Below are positions 1 to 64,000 of a stretch of DNA of 64,000 nucleotides, piece after piece (position 1 is the first letter of the stretch; each line of letters starts with the position of its first letter). The DNA lies in the IMG/VR virus record IMGVR_UViG_3300042350_001802, positions 62,001-126,000 of that record. One strand, given 5' to 3'. The notes under the pieces were generated by a model that ran no database searches, was not told the DNA's origin, and saw only the letters and a list, made by a program, of their open reading frames with translations. The position numbers were made by a program, and so were the translations under genes. Source of the stretch: a virus.

Positions 1-716
1 TACCAAGCATTCGTCCTTACATTTTACATAAACACTGGATAGCTCGTCCTGAGTTAGAAAAGGAAACAGTGTTCTATCATGATTCTGATATTATTTTAAG
101 TAAACCTTTTGCTTTCCAACATCTTTCAGAAGGAGATACTTGCTATGTAGCTGATACTATTAGTTACATAGGAGCTAATTATGTACGTAGTAAAGGTGAG
201 CACTATTTAGATATTATGACATCTATTGTAGGTGTCGATAAGCAACTAGTTATAGATAACGAAAAAGATAGTGGTGGTGCTCAGTATATCATTAAAGATA
301 TAGATGCACTTTTTTGGGAAACTATGTATCATGATGTTGAAGAGATGTATACCACTGTAAATCAAATGATTGCGGAAGATAAAGCTAAAGATCCATCACA
401 TCATGAGATTCAAATATGGTGCGCTGACATGTGGTGTTTACTTTGGGGACTTTGGAAGCGCGGTAAAGAGGTGAAAGTTACACAAGAACTATCTTTTTCT
501 TGGGGGACATCTAATATAGAGCAGTGGGATATGCATAATATCTTTCACAATGCTGGTGTAACTCACGAAAGAGCTAATGAATTATTCTACAAAGGAGCAT
601 ATATACATACACTTCCTTTTGATGATGTAAGTAAAAAGACTTATAGTGATAAGTTTTGTTCTATTAAGTATGTAGATGAAATCTTAAAAACAAAGGAGGT
701 GACATGTTTAAAATAA
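1..716 (+). CDS. Glycosyltransferase-like protein, 5'-truncated by the window edge
   Basis: The reading frame is open from base 3, and its first in-window codons (P-S-I-R-P-Y) run without a stop into the downstream protein, so the true start lies before the window. The GTG at 69 is probably internal. A hydrophobic strand ending in HDSD (codons at 78-89) resembles the DxD metal/nucleotide-sugar site of GT-A glycosyltransferases, which transfer sugars from activated donors. It overlaps the next gene by 13 bases, and all three genes to 2007 look like one glycan-modification operon. The acceptor (virion glycan, host envelope or DNA) cannot be told. The glycosyltransferase call rests on the DxD-like motif and the neighbours. 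Confidence 0.6.
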   Translation, partial: PSIRPYILHKHWIARPELEKETVFYHDSDIILSKPFAFQHLSEGDTCYVADTISYIGANYVRSKGEHYLDIMTSIVGVDKQLVIDNEKDSGGAQYIIKDIDALFWETMYHDVEEMYTTVNQMIAEDKAKDPSHHEIQIWCADMWCLLWGLWKRGKEVKVTQELSFSWGTSNIEQWDMHNIFHNAGVTHERANELFYKGAYIHTLPFDDVSKKTYSDKFCSIKYVDEILKTKEVTCLK

Positions 717-1177
717 ATAGTGAAGAACCAAAAGAGCATTGGTCATTTTTAGATATATCTGGAAAGATTGTATTAGATCTAGGATGTGGTAAGTTCTACT
801 CATCTATATCTACAGCACAGTGGTTTTTAAATGAGGGTGCTGCAAAGGTAATAGGGGTAGATCTTTCTAAAGAAGGTATTGAAGACTCTAAACTTGTAGC
901 ATATGCTAAAGCTGTTTCTAGTAAAGAAGACCTTGAATACTTTCTGCATTATATGCCAGAGATTATTAAGTGTGATATTGAAGGTGCTGAAATATATTTT
1001 GATGAGATTGAACAGCTTCCTACATCTGTAAAACAGTTTGCTGTAGAATACCACGATAACAATCTTAAGACAATCTGTGAGAAAGCTATTCAAAGATGGG
1101 GTTTTACTAATGTTGAACTATATCAGTTGTTTAACGAAAATACAGACCGAGTGGGGGTCTTACACGCATGGAAATAA
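704..1177 (+). CDS. FkbM-like SAM-dependent methyltransferase (short form)
   Basis: A 157-aa class I methyltransferase. Residues 22-29 contain the SAM-binding glycine motif (LDLGCG), followed by an acidic strand end (GVDLS, 51-55). A CDIEGAE segment at 90-96 matches the K/C-D-V/I-E-G-x-E signature of FkbM-type O-methyltransferases, which often methylate sugars. It is shorter than typical FkbM proteins (about 200-250 aa), so it is a compact version. An unusually strong Shine-Dalgarno (AAAGGAGGTGA at 692-702) precedes the ATG inside the end of the upstream gene. It overlaps the following glycosyltransferase gene by 10 bases, suggesting coupled translation and joint action on one glycan. Confidence 0.75.
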   Translation: MFKINSEEPKEHWSFLDISGKIVLDLGCGKFYSSISTAQWFLNEGAAKVIGVDLSKEGIEDSKLVAYAKAVSSKEDLEYFLHYMPEIIKCDIEGAEIYFDEIEQLPTSVKQFAVEYHDNNLKTICEKAIQRWGFTNVELYQLFNENTDRVGVLHAWK

Positions 1178-2007
1178 TTAAAGCAACATACGGTGGTGCA
1201 GATGTTACATCTGTTATAAAAGCTAGAATTAAGAATGGACAGCTAAGGATGAAAGTGTCTAACGATACTTTAGGTGACCCAGCTCCAGGTACTTTTAAGT
1301 TTTTAGAAGTGATTCATTCTGAGGGTATTAAGAAAGTTCCAGAAGGTTCCTACATCACTCTTCCAGAATCACAGATTAACAAACTTGGTATCTGGTATTC
1401 TAATAACAACCATGATAAAACAGTTAGGGAATCCGTAATGAATCTTCAACGATTTGAAAACGTCGCGGATATTCTTACATGCGTATGGAATCCCATACCT
1501 GGAAATCCTTTCTATGAGGTGAGTGCTATGACTAAAAGTAGCAGTCATCTCAATATCGTAATCCAGATCTTACAACTTTTATATGCTGCAAAGTCTAGTG
1601 GTAAGTATAAGTATGTCAGCTTTTTAGAGCATGATGTATTGTATCCAGATGGATACTTTAACTTCCCTGACTTTGAGACTGGCATCATGACTAATATGAA
1701 CTACATTGGTATTTGCGAAGCAGGTTTCCAGAGAAAGACAGCTAACCATGAACCTCTTCATCAGATGACAATGATCTTTACAGAAGCTATAGATCACTTT
1801 GAAAACTTAGTAAAGGAAGCTATAGAAAAAGGTGGTGTGCTTGTAGAACCTAATCCAGGTAGAAAACAGTGGATGTGTGCAAATCCTGCAATCCATGTAA
1901 ATCACGGTAGACACTTTACATCCCACTTTAGTATATACAGTAGGGATACATATGAAGAAGATGCTTTCTGGGGAAAAGCTGATTCTTTGATTAATAAACT
2001 ATTCTAA
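1168..2007 (+). CDS. Glycosyltransferase-like protein with N-terminal DUF3395-like domain
   Basis: This 279-aa protein has two parts. Residues 1-70 follow the pattern of the DUF3395 domain found at the C-terminus of DnaJC11-like proteins: YGGADVT near the start, then D-P-x-P-G, then a K-F-L-E-V strand and a LP ending. Residues from about 75 look like a GT-A-like catalytic domain, with SFLEHDVLYP around D156 in the place of a DxD motif and conserved W/H residues late (NHGRHFTSH). It is the last gene of the glycan cassette and is followed by a strong terminator. The acceptor is unknown. The DUF3395 resemblance is from memory of the family pattern. Confidence 0.6.
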   Translation: MEIIKATYGGADVTSVIKARIKNGQLRMKVSNDTLGDPAPGTFKFLEVIHSEGIKKVPEGSYITLPESQINKLGIWYSNNNHDKTVRESVMNLQRFENVADILTCVWNPIPGNPFYEVSAMTKSSSHLNIVIQILQLLYAAKSSGKYKYVSFLEHDVLYPDGYFNFPDFETGIMTNMNYIGICEAGFQRKTANHEPLHQMTMIFTEAIDHFENLVKEAIEKGGVLVEPNPGRKQWMCANPAIHVNHGRHFTSHFSIYSRDTYEEDAFWGKADSLINKLF

Positions 2008-2015
2008 AATACAAA

Positions 2016-2079
2016 GTCAGGTTTGTTGGTTTTCCTGACAAAACCCCCGTCGTTTCTACGTCTGGGGGTTTATTTTTTT
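2016..2079 (+). terminator. Double hairpin with T-run closing the glycan operon
   Basis: A first hairpin pairs GTCAGG (2016-2021) with CCTGAC (2034-2039). A second, stronger one pairs AAACCCCC (2041-2048) with GGGGGTTT (2064-2071) and is followed by ATTTTTTT (2072-2079), the form of an intrinsic terminator on the plus strand. It separates the glycan genes from the virion block. Confidence 0.85.
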
Positions 2080-2131
2080 ATACGGAAAAGTATTTGTAAT
2101 ATTGTTTAACTTAACCCATTAATATACCCAT

Positions 2132-3445
2132 ATGAATCTTATCAATCAAGTGTATGATTCACTTAAGCTAAAGAAGAGTGATGCCTTCTGTGCAGCAAAG
2201 ATAGGAATTTCCCTGGAGAAATACCGTCAACTCAAGCAACAAATTACTAACATAAAATCCTTAGTGCAAGACGATATGGATGGAATGATGAAGGATGTTA
2301 TTAATAAACGAATGCTTGATATTATAGATGACGATACTATTTTAAATAATTATGTTGGAGAACTTGAGGACCAACTGACCGACGCGCTAAACCATAAAAA
2401 GGAGCGCGTCGTTGAGTTTAAGGAGGATCTTGAAGATGGTACAGCTGAGATAAAGGGGATAGCTTTTGCTGAACCTAAGAGTCCTGAAGAAATCATTCGT
2501 ATTCTTAAGATTGACACTGATAAGTGGAAACTCTCATCCTATTGGAATAAGCAGCATAAAGACTACTGGTTAATTTCTGCAATGGTAACACAGGTGAAGC
2601 AGGAACCCCAAGATCTGCTTGTAAAGGTGCTAGAGAACTTTAATCCTTTTACACAGGTACTTCCAGAACCTAAGATTACAGATAAGTTTATAAACCCTTC
2701 TGTAGCAGTGCTTTCTATACAAGATCTACACTTTGGTAAGGAGGGTAATGATGGGGTGGTAAAAGACTTCAAAGATGCTATAACTAACTTAGTATTAAGA
2801 GCTTATCATTCGCATATGCTTGCGAAAATTATCTATGTTATTGGGGGTGACCTTCTTAATATGGATACTTTTAATGGAGGAACTACTAGTGGAACAATTG
2901 TAGATAATGAGCAAAGAGCACAGCAAGCTTACCAGGACGCTTTTAATGCTATGTACTGGTCTATCAACTACTTAGCAGAGTTTACGCACGATTTACACGT
3001 TGTTTATTTACCAGGTAACCATGACCGCTTAAGTTCTTTTCATCTTGCTCACGCTCTATCTAAATGTTTTAACGATGATAGGGTGAAGTTTGATGTAGAG
3101 TATGCTGAAAGAAAGGTGGTTACATACGGAAATAACTTCTTTGCTTTTGAGCATGGAGATGTTACTAAGAAAAACACACCCCTAGTTTATGCTACAGAAT
3201 TTGCAAATGATTGGGGATCAACTATTTATAGAACTTGCTACACTGGACATTTCCATAGCAAGAAAACTATAGAATTTGTTACAGAGAATGAACACCACGG
3301 GTTCTCTATAAAGCACCTACCTAGTCTTTCTAAGACTGATTATTGGCACTATCATAATAAGTTCACAGGTGCTAAGCGTCAAGCAGTTATGGAGCTTCAT
3401 GACAAGGAAAAGGGTAAAATTAGTGAGTTTGTATATACAGCTTAA
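2132..3445 (+). CDS. Calcineurin-like metallophosphoesterase
   Basis: A 437-aa protein. The C-terminal part carries the full two-metal phosphoesterase signature: D198-L-H200, G-G-D240, G295-N-H-D298, a histidine in FEHGD (H341) and G372-H-F-H375. The first ~190 residues are helical with a possible helix-turn-helix near the start (AAKIGISLEKYRQL) and an acidic middle. Members of this family cleave phosphodiesters; phage relatives are often annotated as SbcD-like DNA exonucleases, but no SbcC partner is visible here. It opens the virion block after a terminator, so it may process DNA during packaging or entry. The catalytic class is well supported, the substrate is not. Confidence 0.85.
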   Translation: MNLINQVYDSLKLKKSDAFCAAKIGISLEKYRQLKQQITNIKSLVQDDMDGMMKDVINKRMLDIIDDDTILNNYVGELEDQLTDALNHKKERVVEFKEDLEDGTAEIKGIAFAEPKSPEEIIRILKIDTDKWKLSSYWNKQHKDYWLISAMVTQVKQEPQDLLVKVLENFNPFTQVLPEPKITDKFINPSVAVLSIQDLHFGKEGNDGVVKDFKDAITNLVLRAYHSHMLAKIIYVIGGDLLNMDTFNGGTTSGTIVDNEQRAQQAYQDAFNAMYWSINYLAEFTHDLHVVYLPGNHDRLSSFHLAHALSKCFNDDRVKFDVEYAERKVVTYGNNFFAFEHGDVTKKNTPLVYATEFANDWGSTIYRTCYTGHFHSKKTIEFVTENEHHGFSIKHLPSLSKTDYWHYHNKFTGAKRQAVMELHDKEKGKISEFVYTA

Positions 3446-3507
3446 ACTCTATAAGTTTAGATAGGTTTATTGGTATTTTTTTCGTAAATTATTAATGTAG
3501 ATAGCTC
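3443..3507 (+). promoter_or_regulatory. Intergenic element with AAACT/AGTTT inverted repeat, possible late promoter
   Basis: The 62-base gap after the phosphoesterase gene contains TAAACT (3443-3448) and AGTTTA (3454-3459) as an inverted repeat. The 11-mer TATAAGTTTAG (3450-3460) recurs at 19406-19416 in the same position after a stop codon. Further on comes GTTTATTGGTAT, similar to GATTTATTGTTAT in the 19.4 kb gap. This suggests a shared control element; its role is inferred. Confidence 0.35.
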
Positions 3508-4092
3508 TTGAGTAAACTATTTAGAAAACCAGATCTTAATGCTCCTAGATTTAGGGCTAAAAGACTGAAAATATTAAACGCTGAGTTTTACAATGCGTTT
3601 AGAGCGGAAAATCCAAAGTTCTCCTATTTATCAAATGATGATATTAAGGAGATAGTGAATGAGGTGAATGGTAAACTTTGGAATACGGTGATAGATGAAA
3701 GAGATGGTGTAGAACTACCAGAACAGTTAGGATACATCTTTATAGGAAGTTGTCCAGCTAAAGGGATGAATAAAGATTATAAAACTTCTGGAGAACTACA
3801 GCAGGTGATTCAACATCGTAATTGGGAATCAGATAGTTATCTAGCTAAGATCTTTTATACAAACTATGGATCTAAATACAGATTCCATTTTTCTAAACTG
3901 TGGGGATTTAAACCTGTAAGACAGTTTTCTAGGAAGGTGGGTCAGACATATCCTGAACAATATCTCAAGTATGTTTATGTAGATAACAAGAAAAGAATTA
4001 ATGAGATGTTTAAGAGAAAGTCGTATAAGATGAATAGAGAAAAGATTGAACAAGAAATGATGAAGACATACAATGAATTTGATCTAGATTAA
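3508..4092 (+). CDS. Conserved virion-block protein of unknown function
   Basis: A basic 194-aa protein with no domain I can name. The frame begins with TTG at 3508 (L-S-K-L-F-R); the nearby ATG at 3495 is followed at once by TAG, so TTG is the best start, which is unusual among its neighbours. The middle contains LPEQLGYIFIGSC and a W-G-F-K-P-V segment; the C-terminus is rich in Lys/Arg. It sits between the phosphoesterase and the neck proteins in a late operon, so a structural or assembly role is plausible but unproven. Confidence 0.6.
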   Translation: MSKLFRKPDLNAPRFRAKRLKILNAEFYNAFRAENPKFSYLSNDDIKEIVNEVNGKLWNTVIDERDGVELPEQLGYIFIGSCPAKGMNKDYKTSGELQQVIQHRNWESDSYLAKIFYTNYGSKYRFHFSKLWGFKPVRQFSRKVGQTYPEQYLKYVYVDNKKRINEMFKRKSYKMNREKIEQEMMKTYNEFDLD

Positions 4093-4101
4093 ACTTATGA
4101 C

Positions 4102-4773
4102 ATGACGACTATAGGAGAAGCAATATCAAGAGTGCGTAACTTAATTAAAGCAGTTAAGCAGGATGCGTTCCTAACAGATCGTTTTCTTTATAGTCTTATT
4201 TCTAAGCACGCGCATTGGTTGATGAAGCGAGAGGATTCTAAGAATAAGCTTATGAGGTTTTCTTCTGTTATGCAAACTATTGATGTATTGGAACTTGAAG
4301 AGGTTGATAAGATAGAAGCGCAATGTGCTGGTATTAAAACAAACTGTACGATTAAAAGATCTTGCAGAGAGGTTCCTACATTTATGCAGGGATATTACGG
4401 ACCATTAATTCGTTCTATTACATCATTAGATGGATCTCAAGTGCTACAACCTACAAATCCATCTACATATACAGCAATGACTGCTAGTAGTTCTTTTAAG
4501 TATAACAAGACTAAATACTACTGGTATTTAAATGACTATCTCTACTTTCCAGATTTAGAATGGGATGCTGTACGTATAGAAGCAATTTTTGAAGATGATA
4601 TTACATCTTATAACTGTGATACTTGCGATGATTGTGTTCTTAGAACTGACCAACAATTTAATGTCCCAGATTATTTACACGCTGAGGTTGAAAGTAATGT
4701 GATGAAAGATCTTAGTATAATGTTACAAATACCATCAGACGTGCAATCAGATAAGCAAAATCCGTTACGATAA
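4102..4773 (+). CDS. Probable neck/ring (tail adaptor) structural protein
   Basis: A 223-aa protein with an amphipathic helical N-terminus (FLTDRFLYSLISKHAHWLMK around residues 24-43) and a beta-rich C-terminal half with cysteines (NCDTCDDC). The order small adaptor, second adaptor, very large muzzle protein matches the connector region of crAss-like podoviruses, where ring proteins sit between portal and muzzle. Its TAA overlaps the ATG of the next gene by one base, pointing to coupled synthesis of partner proteins. The assignment relies on N-terminal pattern and gene order, not on a catalytic motif. Confidence 0.6.
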   Translation: MTTIGEAISRVRNLIKAVKQDAFLTDRFLYSLISKHAHWLMKREDSKNKLMRFSSVMQTIDVLELEEVDKIEAQCAGIKTNCTIKRSCREVPTFMQGYYGPLIRSITSLDGSQVLQPTNPSTYTAMTASSSFKYNKTKYYWYLNDYLYFPDLEWDAVRIEAIFEDDITSYNCDTCDDCVLRTDQQFNVPDYLHAEVESNVMKDLSIMLQIPSDVQSDKQNPLR

Positions 4774-5612
4774 TGGCACTAACAGAACCTAAATATAAAA
4801 CGTTTGATCAACTTCTTTCGGATGTAACAACTGATTTTTACAGTTTTGATCTGGAAGGAATGATTGATCCTCAGCAACTTATTAAGGTTGCGCAGCGTGT
4901 TAACTACGAACTTGGTCTTCGTATTTATTCACCTAAAGACGCTGTATTAAATATTGAGAAAGGAAAAGCTCGTCTTCCCTTAGACTTTTATGTTTTAAAC
5001 TATGCAAATCTTTGTGGTAAATATACTGTACTAGAACCAGTAATAAGTGGTACACAAATTGAAGAAAGAGTATTAGATCCTTCTTACACTAATGATAACC
5101 CTTGTAGTGTAAAACCATGTGTATCTGCTTGTGGTAATTATGTAAACTTAGTACAAACACTTAAGTCTGAGATTAGAACATACGAAGTTTTCTATCCTTT
5201 AAATATTAAACAGGGTAAACTTGTATCGTTGGATTGTCCAAATTTAAAGGTGGAAAGTGTAAACTCAGCATATTTAAAAGATGGTTTTTTATATTCAGAT
5301 CTTGAACAAGCTGTAGTACATATTAACTATATGGGCAACTTAGAAGATGAGCAAGGGAATCTTTTGGTATATGATAATCCACTCATTAATGAGTTTTATG
5401 AATATGCTCTGAAGCAACGTATTCTTGAGAATCTTTATTTGAATGGAGAAGATGTATCTCAAAGAATATCTCTTATAGAGCAAAGACTCAGAGCAGCTCG
5501 AAATAATGCTCTCACTATTACAAATATGCCTGATTATGAGGAGTTGAAAAATGTGTGGGAGACAAACAGAAAAGCAATGTATGGAAAATACTACGCAATG
5601 TTCAAACGATAA
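4773..5612 (+). CDS. Probable second neck/ring structural protein
   Basis: A 279-aa protein starting at the ATG that shares its A with the upstream stop codon. The N-terminal helix (FDQLLSDVTTDF, then QLIKVAQRVNYELG) resembles podoviral tail-adaptor proteins; the middle is beta-rich and the C-terminus is a long helix (ERLRAARNNALTITNM). Together with 4102-4773 it precedes the muzzle-like gene, so it likely forms a ring of the connector. No enzymatic motif is present. Confidence 0.6.
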   Translation: MALTEPKYKTFDQLLSDVTTDFYSFDLEGMIDPQQLIKVAQRVNYELGLRIYSPKDAVLNIEKGKARLPLDFYVLNYANLCGKYTVLEPVISGTQIEERVLDPSYTNDNPCSVKPCVSACGNYVNLVQTLKSEIRTYEVFYPLNIKQGKLVSLDCPNLKVESVNSAYLKDGFLYSDLEQAVVHINYMGNLEDEQGNLLVYDNPLINEFYEYALKQRILENLYLNGEDVSQRISLIEQRLRAARNNALTITNMPDYEELKNVWETNRKAMYGKYYAMFKR

Positions 5613-5973
5613 AAAGAAACTTAGGGTTGTCAAGAGTCTTAAAATACCTGTTTATGGATGCACACTTCAGTTCATTATAACTGATGTGCTAATTGATGAA
5701 GTAAACAAGATTTATAAGAAATATGACATCCCTGAACTTTTTACTGACTATGCGGAAGGATGTTTAATAAGTTCGGATATAGATTTATACATAGTAGTTT
5801 TTGAAGATAGATACTTATCTCACAATACAATAGCACATGAAATCTTTCATGCTGTTACAAAAATAACTGAGGACAGAGGAATTGAGGATGATGAACAACA
5901 AGCATGGTTATGTGGATGGGTTACAGAACACTTGTATAAATTTATAGCAAAGAAGAATCTTACAGTTAAGTAA
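5578..5973 (+). CDS. Small zinc metallopeptidase-like protein (HEIFH)
   Basis: The open frame reaches back to an ATG at 5551, but that start would overlap the upstream gene by 62 bases; I prefer the ATG at 5578 (131 aa, 35-base overlap). Residues 87-91 read H-E-I-F-H, a zincin HExxH signature where two His bind zinc and Glu activates water, inside a hydrophobic helix (NTIAHEIFHAV). A downstream D/E-rich segment (IEDDEQQAW) may supply the third ligand. It lies between neck and muzzle genes, so it could act in virion maturation or be packaged. Substrate unknown. Confidence 0.7.
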   Translation, partial: CMENTTQCSNDKKKLRVVKSLKIPVYGCTLQFIITDVLIDEVNKIYKKYDIPELFTDYAEGCLISSDIDLYIVVFEDRYLSHNTIAHEIFHAVTKITEDRGIEDDEQQAWLCGWVTEHLYKFIAKKNLTVK

Positions 5974-8900
5974 TGGCAGAACAACAAAATACAAGTTCAA
6001 TTAAAACAAACATCTTTACCAAAGGAATGGTGAAGGATACAGATCCATCGTTTATTCCTGAAGGTGTTTGGACACATGCTCGTAATGCTGTTAATAATAC
6101 AGTGTTAGGTCAAGTGGGGGATATTGGTAATGAACCTGCAAATAAATACTGTACATCAGCTCCATTTACAGTTATAGGAATAGTTTCTTTAATTGAAGAT
6201 AAATGGGTTGTTTTTTCTACAAATGATGTTGATTCTGAGATTGGCATATTTGATGAATCTGAATGCTCCTATAAAAAGATTGTAAGAGATGCATGCTTAA
6301 ACTTTAAAACATCCCATCTTATAAAGGGGGTATCTCGTGAAAACTTTGACTGTACAAGATCCGTTTACTTTGTAGATTCTTTAAATCCAGATCGCGTTTT
6401 AAATCTTGATCGCGTCCCTTATATAGCAAAACGTAAAAGAAAGATTGGGGATAATTGTTACGTTGATGAGTATAGTGATAAACTAGATTGTGAAGCATTA
6501 CGTATTGCCCCTCTTATTGATAGTCCATGCATCTCATTAAAAAAATCAGATAGCTCAGGAACTCTTCCTAATGGATCATATCAGGTTGCTGTTGCTTATA
6601 GTAGCAATGGAATTAGACTTACAGATTACTTTCTTCCATCTAATATACAATCCTTATTTAATCATTCTAATGTTGCGGGGGCAGTAGAAGTTGGTATTTC
6701 TTTTATGGATAGTTCTTATGATGAGTTTGAACTAGTATTGATTAGTACCATAAGTGCTAACACTGTAGCCCGTAGTATTGGGTTTTATTCTACAAGATCT
6801 AAAACTATTCTTATAGATAGATTGGATGATGTAAGTCCCGCAGTTTCTCTTAGTGAGATTCCTTTGATTACACCATCTTATGAAACTTCAGATAATATAA
6901 CTGAAGTGAATGGGTATTTAGTACGTACTGGAATTTATACACGTCCTAATTTTAACTATCAACCTCAAGCAAACAATATAGTTACCAAATGGGTATCTGT
7001 AAATTTACCAGCTGACTATTATGTTAAAGGTGGTAATCAAACCTCGTACATGCGTGATGAGGTGTATTCTTTCTTTATCCGTTGGGTTTATAATACTGGA
7101 GATAGATCTGCATCCTATCATATTCCAGGTAGAAAAGCTATTGGTTCTGATAATAGAACTATTGGTGGTGCAGATGCATTAGAATCTGCTTCTGGTGTTG
7201 TTACTAGAAAGTGGGAAGCATATGATACTTCTGACATTACATCTACAACACAATATCAACTTCCAAATGGACAGGGAACTGTTATTGCAGAAGGTGTTAT
7301 GTCATACTGGGAATCTTCTGAATCTTATCCTGATGATAAACCGATCATTTGGGGAGATTTATGTGGCGATAAAATCCGTCATCATAAATTTCCTGATAAT
7401 TGCACAACTAATATTAATAGTAGCGATGGCGCTAACATTAATATACTGGGTGTTAAGTTTGAAAATATCAGTCATCCGTTGGATATTAACGGAAATCCTA
7501 TCCAATCTATAGTTGGATATGAAATCTTACGTGGATCTCGTGAAGGTAATAAAACAATTATTGCCAAGGGTATTCTTAATAATATGGGTGAATACGATCT
7601 TGATGAACAGATAACAGAACGTAAAGGACTATATTCTAACTATCCTTTTAATGATCTGCGTGTAGATCCATATTTAAGTAAGAAAGAAGTTAAAGGTGGA
7701 TGTGCAGGTAAGGGATATGAACCTATGGGTACATTTAAAAATGATGTATTTAGTTTTCATTCTCCAGAGACACAGTTCCAAGATCCGTTCTTAAATCCTT
7801 TTGAACTTAAGATACATGGTGAAATATCTGGATCGGTAGATGGTCAGTTTAAACCTGTATATAATCATCCAGAACAAAAAGCACTAAGAGATGCAGCTAT
7901 ATTTACAGCTGCTGTTATAGGTACTGGTATAGGATTAATTGCTGCTACAGGTGAAAAAACTACTTATAATGTTAGTGAAAGAGTTTCTACATCAGGATTA
8001 ACAATGACGCTTTTAGGAGCCTCAACAGGTACACTTGTTGATAATGGTTCTGGTATATTAGGATCAACAACAGATGTTTCTAGAAAACAATCCCCTGTTA
8101 CAGCTAACTTAGCACAATCTATAGCAACTCAAGTAGCTGGTGGATTTATCTTTGTTTCTTTCTTAGGGCAAGGAATGGAAGCTACTATAAAAGTATTAGA
8201 ATCTTTAATACCTTATAATAAGTTTGCATATCAATATAATGCGCATGGGTTTTATACCAACTATACATGTCCAAAACAAAGTAACACTCGTAGAAAAGTG
8301 CTTGATGCTCAGTATATTAATCCTTATTTACAAGAGTTTGGCATTGACTACAGAATTAATAATCTTTTTAGAAGTAGAATTGTAGCTGTTAGACTAGATA
8401 ATGAAATTGAACGTCCATCTGTAGTGGATGATAGTCGTGTTACAATAGGTAATTTACAACTTTGGAAAGATCCTACAAGACCTTTTAAAAGAACTACTTC
8501 TGCATATTATTCTTCTTTGAAGATTAAAATGGCGAGTCAATATGGTCAGATTGATAGTATTATACAAGTTCCTATATCTTCTTGTGTATATGCTACTGAA
8601 CCAAGTAAAGATCTTAAAATAACTTCTCCAGTTTTATTTGGTGGAGATATTTATATTAATCGATACACTGAAAAGAATACATTCTTCTTTTTTAACGATT
8701 GGTTGTTTGGTCAACCAGATGGGTATCAGTATGATTATATGCAGCATATAAACATTCCTTATCCTCGTTATTGGATGGATACCACTCAGTATGACTACAC
8801 TAAATTAATTGCACCTTTTGCAGCTGGTATTGGTTCAGCAGCACTTTCAAGTTTAGCATTAGAAAGAATTTGGAAAAGAAGTTTAGCAAGAACAGAACAA

Positions 8901-10856
8901 CTTTTACAGGAAGCTAAAAATGGTGCTGCACTTGCTGTAGATCCTGCTTCAGCTACAGCACTTGGAAACACAATTAAAAAACTTCAAGATAAAATAGATA
9001 GGTTAAATAGAAGAATAAATAATATTCAAGATGGAGATAGTGTTGTTAATCCACTTATAGGAGCTGCAGTTGGAGCTGCTGTAGCATTTGGAACTTGGAA
9101 AAATAGAGTGCTTCCTAATGATTATAGATATTTAGATAGACAAAAAAGTGAGTGTGACTCTCAAGCTGCTGTAGGAATTACTGATGGTTATTTTTACTTA
9201 TTTGCTAATGGCATACGTGACTTTTTTGTAGAGAGTGAAATTAATCTTGCTCAGCGCGATTGGGGTGAAGAATTATATCAACGTTTTTACGATCCATATA
9301 ATAATACAGATCTTGATACACTGTTTAGATCTGATATTATAAAGAGTGGCAACTACTTTAAATATGATTATTCTCTATCAGCTTCTAAGTTTTATGTGAA
9401 CAACATTAGTTGGGGTAGCGTACTTGCTCGTGATTTTGATCCTTTGATTGAAAATACCTGTTATAATTATTATCCAAATAGAGCAATCTATTCCCTACCA
9501 CAAAGTGAAGAACTTAAAAAGGATAATTGGTTAGTGTATCTTCCAAATAACTACAGAGATTTTGATGGTAGAGTGACAGCAATACAATCTGCTTATAAGA
9601 CTGGTGCACTTATATTATTTAACGATGCAAGTCCTGTAGTATTTCCAGGAGTAGACCAACTTCAAACAGATAATGGTATTAAAGTGACTATTGGAGATGG
9701 AGGATTATTCACTGGTAATCTACAAAATATATATACCTCAGATGCAGTTTATGAACAAGGATCTTGTCAATCATTTTACTCTGCAATAAACACACCTGTA
9801 GGATTATTTTGGGTTAGTCAGAATCAAGGTCGTGTATTCAACTTTAACTCTGGTCTTAAAGAGATTTCTCGTAATGGAATGAAGTGGTGGTTTGCTAAGT
9901 ATTTACCATCAATGCTTCTTAAGGATTTTCCAACATTTGAACTTTATGATAATCCAGTGGCAGGGGTGGGTGTTATGTTAGCATATGATAATACTAATGA
10001 AATACTCTACCTGACTAAAAAGGACTACAAACTTAAAGATGAGTATGAGGGTAAACTGGTGTATAAGAGTGGAAACACTTTCTTACTTGGAAGAAGAAAA
10101 ATTCCTTTAGGAGATCCTACATATTTTGAAGATGCTTCATTTACAATCAGTTATGATCCTAAAGGAAACTCTGGAAGTGGAGCATGGGTATCTTTTCATG
10201 ATTGGCATCCTAACATGATAGTTTCTTCAAGAGATCACTTTATGACTATTAAGGGTAAAGATGTATGGAAGCATAATGTAAGATGTGATAAGTTCTGTAA
10301 CTTCTATGGTAAGGATTATCCATTTGAAGTGGAGTATGTTACATCTACAGGACAAGAAGTAGCCACTCTTAAAAACATAGAGTATCAGTTAGAGTGTTAT
10401 AAATATGCTCCAAACTGCGAGGATGTTAACCACGTTCTTAATGAGAACTTTGACAATGCTATAATCTATAATACAGAGCAGGTATCTGGGAATCTTAAAC
10501 TTGTTATGAAACAAGCTAATGATCCACTTGCTACATTTGAATATCCAATCATTCGTCAAAATCAAATAGATATTCTTTGTTCTAAAGAGGAGAATAAATA
10601 CAGATTTAACCAGTTCTGGGATATTACACGCAATCGTGGAGAGTTTACACCAAACTATGAAACAATATGGGATACAGCTCCTAATGGTTATGTTAAAGAG
10701 ATAAACCCGACATATACAAATTATACAAAGGGTCCTCTTCAGCGTAAGAAGTTTAGACACTATCTTACACGTGTATTATTTAAGAAACTTGTATCAGATG
10801 ACATTAAGATGCTTTTACGTATTTCTAACAATAAACTTACTAAGTCTTTCAGATAA
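5973..10856 (+). CDS. Muzzle/nozzle-like tail protein (P22 stabilization-protein-like)
   Basis: A 1627-aa protein. Its N-terminus (FTKGMVKDTDPSFIPEGVW, then ARNAVNNT and GQVGDIGNEP) matches the opening typical of crAss-like muzzle proteins and of the podoviral tail nozzle family, which form a beta-propeller-like tube at the tail end. Much of the chain is repetitive beta strand with Asn/Tyr/Asp. Hydrophobic glycine/alanine segments lie near residues 641-660, 945-965 and 1026-1042, separated by a coiled-coil stretch (about 970-1020); these might insert in membrane or cap the channel. TAATG junctions occur on both sides. It follows the two putative ring proteins, supporting a distal tail role. 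Confidence 0.75.
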   Translation: MAEQQNTSSIKTNIFTKGMVKDTDPSFIPEGVWTHARNAVNNTVLGQVGDIGNEPANKYCTSAPFTVIGIVSLIEDKWVVFSTNDVDSEIGIFDESECSYKKIVRDACLNFKTSHLIKGVSRENFDCTRSVYFVDSLNPDRVLNLDRVPYIAKRKRKIGDNCYVDEYSDKLDCEALRIAPLIDSPCISLKKSDSSGTLPNGSYQVAVAYSSNGIRLTDYFLPSNIQSLFNHSNVAGAVEVGISFMDSSYDEFELVLISTISANTVARSIGFYSTRSKTILIDRLDDVSPAVSLSEIPLITPSYETSDNITEVNGYLVRTGIYTRPNFNYQPQANNIVTKWVSVNLPADYYVKGGNQTSYMRDEVYSFFIRWVYNTGDRSASYHIPGRKAIGSDNRTIGGADALESASGVVTRKWEAYDTSDITSTTQYQLPNGQGTVIAEGVMSYWESSESYPDDKPIIWGDLCGDKIRHHKFPDNCTTNINSSDGANINILGVKFENISHPLDINGNPIQSIVGYEILRGSREGNKTIIAKGILNNMGEYDLDEQITERKGLYSNYPFNDLRVDPYLSKKEVKGGCAGKGYEPMGTFKNDVFSFHSPETQFQDPFLNPFELKIHGEISGSVDGQFKPVYNHPEQKALRDAAIFTAAVIGTGIGLIAATGEKTTYNVSERVSTSGLTMTLLGASTGTLVDNGSGILGSTTDVSRKQSPVTANLAQSIATQVAGGFIFVSFLGQGMEATIKVLESLIPYNKFAYQYNAHGFYTNYTCPKQSNTRRKVLDAQYINPYLQEFGIDYRINNLFRSRIVAVRLDNEIERPSVVDDSRVTIGNLQLWKDPTRPFKRTTSAYYSSLKIKMASQYGQIDSIIQVPISSCVYATEPSKDLKITSPVLFGGDIYINRYTEKNTFFFFNDWLFGQPDGYQYDYMQHINIPYPRYWMDTTQYDYTKLIAPFAAGIGSAALSSLALERIWKRSLARTEQLLQEAKNGAALAVDPASATALGNTIKKLQDKIDRLNRRINNIQDGDSVVNPLIGAAVGAAVAFGTWKNRVLPNDYRYLDRQKSECDSQAAVGITDGYFYLFANGIRDFFVESEINLAQRDWGEELYQRFYDPYNNTDLDTLFRSDIIKSGNYFKYDYSLSASKFYVNNISWGSVLARDFDPLIENTCYNYYPNRAIYSLPQSEELKKDNWLVYLPNNYRDFDGRVTAIQSAYKTGALILFNDASPVVFPGVDQLQTDNGIKVTIGDGGLFTGNLQNIYTSDAVYEQGSCQSFYSAINTPVGLFWVSQNQGRVFNFNSGLKEISRNGMKWWFAKYLPSMLLKDFPTFELYDNPVAGVGVMLAYDNTNEILYLTKKDYKLKDEYEGKLVYKSGNTFLLGRRKIPLGDPTYFEDASFTISYDPKGNSGSGAWVSFHDWHPNMIVSSRDHFMTIKGKDVWKHNVRCDKFCNFYGKDYPFEVEYVTSTGQEVATLKNIEYQLECYKYAPNCEDVNHVLNENFDNAIIYNTEQVSGNLKLVMKQANDPLATFEYPIIRQNQIDILCSKEENKYRFNQFWDITRNRGEFTPNYETIWDTAPNGYVKEINPTYTNYTKGPLQRKKFRHYLTRVLFKKLVSDDIKMLLRISNNKLTKSFR

Positions 10857-13800
10857 TGAAAAGATCTGACTCCATATTATTGAAGTTTTATAATAGTAAA
10901 CTTCCTAAGTATCAGCAGAAAGGATTAGTTCTTCCTGGATATGCACAACAGTATATGTCTGGTAGAATGGGTGATCTTCAATCACTTATACCAAGAGTAG
11001 ATGTAGACTTTGCTAAAAATATAGCTGCTGCTAGAAAAAGAGATGAGGAAGCTGCACTAATAGCAATTGCTCCTAAACTTTCTTTCATAGGTCCTGCAGA
11101 TACACGTGTGAGTACACAAATTATAGAGAAAGAGTTAGCTGAGCAGCGTGCTAGACAAGAAGCTCAACAAAGATCAGCTCTTGCACAGACATTTGGGTCA
11201 TTTACACCCACTGGTAGTCCTGCTGCTGGAGCAATAGGTGCTGAGATGTTTGTAAATATGAATCCTATTACAGGACCTGCAATGTCTGCAGGAAGACTTA
11301 CACAACAAGCACTAGGTGAAAACCCTTATGGGTTTGATTCTAATAATGCTTGGTGGAAAAATGCATTAGCTAACTTAGCAGTTGCAGGAGATATTGTTGG
11401 AGTGGGGATGCTTGGTAATATGAGATTGGCACAGAATGCACCAGCAAGTTCTCAAGTATTAAGTAGACTAAATCAACAAATAAGACCTTTACCTTTAGTA
11501 AAACCACAAACTGTTTTACAACAAGCTAAACCTACTGCTTCTGTAATTGGAAAAAATGTTTATGAAAAAGTAGATCCTGAAACTGGAGTGAGTACATTTC
11601 AAGAATCTCCTATTACACAGAGGTATGCTTCTAGTTCAAAACCTATATTTGGAAGAGATGAGCAAGGTGTTTTTTCTGAAATAAATGGTATAAGAACATA
11701 TGAGTTATTACCTCCAGCTGATGAAATAGTTTTAGGAAAACCAGTTAGAAACTCTCTTTTAAATATTACAGAAACTGATTATAATATTGTCATTAATAGA
11801 TTACGCAATATACCAAAAATAGATAGATTCTTAAGTGGTCCTTCAGGAAATATAGCAACTTATCGTATTCTTAGAGATTTGGGTTATGATGTTGGTGGTA
11901 TGAGTTCTTCTCGACAAATAAGAGATATGGTTAGAACTCTATCTGAAAATATAAATCAAGGAACAAACTTTGATGATGCTATTAGATCTACTATAAAATC
12001 TTATCTTACTGTGCCAACAAGTGGTTGGGAAGGTTATAGAGGAGGATTATCCAGTAACTATACTTATGATGCAAATTCTTGGACTAATAGAGGAAGTTTT
12101 TTAGGAAACCTTGTTCAAAAAATAAAACGTCAAGCAAATACGGTTGACTATCAACTAGGAGATTTTTATAGAAGTCTTACCGCAAAAACACCACCTATTT
12201 ATAATCAACAGTCATTAGTTGATGAAATAAATCAAGAACTAGCAAAAGGTGTAGGGGTGAAAAAAACAAACCTTCCTTTAAGAATAGAGTTAAACTCAGG
12301 GAATCAAAATATAAATGATTTTTATTTAAGAACCTTTATTGATGATAAACTTGCAGGAGATATTAATCTTGTAAGAAATATAGGTCCATATACAGGGGGT
12401 CCTAGAAAAAAACTCACTGAAATATTATTTAGTGATAATGTTAATAATGCTTATACTAAGTGGTTAAAAACCCCAGGTTTTTTAAAAAGGGGAGATTTTC
12501 CTTTATCCTATTATCAAGGAGCTAATTTAAAACAGCAGGGTATAAGCGGTGAATTTAATAAAGCTATTAATGAAGTTCTTAAGCGTAGAGGATTTGGAAA
12601 TATTTTAAGTGGTGGTACAGGACATTCTACTCTTGGAAAAGAAAGATGGGAAAATCTTGTAAAAAGAGGTCTTGCTGAATTTTTAGGTGATCAATATTAT
12701 AAGTTGAAAAAAAAGGGTGGTCCTATAGTTAATCCTCGTGGATTTATGGATGGTGAACCTCCTAGAGGATCTAACTGGAGAATACCTGGTGATACATTAT
12801 ACAACCCCACTCCAAATAAAATACGTGCTATTTCTGATAACGGTATAGAAAAAACACTTAATCCTTTTGATGAAACGCAAGTAAACTTTCCCGGTGCTCA
12901 ATATGTTGATGAGTATAAGATGAAAATGGGAGGACTATCTCCTAACAAAGCACGTGAGATATTACACGATGGTACAGTGCATGGTCGTCCTTTAACAGAA
13001 AAGCAGCGTAGATTCTTTGGTGCTATGTCTAAAGGAAACACTAAAAAGTATCAACTCGGTGGTAATGCTTTAGCAATGCTTAGAGATTATGGTGGAGGAA
13101 TCTCAGTTGCTTCTCTTAACTCACCACTTCCTAAAGCGCAAGGTGGTCTACCTATTAAGTCAACAACACCTATTATATCTCCAATACTTGAACTAACAAA
13201 GATTTTGACAGGAGTTACAGGAGATAAAAAAGAAACTGTTTCTAATAAACCTAAAGTACCAGAAGTAACACTTGAAAGGTATTTTAATGTTGTAGATCCT
13301 AGAAAGATTAGAGCAACCACTGGACAACCTATTAACCCTAATGTTGATCTTGTTGCTGGTCAATATCCAACAAGATATATTACACAAGATTTAAAGTTAG
13401 CTAAACAAAAAGGTCTTTCAAAAGAAGATGCATGGAATCTTGCAGCAATAGCTTTTCAGGAATCAGGATGGGGTAAGACTGATAGTAACTTGGGACATGT
13501 TTTAGGACCCGCTGGTAAGGGGGACTATGGTAGTACTCTTATTAATGCTTATATGAATAAGATGAAAGAAGCAGATCGTTTGGGTATTACTGATCCGTAT
13601 ACACGTTTACAAGTGTATAACGGACTTGGAAAGATATTTCCTTCTACAGAACAGAAGTATCATAGGTTTAAAATGAAGAAGATATATGGAGTACCTGTTC
13701 CACAAGGAGGATTAAATTTGAGAGAAAATCCTTTATATGGAAAACAAGTGGTTGATATCCGCGAGAATGTTCTTAAAAAGAATCCTAAGTTAGTAGAATA

Positions 13801-14116
13801 CATTGATTCTCTATACAAAAAAAATGGTGGATCATTTGGAGCGTTCGGATATGTAGGAAAGGGGTGGTATAAGAATGGTGGTCAGCATGGAGGATTAGAC
13901 AGATGGTTCGCTGAAAAGTGGGTTGATGTAAAGACAGGTAAACCATGTGGTAGACAAGAAGGGGAAAGTAGAGCATACCCAGCATGTAGACCTAGCAGAC
14001 GCGTATCATCTAAAACTCCTAAGACTAGTGGAGAGATGAGTTCATCTGAAAAAGCAAAGTTTAAAAGTAGTAAAACATCATCACAAAGAATACCTTACAA
14101 TCATAAAAGACGATAA
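10856..14116 (+). CDS. Large internal virion protein with lysozyme-like domain
   Basis: A 1086-aa protein. The N-terminal third is Ala/Gln-rich and helical; a GGL/GGN-rich linker region begins around residue 690. Around E869 the sequence AIAFQESGWGKTDSN looks like the catalytic glutamate motif of lysozyme/transglycosylase folds, suggesting local peptidoglycan cleavage during entry. The extreme C-terminus has a basic module (KWVDVKTGKPCGRQEGE, then AYPACRPS) that recurs in phage and large-virus proteins, ending in a Lys/Ser-rich tail that may bind DNA. It is the first of several glycine-rich genes after the muzzle and is probably packaged. The lytic role is inferred from a short motif. Confidence 0.6.
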   Translation: MKRSDSILLKFYNSKLPKYQQKGLVLPGYAQQYMSGRMGDLQSLIPRVDVDFAKNIAAARKRDEEAALIAIAPKLSFIGPADTRVSTQIIEKELAEQRARQEAQQRSALAQTFGSFTPTGSPAAGAIGAEMFVNMNPITGPAMSAGRLTQQALGENPYGFDSNNAWWKNALANLAVAGDIVGVGMLGNMRLAQNAPASSQVLSRLNQQIRPLPLVKPQTVLQQAKPTASVIGKNVYEKVDPETGVSTFQESPITQRYASSSKPIFGRDEQGVFSEINGIRTYELLPPADEIVLGKPVRNSLLNITETDYNIVINRLRNIPKIDRFLSGPSGNIATYRILRDLGYDVGGMSSSRQIRDMVRTLSENINQGTNFDDAIRSTIKSYLTVPTSGWEGYRGGLSSNYTYDANSWTNRGSFLGNLVQKIKRQANTVDYQLGDFYRSLTAKTPPIYNQQSLVDEINQELAKGVGVKKTNLPLRIELNSGNQNINDFYLRTFIDDKLAGDINLVRNIGPYTGGPRKKLTEILFSDNVNNAYTKWLKTPGFLKRGDFPLSYYQGANLKQQGISGEFNKAINEVLKRRGFGNILSGGTGHSTLGKERWENLVKRGLAEFLGDQYYKLKKKGGPIVNPRGFMDGEPPRGSNWRIPGDTLYNPTPNKIRAISDNGIEKTLNPFDETQVNFPGAQYVDEYKMKMGGLSPNKAREILHDGTVHGRPLTEKQRRFFGAMSKGNTKKYQLGGNALAMLRDYGGGISVASLNSPLPKAQGGLPIKSTTPIISPILELTKILTGVTGDKKETVSNKPKVPEVTLERYFNVVDPRKIRATTGQPINPNVDLVAGQYPTRYITQDLKLAKQKGLSKEDAWNLAAIAFQESGWGKTDSNLGHVLGPAGKGDYGSTLINAYMNKMKEADRLGITDPYTRLQVYNGLGKIFPSTEQKYHRFKMKKIYGVPVPQGGLNLRENPLYGKQVVDIRENVLKKNPKLVEYIDSLYKKNGGSFGAFGYVGKGWYKNGGQHGGLDRWFAEKWVDVKTGKPCGRQEGESRAYPACRPSRRVSSKTPKTSGEMSSSEKAKFKSSKTSSQRIPYNHKRR

Positions 14117-14117
14117 T

Positions 14118-16052
14118 ATGGCAAACAAACCTAATAACCCATCACTCTGGTCTAAAGCTAAATCATTAGCTAAGCAGAAGTTTGATGTTTACCCATCTGC
14201 ATATGCTAACGGATGGGCAGCTAAGTGGTACAAATCTAAAGGTGGCACTTGGAGAAAAGCACAAGAAGGAATAACAGTTCCTTATTCTAAAGAGTATGTG
14301 GACTCACTTCGTAACAAATGGATTAATTTTTATAATAATCCCGCTTCTTTAGTAGAATCTCCAAGCATGGATGATAGATTTGATGACTTTTACTATAGTG
14401 AAGCTAGAAAGATTCCAAAGGTTAAAAAAAATGTTTCTGGATGGATAAAATATTATGATAATGGAGAAAATGAATTTGAAATGGGATCTAAAGATAACCC
14501 ACCTTCTAATTTTGGTAAACCTATTCCAGGATATAAATTTATTGAAAACGTTACTATAACAGAAGAACCTGATACTAGTGAACTTTCTAGACTAGTAAAA
14601 GCTATAGCTACTACCGAACAAGAAAAACCTCGTCATTTAAGAAGTGTAAATTTTCCAAGAGAACTTATGCAAGTGGGTGGATTATTTCCACGTTTTATGC
14701 AAGACGGTGGTGAACCTGATGGAGGAATGGCACTTGGTCAGATGGCTGCTGTTATAGATAAGCTTAGCAAACTACGCGAGTTTATTAGTGAAGACTCAGA
14801 TCTTGAACCATGGGTTAGTTCTAAGCTTGCTGTAATGGATCATTATGCTGACGCTGTATCTGATTATATGATGTATGGTGCAGAAGGAGATCAGGAAGAA
14901 GAGGAAGAAGAGGAAGAGGATGAAGAACTTTCTGAAGATGAAATGGAAGAGATGAAGAATGGCGGTATTCCTGAGCGTTATAGAAAACGCGGGTTTACTA
15001 GAGTGGGAGCAAAACGTAAGTCTAATCGTCCTGGTAAAAAATGGATGGTGCTTGCTAAGAAAGGTGATAAGTATAAGATTGTACACGGTGGGTATAAGGG
15101 TATGCAAGACTACACTCAGCATCGTAACAGAAAACGTCAAAAGAACTTTTGGAACCGTATGGGTGGTCGTAACTCAGGTAAAGCAACAGATCCATTTTCT
15201 CCTCTATACTGGCATAAACGCTTTGGTACATGGCAAGATGGTGGTAATACAAATAACAATTTAAATACAAACTTTATGAATCCTCTTTATGATTTCATCC
15301 AGCGTGCTCAGATGGGTGGACAACAACAGTCACAAGATGAGCAATTAATGCAGATTATTGCTATGTTTGCTCAGATGCAAGGTATTGATCCTCAAGACCT
15401 TATGCAGCAATTACAGCAACTTTCTGCTGAAGAACAACAACAAGCTATTATGCAGATGGCACAAGCAGTACAACAACAGGGTGCTGATGGTCAACAGCAG
15501 ATGATGCGTAGTGGTGGTATGCCATGCTTTGAGTGTGGTGGTAAGTATGGTGCGGGTGGAGAAATGGGTGGTCCTGTGGAACTTCCTGCTCTTCCTGTAG
15601 ATATTTACGGTATCCCCACTTATGGTGGTGGAGGTGCTGCTTATCTTAATCCCTACACTGATGCTATGATGGAAATGCAAGATGGTGGTAAACCTGAGTG
15701 GTTAATTCGTGCACAACTTAAAGCACAAGGATATAGTGGATCTGCTTTAGAAAATAAGATGTCACAAATGAAACAGGGTGGTATACATATTAATCCAAAA
15801 AATAAAGGTAAATTTACAGCAAAAGCTAAAGCTGCTGGTATGGGTGTACAAGCGTATGCTAGTAAGGTGCTTGGAGCTCCTGAAGGACAATATCCTGCAT
15901 CCACTCGTAGACAAGCAAACTTTGCACGCAATGCTGCTGATTGGAAAAAACAAGATGGTGGACTTGCAATTGGAACAGTTATTGAGGATGCTGATGATGA
16001 ATTGATTAACCGTTTAAGAAACGAAGGATATACAATTGAAATTGTAGGATAA
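14118..16052 (+). CDS. Glycine/glutamine-rich internal (cargo-type) virion protein
   Basis: A 644-aa low-complexity protein. Residues 5-40 (NPSLWSKAKSLAKQKF, then YPSAYANGWAAKWYK) form a small basic module common in phage and large-virus proteins. An acidic run of mixed Glu/Asp is found near residues 259-278. Next is a basic module (PGKKWMVLAKKGDKYKIVHG, then DYTQHRNRKRQKNFW and DPFSPLYWHKRFGTW). The C-terminal half is Gln/Met/Gly-rich. It resembles crAss-like cargo proteins packaged in the head and passed through the tail. The first gene junction is TAATATG, and the next gene starts at TAATG. No enzyme motif seen. Confidence 0.6.
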   Translation: MANKPNNPSLWSKAKSLAKQKFDVYPSAYANGWAAKWYKSKGGTWRKAQEGITVPYSKEYVDSLRNKWINFYNNPASLVESPSMDDRFDDFYYSEARKIPKVKKNVSGWIKYYDNGENEFEMGSKDNPPSNFGKPIPGYKFIENVTITEEPDTSELSRLVKAIATTEQEKPRHLRSVNFPRELMQVGGLFPRFMQDGGEPDGGMALGQMAAVIDKLSKLREFISEDSDLEPWVSSKLAVMDHYADAVSDYMMYGAEGDQEEEEEEEEDEELSEDEMEEMKNGGIPERYRKRGFTRVGAKRKSNRPGKKWMVLAKKGDKYKIVHGGYKGMQDYTQHRNRKRQKNFWNRMGGRNSGKATDPFSPLYWHKRFGTWQDGGNTNNNLNTNFMNPLYDFIQRAQMGGQQQSQDEQLMQIIAMFAQMQGIDPQDLMQQLQQLSAEEQQQAIMQMAQAVQQQGADGQQQMMRSGGMPCFECGGKYGAGGEMGGPVELPALPVDIYGIPTYGGGGAAYLNPYTDAMMEMQDGGKPEWLIRAQLKAQGYSGSALENKMSQMKQGGIHINPKNKGKFTAKAKAAGMGVQAYASKVLGAPEGQYPASTRRQANFARNAADWKKQDGGLAIGTVIEDADDELINRLRNEGYTIEIVG

Positions 16053-17410
16053 TGAAGATACTTATCAAAAATACACCTCTTCCTAAAAATCAAATAGGAA
16101 AGTATATTCCTAAGTTTCCTCCTGGTTATTTACAAGCAATGCAGATGACTGGGTGGAATCCTTCTATGACACCATTTACATTTCCTCAGAGTATGATTAG
16201 TAATGTAAATATTACACCTATTAATATACCTTTAGATGGACTAGTAAATGAATCTACTGTTGATCGACCCCCTTCAGATATATTTCCATATGATTTTATT
16301 GGACCTGAGTTAGAAGGACAAGAAAGAGAACTTGACCCTGTAACCAAAGCTGCTTGGGAACAAGCACAGCGTGATGCTGCTATAATTGGAACTAGAGATA
16401 CAGATGATGGAGAAGTTAGATATAGTGCAGAGGATCTTATGAAAATGAGACAACCTAAAACTACTATTACAACCACAACTTCACAACAGAATCTTTCTGG
16501 TCCCATTCTTGCTTCTATGATTACAGCTGGGTTATCTGGTCTTGGTAACATGTTGCAAAAAAATAATTTACAACAAGCATCTAGAAGGTTTCAGATAAGA
16601 TCTGGAATGACGGATAGTTATTTTCCAGTGATTCCAAATTTAACAAGTAGAGGAACAACAGAAATTAATACAGGAGAAATGTTTCCTAATCTTCGTGTTC
16701 CTGTGCAGTTTCCTGGTAATCCATATGCTTCTATAAATCGTCAACCCTACTTTGGAATGGCGCAAGAAGGTGCGTTAATTCCAAAAGTTCCTTATGATGT
16801 CCCATCAATTAGTATACCTACAACTCCATCGTTTAACTATACGATGGGCACTGATGTTTATTCAGATAGAGAAGAAGCATCATCTATATATCCATCAACA
16901 GAATCTTCTAGTGTAAATATAGTGAACTCAGATACAAATGCAGAGATTTCATTTACACATAATAATCCTTTAAACATTCATTACGGTGATTTTGCAAGAA
17001 AATATGGTGGGACTAAAGGGCATCCAGATAGTGATGGAAATGTTGCTATTTTCCAAAATATTGATACTGGAATAACAGCAGCTAGAGATCTTTTATTTGG
17101 TCCCACTTATAGAAACCTTACAATTTCACAAGCAAGAAAAAGATGGGTGGGTGGACCTAGCAATTCTATTTCTAATATAGTAAAAGCTATGGGTGGAGAT
17201 AAGCTTTTAAGTAGTATGACTGTTGAAGAACGTGAAAAGCTTATTAAAGAGTTTGCGAGATGGGAAGGTAAACAAGCGTACAATCTTTTAAAAGATATGA
17301 ATTTAAAACCGTATCTTAATGATGAGTACCGTGAAGGAGGAGAATATGACCTTACAGATGACGAAATAGATTATATATTAGCTAACGGAGGTGAGATAGA
17401 ATACCTCTAA
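16052..17410 (+). CDS. Internal virion protein with C-terminal peptidoglycan-hydrolase-like domain
   Basis: A 452-aa protein. The first ~290 residues are Pro/Thr/Ser-rich and lack recognisable domains. From about residue 300, HNNPLNIHYGDFARKYGG and later QNIDTGITAARDLL resemble the NNPGNI/GxxA signature of lysozyme-like domains in phage entry enzymes; W365-G-G-P and repeated LTISQARKRW-type helices support that fold. It is the second lytic-type domain in this virion block, consistent with staged penetration of a Gram-negative cell wall. The domain call is moderate and the catalytic residue is not certain. Confidence 0.55.
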   Translation: MKILIKNTPLPKNQIGKYIPKFPPGYLQAMQMTGWNPSMTPFTFPQSMISNVNITPINIPLDGLVNESTVDRPPSDIFPYDFIGPELEGQERELDPVTKAAWEQAQRDAAIIGTRDTDDGEVRYSAEDLMKMRQPKTTITTTTSQQNLSGPILASMITAGLSGLGNMLQKNNLQQASRRFQIRSGMTDSYFPVIPNLTSRGTTEINTGEMFPNLRVPVQFPGNPYASINRQPYFGMAQEGALIPKVPYDVPSISIPTTPSFNYTMGTDVYSDREEASSIYPSTESSSVNIVNSDTNAEISFTHNNPLNIHYGDFARKYGGTKGHPDSDGNVAIFQNIDTGITAARDLLFGPTYRNLTISQARKRWVGGPSNSISNIVKAMGGDKLLSSMTVEEREKLIKEFARWEGKQAYNLLKDMNLKPYLNDEYREGGEYDLTDDEIDYILANGGEIEYL

Positions 17411-17421
17411 ACTTGAATAAT

Positions 17422-19401
17422 ATGAAACGCAAAGTAAAAATTGTTAAGAAACCTAGTTATGAATCAGGTGGGATGCACACAGGTGATCAGCAAAACTATG
17501 GACTATATCGTGGTGGTGGACAGATGCACGATTATATGACAGGTCCTGAACAAGCATCCACTGAAGGTATTCGTACAATGTATCCTGAAGTTCCTCGTGA
17601 TCAAGCAAGTATTGAAGTGGAAAAAGGTGAATATATTATACCAGCAGATATGACTGCATTATATAAAGTGGGTGGAAAGAAACACTCGCAAGGCGGTACT
17701 CCCGTATATGCAAAAGGTGGTGAGTATGTCGTATCTGACTATATAACAATGCCTGATGGTTTGCAAGAACTGTTAGGTTTTGAAGGAAAAACGCGTAAGA
17801 AAAAAGACAATACTATTGCTGCTCTTCTTGGTGACAAGGTGGATGCTAAAGAATACAATCGTCTTAGTAAAATTATACAAGATGATTTAAGTGGTAAAGA
17901 TGTAGATCAGTTTGAACTTGCGACAGCTCGTAATAGAATGCCATTATATCAAGAGTATGTATCTAAAGCTGCATTTGGTGGTGAAATGGCAAAAGCGTTA
18001 CAAGGAAAAGATTATGAGATTCCAGCTATTGCTCAACCTGCTATGGAAAAGATTATGATGGGGTCAAGACTTAATATGGTAGAACAAGAACCTCTTGCAG
18101 AAGCTAAAATGGGTGGTGAACTTGTTAAATATCAAACACGTGGTAAAGTTCCTAAATCTAAAGTGCAAGAATATTTAACTCAGGGATGGGCAGCAAATCC
18201 AGAAGGAACTGTTCTTTCTAGAACAGTATCTAGTCCAGGGACTCTGACTCCTGGGAAAACAATTGTTATTCGCAATACAGGTTCTGTAAACGATTATGAT
18301 TATGTAAAACAAAATCCTTCTGAGTTTCCTAGTTTTTTAGTTAAATCAGGATGGGGTCAAGCACCTGATGATCTTGCACGTAAAGCTTGGGAGACATGGA
18401 GATTAACAACACAACGTCCTACATATACACCAGGGACAAGTACAACAGAATATATGGATGTTGTTTCTGAAGAAGCTCCAGGTGTAACTGGTAGTACAAC
18501 TGGAACAACTAGTGGTGATAAACCTGCTAATGGAAATGTAACTATTAAGATTACTGGTAATAATACAGGAACAACAGGGGGTAAATCAGAAACAACAGGG
18601 GGTGATAGTGGTACAGAATCATCAACTTATAAACAACCATGGACATCTGGTGCTCAACCTTGGTGGACACAAAATGTTCTTCAAACAGGAATGCTTGCTG
18701 CTGATTTATTTAATAGACAAAGAATAGGACCTTGGGAAGCTTCTGTTGATGCTGTATATCCTACTGCAGTGTTTAGAAGTCCTCGTCAAGCTATTGCTGC
18801 TATACAATCAGATGCTGCTAGTGCAAGACGTGCTGCTGCAATGCTTGCTGGTCCTCAACGTTTTGCTGCTACTAATGCTGCTATATCTGCACAATCTGTA
18901 CGTCCAATCATGCAAGCAGAAGAAGCTGTTAATGCAGCTAATCAAAATGTTGCTAATCAACTGACTATGCAAGCTATTCCTGATGTAGCTAATAGATTGG
19001 CAATGATGAGAGCAGATCGTGCTACAAGATTGTACGATAAGAACACTGTATTATCTGCTCAAGCTAGAGAAGAAGATCGTATGAAACTTGCAGCACTGCT
19101 TGAAAAAGGAATTATTCCTGGAATGAAAGAAGCTATGAAAACATCTTGGTTGAATGCACTCACTAAATATCCTGTAGACCCTAGAACAGGTGTTATGTAT
19201 TTTAGAGGTGGAAAAGATCTTAATGAAGATCCTACAAGTCAAGGAAATATAGAGTCTGATATTGCTACAATAGAACGTCTTAAGAAAATGGGACTATCTG
19301 GAGATGAGGCAGTTAAGTATGTTATTGGAATGCGTTCATCTAGCAGACGTGGTGGTCAATCACCTGAAGAACTATTTTTAAGAATGCAAGGACTCATTTA
19401 A
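17422..19401 (+). CDS. crAss-like cargo-type virion protein
   Basis: A 659-aa protein from the ATG at 17422; a TTG at 17413 in frame is a weaker alternative. Residues about 63-106 show the pattern typical of crAss-like cargo proteins: KGEYIIPAD, then YKVGGKKHSQGGTPVYAKGG and YVVSD. A Gly/Thr-rich linker (about 355-400) follows, then an Ala-rich helical domain (AAMLAGPQRFAATNAAISAQ) suited to coiled bundles. Such proteins are thought to be packaged in the head and ejected. It is followed by a 61-base gap with promoter-like sequence, so it may end a transcription unit. Confidence 0.65.
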   Translation: MKRKVKIVKKPSYESGGMHTGDQQNYGLYRGGGQMHDYMTGPEQASTEGIRTMYPEVPRDQASIEVEKGEYIIPADMTALYKVGGKKHSQGGTPVYAKGGEYVVSDYITMPDGLQELLGFEGKTRKKKDNTIAALLGDKVDAKEYNRLSKIIQDDLSGKDVDQFELATARNRMPLYQEYVSKAAFGGEMAKALQGKDYEIPAIAQPAMEKIMMGSRLNMVEQEPLAEAKMGGELVKYQTRGKVPKSKVQEYLTQGWAANPEGTVLSRTVSSPGTLTPGKTIVIRNTGSVNDYDYVKQNPSEFPSFLVKSGWGQAPDDLARKAWETWRLTTQRPTYTPGTSTTEYMDVVSEEAPGVTGSTTGTTSGDKPANGNVTIKITGNNTGTTGGKSETTGGDSGTESSTYKQPWTSGAQPWWTQNVLQTGMLAADLFNRQRIGPWEASVDAVYPTAVFRSPRQAIAAIQSDAASARRAAAMLAGPQRFAATNAAISAQSVRPIMQAEEAVNAANQNVANQLTMQAIPDVANRLAMMRADRATRLYDKNTVLSAQAREEDRMKLAALLEKGIIPGMKEAMKTSWLNALTKYPVDPRTGVMYFRGGKDLNEDPTSQGNIESDIATIERLKKMGLSGDEAVKYVIGMRSSSRRGGQSPEELFLRMQGLI

Positions 19402-19462
19402 ACATTATAAGTTTAGTTTTAAACTTCGAAGATTTATTGTTATATTATAAGTAGAGAATACC
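19402..19462 (+). promoter_or_regulatory. Promoter-like intergenic region before the giant-gene block
   Basis: The gap holds TATAAGTTTAG (19406-19416, also at 3450-3460), an inverted repeat AAGTTT/AAACTT (19409-19414 and 19421-19426), and GTTATATTATA followed by GTAGAG (19439-19456). The latter closely matches GTTATATTATAC-TGTAGAG at 60219-60237 in the divergent region, same strand. The recurrence before plus-strand blocks suggests a phage promoter; the polymerase using it is unknown. Confidence 0.45.
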
Positions 19463-22441
19463 ATGGCAACATATATTAAAGGATTGATGGATAGCCCGCT
19501 TGCGGTGACACCGTTTACTCCAGACTATAGTTTTTTGCAGACTGTAATGAAGACAAAGGATGCAGAATACGAACAGGGGTTTGCGAAAGTTAAAGGTTTA
19601 TATAACTCCCTACTCAATTCAAAAGTATCTAATGCTGAGGATCAAGAGGTTCAAAAAGCATATATAGCTGATGCAGAACGCAAGCTTCAAAATCTTGCAA
19701 GTGTTGATTTATCTGTTCCGCAAAATGTAGGAATTGCAAATAGCGTATTCAAAACATTTCTTAATGATGATGAGTTGATGTATGATATTAATCTCACCAA
19801 ACTTTCTGATCAACAACTAGCATTAGGACAATCTTTTTTATCATCCGATGATGAAAAACAACGTGCAAAACATTCTTCTATATCTGATGAATACGTTAAA
19901 ATACCTACAGATGAGTTAAAAAGAGCAAAGCGTGGGGATGGTAGTATTCTACAAGTGAGACCTCGTTATTATGTACCTTCTGTTAATCTATACGAAAAGT
20001 TTAAAGGATTCTTAGATGTTTCTAAGTATAAAGCAGTACAAGAATCTCCAAATGGACAGGGATATATATTTACTACTGTTGATGGTAAGAAGGTAGAGAT
20101 GGGGGTATACAATCTTATGAATGGTCTCCTTACAGGAGATGAGCGTAAATATTTTGATGCGTGGGGTGAAGTTGTTTTTAATCGTGAAGTTAATAACTAC
20201 TTTCAGCAAGGAATGTCTGATAAAGATGCTCGAATGGCTGTTGCTACAAATCTTTATACAGAAAACCTTGAAGCATTAACTAAAAGTAAAAATGCTACTA
20301 TTGCAGATAAAGCTCTTGTAGATGCAAAGATTACATCTCTTCAACAATTAAATAGACCTCTTACACCATATGAACAAGAACTATCTACCAGCTTAACAAT
20401 ATCTGCATTAGATTATAAAAAAGCTATAGATTATTATGAATCAACTATTAATAAAGAAATATCACAAAAGGATGACACCATTAGAAAAAATTTTGAGGGT
20501 AAGTCAAAGGTGTTTAGTGATATGATCTTAGAAAGAGATCTTAGATCAATAGCAAAAGGTGTTGGAACTTTAGCTCAAAGTTCAGAAGTTAAATCTGATG
20601 ATGCATACTGGAAAAAACTTGAGCATTTACGCGGTATGGAACAGTTGGAAATAAATCGTATGAAAGCTATTGCAGGTATGTCTGATGGTGATTCTGGTGG
20701 AGGTAGTGGTGGTGGAACAGGTGGTGGGGGTCGTAAATTAACAGAAGCTGAAAAACTTTTAGCAAAAACAAACACCCCAACATATGAAGGTTTACAAGCT
20801 GTTCCAAAAGATGAAGGTAAACCCCTACCTAGATTTTATAATAATCTAAATATGATTTATGATGCTATGATGGATGCTGGTATAAAAGGAATTGGTGAAA
20901 TGTTAGGGGAGGAATTTAGTAAGGGAGGACCAGCTGCAATATCTGTGCTTACAAACTTTTTAGTTAAGAAAAAACAAGAGGGTAAGTTTTTTGATGAAGC
21001 TGTAGAAATTAACAGAGGAACTGGTCCAGAAGCAGAAGCAATGAGACAGTTTATAAAAGTTTACAAAGAAGATATTACACCATATTTATCTAAAGCTGGA
21101 AAGTTTGGTCCTAATGATCCTATCTCTTATGGAGATGTATATGATTTTCTTTTAAATAGATCATATACACAGTATGATAGTCAAAAGGAAGTTTTTGGTG
21201 ATGCTAAAAAAATTGAGCTTTTGAGAAACTCATTTGGTCAAATAGAGCAGTTAAAACAACTTGCTGATATATATGAAAACGATAAGCAAACTCTTGAAGA
21301 TAAAGTTTATTCGCAAGCTGATATTATTCTTGGTCCTGATAAATATGATGTTTCGTTATTGTTTAAAACAGATGCTAACGGTTATAAAAGATTGATTACA
21401 AAAAACGAACTAAATGATATTTATGCTGCAAAAAGATTAGAGATGCAGAAAGAATTAGCAGCAAAAGGTTTTTATAATAGAGATGATGTTGCCAGATCTA
21501 CTAGAATGGCAAATGTTGTAAATGATTATGATAAGATAGAAGAAACTCTTAATAAATATGTTGGAGAAGGATTAACTGCTAATAAATTTACTCTCAGCAA
21601 AGAAGCATTAAGTCAATTTGGAACTTATTATCTTCCATTTAGATCTGATGTTCCTGGTGAAGTTGCAGAAAATTCTATAGCAATGCTATTAAGTGATGCT
21701 AATTTAAGTGTTGGAAAAGATAATACTAAAAATGCTATAGATCTTGTTCCTTTATTAGGAACAGATGATTTATCTCAAGGTGATGTAGATGCAGCACGTA
21801 AGGTACTTGCACAACTTGCTTCTGATTTAAAAAATCCTGATAGCGGATATAGCGGAACGGTACAGTTTAAACAGTTTACTGGTGATCGCGCAGATAATAG
21901 AAAAGAGTATGTTATTAGAATAGACTCTAAAAAACTTCAAGATCAAGCAGATTTTTATGAGAAGAAAGATAATCGTACTAACGAAGATTTGGTAATAGGT
22001 AGTATATATAGAAGGATTATTAAAGAGGGAGGTGTATCAGTAAGAACAAATGATCCTATACCAGGTGGTACAGGTGAGTATAATGTATTAGAAAGATATT
22101 ATCAATCACGAAATAAGTATACATCACCAGAAATGGCAAAAGATCTTTATCAGTTTACTATTCTTAAAAAAGTTGGGGATCAGGGGTATGAACTATCTCC
22201 TGATTCATATTATATGGTTAAAAACCCTACAACAGGAGCTCCTGAAAAGATTAATTTAACAGGTATTGATTTTCCTCCACAATCTAGTTTTTTAGGACTT
22301 GCTGCAGAAACTACAAACTATATTATTGCTAGAATAGAAGCGTACACTAAAAAGCTTCAGCAGCAGCAAGCTAATCCTGGAAATACTAAAGTATATATGC
22401 AAGATATACTTAATCAGTATAATTATAAACCAGGTCAATAA
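19463..22441 (+). CDS. Large internal virion protein upstream of the giant genes
   Basis: A 992-aa mainly helical protein. The opening (MATYIKGLMDSPLAVTPFTP, then DYSFLQTVMKTKDAEYEQGF) resembles the start of crAss-like structural proteins encoded next to the giant genes. A glycine/serine-rich hinge lies near residues 409-426 (GGGSGGGTGGGG), dividing two helical regions rich in Lys/Glu/Gln. No enzymatic motif is seen. It follows a promoter-like gap and is separated from the 2727-codon gene by 19 bases containing another GTTTA/TAAAC inverted repeat. Likely an ejected or head-interior protein. Confidence 0.6.
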   Translation: MATYIKGLMDSPLAVTPFTPDYSFLQTVMKTKDAEYEQGFAKVKGLYNSLLNSKVSNAEDQEVQKAYIADAERKLQNLASVDLSVPQNVGIANSVFKTFLNDDELMYDINLTKLSDQQLALGQSFLSSDDEKQRAKHSSISDEYVKIPTDELKRAKRGDGSILQVRPRYYVPSVNLYEKFKGFLDVSKYKAVQESPNGQGYIFTTVDGKKVEMGVYNLMNGLLTGDERKYFDAWGEVVFNREVNNYFQQGMSDKDARMAVATNLYTENLEALTKSKNATIADKALVDAKITSLQQLNRPLTPYEQELSTSLTISALDYKKAIDYYESTINKEISQKDDTIRKNFEGKSKVFSDMILERDLRSIAKGVGTLAQSSEVKSDDAYWKKLEHLRGMEQLEINRMKAIAGMSDGDSGGGSGGGTGGGGRKLTEAEKLLAKTNTPTYEGLQAVPKDEGKPLPRFYNNLNMIYDAMMDAGIKGIGEMLGEEFSKGGPAAISVLTNFLVKKKQEGKFFDEAVEINRGTGPEAEAMRQFIKVYKEDITPYLSKAGKFGPNDPISYGDVYDFLLNRSYTQYDSQKEVFGDAKKIELLRNSFGQIEQLKQLADIYENDKQTLEDKVYSQADIILGPDKYDVSLLFKTDANGYKRLITKNELNDIYAAKRLEMQKELAAKGFYNRDDVARSTRMANVVNDYDKIEETLNKYVGEGLTANKFTLSKEALSQFGTYYLPFRSDVPGEVAENSIAMLLSDANLSVGKDNTKNAIDLVPLLGTDDLSQGDVDAARKVLAQLASDLKNPDSGYSGTVQFKQFTGDRADNRKEYVIRIDSKKLQDQADFYEKKDNRTNEDLVIGSIYRRIIKEGGVSVRTNDPIPGGTGEYNVLERYYQSRNKYTSPEMAKDLYQFTILKKVGDQGYELSPDSYYMVKNPTTGAPEKINLTGIDFPPQSSFLGLAAETTNYIIARIEAYTKKLQQQQANPGNTKVYMQDILNQYNYKPGQ

Positions 22442-22460
22442 AGTTTAAATTGTAAACAAG

Positions 22461-25400
22461 ATGCCAGATAAAAGTAATATTGACCCTGGGTTTGGTGTTT
22501 TAGTACCTAACAGACCATATGATGTTCCTGAACAAAGAACACCTGTGGTTGCACCTCCAGGTCCTTTATATGGAGAAGGACCATCTGTTTTACAAACAGA
22601 ACAGGAAGCTCTAGATAAGTTTAGAAGACAAGCTGGTTCTCATTTTGAGTTTCAATCTCTTATACAACCTATTCGTTATGATGATCCAATGTACGATAAA
22701 TTACAACGTACATTTGATAATGCTGATAGAGACTATCTATTTCAGAAGTTGGGGTTTATGCCTAACAGAGATAATGAAGATTTGTTTGCTAATAACTTAA
22801 CTAGATGGCAGAAGTTGGGACTTGCATGGGATCAGATGGGAGAACTTGCAAAAACTACATTTGCAGAGCAATGGGAAACAGAAGCAGAGTTTTGGGGTAA
22901 TCTTGCTACAGCAAGAGTGAAAGACGCTTTCCTACCTTTTGGTGATCAAGAAGAACTACAAAGCATGTATGATAACATGCAGTCTATTAGTAGTAATAAT
23001 TACATCCCATTAACTTCTGAAGAAAGAGCTGGTGACTATGGATTTGGAAAATTTTCTACAGCGCTAGGACAGTTTGGATTTACACTAGGTACAATAGGTG
23101 CTTTTGCTACACAACTTGGACTTGAGTATGCATTTGCTGCTCTCACTGCTCCAGAAACAGGAGGAGCATCTATAGTAGCTGCTGGTGCTAGTACAGCAAA
23201 TAAAGCAAGTCGATTACTTCGTATAGCTGAGATGTTTAAAAATCTTAATCGTTTTGAGAATACTGCTCAGACAACTAATAAGATTAAACAAGCATATGAT
23301 TATTTAACTAACACACAAAATCTAAAAACAGGTTTTGGTAAGTTTTACTCTTTTTCCAAACAATGGAATGCTGCTGCTGGAGAAGCTAAATTTGAAGCTG
23401 CTTTTTCTTATGGGGATCATGTTAACTCAGAAATAGAGAAAGCTAAACAACAGGGGATAACACTTTCATTTGCAGATAGAGAGAGAATTGAAAAGGATGG
23501 GATGGAGATTGCAATGAGAAACGGTATAACAAACACAGGATTATTGTTTGTTATGAACCGTATGAACATGAACAATCTCTTTAGAGGTCCTTTTAATCCT
23601 CAGCGTCGTTATATGACCGAACTAGCATCTAGTATACAAGATGACTTAGTTAAGGTGGGTGGGAAGACTATGTCTCGTTTTGAGGTTCCTTTCTTTACAA
23701 AACAAGGAATGCTTCAAGCAGGTAAGAGTCTTGGTACATGGACTGCTAATAGTGCTTGGGAAGGTGTTCAAGAAGTGGGTCAAGGTATATCTTCTAACTA
23801 CTGGGAAGCATTTTATGATAATAAATATAGTGAAGAAAAGGTAAACAATCTATATCTACTTGGTAAAACCATTGGGGATAGATTAGAAAGTAATGAAGCT
23901 TTTGAGGAGTTTATCAGTGGTTTTATTATTGGTGCTCCAGGTAGTATGGTGAATGCTGGGTTAGGTAGATTAATGACCAGTGGTGCACAACGTGCTCAAT
24001 ATAAACAAGCAGTTAGTGACTATGCAAAGAAAATAAACGAATACGAGAATGATCCTTTAAGAGTGTTTGATCAGCGTAAAGCTAATGCTAATACGCAAAT
24101 GTCTGTTTCTAGTCAAATGGACGAAGCTGTTCGTACCAATAATGTATACGCATACAAGAATCTTTCAAAAGAGCAGATGCGTGATATGATTATGTTAGGT
24201 ATTCGAACTGGAAAACTTGATTACATGATTGGCAATATGAAAGACCAGGTTGCTAATATGTCTGATGAAGATTTTCAAAAACAGTTCGCTATGGTGTCTG
24301 ATGCTACTAATAGAAAGAAAGCAACAGACTACATTAACGCTTTTGAACAAGAATCTATTAACATTCTTAAGGAGTATGATAAGACTAAACAACTTTTCCC
24401 AAATCCATATAGTAACACAAAAAATGTTGCAAAGGGTTCCCCAGAAGAAATTAATCAAAAGATTAAATATCAAGCGTGGGAAGATGCTGTACAAGATTTA
24501 GTATTTGAAAGAAATAACTACAACGATACGTTAAAACGTATGCGTGAGATATTAGGAGACTCTAAGGATTATATTGGTGATGCTCTTTATAACACATACC
24601 AGATGTTGACATCTGATAGAAGTGTAGATAAAGAAATATCAATGCTTCAGTTAGAGATTGCTAATGATCTGAAGATAGAAAACAAAGATAAATCCGTACT
24701 AGACAGAATCAATAAAAAGAAAAAGCAGATTGAAGCTCTTAAAAAATGGAGACAGTCATACACTGCTATAGTTGATTTTAGAGATAACCCTCAACCTATT
24801 GACTTACTTCAAGATAGTACAGCAGATCAGGAATGGAAAAATAAGTCTCGTGATGTATTTGAGGAAGTGTTAAATGCATACCAACTTGATGAAGATCTTA
24901 CACCTCTTACATCAGAAAATGTAGGAAGAGCATATCAGGGTGTATTGGATTTTATTCAACTCCAAAAAGATAACGAGACAGCTGTAAAGAACATATCCTT
25001 TTTATCTTCTCCTGAAGGGTTTGATCAAAACTTTGGACAACGTGCATTACAAGCAGAACTTTTTTATAACAAAGTGCTACAGAATAGAAAAGAAACTATT
25101 CAAAAAAGAGAAGCTGTTTTACAAGCTTTAGAAGAGGATGCTGAGTTTTACAATCGTCCCGATGTACAGGAACTTGTTCAGATATTAAACCAAACTATTG
25201 CTGAAAGTGAGCATGATGCTTCTGCAGTTATTCTTGATATGCTTCAAGAAATATATGAGAAGGGAGAAATTGCAGAACCTGTAAATATTGAAGACACATC
25301 AAAAGACAGTGCAGATAAACCACTTATTGGTGAAACACCGGAAGGAGATTATCTTATAGCATTTGAGGGCGTTAACTATCAAGTGTTTAAAGATGAACCA

Positions 25401-28400
25401 GAACTATTCTATGTAGAAATGCCAGATGGTACTATTGATCCTATTGAAAATATTAATGTGCCACAAGCAGTTAAAGATGCTTTAAAAGATTATATAGCAA
25501 AAAAGACACAACCTCAGCAACCATCTACTGCTGTTGTAGGTGGTCCACCTCCAAAATCATCTCAACCTTCCAATTTAACTTTTACAGATTTTCTTTCCAA
25601 GATTGCGAATGCGGATCAAGCAACTCTATCTGGATTAGCTGAGGACATATCTAAAAATGTTACCACTGCACCATATTCTAATTTTAATAATGCAGAGCTT
25701 GGAATGATCTATGACGCTATGGAAAAAAGACAAGCGGAATTAGATTTACAAGCACAGAAAGCAAAACCAAAAGTTGGAACTAAATCTGAGAATGACACAG
25801 ACTTTATACAAGAATATAATGAAGCTTTAACTAAGGTGAAGCAAATTGTTGATAAAGAAGGTGTTACAGCAAATGAGGTGAAAGCTGCATTTGCTAGCAT
25901 GATGACTGTATTAAATACACTAGCTGATGCTGCAGTACGTAATAAATACATTGCTAATCTGATTACACAACAGAATGCAATTATTGATCGTATAAATAAA
26001 ATTAACTACGCTAAAAACCCAGTTCTCATCAAGTCCACTATAGATGATATCTTTAAGAATAATACATCTTTAGAAACAGCAGTTCAAGAGATATTGGTGC
26101 TGTTTGAAAACTCTACAGATCCTTCTATCAAAGAGGAAATGATATCCTATTTTGAAGAAGCATTTAAAAAGAAGGTAGATGAAATGACTGAATCTTTGAA
26201 AGCACTTGCAAGTCAAGGAGTTACATCAGAGGTTCTTAAAAAGTTTGCAGAAGAGACTACAAAGTTTAGAAACAATGTCATCGCTAGTCTTAACGAACTA
26301 GAAACACTTAGTGGTCAGATTGCGGATGAAACAGCTAATAATAACTACAACCTTGCTGTAAGTGTAGATGAGTCTTTTACAAATCCTACACATAGGTATA
26401 TTATTGATAATATATCACCCACCATCAAAGCAACTTTGTCGCAAACCATTGCGATAAGAAACCTTGTAAATGCTGGTATTCTTACAGAAGATGAAGTTGC
26501 AACTACCGACCAGGATATTTTAGTAGAAGCAAGCGATCTTATCAATCTTGGAGTTGCTCGTATTTTTACAATCGGTATTAACAAAGAGCTTCATCGCTAT
26601 TTTACTCTTGGAAAGAAGGATAGAAAGAAAGACTTAGAAGATATTATAGCAACATACTTAGAGACCAAAGATGACGATTTTAAAGGACCAATAGCTTTAG
26701 AAACAGCTCGTGAGTTTATTAAAACTGCAGAAGACAATGGTCAGTCTGTAGATGTTCTTTTAGAAGCTTTAGAGATTCCCACTACATCAATTATTTCAGA
26801 CGAACATAGAGATCTTCTTGATAAACAACGTCGTGTACTTAATGACTTGCTTAGAAATAACGCAACATTAGATATAATGACAAGTCTTGATGAAAGACAA
26901 AACACCGCTCTTTCTTCTCTAGGAATGGAGACTGTTGAACCTTCCTATTTTATTGATGGAGAATTTATAAACAAGCTATCAAAGCTCTCTAAGAAAGATG
27001 CTGATAAGGTGGCAATGAAGTCTGAATTAACAGCACTTGTAAATGAAGTTAAAGACGAAACTGATATAAAAGTTGCTAATAAGAAGATAAATACGTTTGT
27101 TCAAAAGTATGCATCAAATAATGCAAGAGCAGCTTCTAATCTTAAAAATGTTGTAATCTCCACTGTTAGTTATATATCTCAAACTCAGAATGCAATCGAC
27201 AGTGGTGAAACCTCTAAAGAACCTCTTACAGATAATGATATTAAGGGTGTTCTAAGTGGGAACACTGTCCCTTTGACATTAGCGCAGATCAACCAAGTAC
27301 AGGAATTTGCTCTAAATGTGGTACTTGAGGATGCCAAGAAGACATTCAATGTTACCAGTGGGTATGTGGGATCTATTGATTTTACACCAGAAATGCTTCC
27401 TGATCCAACCGCAGGGTTTAGAACTAAGTTTTCTGTACTTCGTATCAAGGAAGCAGGTGATATAAGAACTTTAGAAGATCTTAATGCTCTTCTTAAAGTG
27501 GAGAATAATACAGTTAACACCCATACTGCTCTTAGAATGATAATGGATAGTGACTTTTCCACTCCTTCTGAGAAGATGATTGCGGGTAGACTTCTTACTA
27601 TTATACCATCAACTGAAACTATTACTATTGACAACGCTCAAGAAGATCTTGGTACATACGATGTTGATACTAATATGGTTACCATCAATCTTGCGTCAGT
27701 AGGATATAAAGAAGATGCTCCAACATATCCAGTAGAAACACTTATTTTACATGAGCTTTTACACCGTGTAATCGAGGTAGAAGCATCTAACCCTAAGAGT
27801 TCTTTTTACAATCAAATTAGATCTGTAATAGAGGTTGTAAAGAACAACCCAGCATCTAAAACTTTTTACGCATTCCAAGGAAATCTCACTGAAGATGAGC
27901 AAGTTAGAGAGTTTGTAATAGAAGCACTCACTAATCCTGCGTTCCAATACCATTTGTCTCAGATTCAATACGCAAAGAGTGGAAAGACAGCATGGGAGAA
28001 GTTTGTAGATGTGTTGGTTAAGATGCTAGCAGCAGTCGGTATTAATGTAGATGGTACAGCACTAGGAGAAGTTCTTAATGTAACTGACGATCTTTTAAGA
28101 TTTCAAGCATCAGAGGAAACACTTAAGAGAATATCCGTAGCTAATAAAGAACAACTTGGTGAATTACAAAAAGAGGTTGAGTCTGATACGACTATGATAC
28201 CATCTGTAAAAGATGCTATGATGTCCTTGATTAACAAGAAGTTACAAGGATATGCATCTGCTGAGATGTACAATAAGACTAAAACCATGAATCCATTTAA
28301 AGGATCTGATGGTATAACTTATTACTATGCAATTGATAATGGGTCTCTACTTGTAGTACGTAAAGGTCGCGATGGTTATAAAGAATCTAAGAAACAGTCT

Positions 28401-30644
28401 ATTAAGGTTGAGATTATAAATCAATTGATTAAAACTAATAAGATTGGTTCTTTTATTCCTAAAAACATTGTAGAAGAAATCTTGAATGTTGCTGGTGATC
28501 CTAAAGTGATGGGCACTTATTCTAGCGGTGCAATGGTGAGTGATGGTGCTACTATTGGTGAAACACGTTTTCCAAATGCTTCTGAAGTAGTTGTAGAAAT
28601 ACCAATCAGAAATCCTCAAGATTATACCAAGTTTAAGAATGACTTCTGGGCAGCTATGAAACTCCGTGGTGCTGCACGTGCAGGTGCATTGGATACAATG
28701 CGATCTAAGTATGGATCTACAGCAGTTGGTGATTATGGTGAATTAGCTAATGCTATTGGCAGTCGTGCAGATATAGAGCGTCTTGTTAGAATGGGATATA
28801 TTTCTATTGGAAAAACTGGAGCTAACACTCTTGGTGATCTCACTTATGATACTAATCTGACACAGGATGAGTTATTTGAAATGTATAAGTTTGTTTTAGG
28901 TGGTGGTAAACTTGATATGTCAGAGTACTCCGATATATCAAACTATATCAATCGTACTTTATCTTCATTGTTTAAAGTTCCAATCTCTGCTGAACTTCAA
29001 ACAAAAATAGAATCAGAACTTTTCAATATTGAACAAGAAGAATACGATGAAGTGCCCCCACCACCTGCTGAAGATGGAGTGGTTATATTCTCCACTACTA
29101 GTAAGGGGATGGAAGAAGATCCTGCAGCATACGCAGCAAATAAAGATGATATTGAACTTACAAACACTGCAGTGGAAACTAATCCGTTAAGATCCTTCTA
29201 TCCTGATGGATATACAGATTATAATACTGGTGAGTTTGTAGAGAATAAGCAATTTAAACTGTATTACAATAAAGTGAGAGCAGTTGTAAATGCTTTATCT
29301 GTAAAGAATCTTGAGGAGTTGAAAGGTGTTATGGTCACCTTTGATATTGACAATGAGTTTCTAAGATGGGATGGATCTGCACAAGATAGTGAATGGAAAG
29401 AAGCACAGAAAGGTGTAGTAGGATACTTATCAGATAATAAAGGAAACCCATATATTTTTAATAAGAAAGGTGATATTGTTGGTACACTAGATCGTAACAA
29501 CCTTGCAGATCAGAAAGGATTAAATAATGGGGAGAACCAGATTGTATACTTCTATACGTTTGCTAATCCTGAAAGACCAGCTGCTAAAGCTGCACAAAAG
29601 AATGATCCTGAAGGTTTTGCAAAACTTATGGAAATGCGCAAGATGGTTATGTCTGGTACTCCTGTAATATCAGCACTAACTAGTGTTTCTCAAGGACAGT
29701 TTAATAAGAAGGTGTTAGTTAATCCTACTAATGCTAATAGACAAGATACGCGTAATGATGAGTTTAGAGATCAATTATTACAACCCCATGTAACATTTGC
29801 ATTCTCTAATAAGTCTGGAACACTTCTTGCAAACGTAAAAGCTCCTAATGGGTCAGTCAATAGTTTTGGATTGTTTGCACCTAATATGCGATATGTTTCT
29901 ATAAAAGTTGGTGATAAACAAATGCCAATTACAGATTATGTTATGGAACTTATGCGTGTATATCAAGAGGTGTTGCTTAGAGATCCTAAAGCAGCAGAGC
30001 AAATCCAAAGCGGTCTTGTAATGTTTAATAACAATATGTGGTTGACAGGACTTGATAAGAACGTTCAGATTCCTAAAAGTCTTCGTAGAGTGGGGGTAAA
30101 AAAATACACTACAACAGCACAGGGTAAAAGACTACCTAGTTTAAACTATTATGATTTGTTTAGCGTGGTGAATGGTGTTGTAGTAATGAATGATAAAAAT
30201 GCTCAGCTTTTAAGAAACTATCTGAATAACCAACCTATGAATATTTGGTCTCAGTGGTTATCTGGAAAGCAAGAGTTTATGATTCCAGTGATTGTTACAC
30301 GTGGTGATGAAAGAAGTATTACATTTGTAAAGAAAGATTATAAAGAGTTCTTATTCAAGGATGTAGGGTTGAAATCTAATGTTGTAGAGATTCCTGCAGA
30401 GGAGTATTTAACAGCATATAATTCAATTGTTCACTTTACAGAAGGACAACCTTTGAATCCTGTAACACAGGTGATAGCACCAACAACACAAGATTTGATT
30501 GATGATCCAAACGCGATAAAGAAGTCTATTGAAAACGTCGGTGATGATGTTAAAACAGATGAAGAAGAAATTAAAGCTCTGAAAAAAGGAAGACGTTTTA
30601 AAGTTCCTGGGTACACTGAAATATTTGAAAAAATCTGTAGGTAA
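22461..30644 (+). CDS. Giant virion protein 1 (2727 aa) with zincin metalloprotease motif
   Basis: The first of three giant crAss-like proteins. N-terminal residues 50-190 are helical; a hydrophobic Gly/Ala-rich stretch (about 195-245) could enter membrane. A segment near 425-505 has W-E-G-V-Q-E-V-G-Q and EEFISGFIIGAPGS, patterns common in phage internal proteins. The middle is long Lys/Glu/Asn helix. At residues 1764-1768 LILHELLHRV gives a zincin HExxH motif, so it may cleave itself, partners or host proteins. The C-terminus is acidic then basic (KALKKGRRFKVPG). Its stop overlaps the RNA polymerase start (TAATG), suggesting stoichiometric synthesis; it is likely packaged with it. Confidence 0.7.
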   Translation: MPDKSNIDPGFGVLVPNRPYDVPEQRTPVVAPPGPLYGEGPSVLQTEQEALDKFRRQAGSHFEFQSLIQPIRYDDPMYDKLQRTFDNADRDYLFQKLGFMPNRDNEDLFANNLTRWQKLGLAWDQMGELAKTTFAEQWETEAEFWGNLATARVKDAFLPFGDQEELQSMYDNMQSISSNNYIPLTSEERAGDYGFGKFSTALGQFGFTLGTIGAFATQLGLEYAFAALTAPETGGASIVAAGASTANKASRLLRIAEMFKNLNRFENTAQTTNKIKQAYDYLTNTQNLKTGFGKFYSFSKQWNAAAGEAKFEAAFSYGDHVNSEIEKAKQQGITLSFADRERIEKDGMEIAMRNGITNTGLLFVMNRMNMNNLFRGPFNPQRRYMTELASSIQDDLVKVGGKTMSRFEVPFFTKQGMLQAGKSLGTWTANSAWEGVQEVGQGISSNYWEAFYDNKYSEEKVNNLYLLGKTIGDRLESNEAFEEFISGFIIGAPGSMVNAGLGRLMTSGAQRAQYKQAVSDYAKKINEYENDPLRVFDQRKANANTQMSVSSQMDEAVRTNNVYAYKNLSKEQMRDMIMLGIRTGKLDYMIGNMKDQVANMSDEDFQKQFAMVSDATNRKKATDYINAFEQESINILKEYDKTKQLFPNPYSNTKNVAKGSPEEINQKIKYQAWEDAVQDLVFERNNYNDTLKRMREILGDSKDYIGDALYNTYQMLTSDRSVDKEISMLQLEIANDLKIENKDKSVLDRINKKKKQIEALKKWRQSYTAIVDFRDNPQPIDLLQDSTADQEWKNKSRDVFEEVLNAYQLDEDLTPLTSENVGRAYQGVLDFIQLQKDNETAVKNISFLSSPEGFDQNFGQRALQAELFYNKVLQNRKETIQKREAVLQALEEDAEFYNRPDVQELVQILNQTIAESEHDASAVILDMLQEIYEKGEIAEPVNIEDTSKDSADKPLIGETPEGDYLIAFEGVNYQVFKDEPELFYVEMPDGTIDPIENINVPQAVKDALKDYIAKKTQPQQPSTAVVGGPPPKSSQPSNLTFTDFLSKIANADQATLSGLAEDISKNVTTAPYSNFNNAELGMIYDAMEKRQAELDLQAQKAKPKVGTKSENDTDFIQEYNEALTKVKQIVDKEGVTANEVKAAFASMMTVLNTLADAAVRNKYIANLITQQNAIIDRINKINYAKNPVLIKSTIDDIFKNNTSLETAVQEILVLFENSTDPSIKEEMISYFEEAFKKKVDEMTESLKALASQGVTSEVLKKFAEETTKFRNNVIASLNELETLSGQIADETANNNYNLAVSVDESFTNPTHRYIIDNISPTIKATLSQTIAIRNLVNAGILTEDEVATTDQDILVEASDLINLGVARIFTIGINKELHRYFTLGKKDRKKDLEDIIATYLETKDDDFKGPIALETAREFIKTAEDNGQSVDVLLEALEIPTTSIISDEHRDLLDKQRRVLNDLLRNNATLDIMTSLDERQNTALSSLGMETVEPSYFIDGEFINKLSKLSKKDADKVAMKSELTALVNEVKDETDIKVANKKINTFVQKYASNNARAASNLKNVVISTVSYISQTQNAIDSGETSKEPLTDNDIKGVLSGNTVPLTLAQINQVQEFALNVVLEDAKKTFNVTSGYVGSIDFTPEMLPDPTAGFRTKFSVLRIKEAGDIRTLEDLNALLKVENNTVNTHTALRMIMDSDFSTPSEKMIAGRLLTIIPSTETITIDNAQEDLGTYDVDTNMVTINLASVGYKEDAPTYPVETLILHELLHRVIEVEASNPKSSFYNQIRSVIEVVKNNPASKTFYAFQGNLTEDEQVREFVIEALTNPAFQYHLSQIQYAKSGKTAWEKFVDVLVKMLAAVGINVDGTALGEVLNVTDDLLRFQASEETLKRISVANKEQLGELQKEVESDTTMIPSVKDAMMSLINKKLQGYASAEMYNKTKTMNPFKGSDGITYYYAIDNGSLLVVRKGRDGYKESKKQSIKVEIINQLIKTNKIGSFIPKNIVEEILNVAGDPKVMGTYSSGAMVSDGATIGETRFPNASEVVVEIPIRNPQDYTKFKNDFWAAMKLRGAARAGALDTMRSKYGSTAVGDYGELANAIGSRADIERLVRMGYISIGKTGANTLGDLTYDTNLTQDELFEMYKFVLGGGKLDMSEYSDISNYINRTLSSLFKVPISAELQTKIESELFNIEQEEYDEVPPPPAEDGVVIFSTTSKGMEEDPAAYAANKDDIELTNTAVETNPLRSFYPDGYTDYNTGEFVENKQFKLYYNKVRAVVNALSVKNLEELKGVMVTFDIDNEFLRWDGSAQDSEWKEAQKGVVGYLSDNKGNPYIFNKKGDIVGTLDRNNLADQKGLNNGENQIVYFYTFANPERPAAKAAQKNDPEGFAKLMEMRKMVMSGTPVISALTSVSQGQFNKKVLVNPTNANRQDTRNDEFRDQLLQPHVTFAFSNKSGTLLANVKAPNGSVNSFGLFAPNMRYVSIKVGDKQMPITDYVMELMRVYQEVLLRDPKAAEQIQSGLVMFNNNMWLTGLDKNVQIPKSLRRVGVKKYTTTAQGKRLPSLNYYDLFSVVNGVVVMNDKNAQLLRNYLNNQPMNIWSQWLSGKQEFMIPVIVTRGDERSITFVKKDYKEFLFKDVGLKSNVVEIPAEEYLTAYNSIVHFTEGQPLNPVTQVIAPTTQDLIDDPNAIKKSIENVGDDVKTDEEEIKALKKGRRFKVPGYTEIFEKICR

Positions 30645-33600
30645 TGGCAAACAACTGTTCAATTAACATTAAAGCTGATAAGCTACCTATTGTACTTAAG
30701 AAGGTAGAATACTATATGTTTAAAGCGTTAGATCGCTCTGGCATATCCTTTTTACAACTTCCTAAAACTAATGTAGATGAAAAACTTCAGCTTTTAGAAA
30801 ATGCACGTTTGTTGCTTGAAGAAGATATTCTACTCTATTCTAAAAAAGCAGTGAAGTTAAAAGATACAGAAGAAGGTGCGTTATATGAGAGTTTTGCACA
30901 AAACCTACAGGGTATAAATGCAAACTGGTCTGAAGCATCTGCATTGTTTCTAAAACACTTTGGTGGTATTATAAATTTAAGGACAAAGTTTAGACTTGAT
31001 GAAGCGGGTCTTATAGATTTAGATGAAACAGTGGATGAAGAAGAAGCTTTAAACACTAAGTTTGTATATGATCAACCAGCAAATGAGATTGATCCTGTAG
31101 ATAATATAGATAAGGGGATTGAATTATTTCTAAGATCTATTACTAAAAAGGATGTTTTTGACGACTATGGGTTTAATGTACTAGTAGACTACGGATCTTT
31201 TGTACGTCGTCTATCAACTGATTTAGAGAACACTGTAAACACTAATGAGATTATTAGTCGTTTAGAAACATTAAAAACAAGTGTTCCAGAATACCAGCAG
31301 ATATTAGATAAGCTTCAGTTTAAACCTACAGATAATGCTGATGACCTTCAGTTTAAAATAAACTTCCGTAATTCTTTTGCTAAAGCATTGATTCCTATAT
31401 ATGTTACATCTTTAGAGAATGGGGTTGTTAAGGTGATAGAAGCTACTACAGCTAAAAAGAATGCATACGAGCAAAGAGTTAACTCTAACTTTTTTAGACG
31501 CGGGATGCCTGTAACTGTAAATGGTAAAAAGGTAAATCTAGCAAGTAAAGAAGGAGGGGTGTGGGTGCTTACTAAGAGTGATCTTTCTAAGCTTCAAAAG
31601 TTTATGGATGAGAAATCTATTCCAGCTGGAGAGATTACAGAAAGAAAGATTCAATTTTTAGAAGCACTCGGATTTGAGTTTTCTCCTGAGTCAAGAGAAC
31701 TTTTAAAAAAGGTTAGCAATCTTAACACAGTTGTTAAATATATATACGATCATACAGTAAGAATATTAGAAAAAGGTGATAGGATTAAAAGTCCTATTGA
31801 TGCCATTTCTAAGACAGTCTTTATTAATAAGAAGAAATATCAGGGACAGAGAGGTAATCTTAATATAATTACCAACTTTGAGATTAAATATAATAAAAGC
31901 TTTAACACTGAAAGAAGTATTGTAAATCAGGATGGTAATAGACAGCATGCTATTCAACACCATAACAATTTTACTATTGTAAATAAGTTCTTATCTGATC
32001 CTCAATCTTATCCTACACTTCAAAGTATAATTCAATCAGAACCATCTATGTTCTGGTTAGATCCTATACGCAATCCCTCGATTGCAAATAGTGTTCTATT
32101 GAATAGTCTATTTTACTATTCTCCTCAAGATCCAAACTTTGGTGCTAGAAGACGTGTTACTAAAAATCAGCAGGGTGTTGTTTTTTCACCAACTGAAGGT
32201 GAATTTGTTACAATCAGTGTTACCAACACTGGTGGTATGCAAATGAAAGATGAGCGAGGTCTTAAGAGTGATTCTGCAGGTAGTACTTCCTTGACAAGTG
32301 TTGATAAACTCATACAGGATATAAATATGTTTATGTTCCGTGGGATTACAAGTGTTCAACGACTTTCAGATAAAGCTACAGATCTTGGAGTTTCATTAAA
32401 CTATTATATTGATCCAGTAACCGGTGCTCCAGTGCAGCGTATATTAGGTGGTGCAACAAATTACGAAAGCATATTTAATACAGATCAGTTTTTAGAGAGT
32501 ACGTTAAATGCTTTGCGAGATGTAATGAAGTCTGCGTATTTAGCAAAAAATGGATTTTACGATGAGTTGGCAGTAGCAAGTAAAACTATAATGTCACCAT
32601 CTAACTTTGGTGTATTTACTAGTATATTGAGTAGTGATGTTAAGTCTATTCTTAACTCAATGATTGATAATGCAGTATCTGTAGAAGATATTGATAATAT
32701 GATGTTAGAAAACACTGATGAAAGAGAAGTGATTCTTTTTGATATTCAGGAGTATATGACAGAGTATAGAGAGCGTTTTAAAGATCTCTTAAACCCTGTT
32801 TTATCTTTAGTTCCAACAACTAATATATTTGGTGCTGATGGTGCGGGTAAAGCTAAAGATGTGGATAATATAATTGACTACTATCTTGCTAATACATTTC
32901 TACAGGATATAGAAAACCTTAAAGTATTTTTTGGTGATTCTTTCTTCTTTAAAGCATTTCATAAGCGTAGCAGTAAAGATTCTGCAACAGGAATTTTTAC
33001 AATCATTGATGATGCTATTATTGAAAGATTTAATAACTACAGTGATGCTCAAGGATATGGTGCAAATACCAACCTTGGTGGAAGAATGCTAGCAGAAAGA
33101 CTTTATAATCAGGGTGTTATAAATAATGATTCTAAAAACTCTGTTATTGAATTACAACAAGTTAGCAAGTCTTTTAGATCTGGTGTAATAAGCGATGTAA
33201 ATTTTAAATCATCGTATATAAAAAACATTAAAGATAACATCGAGAGACTTCGTTCACAAGGACTTATTTCAGATGAGAACTATAAGTTGTATAAAGACAA
33301 TCTACAAAAAGTTATTAGCGAAAGTTATAACGGTGTAGAAGCAGATGGACAGGGTAAATGTACATTTGATTTCTATCGTATTATGAGCATTCTTACTAGC
33401 GATTGGAGTAGGGAGCATGAGGACGCATATAAAAAAATCACCTTATACGCACATTATCAGAGTCTTGTTGAGTCTGAAAAAGATGAAGCTAAGCGTGCTG
33501 AGTATTTAATGAAAAGAGATGCTGTAGGATACGACCCCCTACTTGAGGTGTATTTTCCACCTAAAAAGTTTCAATACTCTGGACCAATGGAATACTCAAA

Positions 33601-36600
33601 AGCTGTCAATGGTCAAGAGTATGGGCAAATGATTCCTGTGTTTGATAAGTTTTCTTTACAACCACTTATACCTACAATCATCAAAGGAACTGCAGATGAG
33701 CACTTAGCTAATAAAATGATGTTTAATGGTGTTGGATATGTAAAGTTTGAAAGTGGAACAAAGGTAGAAAGTCCTAAGAATAAGGATAGTTACTATGCTG
33801 AATACAATGAGTCTAATCCTCAAAGTAGATCTATATATACATTGGAGCAGATGATTGAGATGGGTAGGAACGTTCGTTTTAAATCCGAACAAACTCTCTT
33901 CTTTAATCATCTAAAGCAACAGGTTCGTATTGATTCAAATGTGCATCTAACATCAATCTTTGGTTCACAAATTCGTAAGCTTGTTTTAAGTAACATCTTA
34001 GGAATGGACACTGAGTTTAATAAATCAGAGTTTGTCCGTATTTATAATAAGTATACCGGATTGATTAACAGTTTGATTCGTGCTGAAAAGAGAGACTTGT
34101 ACGGTAAGATGGGAGTTAGAGAAAACGCTGATCGTGAGCTTAGTATATCAAATATCAAAAAACTTGTTCAATTCTTTTTTGAAGAGATAGATAAGAAGAA
34201 CCAAGATAGTAATGTTCGTCGTGCTTTAAATTATAACGAAGAGACAGGACAGTTTGAGATTCCTTTAGATGGATCTGTACAAGCACAAATTATAGAGGGT
34301 ATTATTATTTCTTCTCTGAATAACCGTATTGTAAGACACCGTACTAATGGTTCTATGCTCACCCAAGTGGCAATTACTGGTAGTGAGCGTGTTCAGTTTA
34401 GTAAGGAGAAGTCTAAAGAAGCTCTAAAGACTTTCGGTAACACCGAGCTTAAATACTATGACGTTATAGAAGAAAATGGTAAGCTTACAGTTACACCTAT
34501 GCAGGTGAAGATTGGTTTAACACCACAGTGGAGACCTCTTTTGAATCTTAAGCATATTGATGGTAATCCAATTGGATCAATAGAGCGTTTAAATGAAATG
34601 CTTAAGAATGACACTTGGAAGAAAAGGAATAAAGAATCTATTAGACTTACCGCATATCGTATTCCTACACAAGGTCTTAACTTCTCTGAAGTGATGGAAG
34701 TTGCTGAGTTCTTACCAGCAGCATTTGGAGATGCTATTATTCTACCTTCTGAGATTGTAATTAAAACAGGATCTGACTTTGACATCGATAAGATGTTTGT
34801 ATTCTACCCAAATCTTGTAACAGAGGGAGAAAATTCTGGAACAGTTGTAAAAGATGGAAGTAAACAAAGCATTGAGAATGAACTATTTGCAACAATGCAA
34901 GAGTTGATTCTCCATCCATCTAACTATATGCAGCTTGTTACACCTAGTACAAGCTTCCATATAATGCCAACTGTAAATAAGATATATAAGAAACTTTATG
35001 GTAAGGAGAGAGAGCAGACAGACTACAAAGACACTCAATTAATAGATAGAGATTATAACATTCGCAAGTTCAAATCCCTACTAACTGGTAAGAATGATCT
35101 TGGTATTGCAGCAATTGCTAACACCTTCAATGTGTTATTTCAATTGTCAAATGCAGTATCTAGCAGTCAGTTTTTAGAGACTAATGAAATTAGAACTTTA
35201 CTCAAAAGTCCTTCTGTAATAAAAGATAGGGAGACGGATAAAGTTTTAGAGATTAAGTTTGGGAATATATATGATCAGGATGGGATGTATAAGAGCGAGT
35301 TCTTTGCTGAGTTTATTAGTGCTTTTGTGGACGTTGCTAAAGATGACTACGTGTTTGCAATAAACGTTGTTACAGAACTTAGTCCTTTGATCTTTAGCAT
35401 GAAGTTCCAGGGCTACTCAACAGAAAGTATTTTAGCATTTATAAATCAACCTGCTATAAGAGATTTTACTAAGAACCTTGCTAAGTATAATAGCATGATT
35501 GTTGATACGTATTTAGAATCTGAAAAGAAAAGAATAGCAAAGATTATAGATACATCATCACCTGCTGACATTGAAGAAAACGAACAAATTAAGGTGTTTC
35601 AAGCAAGACTTGAAAAGCTTAAATACTCTGCAAGAAGGAAAGCATTATCAGAAACATTGAAGAATCTAGGGTTTGGAGATATCAAACCGTACAGGAAGTC
35701 AATGTTTAATTTCTTAACTAAGAACAATAAGAAGCTATCATCTTATAGTGGTGCATTTACGCAGGAATCTTTAATGGATAGTATAAAACCTGATGAGTTT
35801 GATGTTTCTATGCTTTCTCAAGATCAGAAGCTATCGCAGCTTGCTATGCTCTTTGAACTTGAAAATCAAAAGATTATATCTGATAGCATGACAGAAACAG
35901 AGTCCTTCTTAAACTTTGATACTAAACCTCACGCTAGTAGCTTTGATGCATATCTTAGAAACAGTAAGTATATGAAAGCGAAAGCTGGTGGTTCTATACT
36001 TTCTATTGATACAATCAATACGATTAAAGACTTAAGTCCAATCGCTCCTTTAAATATAGGAAAAGAAATAGTATCAATTCTTGAGTCTGCGTTCCCTATT
36101 CGAAATAATAGAAAGATAAATGCAGAGGTTTTAGAGGCAGCGTTAGCAGCTCGTCAAGATCCAAACATCATCAATGTTCGCACTGAAGATGATATGAACA
36201 CTCTTGCTCGCACTTTTAAGAATGACTTTATGAGTTATATTCTGTATAACTATCTGGATAAGTCAGAAGCTGGTAGAGAGTTCTTTAAGAAAGAGTTTAA
36301 TACAGATAAGACCTTTGTAGAATATATGAAGGAACTTGTTGAAACTCCTAAGCTGTTGGATCTATTTAATAAAGTGAAAGATGACCTTTCTGTTGAAGAC
36401 TACCAGGAGTTAATTAAGATGTACCCATTCATACAGAACATTGTACCAAAGAGTGGGGAGAAAAATACACAACTTGTTGGTTTTAAACTTGTTGAGAATA
36501 GTTCTCATACAGTGGATAAGGAAAGTGTTATTGCTCAGTTTGAAGATGCAATCAATCTGACTGGGGAAGAAAGCAAAGATGTAAGAATGTTCCTTAGAAA

Positions 36601-37930
36601 TCTTGCACTATATTCTACATTCCAGTCAGGATATAATTACGGAGAGTTTTCGTATATTGCAGTGACACCTATTAATCTGATTAACAAGCTGTATGGTGAA
36701 GCTGTTCAAGAGTTTAATAGAGCATCATCTGAACAGAAAAATGTTTCCTATAGAGATTTTAAGGATATGTTTAGGAAGAATAACCCAGTGTTTTATGCTG
36801 AAAGGTCTAGTATAAACCCTATGACCGGGGAACTTTCTAAACAAGGTAAGTGGTATGTTAGTGGAGTGAACTTAGACTTTACCAAAAATGTTCCGAAAGT
36901 AGGTAATCCGTTGATTGACGCTGGTGTTAAACCAACTGATATGAACGGTAATGCTGCTAAAGATGTGGTGATGGCAAGTGAGTCTACACAATTTATTGGG
37001 TTTAAATCTGGAAGCGCTGCAATATCATCTACTGATAAGTATAGACTTGCTTGGGGTGATAAAGCTAATACAGGCAAGTATACCTCTTCAGATGTTGTAA
37101 TGGTGTCTGCAAGTGGCGTATTTAGAGGAGTAACTAGAGAAGAAGTAATTAAAACTTTTGAGTCTAAATATATACCCATCTTAAATAAAGCTATGGAAGC
37201 AGGTGTTAGTTTTAGAGTGGGTAATCAATACGATAAAGGTAACTTAGGAGATTTCTTAGTTGCTGATCATCTTCGTAAAAATGGATATGTTGAACAGAAG
37301 TTTGAAGGATATTCTAGATGGTTTCCTAAAAAGTCAGATCAAGCAAATGAGTTTTTACTTGCTGATAGTTTAGCACCTATACAACAAAATTTTGCTGATA
37401 GCGCTACTAGAAGAATGCGACCTGAGTTTGCTGGAAAGTCAACTATGGATCTTATTATATCTGGAGATAGAACTAGAAGTACTAGAGCTAAGACAGATAT
37501 ATCTAGAATGTTAAAAGATTACAATCTATCTAAAATATCAGAACTTGTGGGTAAGGTTATCAGAATGACTGATCAACAAGGAAGAGTGGTATACACAAAG
37601 ATTACTAGTGTAAATGAATTTACACAACAATATCAAGATAAGACATGGATGAAAGAGGGTTGGACTAAGGAAGTTACAGATAGTCTTGTAGGTAAATACC
37701 CTTATGCTATAGAGTTTGAGGTGGTTAGGAAACCAGCAAGTTCTGCAGAACCTTTGCAAAAACCTACAGATTTAACTTCTAAGATAGATGCATGGATTTC
37801 TAGTGAGCTTCCCTGGAGTATTGAAACACCTTCTGATAAGATTGCTAAAATGTACGAGAACGAGAAACTTACAGGTGAAACAATTGAAGAATTTTTACAC
37901 AGGATGTCATGTCTTGGTAAACTAAAATAA
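30644..37930 (+). CDS. Giant virion RNA polymerase (crAss-like, DFDID active site)
   Basis: A 2428-aa protein. At 1378-1382 D-F-D-I-D provides the three metal-binding aspartates of the second double-psi beta-barrel; the preceding TAYRIPTQGLNFSE and EFLPAAFGDAIILP segments fit that barrel. This is the signature of the single-chain crAss-like virion polymerase typified by Cellulophaga phage phi14:2 gp66, related to cellular beta' subunits and RNA-silencing polymerases. It is expected to be ejected and to transcribe early genes. About residues 2125-2235 look SLOG/Rossmann-like (VMVSASGVFRG, KAMEAGVSFRVGN), and 2260-2365 look ASCH-like (MDLIISGDRTRSTRAK). These add-ons are my inference; the polymerase call is strong. 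Confidence 0.9.
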   Translation: MANNCSINIKADKLPIVLKKVEYYMFKALDRSGISFLQLPKTNVDEKLQLLENARLLLEEDILLYSKKAVKLKDTEEGALYESFAQNLQGINANWSEASALFLKHFGGIINLRTKFRLDEAGLIDLDETVDEEEALNTKFVYDQPANEIDPVDNIDKGIELFLRSITKKDVFDDYGFNVLVDYGSFVRRLSTDLENTVNTNEIISRLETLKTSVPEYQQILDKLQFKPTDNADDLQFKINFRNSFAKALIPIYVTSLENGVVKVIEATTAKKNAYEQRVNSNFFRRGMPVTVNGKKVNLASKEGGVWVLTKSDLSKLQKFMDEKSIPAGEITERKIQFLEALGFEFSPESRELLKKVSNLNTVVKYIYDHTVRILEKGDRIKSPIDAISKTVFINKKKYQGQRGNLNIITNFEIKYNKSFNTERSIVNQDGNRQHAIQHHNNFTIVNKFLSDPQSYPTLQSIIQSEPSMFWLDPIRNPSIANSVLLNSLFYYSPQDPNFGARRRVTKNQQGVVFSPTEGEFVTISVTNTGGMQMKDERGLKSDSAGSTSLTSVDKLIQDINMFMFRGITSVQRLSDKATDLGVSLNYYIDPVTGAPVQRILGGATNYESIFNTDQFLESTLNALRDVMKSAYLAKNGFYDELAVASKTIMSPSNFGVFTSILSSDVKSILNSMIDNAVSVEDIDNMMLENTDEREVILFDIQEYMTEYRERFKDLLNPVLSLVPTTNIFGADGAGKAKDVDNIIDYYLANTFLQDIENLKVFFGDSFFFKAFHKRSSKDSATGIFTIIDDAIIERFNNYSDAQGYGANTNLGGRMLAERLYNQGVINNDSKNSVIELQQVSKSFRSGVISDVNFKSSYIKNIKDNIERLRSQGLISDENYKLYKDNLQKVISESYNGVEADGQGKCTFDFYRIMSILTSDWSREHEDAYKKITLYAHYQSLVESEKDEAKRAEYLMKRDAVGYDPLLEVYFPPKKFQYSGPMEYSKAVNGQEYGQMIPVFDKFSLQPLIPTIIKGTADEHLANKMMFNGVGYVKFESGTKVESPKNKDSYYAEYNESNPQSRSIYTLEQMIEMGRNVRFKSEQTLFFNHLKQQVRIDSNVHLTSIFGSQIRKLVLSNILGMDTEFNKSEFVRIYNKYTGLINSLIRAEKRDLYGKMGVRENADRELSISNIKKLVQFFFEEIDKKNQDSNVRRALNYNEETGQFEIPLDGSVQAQIIEGIIISSLNNRIVRHRTNGSMLTQVAITGSERVQFSKEKSKEALKTFGNTELKYYDVIEENGKLTVTPMQVKIGLTPQWRPLLNLKHIDGNPIGSIERLNEMLKNDTWKKRNKESIRLTAYRIPTQGLNFSEVMEVAEFLPAAFGDAIILPSEIVIKTGSDFDIDKMFVFYPNLVTEGENSGTVVKDGSKQSIENELFATMQELILHPSNYMQLVTPSTSFHIMPTVNKIYKKLYGKEREQTDYKDTQLIDRDYNIRKFKSLLTGKNDLGIAAIANTFNVLFQLSNAVSSSQFLETNEIRTLLKSPSVIKDRETDKVLEIKFGNIYDQDGMYKSEFFAEFISAFVDVAKDDYVFAINVVTELSPLIFSMKFQGYSTESILAFINQPAIRDFTKNLAKYNSMIVDTYLESEKKRIAKIIDTSSPADIEENEQIKVFQARLEKLKYSARRKALSETLKNLGFGDIKPYRKSMFNFLTKNNKKLSSYSGAFTQESLMDSIKPDEFDVSMLSQDQKLSQLAMLFELENQKIISDSMTETESFLNFDTKPHASSFDAYLRNSKYMKAKAGGSILSIDTINTIKDLSPIAPLNIGKEIVSILESAFPIRNNRKINAEVLEAALAARQDPNIINVRTEDDMNTLARTFKNDFMSYILYNYLDKSEAGREFFKKEFNTDKTFVEYMKELVETPKLLDLFNKVKDDLSVEDYQELIKMYPFIQNIVPKSGEKNTQLVGFKLVENSSHTVDKESVIAQFEDAINLTGEESKDVRMFLRNLALYSTFQSGYNYGEFSYIAVTPINLINKLYGEAVQEFNRASSEQKNVSYRDFKDMFRKNNPVFYAERSSINPMTGELSKQGKWYVSGVNLDFTKNVPKVGNPLIDAGVKPTDMNGNAAKDVVMASESTQFIGFKSGSAAISSTDKYRLAWGDKANTGKYTSSDVVMVSASGVFRGVTREEVIKTFESKYIPILNKAMEAGVSFRVGNQYDKGNLGDFLVADHLRKNGYVEQKFEGYSRWFPKKSDQANEFLLADSLAPIQQNFADSATRRMRPEFAGKSTMDLIISGDRTRSTRAKTDISRMLKDYNLSKISELVGKVIRMTDQQGRVVYTKITSVNEFTQQYQDKTWMKEGWTKEVTDSLVGKYPYAIEFEVVRKPASSAEPLQKPTDLTSKIDAWISSELPWSIETPSDKIAKMYENEKLTGETIEEFLHRMSCLGKLK

Positions 37931-37939
37931 TAAATCAAT

Positions 37940-40900
37940 ATGAGTGCTTGTCCTAATCTAAAGTCTCAAGAGTGGAAAACATTGTCTAGTGCAATCGGTG
38001 AAGATCGTGCTATGCTGGCATTTATTCGTAATAATGAAGCTATCCCTTCTGTAGAAAAAGCTCGTGAGCTTATAACAGATAGAGGATTGCTAGAGTCTTT
38101 TGAAAAGATGCCACTACTCACTACAGAATTAGTGAATGGTATTTTAAAATCTAGGGGTTTAATTACAGATGAGACTACCAGAATTGATGGAAACACTTAT
38201 TATAGAATAGATAAGAGTGGTCCAAATATTGGTCAGCGTCTTGGAGATTTTACCGATCAGTACGGAATGATATTAGATTATCGTGGGGATTATGTACGTC
38301 CTACAGAATCTGGCATGGAACAGTTTAACTCTTTTGCTGGCACTGTAAACTTTGACAATAGAACTCTTACAGAGATATCTAAGTCTTTTCTTTCTTCTAT
38401 TGGTGTTGGTATTCAAACTCAGAATGATGTATTAGCAAAATATGGATCTAATGGTGTTGCTGACTTTGCAGCTAGAATGGTTCGTATTCAGGAAGGATTT
38501 GAAGATGAAGCTTTACCAGAAGAAGCATTGCACTTCTTTTTGGATATGATTGATCAATCCACTCCTGAACTTATGGAAGCGTTAGATAAGATACGCGAGC
38601 TTCCTATCTATAAGTCTACATTAGAGCAGTACAAAAACAATAAGAACTATCAGACTCCTGATGGTAAGATTCGTTTTGAAAAGATTAAAAAAGAAGCATT
38701 AGCTAAACACCTTGCACAAAAACTTAAGGAAAAGGAAATGCGTGGGTGGTTAAAAAATCTATGGGACTATATTGTATCTGCAATTAAGAATCTTACATTC
38801 AATAAAGATCCTATGGAAAAGCTTCAGTTGCTTTTCTTAAAAGGTAGGATTGATGCTCTCCAATCTAATTTTAATTCTTCAGAAATCTACAATCAGCTTT
38901 CTGATGAGTATAAAAACTTCTATGAGTCTCAAGTTTCTACGGAAGAGCAGAGACAAACAGTAGCTGCAGTGTTTCAAGCTACTGCTCCTATTATGTTTGA
39001 ACCTGAAAATCACAAACTTACGATGCGTGATGCAACAGGTACAGATCATATAATGAAGTCTACAACATCTATTTTAGGGTCTGACTATATAACTGAACTT
39101 GATTCTCTGGATGTTATTCTTGCTATCACTACAAACTACTCATTAGAGATGGGTGCGCAAGCTGGTATTACACTTGGGGACGATGCTCAAGTGACTGGTA
39201 AAAAGCTCACTGACTATCTTGTAAATCTAATTGTACAGAATAAAGTAGAAGAGGAAGAGATACAGCAGCGTTTGGGTGATCGTATTAAAGAACTATTGTT
39301 TCAAGCAGCAGAGAGTAAGAGAAAAACCTTATTTGGTACTGCAGTGCATAGTATTGCAGAAGCTGCTATTCTTAATAAACCTATAGACTTAGATGCTTTA
39401 GATCCAATTATCTACAATATTATGGATCGTAAAACGATTGAGCGTTTAGTATATGGTACTGCATCTGAACCTGGAATTATAGGGATAATCAGAGATCTTA
39501 AAAATAGTGGTCATGTTATTATGACTGAGGTTGCTGTAGGTAATGGAGAGATTGGTGGTATCATAGATATAATTGCAATCGATAAGAAAGGAGTGGCACA
39601 CATCTACGACTTTAAAACAAAGTTTATAAATCCTGAGAAAACAGCTAAGAAGTTTAATACACTAGAAGACTACTTCAACTATGTAACTTCTCTTCTTAGT
39701 AAAGGGGGTATTAAAGATGAGGAGCAAACTCTACCAGAATTAGTTGGTAAGCGCAGATCCCAGATGGAAAAATATGGTCAGCAGCAATCTATTTATAAGA
39801 AGCTACTAATGCAGTCTGGGGTTAAGGTTGGAGACATTAATATTATTGGTGTACCATATACGCTAAACACTAATACTAACAAGGTGGATGATATTAAACC
39901 ATTTGTTGTAAAAAACATAGGGTTTAATGATCGTATTGCAAACTCTTATTTCCCAAATCTTGATCCTACAATGGATGCTAATGCTACAAAAGAGGTTAAG
40001 AAGATTGAGGATGATAGAGTGAAAGCATTAGAAAGTATATCAAAAGAAAAGCTTAAGGAGACGTTTGCTAATATGCAAGCTCGTTTAACTCAAATCTATA
40101 ACTACTTTTCAAGAAATAGAGAAGGACGTGTTGTATATGAAATGTTAAACGATGAAGCTACAAAAAGTAATAGGGTTAAATTACAAAGAGATCTTGTTAC
40201 TGATGTAATTGAGAATTTTGATAGTTTTAACGATATGCTTTCTGCACAAAAAACTTTTGTGGAGATTATAGATTCTGCTGGTCCGATACTGAATATCTTA
40301 AGTAAGAGATTCCAAGAGCTTAGAGCTTTAACACCTGCAGATACAAAAGCAGCAAGTGCTAAGCTTTCTGAAATGAAAAAGATTAGAGACTTTATTGTAG
40401 GTTATCAGAATATGTTTGATGAGATGTCTCAATATCTTGACAAGACTGAAAATAACCCATTAGTTAGTCGTATTAATGAAATGCAAGGGATTATAGCAGG
40501 TATAAGAGTTGACTATATTCATGGCATTACTCCTGAGACTATTAAGATTTTAAAGGATGTATTTAGTCCTCAAGAGGTTGAGAATATGAAGCGTGAGTAT
40601 AATGAGATGATTAAATCTGCAGAGGAACGCGGTGATAAACAAAGAGCGGAACAACTTAGAAAAGAGCTTGATGAGTTGCCATCTGAGCGTATGATTGCAG
40701 AACTTTTGAGTGGTAATAAGGGTGATGTAGGTTGGTTTTTCTCAAAGTTTCTACCAGCAATATCAAATCCTGATATTATTATAGCAGGTCTTGCTAAACG
40801 TCTTAAAGCAGTTTTAGATAAGGTGCGTCTTATAAATAAAGACTTTAGAGATCGTTTAGATGTAGAATTTACAAAACGTGCTGCTGTATATGGTAGAGGT

Positions 40901-43900
40901 CTTGATGTTAAAGCAATCAATCAGTCTCTTGTTTATACGCAAAAAACAATATCTAGAAGCGGTGAGGAGATGAACCAGTTGTTTTTCTTATCTGAATTTG
41001 ATGAGAAACTTTATTATGATTATGATAAGCTACGCTATGAGCTTGAGCAAGTAAGAGAAAAGTTTAGCAATGGAGAAGCTACTGAAGCTGAGTTGAGAGA
41101 AGCAAAAAAGAATCTCAAGGAGTTTGAATTAAAATACCTTGAGTCTCAATATACAGATGAGTATTATCAGATGAGCTCTATCCTTGATACCACTGTAACT
41201 TATAAAGGTAGAAAACAGACTGTCAGAGAAATAAGAGATGGTATTATAGATGGTATGCGTGCTATTCAAAGAAAATATCACCGAGATGACATAGCAGAAG
41301 GTGCTGTAAGTGAAGCAGATTTACAAGAACTTCAAATGTATAGAGAGCAATTGACAGAGTTACAGGAGAAAACAAATCCTGATGGTAGTAAAAAGACTGG
41401 AGATGCTCTTCGTATAGCAGATATTCTTCAACGTTATAGTGCTAATAGCAAAAAGATGTATGAGAATGTCGAGATGGGTGGGTTATTTGAAAGAAAAAGA
41501 GAGCGTGTAAAACTCGCTTATGGTGAAAATAGTGAGGAGTATAAACGCTGGATGGCAAATAATACACGTCTTGTAATATCAGATCGTTATTATGAAGAGA
41601 TGGAGTCTATTATGACCGAGCTTGCAGATCTCACACAAGATCCTTATGGAGATAGAAAGAAAGAATTATACGCTGAGTTGCGCACATTAGTGTCTCCATT
41701 TAAAGATAAAGACGGATATATTAAAGGTGAACTAATTGATAATCAAAGAATTGAGAGAATAAAGAACGTACAAAGAGAAATTGATCTGTTGAATAGTCTT
41801 ACAAACGACTATACATCTTTAGGATATACAAAGGAGGAAGCAGCAGAATTAAAGCGTCAAAGATTCTTGAGTTCTATCACTGATCCAAATCATCCTAACT
41901 ATGGAGACTTTAATCCTTTTGCTGTAGATGATATAAAGAAAGCAAGGGAAGCTCGTCTTAAAGCAGATAAGAATCTTGAAGAAAGAATCAAGCGTATTGA
42001 TGTTCTTAGAAAGCAATTGTTTGCAATGCGCAAAACTGAGAACACAAAGTATTACTATCAGGAATTAGAAAATCAAGAACGTTTATATGCAGACGCTGCA
42101 GGGATTTCTTATGAAGAGCTTAAGAAAGATAATAGATTATATTCTCAGTTCCGTGAATCTGAATGGTTCCAGACAAATCACACGCATAAAGTTAGAAATG
42201 TATTTGATGAGAATCTTGGAGATAATCTTCAATCTGAGTCTTGGGAACCTATATACATCTGGAGGCGTAATACCCCAGTAGAAGAGTATATAGAAGAAAA
42301 ACCAGCTAGTCATTTTTATAAGTATGTACTTCGTGAATCATTTGTTGATGATAATGGTAAGACTGTACAGCTTATAAATAAAGATAATAAGGATATACAG
42401 GGAAGACCTAAACCTAAAGCTAATACTGTTTACAAAGCAAAATATGGTGCAGATCATCCATACTTAAATGAAAGATATAAAGATCTCAAAACAAAATATG
42501 AGAACAACACTGCTTCTGAAAAAGAACGTGTTGACTATGAGAACCTTATCTACATTCATAAAGAACTGATTGATGCTCAGCAGGATATAGAATATCGATA
42601 TCGTTTAGGTTTTGGTGTTCCATTTATGGAAAAAAACCTACTTCAAAGAACTGTTGAAGCTAAAGGTCAAAATCTTAAAGAAGCTGCACGTAATACAGTT
42701 AATACCATTAAGCGTGGATTTGTACGTACAGAAGCAGACTTGAATGAAGGTGTCCCAGATTCTACCTCCTCTGCAGCTCGTATTGCTACGATGGATAACG
42801 AAGAGGTTAAATTTATACCAGTTCGTTTTGCAAGTAGAAGTGACGCAGATAATGCTTCATACGATGTATGGGGTGCTATGCTTAACTATGTATCCTCAAT
42901 CAATCGCAAGAAAGAACTTGAAAAGGAACTTGCGTTTGTAAATGCTGTAGAAGAAGTTATTGGAGACAAGATGAATCAACCTAAGAGTGAGACAAAGAAT
43001 CTTATACTTAGTAACATCTTTAAAAAGGTATTTAAAGATGAGGACATTGCTAAAAGAATCAACTTAGGAAGTAATAATCGTGCTGAGGTTATAAAGAGTT
43101 TTGTAAATAGTGTGCTATATAATGAGGAGTACTTTGAAGGATATGATGTACTAGGTGTAAATACGCAGAAGACTATTAGTAGACTTATGAGTTTAAGTAG
43201 CTTTACACTACTTGGATTTGCTCCTTTTAACTGGACGGTGAATGCTCTTTCTGGTAATGTACAAGCTACGATTGAAGCTGTTGCAGGAAAGATGTATGGG
43301 TATAGAGATTTTCTTTCTGCTAAAAAGATCATTTATGCTGATAGTGTTGTAGGAGGTGAGTATGGATCTATTATGAAAGATATGATGGCAGACTTTGGAA
43401 AGGTTGGTAATAGATCTTTCTGGGGTCAAATGATGGAGGTATATGATCCTATTCAGGGAGAGTTTGAAAATGAGTACGGAAGAAAAACAAACTATAATAG
43501 CGTTAAGAACATTTTAAGTTTGGGTGCTTTTTCTGGTAAGATCTGGGGTGAGTGGGAGATTCAGACATCTTCATGGGTAGCGTTTATGAAAAACGTGCGT
43601 CTTTATAATGGTAAGTTCGTAGATAGAGAAACATTCCTAACAATGAAGTTAGGATCTGAGTTTTCTGGAATGACCATGAAAGACTATACAACACAGCGTT
43701 TAGAAGCTTTGAAGGAGTGGGATGGGTTAAAGGTTAATCTGTTAGACGCACATGAGTTAGATGTAAATGGTAAACTTAGAATTAAAGCTGAGTACCAAGA
43801 TGCTTTTAAAATTGGTAGTCAAGAGTTTTCCGATATCGTTGCTAAGCTGCATTTTATGCAGAAAAAGATAAACGGATCGTATGCTGAGTTTGATAAAGCG

Positions 43901-44608
43901 TATGTACAGAAGACATCACTTGGTCGTATGCTATTCTTCTTCCGTAGATATTTCTTACAGCTTGCAATGAATCGTTGGGGTACACGTAGACCAGATTTTG
44001 AAGGGATGGGTGTAGAGCAAGGGTTTTATCTTACATTCTATCAGACATTTGTAAAAGATCTTCTTAAATTTAGATTTAACATTGCTAAGAACTGGCAGTC
44101 ATACAGCCCTCAAGAAAAGAGAGCAATACAAAAGACACTTGCAGAACTTGGTATTATTCTTTCTGTGTTTGCAATGTATACTGTTCTATTTGGATATGAT
44201 GACGATGATGAAGATCGTTTTGCAAAACTTCGTCAGCAATCATGGGGAACGCAGTCTATGCTGTTTGTACTACTAAAAGTAAACTCTGAAACTGGTCAGT
44301 TCTTACCAGTTGCAGGTGCAGAGGAATTAAACCGTATATACAGTAATCCGTCTCTTCTTTGGAACCAAGTGACTAGTTATATTAGTCTTTCTAAGATGAC
44401 ACTGATGCATATAGGAAACTTAACACCATTCTTTGATTATGATAAGTCTCTATACTATCAGAAAGACAGTGGTGAATCATGGCTTAAAGAAGAAGGAGAT
44501 AGTAAGTTTGTAGCAGAGTTTATTAGAACCTTTACAGGATATACAGGTAAGACGTTTAATCCTGTCGATGCGGTGAAAGGATTTGAGTTCTCTCAGAGAT
44601 TGAAATAA
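37940..44608 (+). CDS. Giant virion protein 3 (2222 aa) with PD-(D/E)XK nuclease domain
   Basis: Residues about 455-640 form a RecB/Cas4-type nuclease: GTAVHSIAEA with H470 and E474, an acidic strand (MTEVAVGNGEIGG), D543 in IIDIIAIDKKG, then D557-F-K559, the core metal-binding triad. An upstream helical region (1-330) and very long Lys/Glu coiled-coil segments follow or flank it. Near 1750-1770 (FTLLGFAPFNWTVNAL) and 2070-2090 (GIILSVFAMYTVLFG followed by DDDDED) are hydrophobic stretches likely to cross a membrane. As the third giant gene beside the virion polymerase, it is probably ejected; the nuclease could degrade host or competing DNA or trim the incoming genome. The late operon ends here at a terminator. 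Confidence 0.8.
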   Translation: MSACPNLKSQEWKTLSSAIGEDRAMLAFIRNNEAIPSVEKARELITDRGLLESFEKMPLLTTELVNGILKSRGLITDETTRIDGNTYYRIDKSGPNIGQRLGDFTDQYGMILDYRGDYVRPTESGMEQFNSFAGTVNFDNRTLTEISKSFLSSIGVGIQTQNDVLAKYGSNGVADFAARMVRIQEGFEDEALPEEALHFFLDMIDQSTPELMEALDKIRELPIYKSTLEQYKNNKNYQTPDGKIRFEKIKKEALAKHLAQKLKEKEMRGWLKNLWDYIVSAIKNLTFNKDPMEKLQLLFLKGRIDALQSNFNSSEIYNQLSDEYKNFYESQVSTEEQRQTVAAVFQATAPIMFEPENHKLTMRDATGTDHIMKSTTSILGSDYITELDSLDVILAITTNYSLEMGAQAGITLGDDAQVTGKKLTDYLVNLIVQNKVEEEEIQQRLGDRIKELLFQAAESKRKTLFGTAVHSIAEAAILNKPIDLDALDPIIYNIMDRKTIERLVYGTASEPGIIGIIRDLKNSGHVIMTEVAVGNGEIGGIIDIIAIDKKGVAHIYDFKTKFINPEKTAKKFNTLEDYFNYVTSLLSKGGIKDEEQTLPELVGKRRSQMEKYGQQQSIYKKLLMQSGVKVGDINIIGVPYTLNTNTNKVDDIKPFVVKNIGFNDRIANSYFPNLDPTMDANATKEVKKIEDDRVKALESISKEKLKETFANMQARLTQIYNYFSRNREGRVVYEMLNDEATKSNRVKLQRDLVTDVIENFDSFNDMLSAQKTFVEIIDSAGPILNILSKRFQELRALTPADTKAASAKLSEMKKIRDFIVGYQNMFDEMSQYLDKTENNPLVSRINEMQGIIAGIRVDYIHGITPETIKILKDVFSPQEVENMKREYNEMIKSAEERGDKQRAEQLRKELDELPSERMIAELLSGNKGDVGWFFSKFLPAISNPDIIIAGLAKRLKAVLDKVRLINKDFRDRLDVEFTKRAAVYGRGLDVKAINQSLVYTQKTISRSGEEMNQLFFLSEFDEKLYYDYDKLRYELEQVREKFSNGEATEAELREAKKNLKEFELKYLESQYTDEYYQMSSILDTTVTYKGRKQTVREIRDGIIDGMRAIQRKYHRDDIAEGAVSEADLQELQMYREQLTELQEKTNPDGSKKTGDALRIADILQRYSANSKKMYENVEMGGLFERKRERVKLAYGENSEEYKRWMANNTRLVISDRYYEEMESIMTELADLTQDPYGDRKKELYAELRTLVSPFKDKDGYIKGELIDNQRIERIKNVQREIDLLNSLTNDYTSLGYTKEEAAELKRQRFLSSITDPNHPNYGDFNPFAVDDIKKAREARLKADKNLEERIKRIDVLRKQLFAMRKTENTKYYYQELENQERLYADAAGISYEELKKDNRLYSQFRESEWFQTNHTHKVRNVFDENLGDNLQSESWEPIYIWRRNTPVEEYIEEKPASHFYKYVLRESFVDDNGKTVQLINKDNKDIQGRPKPKANTVYKAKYGADHPYLNERYKDLKTKYENNTASEKERVDYENLIYIHKELIDAQQDIEYRYRLGFGVPFMEKNLLQRTVEAKGQNLKEAARNTVNTIKRGFVRTEADLNEGVPDSTSSAARIATMDNEEVKFIPVRFASRSDADNASYDVWGAMLNYVSSINRKKELEKELAFVNAVEEVIGDKMNQPKSETKNLILSNIFKKVFKDEDIAKRINLGSNNRAEVIKSFVNSVLYNEEYFEGYDVLGVNTQKTISRLMSLSSFTLLGFAPFNWTVNALSGNVQATIEAVAGKMYGYRDFLSAKKIIYADSVVGGEYGSIMKDMMADFGKVGNRSFWGQMMEVYDPIQGEFENEYGRKTNYNSVKNILSLGAFSGKIWGEWEIQTSSWVAFMKNVRLYNGKFVDRETFLTMKLGSEFSGMTMKDYTTQRLEALKEWDGLKVNLLDAHELDVNGKLRIKAEYQDAFKIGSQEFSDIVAKLHFMQKKINGSYAEFDKAYVQKTSLGRMLFFFRRYFLQLAMNRWGTRRPDFEGMGVEQGFYLTFYQTFVKDLLKFRFNIAKNWQSYSPQEKRAIQKTLAELGIILSVFAMYTVLFGYDDDDEDRFAKLRQQSWGTQSMLFVLLKVNSETGQFLPVAGAEELNRIYSNPSLLWNQVTSYISLSKMTLMHIGNLTPFFDYDKSLYYQKDSGESWLKEEGDSKFVAEFIRTFTGYTGKTFNPVDAVKGFEFSQRLK

Positions 44609-44610
44609 AG

Positions 44611-44640
44611 AAAAGGGGAAAGTTAAATTTCCCCTTTTTT
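44611..44640. terminator. Bidirectional terminator between convergent operons
   Basis: AAAAGGGGAAA (44611-44621) pairs perfectly over 11 bases with TTTCCCCTTTT (44628-44638) around a six-base loop, with T-runs on either strand. It lies between the end of the last giant gene and the end of the first minus-strand gene, whose stop codon overlaps its right arm. It marks the boundary of late and early/middle transcription. Confidence 0.85.
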
Positions 44641-45070
44641 ATTTCTCCACTATAAACTCGTGCTTTCCTATATAGCAGTCTTGATCCCAATCCATATGCT
44701 TTTTGAATCCATTAATATAACTCTGGATATTTGCAGCACCAATGGGATTATGTGAATGTACAGAACAGCGGTTTAGCTTCAGGTTATTCTTTTGTACATA
44801 CTCACATAACCATCTAGCACAATCTAGTCCTGTCTTTTCTTTATACGTATCATAACTAGGTTGTTGCCAACCTATGTTTAGCTTCTGATTAAAATAATCA
44901 TCTATGTGTTCTTTAGCGAGATCGTGGTCAAATGACACAAGATCCGGAACACCATTTTTCTCTATCCAACTTACAAACTCATCGTAGTTTCTCACTACCT
45001 CCCAGGGATGATAACCTGGGATTGTTGTTGTAGGGGTACGTTGGTCATCTAAGTATAATGCTCTTTTCAT
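44639..45070 (-). CDS. Cyclic-phosphate-processing receiver-like (cREC) protein
   Basis: A 143-aa protein with the receiver-like opening LYLDDQRTP (D8, D9), an acidic strand end SFDHD (D48-D50), TGLDCARWL (80-88) and HSHNPIGAANI (105-115). This set matches the cREC family, a receiver-derived domain proposed to act on cyclic phosphate ends of RNA or nucleotides rather than as a phosphorylation switch. No kinase partner is present. It is the last gene of the minus-strand accessory island and overlaps the upstream gene by four bases (ATGA). In a phage it might repair or process RNA ends or counter a nucleotide-based defence; that is inference. Confidence 0.65.
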   Translation of the reverse strand: MKRALYLDDQRTPTTTIPGYHPWEVVRNYDEFVSWIEKNGVPDLVSFDHDLAKEHIDDYFNQKLNIGWQQPSYDTYKEKTGLDCARWLCEYVQKNNLKLNRCSVHSHNPIGAANIQSYINGFKKHMDWDQDCYIGKHEFIVEK

Positions 45071-45294
45071 GGTTTATCTTTATTAACTAATCTTACTGCC
45101 ACTTCCTTATCGAGAGTGGGCGAATACAACCTTTTTTTATTAGTGCATCTGTTTCTAAGTACTGCATTAGTAACTCCTAAACAAGCGGATGCTCTACCTA
45201 ATGTGTTGTATTTTTGTATCACTGTCTTTGTCTCAGGATCGTACACTCTAACTTCGAGGTCCTTGTATCCAAACTGATCAATATCAATACTCAT
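45067..45294 (-). CDS. Small NUMOD-like putative DNA-binding protein
   Basis: A 75-aa protein. The pattern V-R-V-Y-D-P-E-T-K, then QKYNTLGRASACLGVTNAVL and basic residues resembles the NUMOD1-type modular DNA-binding motif (beta hairpin then helix-turn-helix), usually attached to homing nucleases. Here it stands alone with no nuclease domain. It overlaps the cREC gene by four bases and follows the AP2-like gene after a terminator, so it may be regulated separately. The family assignment is tentative. Confidence 0.5.
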   Translation of the reverse strand: MSIDIDQFGYKDLEVRVYDPETKTVIQKYNTLGRASACLGVTNAVLRNRCTNKKRLYSPTLDKEVAVRLVNKDKP

Positions 45295-45307
45295 GCAGCA
45301 AATTAAG

Positions 45308-45342
45308 TAAAAAAATAGGGGAGAGAAAAATCTTCCCCCCCC
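45308..45342 (-). terminator. Minus-strand intrinsic terminator after the AP2-like gene
   Basis: On the minus strand GGGGAAGA and TCTCCCC (45318-45338) pair imperfectly around an A/T loop and are followed by TATTTTTTT (45309-45317). This fits an intrinsic terminator just downstream of the AP2-like small gene and just upstream of the 45067-45294 gene. Confidence 0.65.
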
Positions 45343-45364
45343 TTTGTTTGTTGGTTTTCCTGGA

Positions 45365-45538
45365 TTAAGCTATATTCTTATCTCTAAACGCAATAGCTTC
45401 TTTACGCGTTGCAAAGTTACGACTAACTAACTTTCCGTTCTTTTTAAAACGAACACGGTAGCTGTTGTTTTCTTTACAGATGTTGTTTGCCACTCTTTTG
45501 TAGGTGGTAGTGGTGTACCTTTTGTTGGTGGTAGACAT
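45365..45538 (-). CDS. Small AP2-like DNA-binding protein (57 aa)
   Basis: I translated this frame by hand: it starts M-S-T-T-N-K-R-Y and ends D-K-N-I-A before TAA. The core SYRVRFKKNGKLVSRNFATR followed by KEAIAF is a three-stranded sheet plus helix pattern of AP2-type domains, as found in phage homing endonucleases and integrase arm-binding domains. It has a high basic charge and no partner domain, so it is probably a small DNA-binding regulator or a remnant of a larger mobile protein. It has its own terminator downstream. Intact frame and clear motif make it a real gene despite its size. Confidence 0.65.
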   Translation of the reverse strand: MSTTNKRYTTTTYKRVANNICKENNSYRVRFKKNGKLVSRNFATRKEAIAFRDKNIA

Positions 45539-45555
45539 GGTCTTATATTTAAGGG

Positions 45556-45810
45556 TTAATCAAATACGCGCTCAATGGTTTTTGAGAAGGGGTTAAACTC
45601 TACTTGGTTGAAGCTGTAGTATGTACCCTTATCAAACACCATACGATCGTGCTCATCGTGTGTAAGAATACCCATGCCACTAAGCATAAACTTAATGTGG
45701 TCTTGAGTGCGCTCATACGTGATGTCACTCTTAGATTCTAGGACGTGCTTGTGTCCAACAACTTCTCCTTCACCGAGGACAAGTCTTTTAGTAGTCTGTT
45801 TGTTGTTCAT
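45556..45810 (-). CDS. Small conserved protein with GEGEVVGHKH and HDEH motifs
   Basis: An 84-aa protein from the ATG at 45810; a GTG at 45870 would add 20 unlikely residues. It contains VLGEGEVVGHKHVLE near the start and GILTHDEHDRMVFDKGTYYS, with Q-V-E-F-N-P later. These match the C-terminal two-thirds of a widespread small protein that usually opens with RQGDVLL and is encoded beside DUF6745 proteins. The RQGD part is missing here but RQGDIIVVKA occurs at the end of the upstream gene. The repeated His/Asp/Glu residues suggest metal binding. Function unknown. Confidence 0.6.
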   Translation of the reverse strand: MNNKQTTKRLVLGEGEVVGHKHVLESKSDITYERTQDHIKFMLSGMGILTHDEHDRMVFDKGTYYSFNQVEFNPFSKTIERVFD

Positions 45811-45869
45811 GATTGTAAATTTAATACTAAGTTTTGAATAATGCCTAAAAGATATACACAAGATTTCCA

Positions 45870-46604
45870 CTATGTTTCAGAGTACATCAAGCTGAGATAG
45901 TCATCTTTAGATAGATGTCTTGTCCATCCTGATGCTACGCTGTCTTTGCTTGCTTTTACTACGATGATGTCACCTTGACGATAGATGCGTTCTGGTCTAG
46001 TGATGTTAGTTCTAATAGTCCAAGCGATAGCTTTAATAGCATCGTAAGTTATTTTAGATCCTTTCTCAGTATAGTTTGTTTCTGAACATCCATTTTCTGG
46101 TACAAATAACCAATACTCACGTCCTGTAGTGGTACACCAGCATCTTACAACAAAGATGTCGTCTTGACGCATCCATTTTTCTGCTGGTTTCTCAAACAAC
46201 TCGGTATAAGGAATTTTATATAGCTCGTATACATCTTCAAACTCATACTCGTACTCTTTATTCTTGTCATCCCAACGAGCACGTTTTTTCTTAACCACTT
46301 GTCTATCAAGTTGTTTTGTTTTTACTTGCTCAAACATTCTTTTAGGACCGATACAGTCAAAGTAGGTACGTCTATCTTCTGTATTTTTAAGCTGTAGAGC
46401 TTCTTTTACAGTGACTTCTTTGATGTCATCCCACATCTCCGCTACGAAGTTATAGAACTCCTCAAGAGCTTCATTTTTACACACTTCAGACTTAAACTGC
46501 TTTAAATCTGTATACTTAGTTTTCCATAAGCGTAAAGCAGTAGAAAGGGAATATCCCTCTCTACCACTTACATTGTACGTTAGTTTTTCAAACTGATTTT
46601 TCAT
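45870..46604 (-). CDS. DUF6745-like protein ending in an RQGD segment
   Basis: A 244-aa protein. The part with VVRCWCTTTGREYWLFVP, a short linker and AIKAIAWTIR resembles the DUF6745 core, in which a substrate-like strand pair is followed by an A-W-T helix. It ends with ERIYRQGDIIVVKA and a 30-residue tail. In relatives the RQGD element begins a separate small protein, whose remainder is encoded just downstream at 45556-45810. The N-terminal half is Lys/Glu-rich. It belongs to the accessory island of paired conserved genes; role unknown. Confidence 0.55.
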   Translation of the reverse strand: MKNQFEKLTYNVSGREGYSLSTALRLWKTKYTDLKQFKSEVCKNEALEEFYNFVAEMWDDIKEVTVKEALQLKNTEDRRTYFDCIGPKRMFEQVKTKQLDRQVVKKKRARWDDKNKEYEYEFEDVYELYKIPYTELFEKPAEKWMRQDDIFVVRCWCTTTGREYWLFVPENGCSETNYTEKGSKITYDAIKAIAWTIRTNITRPERIYRQGDIIVVKASKDSVASGWTRHLSKDDYLSLMYSET

Positions 46605-46605
46605 G

Positions 46606-47307
46606 TTAGTCTAAATTAAGTTCTAAATCTTCTACTGAAATATATATGTCTTTTTCATCTACTTCGGAAACACGTTTGCTAACAGGTTGCATCCACGCCA
46701 CCATATCTCCTGTCTCTGGATCTTTTTCAAAGTCTGTAGATCTGTAGGTGTGGTCTGCAAACATGTTACATTCATCATCTTCGTCTAGTTCTCTATCAAA
46801 CGCTTCTATCACTGCAGTTGCAATTTCAGATGCAACTTTCGCGTGCCTATCTGTAGTGAAACCATTTTGAACTAATAGTTCTACTTCCACTCCTTCTTTA
46901 TATACACTACCTTGTGACTCTTCCACTTGAATAGATAATCCATCAAACCATACATCTTTAGGAACGCGTAAGAATACTTTGATGTCTTCGTTAACAACTT
47001 CCTCTGTACTATAATTGTCTAGTCCTATAAACGCTTTTTCTTTAGGGTCGTAGATTGCTTCACCTGAAGCACTAAAATCACCAGCCCATGATCCATAGTC
47101 TAGTGTATCATAACAATAGTTTATAAGAGCTTCTGTATATTGGTTTTCTTCTTCTGGGTTTTCCCCATCTATTTTAAACTCTACCCATCCAGAGTCATTA
47201 CCACCATCCCATGTAAGAGATAGCTCGTGTCCTTTAGCTACCATAGCGTCGCACCATTCTAAGATGCTTAATTGTTTTTCTTCTTTAGATTGTTTCTTCT
47301 TTGACAT
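46606..47307 (-). CDS. DUF6878-like acidic protein
   Basis: A 233-aa acidic protein. WDGGNDSGWVEFKIDGE near residues 33-49 and YCYDTLDYGSWAGDFSASGE with IYDP resemble the DUF6878 pattern (G-x-D-S-G-x-I/V-E and Y-D-x-L-E-x-x-x-x-G-W). The C-terminal half is rich in Asp/Glu and contains no catalytic motif I know. It overlaps the DUF6915-like gene by 23 bases and is followed after one base by the DUF6745-like gene, so the set is probably cotranslated. Function unknown; acidic surface could mimic DNA, as in some anti-defence proteins, but that is speculation. Confidence 0.55.
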   Translation of the reverse strand: MSKKKQSKEEKQLSILEWCDAMVAKGHELSLTWDGGNDSGWVEFKIDGENPEEENQYTEALINYCYDTLDYGSWAGDFSASGEAIYDPKEKAFIGLDNYSTEEVVNEDIKVFLRVPKDVWFDGLSIQVEESQGSVYKEGVEVELLVQNGFTTDRHAKVASEIATAVIEAFDRELDEDDECNMFADHTYRSTDFEKDPETGDMVAWMQPVSKRVSEVDEKDIYISVEDLELNLD

Positions 47308-47674
47308 AGTCTAGTTTTTGTTCGTTAATTTCTTTTAATACTTTTCTACCTTCACCTGGTTTAAACATCCATCCAGCTTGTTCCATATTATCTAAGTAGT
47401 CTTTGATAGTTGGAATAAACCCAATGTCTTCCATAAGATGTTGTTCACCAATAGTTCTTACAGGTACATTTTTACCATCTGAGTTTGTAATAACATATCC
47501 AAATTGTTGCTCACACCAGAAGATACCTTCTGAATGATGTCTAAGAGCGCGATGACGCATGTCTGGATAATGTGCTTTGGTCTCATCAAACCAACTGTGA
47601 ATCTTTATATAGTCTTCCCATTTACCTCCGAACTTGCGCGCGGAGGAAATGGAATGATGATAGGGATGTGACAT
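47285..47674 (-). CDS. DUF6915-like protein
   Basis: A 129-aa protein. It opens MSHPYHHSISSARKFGGKWE, followed by DYIKIHSWFDETKA and RHRALRHHSEGIFW, then VPVRTIGEQHLMEDIG and PTIKDYL. This closely matches the DUF6915 pattern, a family common in bacterial and phage genomes with many conserved His, Asp and Arg residues that suggest a metal-dependent enzyme. Length is about normal for the family. It overlaps the DUF6878-like gene. No function is established to my knowledge. Confidence 0.7.
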   Translation of the reverse strand: MSHPYHHSISSARKFGGKWEDYIKIHSWFDETKAHYPDMRHRALRHHSEGIFWCEQQFGYVITNSDGKNVPVRTIGEQHLMEDIGFIPTIKDYLDNMEQAGWMFKPGEGRKVLKEINEQKLDYVKEETI

Positions 47675-47677
47675 AAT

Positions 47678-47911
47678 TTAGTCTTTTGATAACCAATAAA
47701 TCTCTCTAACTTTTGCTCCTAGTTCTGCATCGTTAGGAGTATTATAAATCATGTGCGCAGGGATTAACATATGTTCACGGTCACTTCCTCTGCTATAACA
47801 TTTAGAACAGAGCTGTCCAGCTCCTTCTATATAACCAACACGCATATCAATATGCGTTTCAAACTCATATGGTGTCTCTACACCACACATAATACAATTG
47901 TCTTTTGCCAT
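47678..47911 (-). CDS. Small zinc-ribbon-like protein
   Basis: The frame opens further upstream, but the ATG at 47911 (M-A-K-D-N-C) is the sensible start and avoids a hydrophobic leader that would overlap the next gene; this gives 77 aa. Two CxxC pairs (CIMCG near residue 6 and CSKC near residue 36) make a treble/zinc-ribbon fold likely, so it may bind nucleic acid or protein. It is encoded between other Cys-rich small genes. Function unknown. Confidence 0.6.
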   Translation of the reverse strand: MAKDNCIMCGVETPYEFETHIDMRVGYIEGAGQLCSKCYSRGSDREHMLIPAHMIYNTPNDAELGAKVREIYWLSKD

Positions 47912-47915
47912 AGTT

Positions 47916-48107
47916 TTATTTTTTATGTTCTTCAGGAGATGTTTCCCAATAATAATCACAACCACGTCCTTCTTCGTAAGGAGCGGATACAAAATAACTC
48001 TGATGAAGATCATCAGGTTCTACTAAAAATCTATAACAGGTGTTCCTATAAGGACACTCTGCATGGGTATTGAAGTCAATACCATTACACATAGTTATAT
48101 CTGGCAT
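47916..48107 (-). CDS. Small Cys-rich protein of a common phage family
   Basis: A 63-aa protein starting MPDITMCNG with C7, C18, C24 and C50 (ECPYRNTCYRF, later QSYFVSAPY and GCDYYW). The D-I-T-M-C...C-P...C-Y-R...C-D-Y-x-W pattern recurs in short proteins of many large phages and probably binds zinc or an Fe-S cluster. Its start overlaps the end of the dNMP kinase gene by 13 bases. Function unknown. Confidence 0.6.
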   Translation of the reverse strand: MPDITMCNGIDFNTHAECPYRNTCYRFLVEPDDLHQSYFVSAPYEEGRGCDYYWETSPEEHKK

Positions 48108-48763
48108 AATAGCTGTTTTACTTGTTCTGTTAAAAATGTAAGATCGCCATCGTTATTTATTACATGGTCAAATTTATATCCATCTAAAGATATTTCTGAA
48201 GGATGATCGTTAATAGGTTTAATACCTGGTCTATTAATACGTACCATTATTCCTCCAGCTTTTTTAATAGCAGCTGCTTCATTAGGAAAACGTGTGTCTG
48301 TAATAATCCAGTTAGGGTATTTAGAACATTTAACAACAGTTCCTTTTTTACTTGTACCACATTCTGACAACTCTTTTTTATAGTCAGACATAAGAGCATT
48401 AACCCAGGTATTATAGTGTAATCCATGTCGTAGAGCATCTGTACCTAGGCGTTGTAGAAGATCTCTTACAGTGATTGGTATACCACGATCACTCCACTCT
48501 GGTCCTAGTTGAGTTTTTTTGAACTCTTGATCTTCAAACTTTTCTGTAGGGATACCTGTAAGTAGACTAGCAATAATCTTTAGCTTTCCAGCAAACTTCT
48601 TAATCTCCCATCCAGACTGATCTTCTAACCACCAATCATGAACATCCGTTCTAGTGATTTCTTTTACTGTCACATCTCCAACATTAGGACAGTTTAAATA
48701 CTGGATAATCTTACCAACTGTATCTTTACCAGATTGGGCATATCCATTTATTCCTATTATCAT
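48095..48763 (-). CDS. Deoxynucleoside monophosphate kinase
   Basis: A 222-aa P-loop kinase. Residues 4-15 (GINGYAQSGKDT) form the Walker A with K13; the D-T pair instead of S-T is typical of phage dNMP and AAA-type nucleoside monophosphate kinases. WIITDTRFPNEAAAIK (about 150-165) is a second family hallmark containing the D-x-R-x-x-N-E/A motif. It would phosphorylate dNMPs using ATP to supply dNTPs for replication. It is placed at the downstream end of the replication genes. Length fits the family. Confidence 0.85.
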   Translation of the reverse strand: MIIGINGYAQSGKDTVGKIIQYLNCPNVGDVTVKEITRTDVHDWWLEDQSGWEIKKFAGKLKIIASLLTGIPTEKFEDQEFKKTQLGPEWSDRGIPITVRDLLQRLGTDALRHGLHYNTWVNALMSDYKKELSECGTSKKGTVVKCSKYPNWIITDTRFPNEAAAIKKAGGIMVRINRPGIKPINDHPSEISLDGYKFDHVINNDGDLTFLTEQVKQLLCQI

Positions 48764-48768
48764 ATAAT

Positions 48769-49092
48769 TTAAATTTTAGGGAAAGGTAATGAATCTTTTT
48801 TCCAGTTCAAAGCTTCTTGTGGGGTAATTATTAAACCCTTAACTCTTTTCTGATATTCTCTATGCACCTTACTAAAAGCTTCTTTTGACATATAGTCTGA
48901 GCTTGTTAAGTGATAACCATTACAATGCTGGCATCTATAATATCTTTTTAGAGTTGATTTACCACATGCTTTTTTACTTCTGTTCTTTGATTTGTTGTGC
49001 GATAATTTACTTATTAGTGTTTTTTTAGCATCACCGGGAGTTGGATACCGACATTTTCCAGTGGCACTACATTTAAAAGGATTGTTAATCAT
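48769..49092 (-). CDS. Small zinc-ribbon protein with RYYRCQHC motif
   Basis: A 107-aa basic protein. C8, C14, C43 and then YYRCQHCNGYHLTS (C54, C57, H61) suggest a zinc-binding core; RYPTPGDAKKT near residue 15 precedes a Lys/Ser-rich linker. Similar short proteins with a Y-Y-R-C-x-x-C-x-G-W/Y-H-L-T ending occur in many phages, usually with no known role. It is the gene after a terminator, so may have a separate promoter. Nucleic-acid binding is likely but unproven. Confidence 0.6.
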   Translation of the reverse strand: MINNPFKCSATGKCRYPTPGDAKKTLISKLSHNKSKNRSKKACGKSTLKRYYRCQHCNGYHLTSSDYMSKEAFSKVHREYQKRVKGLIITPQEALNWKKDSLPFPKI

Positions 49093-49105
49093 AGCTTATA
49101 AAATT

Positions 49106-49139
49106 AAAAAAGGGGGAATTTTTGTTTTCCCCCTTTTTT
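49106..49139. terminator. Perfect 13-bp hairpin terminator, bidirectional
   Basis: AAAAAAGGGGGAA (49106-49118) pairs with TTCCCCCTTTTTT (49127-49139) around an eight-base T-rich loop. The minus strand ends in a T-run, so it would terminate the transcript of the DUF932-like gene. Confidence 0.85.
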
Positions 49140-49141
49140 GT

Positions 49142-50029
49142 TTAGAATAAATCTAGTATATCTGCTTCTGTAGGACTTGTATCAGGTTCTTTAACCTCAA
49201 GTTGTCCTCTATCATCTACAGAGAAACCAGCACTATCACATTCTGGACCCTCATCTATTGGATCTACAGGTACCAATATACCTGAACCACCACTCATACC
49301 AAACTCATTTGCAAAAAACTTATGTAGGTCAGTATGTCTTTTAATCCAGTTACGTGGAGAGTCTTCTTTGAAAGCATGAGTAGCATAGTTATATACAGCC
49401 CATGCATTCATAGGACTAACACCATAATCGAATGTAGATTTATCCATCTCACGCTTCATAATATTAAGCTGTGTTGATGTAATAATCTGATCATACAAAT
49501 ACATTCTACCAATCATCTCAGAAACTTGTTTAAGAGTAAGATCGTGAGTCTTTAACTTATCTCTATCCTCTACAAGTTTTGTAAAAATGGAAGATGCTGA
49601 TTTAATATAGTCTACAATATGACTCAATGCATCTTCGTCTGCTGTACCTGTATGCTTACGACGATAAGCAGCAAGATCACCTGCCACCATACCATTTGCA
49701 CATACAAATACATGAGCACCAATAGCGTATTTAAAACTCACTTGTTTATTGTAGCTATTTTGCCATGCGAGCATCAGTCCCATCTCTGAATCACCACCAA
49801 ACTCAAGATGGTACTCACCAGATCCGATGAGTCCATCCATAGAGCTACGATAGTTGTGTTTTTTAATAGTAAAGTTTTGTTTTTCAAGAACACCTAATGT
49901 ATGTTCAATTATAACTTTATGCGAGATTGGTGTATAACTATCCGTTTTTTCAGGGATAGGTGCATTTAAAAGCTTATACAACGCTGAATCTTGCATATCT
50001 GCGCTAAGATCTAACTTAAGTTGTGACAT
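49142..50029 (-). CDS. DUF932-like phage/plasmid protein
   Basis: A 295-aa protein. The central part with LMLAWQNSYNKQVSFKYAIG, VFVCANGMVAGD and RRKHTG follows the DUF932 pattern (N-S-x-x-x-x-x-x-F-x-x-A-I-G-x-x-V-F-V-C-x-N-G-M). Such proteins are common in plasmids and phages near recombination and replication genes, with no settled function. The C-terminus is acidic and disordered-looking, ending D-I-L-D-L-F, a tail that could dock on a partner. It lies one base from the polymerase gene and ends the replication operon at a terminator. Confidence 0.7.
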   Translation of the reverse strand: MSQLKLDLSADMQDSALYKLLNAPIPEKTDSYTPISHKVIIEHTLGVLEKQNFTIKKHNYRSSMDGLIGSGEYHLEFGGDSEMGLMLAWQNSYNKQVSFKYAIGAHVFVCANGMVAGDLAAYRRKHTGTADEDALSHIVDYIKSASSIFTKLVEDRDKLKTHDLTLKQVSEMIGRMYLYDQIITSTQLNIMKREMDKSTFDYGVSPMNAWAVYNYATHAFKEDSPRNWIKRHTDLHKFFANEFGMSGGSGILVPVDPIDEGPECDSAGFSVDDRGQLEVKEPDTSPTEADILDLF

Positions 50030-50030
50030 T

Positions 50031-51965
50031 TTAAAATAATTCTAGTTGAGTAAATTTTCTTTTGATTTGTTTATCGATGTTGTGTATCTCCTTATGTATC
50101 TGTTCAAGATAATAATCTTCATTTACATCCAGTTCATCGAAGCTTTTAGCAGATGCTCGATTGTAAATAGTGTGCGTCCATCTACCGGAGTCAACTTGTA
50201 TCTCTCTTTTGTCCACTTTATTTCTTCTAAAGAGTTTAATACCTTTATTAGATATAAAATAGCGATTGGTTTTCTGTAGTTCTGTTTCTTTCATCACACC
50301 CTTATCTACTTCTACAGCAACTATAGACCAGTCACCTTTTGCTTTTATACCACCGCAATAGTCATAGATATCTCTATTACTTTTTAGGTAATCTTTAGGA
50401 TCTGTTCCGTAAACAAAATAGTGATAGATTGCTTTAGGAATAATAAGGAAAGATTTATTCTTATGTAGTATTGCCACCTTCTTTTCTGTCTGGTCTTTCC
50501 ATTCAAATCTACCTTTACACTTTGGTTCTTTTTTAGGATTATCATACATAGCAATGTAGTTATTTACATCTGCCAATATAATTTTCTTATACTCATCGTG
50601 TTCTAGCTGTAGACTTGTAAGTCTTTCCCATTCTTCACATATCTCCTTATACTTATCCTTGAAAGTCTTAGGAATCATAACTTCGAGACCATCTGTATTC
50701 ACCATTATCGGTATAGCACCGGGTATTCTTTCAACAAGCATCTCTAATAGTTTAGTTAGAAGAAGCTGACCGTTGATAGTAATACTCATAGTGAGTTGCG
50801 GATCATACAGGAAACTGTTCTCATCATTACTTAATCCGTATGTAGCATTAAGAATAATTTTAAAGACATAGTTTTTAGGATCAGACTTAGGATATTTCTT
50901 TCTTTCCTCAAAGAACCATTCATACAGATTGCAAAACTGGTTTTGATCTAGATGTGCTGGTGCTAACTTATTTCTAATAGCTAGATTAGGATAGAATGAT
51001 GTGACATCCGATGTCATAATTGTATATCCATCTTTAGCTTCATAAATACCAGATTCTCTAGCAGCATGTACACCACCCAGTCCATAGTATATTTCCATGT
51101 TCTTATACTTGACCATATGGTTTAAGCTACCTTTCGTTTCTGTTACCACCTTACCTCTAAAAAACTTATGTAACTCTTTAAAACAGGGAACATCAAAGTT
51201 TATGTATGGAAGTATACATTCCTCTAATGCAACATGTGTTCTAAAAGTTCTAAGTTGTTTTAAATCTGATTTAGAGATACCAGTTTGTTTGCTAAGAAAG
51301 TGTGCAAATAGTTCTCTTGCAATCTTTGTTTCTGATGCTGAGAACAAGTTTATACCGTATTCTTCAGTGAGACTTTTGCGAAGAGCTAACTGTTCACTAC
51401 TTCTCTTGAAGATTTCTTTTGTAGACGCAACGTCATTTATACAATATTTAATGATCTTTTCTAATGTGGGTATATCATCTACAAGTTTATAGTGGGCATG
51501 TGGCATATCTTCCACATTATCCCAATCCATAGAGAATTGTATCCACTTTAGACTAGATCTTTTAGCTGCATTATCCCAGTGATTCATTTTAAATAAATCA
51601 ATCTGTTTAATGAACAGCTTCCACTCTGGAAAATCTGGAGGTTGATCTCTTTCTCTACTAATTACCTTCTGTGCATAATTATAAATAAGGGAAGCTATCT
51701 CATCATTAGATAGATCTTTCCATTCTTCATAATGTGTTAGAATGTATTGAGTGATTTGAGAGTCAAAATGAAGACCATTAAAGGAGATATGCCACTCGTC
51801 GCGTTCTACATTCTCCATAAGAAAAGAAACCAGGTCATCAAATTGAGACCTGGAACTTAGCTTATTTACGACGAATACACGTCTTTTAGATTCCTTATAA
51901 TGTTCAAACACAGCTACGAAACAGTTGCATATTGTTTCGTAGTCCATGATCCAGTGACTTTTCAT
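50031..51965 (-). CDS. Family B DNA polymerase with 3'-5' exonuclease
   Basis: A 644-aa replicative polymerase. The N-terminal exonuclease has D8-Y-E10 (Exo I), N63-x4-D68 (Exo II) and Y174-x3-D178 (Exo III). The polymerase part has motif A D320-VTSFYP, motif B K369-x3-N373-x-x-Y376-G and motif C near 422-426. Motif C reads V-N-T-D-G instead of the usual Y-x-D-T-D-S: the second catalytic Asp (D425) is present but the first is Asn. No protein-priming TPR insertions are obvious. It is compact compared with cellular family B enzymes and sits in the middle of the replication operon. Confidence 0.9.
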   Translation of the reverse strand: MKSHWIMDYETICNCFVAVFEHYKESKRRVFVVNKLSSRSQFDDLVSFLMENVERDEWHISFNGLHFDSQITQYILTHYEEWKDLSNDEIASLIYNYAQKVISRERDQPPDFPEWKLFIKQIDLFKMNHWDNAAKRSSLKWIQFSMDWDNVEDMPHAHYKLVDDIPTLEKIIKYCINDVASTKEIFKRSSEQLALRKSLTEEYGINLFSASETKIARELFAHFLSKQTGISKSDLKQLRTFRTHVALEECILPYINFDVPCFKELHKFFRGKVVTETKGSLNHMVKYKNMEIYYGLGGVHAARESGIYEAKDGYTIMTSDVTSFYPNLAIRNKLAPAHLDQNQFCNLYEWFFEERKKYPKSDPKNYVFKIILNATYGLSNDENSFLYDPQLTMSITINGQLLLTKLLEMLVERIPGAIPIMVNTDGLEVMIPKTFKDKYKEICEEWERLTSLQLEHDEYKKIILADVNNYIAMYDNPKKEPKCKGRFEWKDQTEKKVAILHKNKSFLIIPKAIYHYFVYGTDPKDYLKSNRDIYDYCGGIKAKGDWSIVAVEVDKGVMKETELQKTNRYFISNKGIKLFRRNKVDKREIQVDSGRWTHTIYNRASAKSFDELDVNEDYYLEQIHKEIHNIDKQIKRKFTQLELF

Positions 51966-52379
51966 TTATGATGTAATAATCTTTGGTGCTTCTACAGTTT
52001 CTAATTTAGTCATAAACTTATAGTAATCAAAAGAATCTGCATTACCAGCGTGTGTTTTAATAAAGTTTACGATCTCATCTTTCTCATGAATAAAATATTC
52101 CCAAGGAGTTGACACTTGAACACGTTGTTGTTTAGTAACCTGCTTTAGTCCTCCCTTATCTTTATCTTTTACAGCGACTACACTCACCTCTCCATTCTCA
52201 TCAAGTCTTTCCATCATTGTAAATGTATCTCGTGTACTCTTGCTTAATACTGCAAGAGCTTCTAACTTTGGCATATAGATAGCTTCGTTAAATGGACAAT
52301 CCATATTAACAGGCATTAATCCAAAAGTTTTCTCACCATTTGTAGCTGTAGTGTACAGCATCATGTTTTTTTCTCTCAT
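51966..52379 (-). CDS. Conserved protein of unknown function next to the DNA polymerase
   Basis: A 137-aa protein that starts one base before the polymerase gene and may be coupled to it. Internal Met codons at residues 6 and 7 are alternative starts. It contains FGLMPVNMDCPFNEAIYMP and then a mixed charge C-terminal half (DKDKGGLKQVTKQQRVQ). No motif I recognise. Its tight spacing suggests a replication accessory role, which is inference. Confidence 0.5.
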   Translation of the reverse strand: MREKNMMLYTTATNGEKTFGLMPVNMDCPFNEAIYMPKLEALAVLSKSTRDTFTMMERLDENGEVSVVAVKDKDKGGLKQVTKQQRVQVSTPWEYFIHEKDEIVNFIKTHAGNADSFDYYKFMTKLETVEAPKIITS

Positions 52380-52381
52380 GT

Positions 52382-52963
52382 TTACTTGTTTAAATTTAGG
52401 GATGACAAATCTACGTTAATTGGGGATGTTTTCAAAGTTTCTTTTTCTAAATCAGGTTTGTCTATTAGCTCTTTACCATCCTTAAGAATATCCACTGATA
52501 TATTTAAAAGCTCAGCGTAGTCGTTATAATGTTCAGAAGGATATAAATAGGAAGTAATATAGTCGTAAGTGACAGTTCCAGACTTATAAAAAGACAGTAT
52601 CTCGTTTTTAATTGTTGGAAGAAACTTTGAATAAGACCCTTTCATAAAGTCATCCCATGTGGTCTTGTACTTTGCGTCATTGAATGTAAATAAGTAAATG
52701 CACGTACCATCTTCAAGCTCATAGTAATTGATAAATCTAGGATGTTTTAGAAGATACTGCTTTTCAAGTTCTTGATCTATAGGAGATACAAACTTTTTAT
52801 ATTTACAAACAAGAGTATACTCTTCATTAGGACTATTGCTCCAAGAGACATATGTGCTAATTGGTAGTAGTTTCTTGGAGATCTTAAGCAAGGGATACAA
52901 AAAGAACATGGATTTCTGAAAGTACCCCTTGTTTAAGTTTTTTATTTTACTACGCTTCTCCAT
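52382..52963 (-). CDS. Conserved replication-operon protein of unknown function
   Basis: A 193-aa protein opening with a basic patch then GYFQKSMFFLYPLLKISKK and T-Y-V-S-W, a start seen in proteins from other Bacteroidota phages as far as I recall. The middle has paired Tyr/Phe segments (YYELEDGTCIYLFTFND) and the C-terminus is acidic (SSLNLNK tail after a Glu/Asp-rich region). No catalytic motif is apparent. It is close to both neighbours, in one operon with the polymerase and the nuclease. Confidence 0.5.
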   Translation of the reverse strand: MEKRSKIKNLNKGYFQKSMFFLYPLLKISKKLLPISTYVSWSNSPNEEYTLVCKYKKFVSPIDQELEKQYLLKHPRFINYYELEDGTCIYLFTFNDAKYKTTWDDFMKGSYSKFLPTIKNEILSFYKSGTVTYDYITSYLYPSEHYNDYAELLNISVDILKDGKELIDKPDLEKETLKTSPINVDLSSLNLNK

Positions 52964-52971
52964 AGTGGTGT

Positions 52972-54033
52972 TTATAGGACCACCTCTCCTTTTACAAAGT
53001 CATAAGGCAGAGTGTAGTCTTTGTTAGTGTAATGATAATCTGCCTTCAAAAGTACAGATTGTAACTCAGATGTCCAATTTTTCATTGTTGCTGAGGATAC
53101 AATAAAGGGATACATCTGCAGATTTTTATCTATAACAATAAATCTGAACTCTACTTTGTAACCCTTACGTATTAACTCTTCGTACTTACTAACAACAAGA
53201 AGATTATATATAGCTGCCTGAAGATCATAACGATAGAACTTAATAGACTCAGGAAAATCTTTAAGTGTTTTACTTGTAGTCTTGATATCATTAATGCGGA
53301 TCACTCCATTACCTGGATCAATAACCAGATTATCAATCATACCCTTAAGACCAAATTCAAACTTCTTAAGTTCCATATCTACCTTAACCTCGTTATAAGA
53401 CTCTACAGTTGTCCACCATTCTTCTTTACTATTAGCGTTAATCAACTGACAAATCTCTTTGTTTTCTTTAATCCTTTCAACTATTGCTTTGCATCTTTCG
53501 TATGTATCAAAATCAACATAGGTTTTTCCTTCGCTATTACGTAAGAAGTTCCAATAGTTTACAGTTTCTGCTGTCAGCATTTTTTCTATACGCTGCTCAT
53601 CAGTCTTGAGAGTTTGATAGAGATTGATATCTTTTAAGACATCAATGATAGCATTTGCATGGTCTGCTAGATTAGGTTTATCTTCTGCACCATTAGCAAC
53701 AAGTTCTTTGTTGTGTGCATACACTCTATCAACCACAGCTTTAGCATTATCGCTAGGAAGCTTAGTAGTGGATAGTATAAACTGCTCCTCAAACTTTTCA
53801 GGTTCTAACAGTAGAGCGTGTATCACTTTACCTTCTGTAAGATAGGACTCTAGTTTCTCTTCTTTATCACCTAGCACATATTCTTTATAGAATACTTCTG
53901 GACAATAGAGAAGCTTATTTAAACTACTATACGAGAAATAGAACTTCTTTTCGTAGAAGCTATTCTCCTGTAATACTGTAGAAGGATTAAAACCTTCTAC
54001 AAATTGTTCTGTTGTAATTGTTCCTGTTTTCAT
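52972..54033 (-). CDS. RecB/Cas4-type PD-(D/E)XK exonuclease
   Basis: A 353-aa protein from the ATG at 54033, which lies directly after the previous gene's stop; an ATG at 54051 would overlap that gene. In this numbering, G-K-V-I-H72 is the N-terminal His motif, D234 (GMIDNLVID) and D249-I-K251 form the nuclease core, and a Q-x3-Y motif (YDLQAAIYN, 269-277) follows. These match lambda-exonuclease/RecE/Cas4-like nucleases that resect DNA for recombination. With the Sak4-like ATPase and SSB in the same operon it likely supplies single-strand-annealing recombination. Cys residues for an Fe-S cluster are not evident. Confidence 0.8.
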   Translation of the reverse strand: MKTGTITTEQFVEGFNPSTVLQENSFYEKKFYFSYSSLNKLLYCPEVFYKEYVLGDKEEKLESYLTEGKVIHALLLEPEKFEEQFILSTTKLPSDNAKAVVDRVYAHNKELVANGAEDKPNLADHANAIIDVLKDINLYQTLKTDEQRIEKMLTAETVNYWNFLRNSEGKTYVDFDTYERCKAIVERIKENKEICQLINANSKEEWWTTVESYNEVKVDMELKKFEFGLKGMIDNLVIDPGNGVIRINDIKTTSKTLKDFPESIKFYRYDLQAAIYNLLVVSKYEELIRKGYKVEFRFIVIDKNLQMYPFIVSSATMKNWTSELQSVLLKADYHYTNKDYTLPYDFVKGEVVL

Positions 54034-54034
54034 A

Positions 54035-54211
54035 TTAATCCCAGTCATCAATGTTTTCTGCTTCGTTAAAAGCTAAATAAAATGTAGATCCGTCAATAAG
54101 GTCAAGGTAGATGCACCCGGTAGGGTCACATTCTACTTTAACTACGTTTTCAATATCAAAGGGAACATCCAGAAACTTTTTGATGTTATCCCAAAATAGT
54201 TGCTCTGTCAT
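54035..54211 (-). CDS. Small acidic protein (58 aa)
   Basis: Translated by hand: M-T-E-Q-L-F-W-D-N-I at the start, GCIYLDLIDGSTFYLAFNEA in the C-terminal half, ending D-D-W-D before TAA. It is strongly acidic (D/E-rich) with a small beta-sheet pattern. The stop is two bases before the nuclease ATG and the start overlaps the preceding gene by four bases (ATGA), a typical coupled junction, so it is likely expressed. Function unknown; it may be a partner of the nuclease. Confidence 0.55.
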   Translation of the reverse strand: MTEQLFWDNIKKFLDVPFDIENVVKVECDPTGCIYLDLIDGSTFYLAFNEAENIDDWD

Positions 54212-54390
54212 GAGTTTTCAATTTTGTTCCATACTTCTTTTCTTTCTAAAAATGTACGGATGCGATCTGCTGTATTTTTATCTGTAGTGAGAGCTTCAGT
54301 CATTGCTAAAAAATCATGTAGCTCATCTATTTCCCTACTTATGTCTTTTAACTTAAGTAGGATTCTTTCAAGTTTTTCTTTGTTCATCAT
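54208..54390 (-). CDS. Small coiled-coil protein (60 aa)
   Basis: A 60-aa charged protein with heptad-like spacing (KLERILLKLKDISREIDELH) suggesting a single coiled coil and a second helix. It overlaps the next gene by four bases. No family is recognised. The compact tight operon arrangement supports it being a real gene. Confidence 0.5.
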   Translation of the reverse strand: MMNKEKLERILLKLKDISREIDELHDFLAMTEALTTDKNTADRIRTFLERKEVWNKIENS

Positions 54391-54396
54391 GTTTGA

Positions 54397-54624
54397 TTAT
54401 TTAAAAGGTGGTGGTTTAAGATTTTCTCCTGTTGATGGATTACCATATACACGTATATCATTTTGATCTACTGTGCGAAGTTCTCCAGTCTTATATATTC
54501 TGACTATAAATTGTGGGTTAGAATGTATAGATCCTGCTATCATAAATACAGCAACTCCATATCCTAATCCTTTTACCTCAACATCAAATGGATTGAGGAT
54601 TTCATGGATGCTTTGTACTATCAT
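54397..54624 (-). CDS. Small beta-rich conserved protein (75 aa)
   Basis: The frame opens at 54690, but an internal ATG at 54624 gives a 75-aa product (M-I-V-Q-S-I-H) with a 23-base overlap with the HNH gene instead of about 90. The pattern N-P-F-D-V-E-V-K-G-x-G-Y-G-V-A and later IYKTGELRTV with D-I-R-V resembles a family of short phage proteins with alternating beta strands. Function unknown. Confidence 0.5.
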   Translation of the reverse strand: MIVQSIHEILNPFDVEVKGLGYGVAVFMIAGSIHSNPQFIVRIYKTGELRTVDQNDIRVYGNPSTGENLKPPPFK

Positions 54625-55006
54625 CCTTTTCTTGTTTTGTTTTTTTATCGTGACATTTGGAACATAAAACTTGTAACCCATCAATCTCACAGAATAATCT
54701 TTCTACAAATCCGGGAAGATCATTAGCACAGCGTAGAGTACCTGCAGGGGTAATGTGATCAACATTTACATGTTTATCAGGAAACCATTGTTGACACTGC
54801 TTACACTGGTATTCAAACTTCTGACGCTTGTTAGGTCCTTTATATGGACGACGAGCTTTTAGTTTGCACTGTGTAATAGGTTTCCACCATCTAGACTTTT
54901 GACGGAGAGCACTTCGGATAAAACTCCAAAATGCAGACTCCGTCATAGTACCAGAATTACGAGGTTTAGCTACTCGTGGTTTCTTTATCTTCCTTCTCTT
55001 TGTCAT
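54602..55006 (-). CDS. HNH endonuclease
   Basis: A 134-aa protein with a strongly basic N-terminus (MTKRRKIKKPRVAKPRNSGT). YQCKQC (C68, C71) and LCSKCHDKK (C115, C118) form the zinc-binding treble clef; VNVDHITPAG (D83, H84) is the HNH catalytic core. It can cut double-stranded DNA with one metal. Being embedded between replication genes with tight overlaps, it may be a true operon component rather than a free homing gene. The downstream AP2/NUMOD-like small genes may be distant relatives. Well supported. Confidence 0.85.
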   Translation of the reverse strand: MTKRRKIKKPRVAKPRNSGTMTESAFWSFIRSALRQKSRWWKPITQCKLKARRPYKGPNKRQKFEYQCKQCQQWFPDKHVNVDHITPAGTLRCANDLPGFVERLFCEIDGLQVLCSKCHDKKTKQEKDDSTKHP

Positions 55007-55995
55007 GAATTATTAAGCTTCTTGTTTATTAAAGGTACAAGTTTTTTCTTTACTATATCTGGTCCGTGCGCTTTGACAGCATCCGCCACATCTTTCTCAA
55101 GATCAAAATACACATAGTCAATATCATAAAGTTCTTTGTATTTTTTCATAGCTGCTATCCCTGCTTCATCGTTATCAAACAAACTAAGGATTGTTTTATA
55201 CTTTTTCTTAAACTCTTCCATTACAATCTCTTTGATTATTGTATTCTCTGAGTCAGGAACTATAAAGCTGCATTTTATTCCTAATGACTTCATTACCATT
55301 GTATCTTTAAGACTAGATGCTATTATAAGACAATGTCCTTCTTCTAATTGGTCAGATCCTTGTAGATAATCTTTGATCTTTATAAACTTATGCTCCTTTA
55401 CATTCGGTTGATATATTTTGTATAAAGTACCTTCAGCAGTAAAGTAACCATATAATAGTAATCCCTTAATTTCTAAACTCTTAAGCTCACCGTCTTCTTC
55501 TTTAGACATTGTATAGCTTTCTAAGGGTTTTATATTATATCGCTCAAGTAATAAAGATGAGATATTAAACTGAGACCAGAATTTTTGATCGCGTGCGGTC
55601 CATTTTCTTATTTTATGACTAGTAACTTTAAACCTACTTCTCACCTTAAATTCGGTAATCTTATGAGCATCACCATTATTTAGGAGAATGTAATTGTTAT
55701 AGTCTTCTATAATCTTTTCTCTAGCTGTGTGGTAGTCTATAGAAAATAGTTCTTGAACAAGCTTTATTGGACCACCACCCTTACCTGTAGAGAAGTCTTT
55801 AAATACATACTTATTAGTCTTCTCAAATACGTAGATGCACATACTAGGTGTCTTATCTTTTGAATTAAACACCGAGTTGATCTTAATGCTTTGTCCTGTA
55901 AGTTTTTCTGTAAGCTTACAGTAGTGTTCAAACATCCACGTATCCGGAACATTTTTACATGTTTGTAAAAGATATTTCGTGGATAGCATAGACAA
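55003..55995 (-). CDS. DnaG-like primase with Toprim domain
   Basis: A 330-aa protein. Residues about 35-90 follow the order of a CHC2-type domain (PSMCIYVFEKTNKYVFKDFS, then TGKGGG and L-V) but lack the Cys/His zinc ligands. The Toprim part has IIASSLKDTM (225-233), where the usual Glu is replaced, a second motif F-D-N-D-E-A-G (273-279) providing the metal acids, and a D-V-A-D-A segment. It should synthesise RNA primers together with the DnaB-type helicase at 58000. Start ATG at 55995; downstream Met at residue 3 is an alternative. The degenerate zinc domain is common in such phage primases. Confidence 0.85.
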   Translation of the reverse strand: MSMLSTKYLLQTCKNVPDTWMFEHYCKLTEKLTGQSIKINSVFNSKDKTPSMCIYVFEKTNKYVFKDFSTGKGGGPIKLVQELFSIDYHTAREKIIEDYNNYILLNNGDAHKITEFKVRSRFKVTSHKIRKWTARDQKFWSQFNISSLLLERYNIKPLESYTMSKEEDGELKSLEIKGLLLYGYFTAEGTLYKIYQPNVKEHKFIKIKDYLQGSDQLEEGHCLIIASSLKDTMVMKSLGIKCSFIVPDSENTIIKEIVMEEFKKKYKTILSLFDNDEAGIAAMKKYKELYDIDYVYFDLEKDVADAVKAHGPDIVKKKLVPLINKKLNNS

Positions 55996-56024
55996 AATAG
56001 GGGTGAGAAACTCCCACCCCTTTT
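55993..56024 (-). terminator. Minus-strand intrinsic terminator after the SSB-like gene
   Basis: On the minus strand AAAAGGGGTGGGAG and CTCACCCC pair with a small bulge around a TTT loop and are followed by TATTTTG. It sits between the SSB-like gene and the primase gene. Partial termination would set different levels for SSB and the downstream enzymes. Confidence 0.65.
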
Positions 56025-56042
56025 GTTTTAAATGTTAATGTA

Positions 56043-56738
56043 TTAGAGTTCGAATCCTGTTGGTTTCCAGTTTTCTGATTTAGAAGCTGCTGGAGCATCC
56101 CAACCTGATACAGGTTCATCTGCTTTCTTTGTATCATCTTGCACATGTTTTTCATATGCAAACTTTGTTACAGCATCTGCTTTTTCTAGTGGTGCAAAAT
56201 TAACTGTAGATACTGATCTATCATATTTTGGCAGATAGAGGGTATAATCTTTGTTACCATCATCTTTCAGATATGCAGAACCACCAATGCACCAGTTTAG
56301 AAATACTCCGTTATTAAGAAACTTTGATGCAGCTGCTACAAAATCTTCAATGCTCTCAGATTCGATATTATCAATTTCAGTTCTTACACCTAATGCTTCT
56401 GCTAAAGAAACAATGTCACGTAAAATCTGACGGTCTCTTGAAACAGGGTAACCAGATTTAGTTACCATATCTTTATATGAGTATTGTGAGAACTTAACGC
56501 GTGCCACTTGACCTTTTGCACGACCTAGTTCAGGTTTCTCTGAGTTATAATAAAACCCTTCAAACTCTGGACCTAGATCTTCTCCTTCTAGATTCATTAT
56601 AAGAAACAATGCATCGGGGTTAGACTTTTGTTGCTGAACAAATATGCTGTTCACTTTAGCTTTAATGTTGCTAGGTCTAAAAATTTTGGGTGTCTTACCA
56701 CCACTTTTCTGTGTTTGGATGTCCTTTGTTGTTAACAT
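56043..56738 (-). CDS. Probable single-strand DNA-binding protein
   Basis: A 231-aa protein. The N-terminal part (MLTTKDIQTQKSGGKTPKIF, then RPSNIKAKVNSI) and FLIMNLEGEDLG followed by EFEGFYYN have the strand pattern of an OB-fold-like ssDNA-binding core. The C-terminus is Asp/Ser/Pro-rich and ends W-K-P-T-G-F-E-L, a tail that could recruit replication proteins. Its position next to a Sak4-like annealing ATPase and upstream of a strong terminator fits a highly expressed SSB. The sequence itself has no decisive motif. Confidence 0.55.
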   Translation of the reverse strand: MLTTKDIQTQKSGGKTPKIFRPSNIKAKVNSIFVQQQKSNPDALFLIMNLEGEDLGPEFEGFYYNSEKPELGRAKGQVARVKFSQYSYKDMVTKSGYPVSRDRQILRDIVSLAEALGVRTEIDNIESESIEDFVAAASKFLNNGVFLNWCIGGSAYLKDDGNKDYTLYLPKYDRSVSTVNFAPLEKADAVTKFAYEKHVQDDTKKADEPVSGWDAPAASKSENWKPTGFEL

Positions 56739-56759
56739 GATTGATAGTTTATAAAGTTA

Positions 56760-57443
56760 TTAATTCTCATAAGCAATGATTGCTTCTCTTACAAATTGCA
56801 AATCGTTTGGAATCTCGAAGGTAGTAAACATACCCTTTGGACTTTTACAGGTGTTCTCGCTATTATTCTGCGTCTCAAATACATAACGTAACTCTCCTTC
56901 TTTATTCTTCTTCACTTTGCCGAACAAAACTATGGAAAATAATCCTTCCAACGTCAACTTTTCGTCAACCATTTTTCCAATAGTTTTTGCTTTCACCCTA
57001 CGCTTACCTTCTAGGTCAGTAGATTCTTCAGCGTGTGTAAGATAGAATACCATAAGATCGTCACGCATTAAAATAGGAAGCTTTGCAATGTGAGCTAGAG
57101 CAGCACCCATCTGGGTAAACTTCTCATAACCTTTCTCGCTAGCTCTTCCAAAATATTCAAATGCACTCATATACTGAAAGTCATCAATAACAATGTTCTT
57201 AATCTCTTTACGCTCATTGTTAATAATCTTCAGAACTGCTTCAATATCAGCAGGTTTTGATACAGCTGCTACATTACCTTTCTTGGTGGCAATGTCAAAT
57301 TGCGTGTACTTTTTCTTCCATCCTTTAAACGGAAGAGGTTTGTTTGCTACGTTGATGATAAATGTTTCTTCTGGTTTCAGATTCTCAATCGAGGTAGACT
57401 TACCCGATCCAGACTCTGCGATGATGAGGATACTTTGTGCCAT
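56760..57443 (-). CDS. Sak4-like RecA-fold recombination ATPase
   Basis: A 227-aa ATPase with Walker A AESGSGKST (9-17) and Walker B NIVIDDFQYM (83-92). The opening hydrophobic strand (ILIIAESGSGKST) and a polar GFK/GWKKKY segment next to the P-loop match the Sak4/AAA_24 family of single-strand-annealing and strand-exchange proteins. It would act with the SSB and the PD-(D/E)XK exonuclease in phage recombination and repair. Length is as expected. The gene follows 16 bases downstream of SSB in order of transcription reversed, within the same operon. Confidence 0.8.
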   Translation of the reverse strand: MAQSILIIAESGSGKSTSIENLKPEETFIINVANKPLPFKGWKKKYTQFDIATKKGNVAAVSKPADIEAVLKIINNERKEIKNIVIDDFQYMSAFEYFGRASEKGYEKFTQMGAALAHIAKLPILMRDDLMVFYLTHAEESTDLEGKRRVKAKTIGKMVDEKLTLEGLFSIVLFGKVKKNKEGELRYVFETQNNSENTCKSPKGMFTTFEIPNDLQFVREAIIAYEN

Positions 57444-57445
57444 TG

Positions 57446-57991
57446 TTATTGTTTATTTGATTTTTTGATGAGATCATTTAACCACTGCTTATTACTCTCT
57501 GGAACACGTAAGTCAATACAAGCTCTATCTCTTGCTGTTAACTCAGAATAGTGACAGTCAGGATATTCTTCATCTGTTGGTTGTGGTAATTCTATGTTTT
57601 GACTACTTGTACTTTTAGATTCTTTTGGTACATCTACAAGGATGAGAGTATCAAGAGGAACTAGATAGCGATCAGCTCCTGACTTCTGTAAATGATTAAC
57701 ATATGCTTGTTTATAATCTGCTCTATACGGAAGATAATAAAGTGTAGGTTCAGTGTTCAGAGGTAGGTTATCACCATCTGTTAACTCAATGTACACACCT
57801 TCTGTCTTTGTTAATTCTGAGTCAAACATTCCTACAACCAGTTCAGATACTATTCTGTCCGTAGGGATGTACGCCATCTTAATCTTAAAGAATGGCGGTT
57901 CCATAAATCCTAATCGTTTAAAGTTGTCCATATTCCTTTCTCTAAGGATGGACTCTGCTACTTTTCTTTCCATTTTGTTTTGTGTTTTCAT
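57446..57991 (-). CDS. Conserved replication-operon protein of unknown function
   Basis: A 181-aa protein of no known fold. It contains FMEPPFFKIKMAYIPTDRIV, a proline/serine-rich middle (STSSQNIELPQPTDEEYPDC) and a last part with HYSELTARDRACIDLRVPES and KQWLNDLI. That last segment is an amphipathic motif that I have seen in other phages of Bacteroidota. It lies between the helicase and the Sak4-like ATPase, two bases before the latter, so it is probably a replication or recombination accessory protein. Inference only. Confidence 0.5.
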   Translation of the reverse strand: MKTQNKMERKVAESILRERNMDNFKRLGFMEPPFFKIKMAYIPTDRIVSELVVGMFDSELTKTEGVYIELTDGDNLPLNTEPTLYYLPYRADYKQAYVNHLQKSGADRYLVPLDTLILVDVPKESKSTSSQNIELPQPTDEEYPDCHYSELTARDRACIDLRVPESNKQWLNDLIKKSNKQ

Positions 57992-57999
57992 TTTGATGT

Positions 58000-58944
58000 T
58001 TATTTGGGTCTTATTGCTGTTGGTGGAGCATCCATATCATATATCATCATACGATCAAATTCTGCACGCATAAAGGATAACTGATTAGATTCTCCGTGTC
58101 TATTTTTTAAATAGTGTACTACTAAAGTTGATTTATCTCTTATTGTATACTTGAGTGGACCATATTGTGTAAGACCGTGTTTGAATGGATTGTTAATTCC
58201 AAGAACAAGATCTGCGTGTTGCAACAATGCATCACCTCCATATATATCTGAATCAAGTAGGTAGTTACCAAAAGTTCCAGGTTTTAATCTTTCAACACTT
58301 TCACAATCTCTATTGAGCTGTGTCAGGACTATAAAGATAACCTTAAATCTCTTAAGTTCCGTCATCATTTTGGATAAATTATGAAGAGTTTCAAAACTAT
58401 CCTTTTCTGATGCATCCTTTCTCACCAAAATAGAGTGATCTATAGTGACAATCAAGGGTTTATTAAAGTCTATTAAAGCTTGTTCTATATCCTTACGTAT
58501 CTGCTTTACAGATCCGGGTTGTTCTATGATATAGATGTCTTTATTCTTATTGTTTTCTACATAACTAAGTACTGCTTGCACTTCTGCATCGCTCACCTCA
58601 TCAAACACGCTGGCAAGTTTTGTAGACTGTACTCCTGTTTTTGCAGAAAACTCTCGCATTGCTGTATGCTTTGCTAACATTTCAAATTGAAAGTCTAACA
58701 CTGCAAAGTCTTGATCTGGATTAAGTTTATGTGCTTCTCTTGTTATAAGATTAGCAAGCATTGTTTTACCACCCCCAGGTCTACCACCTATTACAATAAT
58801 GTTGTTCCATTCTAATCCGTTAAATGTTGCACGATTCATTTTTTCCCAAGGAGTCTTGATGCTTTTTTCTTCACCGCTTCTCCTCTTATGAATGTAATCA
58901 ATTGCACTACTATAAGCTTCACTAATGTGTATCCTTTTGCTCAT
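58000..58944 (-). CDS. DnaB-type (SF4) replicative helicase
   Basis: A 314-aa RecA-like helicase core without the DnaB N-terminal domain. Walker A is GGRPGGGKT (53-61); then FQFEM (motif H1a-like), a Walker B strand ending in VTIDH, H4 FIVLTQLNRDCE, and an arginine-finger element YLKNRHGESN. It would unwind DNA at the fork with the primase. The short N-terminus means loading probably needs another protein, and the adjacent wHTH and DnaA-like genes are candidates. It overlaps the membrane-protein gene by 23 bases. Confidence 0.9.
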   Translation of the reverse strand: MSKRIHISEAYSSAIDYIHKRRSGEEKSIKTPWEKMNRATFNGLEWNNIIVIGGRPGGGKTMLANLITREAHKLNPDQDFAVLDFQFEMLAKHTAMREFSAKTGVQSTKLASVFDEVSDAEVQAVLSYVENNKNKDIYIIEQPGSVKQIRKDIEQALIDFNKPLIVTIDHSILVRKDASEKDSFETLHNLSKMMTELKRFKVIFIVLTQLNRDCESVERLKPGTFGNYLLDSDIYGGDALLQHADLVLGINNPFKHGLTQYGPLKYTIRDKSTLVVHYLKNRHGESNQLSFMRAEFDRMMIYDMDAPPTAIRPK

Positions 58945-59137
58945 CTTTTTCGTCTGGTTCTATTCCTGTTAATTTATATACAAATATAAGGCAATGTGAC
59001 ATACCAAGTATCGATATTTCTATAAGTATATACTTGATAAATCCAATATCAATAATCAAAAAATCTACAAGTTTCCAGTTTATAATTGAGAAAAGGATAG
59101 ATATAATCAATCTGTGTATCCACTCTGGTAGTCTCAT
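58922..59137 (-). CDS. Small membrane protein
   Basis: A 71-aa protein with two hydrophobic segments (about residues 8-30, LIISILFSIINWKLVDFLII, and 36-55, YILIEISILGMSHCLIFVYK) and a charged tail (EPDEKDEQKDTH). It is wedged between replication genes with a 23-base overlap with the helicase gene. A membrane location is likely; role (membrane attachment of replication, or host takeover) unknown. Confidence 0.55.
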   Translation of the reverse strand: MRLPEWIHRLIISILFSIINWKLVDFLIIDIGFIKYILIEISILGMSHCLIFVYKLTGIEPDEKDEQKDTH

Positions 59138-59722
59138 TTATAATACTTTATGGGTTTCTACACTTGTTGGTATATGATCATCACCTTCTTTTATCATATC
59201 ACAATAAGATGCTAATGTGGATATAACTATGTTCTTTTCTGTTTTTGCTATAAAGTAACCAGATGTCTTCATATACTTATAAGACTGAGCTTCATATTCT
59301 GATACATACTTTTTAGCAGCTTTGATAATAGTATCCCAGTCATAATCGTAGTTTAAATGAAACCACAAGAACTTCTTTTCCAACTCCTTTACAGGGACTC
59401 TTGATGGGTATCCTGAAGGTAACATACCTTTTGGAAATACCTCTCTATATTCTTTTACTCTTTCGAGTTCATCATCTGAAAGTTTCACATTACGTGTAAC
59501 CTTCCCAGCAGAAGACTTAAACGTTGCTTCAAACTTTTCTACCACTTCAACTGCTTTGTTAGTCAGCTTGCTGTCTTGTATATATCCTGTTGACTCTAAC
59601 TTCTTTAGCTCATACTGCAAAGTGGGAATCTTTGGAATTTGTTTGTGGTAGATAGAAAGGAGTGTATAAAACTCATTAGGTGTCAGATTTAGGTTTGTTA
59701 TGTAATCAAACAGCATCAACAT
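59138..59722 (-). CDS. Winged-helix-like protein, possible helicase loader or replication regulator
   Basis: A 194-aa protein. Residues 1-60 (TPNEFYTLLSIYHKQIP, then YELKKLESTGYI, LTNKAVEVV) have the pattern of a winged helix-turn-helix as in DnaD-type primosome proteins. The C-terminal half (LPSGYPSRVPVKELEKKFLW and a Y-rich stretch with KYVSEYEAQSYKYMKT) resembles a DnaD/DnaB2-like domain spacing. It overlaps the DnaA-like gene by 17 bases and precedes the helicase, so a loader role is plausible. The name is inferred from layout and weak pattern. Confidence 0.5.
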   Translation of the reverse strand: MLMLFDYITNLNLTPNEFYTLLSIYHKQIPKIPTLQYELKKLESTGYIQDSKLTNKAVEVVEKFEATFKSSAGKVTRNVKLSDDELERVKEYREVFPKGMLPSGYPSRVPVKELEKKFLWFHLNYDYDWDTIIKAAKKYVSEYEAQSYKYMKTSGYFIAKTEKNIVISTLASYCDMIKEGDDHIPTSVETHKVL

Positions 59723-60170
59723 GTTGTTCTTTATTTAAAGCGTCAAAAATAATTTTGTAAAAGTTCCTGAATCTTTCATCAGTCTCCAGCAGTTGATCTG
59801 CTCTTTTGTTCATATGAAGAATACTTGTGTGATCACGTTTGATATGTCTAGCTACAGCAACCAGACTAAATCCCAACACTTTACAAGCAATGTGACAAAA
59901 TACACATCTCACTTCTACATACTCTCCTTTTCTTGAGTTGGTTCTCATTGGGTTTTTGTCCAAAGGAATTGGGACCACTTTCAGTAAATTGTTTTCTAAA
60001 ATATCAAGACTAATTATCTTATTGATTGGTCCATTTTCCAAGTAGGACATCTTAAGATTCTCAATTTTGATAGTTGCGTGCATACCAGTTTTTTCAAATA
60101 GTTCCTCTATAAAAGCTTTGCTCATCTTATAAGCAAGTCTTTGTTGGTACTCTTTGGTCGAAAGCATCAT
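59706..60170 (-). CDS. DnaA-domain-IV-like replication initiator
   Basis: A 154-aa protein. Residues 104-119 read V-A-V-A-R-H-I-K-R-D-H-T-S-I-L-H, the DnaA box-binding signature (R-D-H-S-T-V-L-H in bacteria). A CVFCHIACKVLG stretch with two Cys and one His just before it follows the domain IV first helix. The AAA+ ATPase of DnaA is absent; the N-terminal half is a short unknown domain. It would bind origin DNA as a lean initiator or regulator. It is the first gene of the minus-strand operon, next to the divergent region with an inverted repeat, where its target may lie. Confidence 0.7.
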   Translation of the reverse strand: MMLSTKEYQQRLAYKMSKAFIEELFEKTGMHATIKIENLKMSYLENGPINKIISLDILENNLLKVVPIPLDKNPMRTNSRKGEYVEVRCVFCHIACKVLGFSLVAVARHIKRDHTSILHMNKRADQLLETDERFRNFYKIIFDALNKEQHVDAV

Positions 60171-60419
60171 AAATGCAGAAGGTTTAGGGGTTAATACATT
60201 GAAGATTCCAAAAAAATCGTTATATTATACTGTAGAGTATGCTCTGCATACACTATGTATATTTATATAGACGAAGGTACAGAATCAATGAAATATTTAC
60301 AAGTAATTCACAAAATATTTTTAAAGAACCATAACCTGTTGAATATAAGTGGGTTAGAGGTTGCTGTCCTGTCTATGGTTAAATGTTTCACCGCATAATG
60401 CGCTAAAACCCCATGGATT
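60171..60419. promoter_or_regulatory. Divergent control region, possible promoters, operator and origin
   Basis: This 249-base stretch is the only long gene-poor gap. It is very AT-rich. GTTATATTATAC-TGTAGAG (60219-60237) matches the element at 19439-19456 on the plus strand and may be the promoter of the lysis block. Immediately after it, GTATGC (60237-60242) and GCATAC (60246-60251) form an inverted repeat with a three-base spacer, a possible operator. TATAATATA on the minus strand (60222-60230) could start the replication operon. A 36-codon frame (ATG at 60288) exists but I do not call it a gene. Proximity to the DnaA-like gene makes this a candidate origin. Confidence 0.4.
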
Positions 60420-60746
60420 ATGTCCCAGCAAGATATCGCTACTAAACTAAAAATATGGCTGTTCCCGTCCCTAGTAACGATCTTAGGGACACTTATATGG
60501 AGAGATGTATCAGAAATGAAATCTGATATAAAATCACTGTTAGCACAATCAAATGTTGATAAGACAAGAATTGATAATTTAGAAAGAATGGTTTATAACA
60601 ACGATAAAACAGCTATGTTGTTGGAAACCAACCCGTTAGGAGAAGAACCTAAAGAAAATAATTCATATTACGCATCTAAAGACTTGATTATCAATGACAG
60701 CAAAAAGAAAAAGTTCAAAATCTACCTTAAAAGAGTCACTTCTTAA
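60420..60746 (+). CDS. Small membrane-anchored coiled-coil protein of the lysis module
   Basis: A 108-aa protein with a short N-terminal tail, a hydrophobic segment (about residues 11-28, KIWLFPSLVTILGTLIW) and then a coiled coil (EMKSDIKSLLAQSNVDKTRI). The rest is Lys/Asn-rich. It overlaps the next membrane protein by 53 bases in another frame, which is reminiscent of embedded spanin pairs, though neither has a clear lipobox. It lies upstream of the holin-like and amidase genes, so a role in host lysis is likely. Confidence 0.55.
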   Translation: MSQQDIATKLKIWLFPSLVTILGTLIWRDVSEMKSDIKSLLAQSNVDKTRIDNLERMVYNNDKTAMLLETNPLGEEPKENNSYYASKDLIINDSKKKKFKIYLKRVTS

Positions 60747-61359
60747 TCACTTGAAGGGTAATATCCATAACCTAATAGTGATTGTACTGATTCTTTTGGT
60801 ACTACTACAACGATGTAATGATCCTAAACCACCTGGTACACCCACTGTAGTTCGTGATACAGTATGGGTGGTAAAGGATTCTACTATTTATTCTAGACCG
60901 CAGATTATTAAAACTATTCCTATAGATGTTCCACGTGAAACAATCATCAAAGAATATCTACCCGATACTAACTATAATGCACTATTAAAACAATACGAAA
61001 GTGTTGTAAATGAACTACTTGCGAAGAACATCCAACGAGATAGTATATCTGTAGATTCAATCGGATACGTTAAAATTACAGATACAGTGCAGAAAAATAT
61101 GGTGGTTGGTAGATCCACCCAGGTGAATGTAAAGTATCCTATTATAAAGGAAACAATCACCTTACCTGCTCCTAAGACGAGACAGGTGTATGCTGGAGGT
61201 CAGATCTCAGGTAATTCTGCAGAACTGATTAATGGTATAAACGCAGGTTTGCTCTTGAAGAACAAGAGAGACCAAATATATGGTGTAACAATAGGACTAA
61301 ATACTAATGGACAAGTGTCCTATGGTTTACAGTCCTATTGGAAAATTAAACTGAAATAA
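60694..61359 (+). CDS. Membrane-anchored periplasmic protein, spanin-like
   Basis: A 221-aa protein. A basic N-terminus is followed by one transmembrane segment (about 25-40, NLIVIVLILLVLLQ) and a Pro/Thr-rich, beta-like extracytoplasmic part with repeated V-x-D-T-V/S elements (TVVRDTVWVVKDSTIY, then PIDVPRETIIKE). A short coiled region lies near 92-110. A tail with GQISGNSAEL and repeated G-x-x-x-G strands resembles an outer-membrane interacting domain. This is the architecture of spanin-like proteins next to an endolysin in phages of Gram-negative hosts. The call is by topology and context. Confidence 0.5.
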   Translation: MTAKRKSSKSTLKESLLNHLKGNIHNLIVIVLILLVLLQRCNDPKPPGTPTVVRDTVWVVKDSTIYSRPQIIKTIPIDVPRETIIKEYLPDTNYNALLKQYESVVNELLAKNIQRDSISVDSIGYVKITDTVQKNMVVGRSTQVNVKYPIIKETITLPAPKTRQVYAGGQISGNSAELINGINAGLLLKNKRDQIYGVTIGLNTNGQVSYGLQSYWKIKLK

Positions 61360-61360
61360 T

Positions 61361-61585
61361 ATGAAGTTCGGATTCAAACACTACTTTGCTCCTACTCCTA
61401 AGCGCTTGCGCGTTATGGGTGATAGTCTTGCAGCAGCTGGTACTTTTGGTGCTAGCATTGTCATTATGAATGGACATCCTTTAGCAGGAACCATTATTAT
61501 GGTGGTAGCAGTGCTTGGTAAGTTCATTTCTAACTTCTTCACTGAAGAAACTATCGAGGTTAAACCTTCAAAGAAAAAGAAATGA
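61361..61585 (+). CDS. Putative holin
   Basis: A 74-aa protein with two hydrophobic segments (about 22-37, LAAAGTFGASIVIMNG, and 39-57, PLAGTIIMVVAVLGKFIS) joined by a short turn and a basic tail (KPSKKKK). Size, topology and position directly before the amidase gene, with a four-base overlap, are typical of a holin that opens the inner membrane at lysis. No further motif supports it. Confidence 0.65.
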   Translation: MKFGFKHYFAPTPKRLRVMGDSLAAAGTFGASIVIMNGHPLAGTIIMVVAVLGKFISNFFTEETIEVKPSKKKK

Positions 61586-62226
61586 ATCTGATCCAGACTC
61601 CTTTTCCTGAAAGTCAATACATTAAGGAAGAGCATCCTAAATCTCAGATATATTTACATCACACTGCAGGTAATTCTGATGGTGTTAATGTATTTAAACA
61701 CTGGGAAGCTAATAAAGAAAGGATTGCCACCTGTGTATCTATATCTGGTAAAGGATCTGTAGATGGACAAATAGTACAAGGATTTAGTTCTAAGTACTGG
61801 GCATTCCATCTAGGATTAAAAGAAAGTACATTCCAGAAACATGGAGTTTCTTATAGAAGTCTTGATAGAATATCTATAGGAATAGAGATATGTAACTGGG
61901 GTCAATTAAAAAAAGTTGGTGGTAAGTATTTTAACTATGTTAATAGAGTGGTTCCTGAAGATGAGGTGATCCAATTAGACACCCCATATAAAGGATATGA
62001 ATACTTCCACAACTACACTGATAAACAGATTGAATCTGTAAAAGATCTTCTACTTCTATGGAACAACCGCTATGGTATTCCATTAGATTACAATGAGGAT
62101 ATATGGGATGTTTCAAAACGTGCATTAAGAGGAGAGAAAGGAGTTTTCACCCACAATTCTGTCCGCACTGATAAGATAGACATCTACCCACATCCCAAGA
62201 TGATAGAAATGCTTAAATCTCTATAA
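61582..62226 (+). CDS. N-acetylmuramoyl-L-alanine amidase (endolysin)
   Basis: A 214-aa amidase of the type 2/T7 lysozyme-like fold. YLHHTAG (H26, H27) gives the first zinc ligand and the following strand; the G-I-E-I-C-N-W-G strand around residue 100 is the core; and THNSVRTDKID (H191 with D197/D200) near the end supplies the other ligands. It cuts the amide bond between MurNAc and the peptide in peptidoglycan. No signal peptide is seen, so release through the adjacent holin is expected. It ends 16 bases before the first appendage-type gene. Confidence 0.9.
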   Translation: MNLIQTPFPESQYIKEEHPKSQIYLHHTAGNSDGVNVFKHWEANKERIATCVSISGKGSVDGQIVQGFSSKYWAFHLGLKESTFQKHGVSYRSLDRISIGIEICNWGQLKKVGGKYFNYVNRVVPEDEVIQLDTPYKGYEYFHNYTDKQIESVKDLLLLWNNRYGIPLDYNEDIWDVSKRALRGEKGVFTHNSVRTDKIDIYPHPKMIEMLKSL

Positions 62227-62242
62227 TTTTAAAATTTGTTTT

Positions 62243-62782
62243 ATGAAACAACGTGCCTTCGTGCGTTATACTAAGTCTGGAAAGATTGTCCCAGGTAGTA
62301 TGATTATAACGCAGGGTGACTATCCTAACGGTCCTGCAACATGGGCTGAGGTGACTGTCGACCTATGCTGTGACAATCCGGTTGGACCAACCACACCGTC
62401 TAAAAAAATGGGTTGGGTTAGATATACTAAAGCTGGTAAAATTGTACCAGGAAGTCTTATTATTACCGATGGCTACCCTAAAGGTAGTGGTGGTACATGG
62501 AAACGTGTAAGTATTGATCTATGTTGTGATGGTTTACCATCAAACTGTATTGAGTTTGTTGTAGACACTACAGAGGGTACATTCTTTAGTTTTAGCTTCA
62601 ACACTTTAGGACCTATCAACTTCACTGTTGATTGGGGTGATGGTACTGTACATCCTGATGCAGGAGCTGGTGGATTCTATTTAGAAGAGCACACCTTCCC
62701 AGCAGATGACACTCAATATACCGTTAGAGTGTGCTTCGATGATATAAACAGTGTCACTGATCTTAACTTTTCTAACGACTAA
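62243..62782 (+). CDS. Appendage-type protein: two RYTKSGK repeats plus PKD-like domain
   Basis: A 179-aa protein. Residues 6-46 and 56-95 are tandem copies of one module (VRYTKSGKIVPGSMIIT, later W-A-E-V-T-V-D-L-C-C), each ending in D-L-C-C. Residues about 105-175 resemble a PKD/Ig-like beta-sandwich with INFTVDWGDGTVH, the W-G-D-G signature. It ends with VTDLNFSND, a line that looks like the start of a leucine-rich repeat, and the next gene, in the same frame and two stops later, continues in that style. Probably a host- or surface-binding protein of tail or capsid fibres. Confidence 0.55.
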   Translation: MKQRAFVRYTKSGKIVPGSMIITQGDYPNGPATWAEVTVDLCCDNPVGPTTPSKKMGWVRYTKAGKIVPGSLIITDGYPKGSGGTWKRVSIDLCCDGLPSNCIEFVVDTTEGTFFSFSFNTLGPINFTVDWGDGTVHPDAGAGGFYLEEHTFPADDTQYTVRVCFDDINSVTDLNFSND

Positions 62783-62794
62783 AACTAAATAACT

Positions 62795-63415
62795 ATGTCA
62801 CAAATAGTATCAATAACGGGTTTACAAAATCTTGTGAACCTAGATTATTTTAACGCAGACTTTAACAGTCTTCAAACTGTTAATCTGTCTAATCTTCCTA
62901 ATTTAACATATGTAGATGTTAGTGACTGTGACTTTCCTGGAACAGGCATTTCTAGCTTAACATCTGTTAACTTTTCAGGATCTACAGGTATTACAGAGAT
63001 TCGTCTTGATGATAGTGATTTCTCTGCAGGACTTCCTAATATCTCAGCACTTACAAATCTGTATTGGCTTGATGTAGATCAATGTAATCTACCTTCCTTA
63101 AATCTATCTGGATTGAGCAACTTATTTTTTGTAGACGCTTGGGGAAATGATAATATGACAACAATTGACATTACAGGATGTAGCAGTCTAGTAGAACTTT
63201 ACCTGGATAGCTGTGCTTTAACACAGCAATCCGTTGATCATATACTTGCTGAACTTGATGATCAAGGTAACACAGGTGGTTATTTGGATATTAGTGATAC
63301 TGGAAATGCTTATCCTTCTCCTGCAGGAATGGTGAGTCTTGCTAACCTTCAGGGTAAGGGATGGAGTATTTATTACAATGCTCCTCCAAGTACCACTACA
63401 ACAACAACTATTTAA
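62795..63415 (+). CDS. Leucine-rich-repeat protein with Thr-rich tail
   Basis: A 206-aa protein of about eight irregular repeats of the type N-L-V-N-L-D-Y-F-N-A-D-F-N-S-L-Q-T-V, then NLPNLTYVDVSD. The repeat is BspA/internalin-like and typical of binding surfaces. Residue 195 onward has a Pro/Ser stretch and a run of six threonines. There is no signal peptide, fitting a virion part rather than secretion. It is in the same frame as the previous gene, separated by TAA-AAC-TAA-ATA-ACT. A receptor-binding fibre component is plausible. Confidence 0.65.
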   Translation: MSQIVSITGLQNLVNLDYFNADFNSLQTVNLSNLPNLTYVDVSDCDFPGTGISSLTSVNFSGSTGITEIRLDDSDFSAGLPNISALTNLYWLDVDQCNLPSLNLSGLSNLFFVDAWGNDNMTTIDITGCSSLVELYLDSCALTQQSVDHILAELDDQGNTGGYLDISDTGNAYPSPAGMVSLANLQGKGWSIYYNAPPSTTTTTTI

Positions 63416-63436
63416 TAATCTTTAAAACTAATAGTT

Positions 63437-63589
63437 ATGTCAGAGTTTAAATCATTTAAAGACTTCTATAACGGTCCTGATGAAAGAACCACCGAGCTCA
63501 CTAAAGAGCAAAGAGAAGCAAAGAAAAAAGCTGAGAAAGAGTATTTGGAATATCTCAAAAGTGTAGCAGCACAAAGAAAACAATCTTAA
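63437..63589 (+). CDS. Small charged helical protein (50 aa)
   Basis: Translated by hand: M-S-E-F-K-S-F-K-D-F-Y-N-G then a Glu/Lys/Arg-rich helix (REAKKKAEKEYLEYLKS) and a Q-S end. The leader before its ATG (TTTAAAACTAATAGTT) resembles those of neighbouring appendage genes. It ends two bases before the next ATG. Function unknown; possibly a chaperone or assembly partner of the fibre proteins, by context only. Confidence 0.5.
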   Translation: MSEFKSFKDFYNGPDERTTELTKEQREAKKKAEKEYLEYLKSVAAQRKQS

Positions 63590-63590
63590 T

Positions 63591-63968
63591 ATGAAACAAA
63601 GAGCATTTGTAAGATATACTAAAAGTGGAAAAATAGTACCTGGTAGTATGATTGTCACTCAGGGTTCTTACCCTGATAGACCTGCTTTATGGGCTGAAGT
63701 GTCTACAGACTTGTGCTGTGATGACCCTGCTTTTACTACTACAAGTAGAGTAAAAGGATTTGTTCGTTATACTAAATCAGGAAATATTGTACCTGGATCA
63801 TTAATTTTATCTAAGTCTTACCCAAAAGGTGGTGGAATCTGGAGAGATGTCACTATTAATCTTTGTTGCGATCCTGGTCCTGAAGGGGACTTTTTACTAT
63901 TAGAAAACAGCGTTCCTGGAGATTCTAATTACCTATTACAAGAAGATAGTGATCGTATTATTCTTTAA
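63591..63968 (+). CDS. Second RYTKSGK-repeat protein (paralogue)
   Basis: A 125-aa protein. It begins M-K-Q-R-A-F-V-R-Y-T-K-S-G-K-I-V-P-G-S-M, almost identical to the start of the 62243 protein, and again has two module copies (second near residues 54-93, ending N-L-C-C). After them comes a short Leu/Glu-rich tail (FLLLENSVPGDSNYLLQEDS) instead of the PKD-like domain, of a kind often seen at the ends of phage fibre proteins. The two genes are clearly paralogues with different C-termini. Role likely in the virion surface. Confidence 0.6.
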   Translation: MKQRAFVRYTKSGKIVPGSMIVTQGSYPDRPALWAEVSTDLCCDDPAFTTTSRVKGFVRYTKSGNIVPGSLILSKSYPKGGGIWRDVTINLCCDPGPEGDFLLLENSVPGDSNYLLQEDSDRIIL

Positions 63969-63988
63969 ATCTTTTAAATATAACCGTT

Positions 63989-64000
63989 ATGTCAGACAAA
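63989..64000 (+). CDS. Start of a further gene, cut by the window end
   Basis: ATG-TCA-GAC-AAA at the end of the window follows a leader (CTTTTAAATATAACCGTT) like those before the 63437 and 62795 genes. Only four codons (M-S-D-K) are visible, so the product cannot be named. Confidence 0.4.

What the first reader, a model, noticed from the sequence alone, without database searches (positions are those of the whole stretch)
30644..37930. Virion RNA polymerase with extra C-terminal SLOG-like and ASCH-like domains
DFDID at residues 1378-1382 identifies the crAss-like single-chain polymerase. Beyond the polymerase core, residues ~2125-2235 (VMVSASGVFRGVTREEV, KAMEAGVSFRVGNQYDKGN) resemble a nucleotide-binding SLOG/Rossmann domain, and ~2260-2365 (MDLIISGDRTRSTRAK, G-W-T-K-E) resemble an ASCH-like RNA/nucleotide-binding fold. 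Fusion of such modules to a packaged polymerase could couple transcription to nucleotide sensing or an anti-defence step.
Basis: partly seen in the sequence, partly recalled or inferred. Interest (0 to 1): 0.72.

Follow-up and report, generated by a model that had tools for sequence, protein, structure and literature searches.

The report
Cysteine-chained phage polymerase with swappable tail
The phage's packaged RNA polymerase carries a swappable tail with one confirmed RNA-binding-type domain, and, more surprisingly, it and the two other giant proteins shipped with it are almost free of cysteine except for one at each end where they meet, as if three proteins are hooked head-to-tail into one chain that is injected into the host and then released.

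Summary
The ORF, its DFDID motif and the C-terminal extension are real. The second extra domain (residues 2247-2362) is an ASCH fold (confident model; best PDB matches are ASCH proteins). The first (2096-2227) is a confident alpha/beta domain, but SLOG is not confirmed (no fold or Pfam match). Both are mobile modules: the window's ASCH is 63-77% identical to ASCH domains of phages whose polymerase core is only 26-33% identical, while the closest polymerases carry a different ASCH, other tails or none. The last ~20 residues are kept in all of these.

That led to a larger finding. Proteins A (22461-30644), B (polymerase) and C (37940-44608) hold 5 cysteines in 7,377 residues; four sit at the ends that meet: A's C-terminus, B's N- and C-termini, C's N-terminus. 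The rule holds across Crassvirales: of 152 adjacent ORF pairs, 91 have Cys on both sides, 53 on neither, 8 are discordant. Where two proteins are fused the pair is gone, and fully fused A+B+C ORFs of up to 5,023 aa have no cysteine. Phage crAss001 keeps the cysteines although A lies on the other strand. Best reading: one disulfide per junction links the ejected proteins in series. The disulfide itself is inferred and untested.

The parts
22461..30644 (+). Protein A, upstream giant cargo protein (2,727 aa; HELLH zincin-type motif at 27750-27764); its only cysteine is residue 2726, the penultimate one
30636..30638 (+). Cys2726 codon of A (TGT): A side of the A/B junction
30644..37930 (+). Protein B, crAss-like virion RNA polymerase, 2,428 aa
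30656..30658 (+). Cys5 codon of B (TGT): B side of the A/B junction
34775..34789 (+). DFDID catalytic motif of the polymerase
36929..37324 (+).
37382..37729 (+). Mobile ASCH-fold module (residues 2247-2362); no cysteine
37844..37915 (+). C-terminal linking peptide (residues 2401-2424, ...GETIEEFLHRMSCL), kept in L002-L005 although the tail before it differs
37910..37912 (+). Cys2423 codon of B (TGT): B side of the B/C junction
37940..44608 (+). Protein C, downstream giant cargo protein (2,222 aa), with an exonuclease-like segment (phrog_298, residues 455-639); its only cysteine is residue 4
37949..37951 (+). Cys4 codon of C (TGT): C side of the B/C junction

Best explanation
Protein B is the middle link of a three-part protein train carried in the virion. 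A's C-terminal cysteine bonds to B's N-terminal cysteine, and B's C-terminal cysteine bonds to C's N-terminal cysteine, one disulfide per junction, so a disulfide stands in for the peptide bond that joins the same parts in related phages with fused genes. The rest of the chain is nearly cysteine-free, so it can be unfolded and threaded through the narrow tail without wrong disulfides. The reducing host cytoplasm would then cut the junctions and free the polymerase. The stretch between the polymerase core and the C-terminal linking peptide is a slot into which small modules (here an alpha/beta module and an ASCH domain) are swapped, so they travel into the host with the polymerase. Shown: the terminal-cysteine rule, its loss on fusion, the cysteine depletion, the ASCH fold, the module swapping. 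Inferred: disulfide chemistry, serial ejection, release by reduction, and any role of the modules (probably RNA or nucleotide binding, possibly counter-defence).
For: Window: 5 Cys in 7,377 residues of A+B+C against about 75 expected from the other genes of the window; 4 of the 5 lie in the 48 junction-end residues (chance 9e-9). phi14:2: gp67 has 1 Cys (its last residue), gp66 has 2 (3 and 2179 of 2180), gp65 has 1 (3). crAss001: gp47 1 (third from the end), gp50 3 (5, 1334, ninth from the end), gp49 1 (5). In 17 reference genomes of 3 families the ends that meet carry Cys and the outer chain ends do not. Unselected test on 152 adjacent same-strand ORF pairs of 300 aa or more: 91 Cys on both sides, 53 on neither, 8 discordant, Fisher p 3e-31. 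In 94 Cys junctions each end has exactly one Cys, nearly always at position 3-5 from Met and mostly within 4 of the C-terminus, with almost no His. Fusion as natural experiment: A+B fused or B+C fused ORFs lack the pair at that junction, and seven apparently fully fused ORFs of up to 5,023 aa have no Cys; the tree needs at least 5 changes between split and fused A/B. Extra splits bring extra pairs (L022, L090). 27 of 37 complete polymerase ORFs have no internal Cys. The cysteines stay in crAss001 although A lies on the opposite strand. N4's ejected single-chain vRNAP (3,500 aa) has no Cys. Published: crAss001 virions contain disulfides and carry gp47, gp49 and gp50 as cargo that must partly unfold in a tail narrower than 50 A (PMC10172136). 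Modules.
Against: No disulfide was observed. The phages share ancestry, so the pairs are not independent, although at least five fusion/fission changes are. Some gut lineages have several internal cysteines (cr130_1, cr272_1; L059 and L062 with 8-11), so internal avoidance is not absolute. A few pairs are discordant (L030; Carjivirus gp47 has a C-terminal Cys with no visible partner). Virions assemble in a reducing cytoplasm and many hosts are anaerobes, so when the bond forms is unclear. The function of the modules is unknown.
Confidence: 0.72

Rival explanations
1. The terminal cysteines pair A with B and B with C, but through a shared metal or another bond rather than a simple disulfide.
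For: The pairing logic (both present or both absent) would be the same.
Against: Exactly one Cys per end and almost no His (9 of 1,316 residues on either side) leave too few ligands for a zinc site; sequence around the Cys is little conserved. Crassvirus particles are known to hold disulfides (PMC10172136).
Confidence: 0.1
2. The terminal cysteines fix each protein to like copies or to the portal/capsid during packaging, not to each other.
For: Carjivirus gp47, another cargo protein, has a single C-terminal Cys with no visible partner.
Against: Each junction has Cys on both sides or on neither, fused junctions lose both, and the outer chain ends lack Cys; docking to a third partner does not predict this.
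Confidence: 0.12
3. The pattern is a nucleotide-level signal at the stop/start overlap (translational coupling, intron remnant) that happens to read as Cys.
For: Many junctions are overlapping or closely spaced genes.
Against: Both TGT and TGC occur (77:14 and 76:15); Cys position varies; in crAss001 A and B are on opposite strands and keep the Cys; internal Cys depletion is unexplained.
Confidence: 0.02
4. For the tail: the first reader's view that the modules are injected nucleotide-sensing or anti-defence effectors fused to the polymerase.
For: Modules are swapped between distant phages at 60-77% identity and sit in many slots of injected proteins, like arms-race payloads; ASCH relatives bind RNA or modified bases (PMC5615036, PMC7641849).
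Against: No defence target, no enzymatic proof; SLOG not confirmed; the Lys essential in the ASCH amidohydrolase YqfB (K21, PMC6972931) is an invariant Arg here (motif aligned by eye).
Confidence: 0.35
5. For the tail: the modules only help early transcription (RNA binding) or are near-neutral passengers in a tolerant linker.
For: L002 has no module there and keeps core and linker.
Against: High conservation of the modules against divergent cores argues for a selected function.
Confidence: 0.3

Closest known systems
Virion RNA polymerase gp66 of Cellulophaga phage phi14:2 with gp65 and gp67 (crAss-like)
   Same: Same gene block, DxDxD polymerase, same terminal-cysteine pattern
   Different: gp66 (2,180 aa) lacks the alpha/beta and ASCH modules
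crAss001 cargo gp47, gp50, gp49
   Same: Same three virion proteins with Cys at the ends that should meet
   Different: Gene A is on the opposite strand; no mention of terminal cysteines of the cargo found in the structural paper (PMC10172136)
Phage N4 vRNAP (gp50)
   Same: Giant ejected polymerase, 3,500 aa, free of cysteine
   Different: Single chain, a different type of polymerase, no terminal cysteines
ASCH proteins EF3133 and ZmASCH
   Same: Fold of residues 2247-2362
   Different: Free-standing cellular proteins; here a mobile module inside virion cargo, with the catalytic Lys of YqfB-type enzymes replaced by Arg
DprA/SLOG-type domains annotated in crAss-like polymerase ORFs (e.g. cr130_1 gp79)
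   Same: Extra nucleotide-binding-type domains within the same giant ORFs have been annotated before
   Different: No demonstrated homology to the window's alpha/beta module (hhalign probability 31% to the DprA-like tail of L003/L004)

Membership tests
crAss-like virion RNA polymerase | DxDxD catalytic motif in a giant single-chain ORF of the transcription block | tested here: met
   DFDID 1378-1382; A-B-C order
crAss-like virion RNA polymerase | Sequence kinship with phi14:2 gp66 | tested here: met
   24.5% over residues 844-1620, E 4e-12
crAss-like virion RNA polymerase | Packaged in the virion and transcribes early genes | not testable with these tools
   needs phage proteomics and assays
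ASCH domain | ASCH/PUA-like beta-barrel fold | tested here: met
   pLDDT 91.6; EF3133 E 2e-4 prob 1.00, ZmASCH prob 0.97-1.00, TM about 0.5
ASCH domain | G-x-[KR]-T-x-[TS]-x-R signature | tested here: met
   GDRTRSTR; G35, R37, T38, R42 invariant in 28 sequences
ASCH domain | Pfam PF04266 above its cut-off | tested here: not met
   only 2 of 28 members match, best E 0.029; the window's own domain does not; the filing rests on the fold, which defines the superfamily, not on the Pfam score
YqfB-type ASCH amidohydrolase | Catalytic Lys (K21) | tested here: not met
   Arg invariant at that place (motif aligned by eye to the residues of PMC6972931)
SLOG superfamily | Fold match to a solved SLOG protein | tested here: not met
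   no hit with E <= 0.001 in PDB or viral models
SLOG superfamily | Family-profile match or glycine-rich G-x-x-x-G-x-D motif | tested here: inconclusive
   no Pfam match; a GVASGMD-like motif only in distant relatives L011, L089, L106
Cysteine-chained cargo (name used here) | Single Cys on both sides of each junction, none at outer ends, lost on fusion | tested here: met
Cysteine-chained cargo (name used here) | Actual disulfide between A-B and B-C in virions | not testable with these tools
   needs non-reducing gel or mass spectrometry

The most novel reading that the evidence does not exclude
Crassvirales load their transcription machinery as a covalent protein train: otherwise nearly cysteine-free giant proteins joined head-to-tail by one disulfide per junction, threaded through the tail in fixed order and uncoupled by the reducing cytoplasm, with interchangeable payload modules riding in the links.
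Probability: 0.6. Interest if true: 0.93.

Novelty: categorically new. Interest (0 to 1): 0.86.

Why it matters
How a podovirus-like particle delivers several proteins of 150-300 kDa through a narrow tail in the right order is an open question for the most abundant human gut phages. A redox-released covalent train would be a new way to eject proteins, would explain why these giants avoid cysteine, and makes the question directly testable, perhaps with crAss001 mass spectra already recorded with and without reduction. The swap slot also shows how such phages can add cargo domains to an injected enzyme. The novelty rating refers to the linkage, not to the polymerase or the ASCH fold, which are known kinds.

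Tried and rejected
Pfam and PHROGs scans of the whole protein gave nothing useful, and phmmer against the PDB gave no hit even to gp66. An iterative SLOG profile drifted into the ASCH module (last rounds); a hand-checked set was used instead. That set still holds one doubtful member (L110), whose first columns overlap its ASCH neighbour. Foldseek of the alpha/beta module in two libraries gave only weak, unrelated hits with TM about 0.3, so SLOG was not accepted. hhalign to the DprA-like tail of L003/L004 was weak (31% probability). Nucleotide-level and zinc-site readings of the cysteines were tested and rejected. Apparent exceptions were checked: L127 and L074 have the Cys 10-11 residues from the end, outside the counting window; the gene after L052 is not a cargo protein; L101 looks like a frameshifted ORF; L030 remains a true exception. 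Paper searches found no report of terminal cysteines, but the phi14:2 polymerase paper (Nature 2021, 10.1038/s41586-020-2921-5) is not in the library and could not be read.

Full report
OBSERVATION. The ORF at 30644-37930 encodes 2,428 residues. DFDID lies at 1378-1382, and tblastn links residues 844-1620 to gp66 of Cellulophaga phage phi14:2. The window is part of a 127-kb virus record. The polymerase lies between two other giant ORFs on the same strand, here called A (22461-30644) and C (37940-44608).

THE TWO EXTRA DOMAINS. Relatives of each module were collected from IMG/VR, delimited with profiles and aligned. AlphaFold2 models are confident for both (pLDDT 91.4 and 91.6). The ASCH candidate finds ASCH structures first: EF3133 at E 2e-4 and probability 1.00, then ZmASCH at 0.97-1.00. 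It keeps the G-x-[KR]-T-x-[TS]-x-R signature. The Lys that is essential in the ASCH amidohydrolase YqfB (K21; PMC6972931) is an invariant Arg here (motif aligned by eye), which favours binding over that chemistry. The other domain is alpha/beta but matches no solved or viral model significantly and no Pfam family. Only distant relatives (L011, L089, L106) show a glycine-rich G-x-x-x-G-x-D-like motif. SLOG is therefore a possibility, not a result.

THE TAIL IS A SWAP SLOT. Among the nearest polymerases (core 44-61% identical), L002 has no module, L003 and L004 share a different tail of about 720 residues, and L005 has an ASCH domain only 31% identical. Conversely, the window's ASCH is 63-77% identical to ASCH domains in phages whose polymerase core is 26-33% identical. 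In some of those it sits before the polymerase and in others after it, and it also occurs in neighbouring giant ORFs that end and start with the same cysteines. These modules move. Yet the last ~20 residues before the end, GxxIEEFLxxLxC, are retained in L002-L005 and the window.

THE TERMINAL CYSTEINES. That retained end led to the main result. A has one cysteine, its penultimate residue. B has three, at 5, 906 and 2423. C has one, at 4. About 75 would be expected in 7,377 residues at the rate of the window's other genes. In phi14:2 the three homologues have exactly four cysteines, all at the ends that would meet. In crAss001 it is four of five. In 17 reference genomes of Steigviridae, Intestiviridae and Suoliviridae the ends that meet carry Cys and the outer ends do not; in three of these genomes the locus shows only part of the chain or an interrupted polymerase gene.

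An unselected test over all adjacent same-strand ORF pairs of at least 300 aa gave 91 pairs with Cys on both sides, 53 with neither and 8 discordant (Fisher p 3e-31). Shared ancestry inflates this significance. In 94 Cys junctions, each end had exactly one cysteine, with hardly any histidine nearby and little other sequence conservation.

FUSIONS AS A NATURAL EXPERIMENT. In Suoliviridae A and B are one ORF: Cys remains only at the B/C junction. In Carjivirus B and C are one ORF: Cys remains only at the A/B junction. In seven viral contigs all three appear to be one ORF of up to 5,023 aa (four of them cut by the locus end): no cysteine at all. Where a protein is split once more (L022, L090), a further pair appears. 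On a polymerase tree the split/fused state of A/B changes at least five times on well-supported branches. In crAss001 A lies on the opposite strand from B, and the cysteines are kept, so the signal is not a property of the gene overlap. Both Cys codons are used.

HOW IT PROBABLY WORKS. The simplest account is one disulfide per junction, replacing the peptide bond of the fused versions. crAss001 virions do contain disulfides, carry these three proteins as cargo, and must unfold them to pass a tail narrower than 50 A (PMC10172136). A chain would fix order and stoichiometry and let pull on one protein draw in the next. Absence of internal cysteine (27 of 37 complete polymerase ORFs have none; N4's 3,500-residue ejected polymerase also has none) would prevent misplaced bonds. 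Even the swapped-in modules are nearly cysteine-free (1 Cys in 5,596 residues of the two module alignments). Reduction in the host cytoplasm would release the polymerase. All of this paragraph beyond the sequence facts and the cited paper is inference.

LIMITS. No disulfide has been seen. Lineages such as cr130_1, cr272_1, L059 and L062 have many internal cysteines. L030 and Carjivirus gp47 do not fit neatly. The phi14:2 polymerase paper could not be read. The function of the modules is open.

Noticed in passing
27750-27764: HELLH zincin-type metalloprotease motif in protein A; the Carjivirus homologue gp45 is annotated as fused to a zincin protease.
   Followed up: no
37940-44608, residues 455-639: Protein C holds an exonuclease-like segment (phrog_298, E 1e-5).
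   Followed up: no
L003 residues 2331-3082 and L004 tail: A different ~720-aa tail in the same slot, with a G-D-M-x-G-V-D DprA-like stretch and an FGNPW stretch that looks like another nucleotide-related domain; pieces recur in L022, L040 and L044.
   Followed up: partly
L113 30141-32714 (Carjivirus gp47): Another cargo protein (857 aa) whose single cysteine is its penultimate residue, with no visible partner.
   Followed up: no
16052-22441: The three virion-type ORFs just upstream of A (452, about 660 and 992 aa) have no cysteine at all.
   Followed up: partly
L069 2959-3369 (Vibrio phage Kuja): A free-standing 136-aa relative of the alpha/beta module, encoded just before ribonucleotide reductase genes; unlike the cargo versions it contains a cysteine.
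   Followed up: partly
L129, L130: The whole N4 vRNAP and the N4 virion proteins gp51 and gp52 lack cysteine, hinting that ejected phage proteins avoid it generally.
   Followed up: partly
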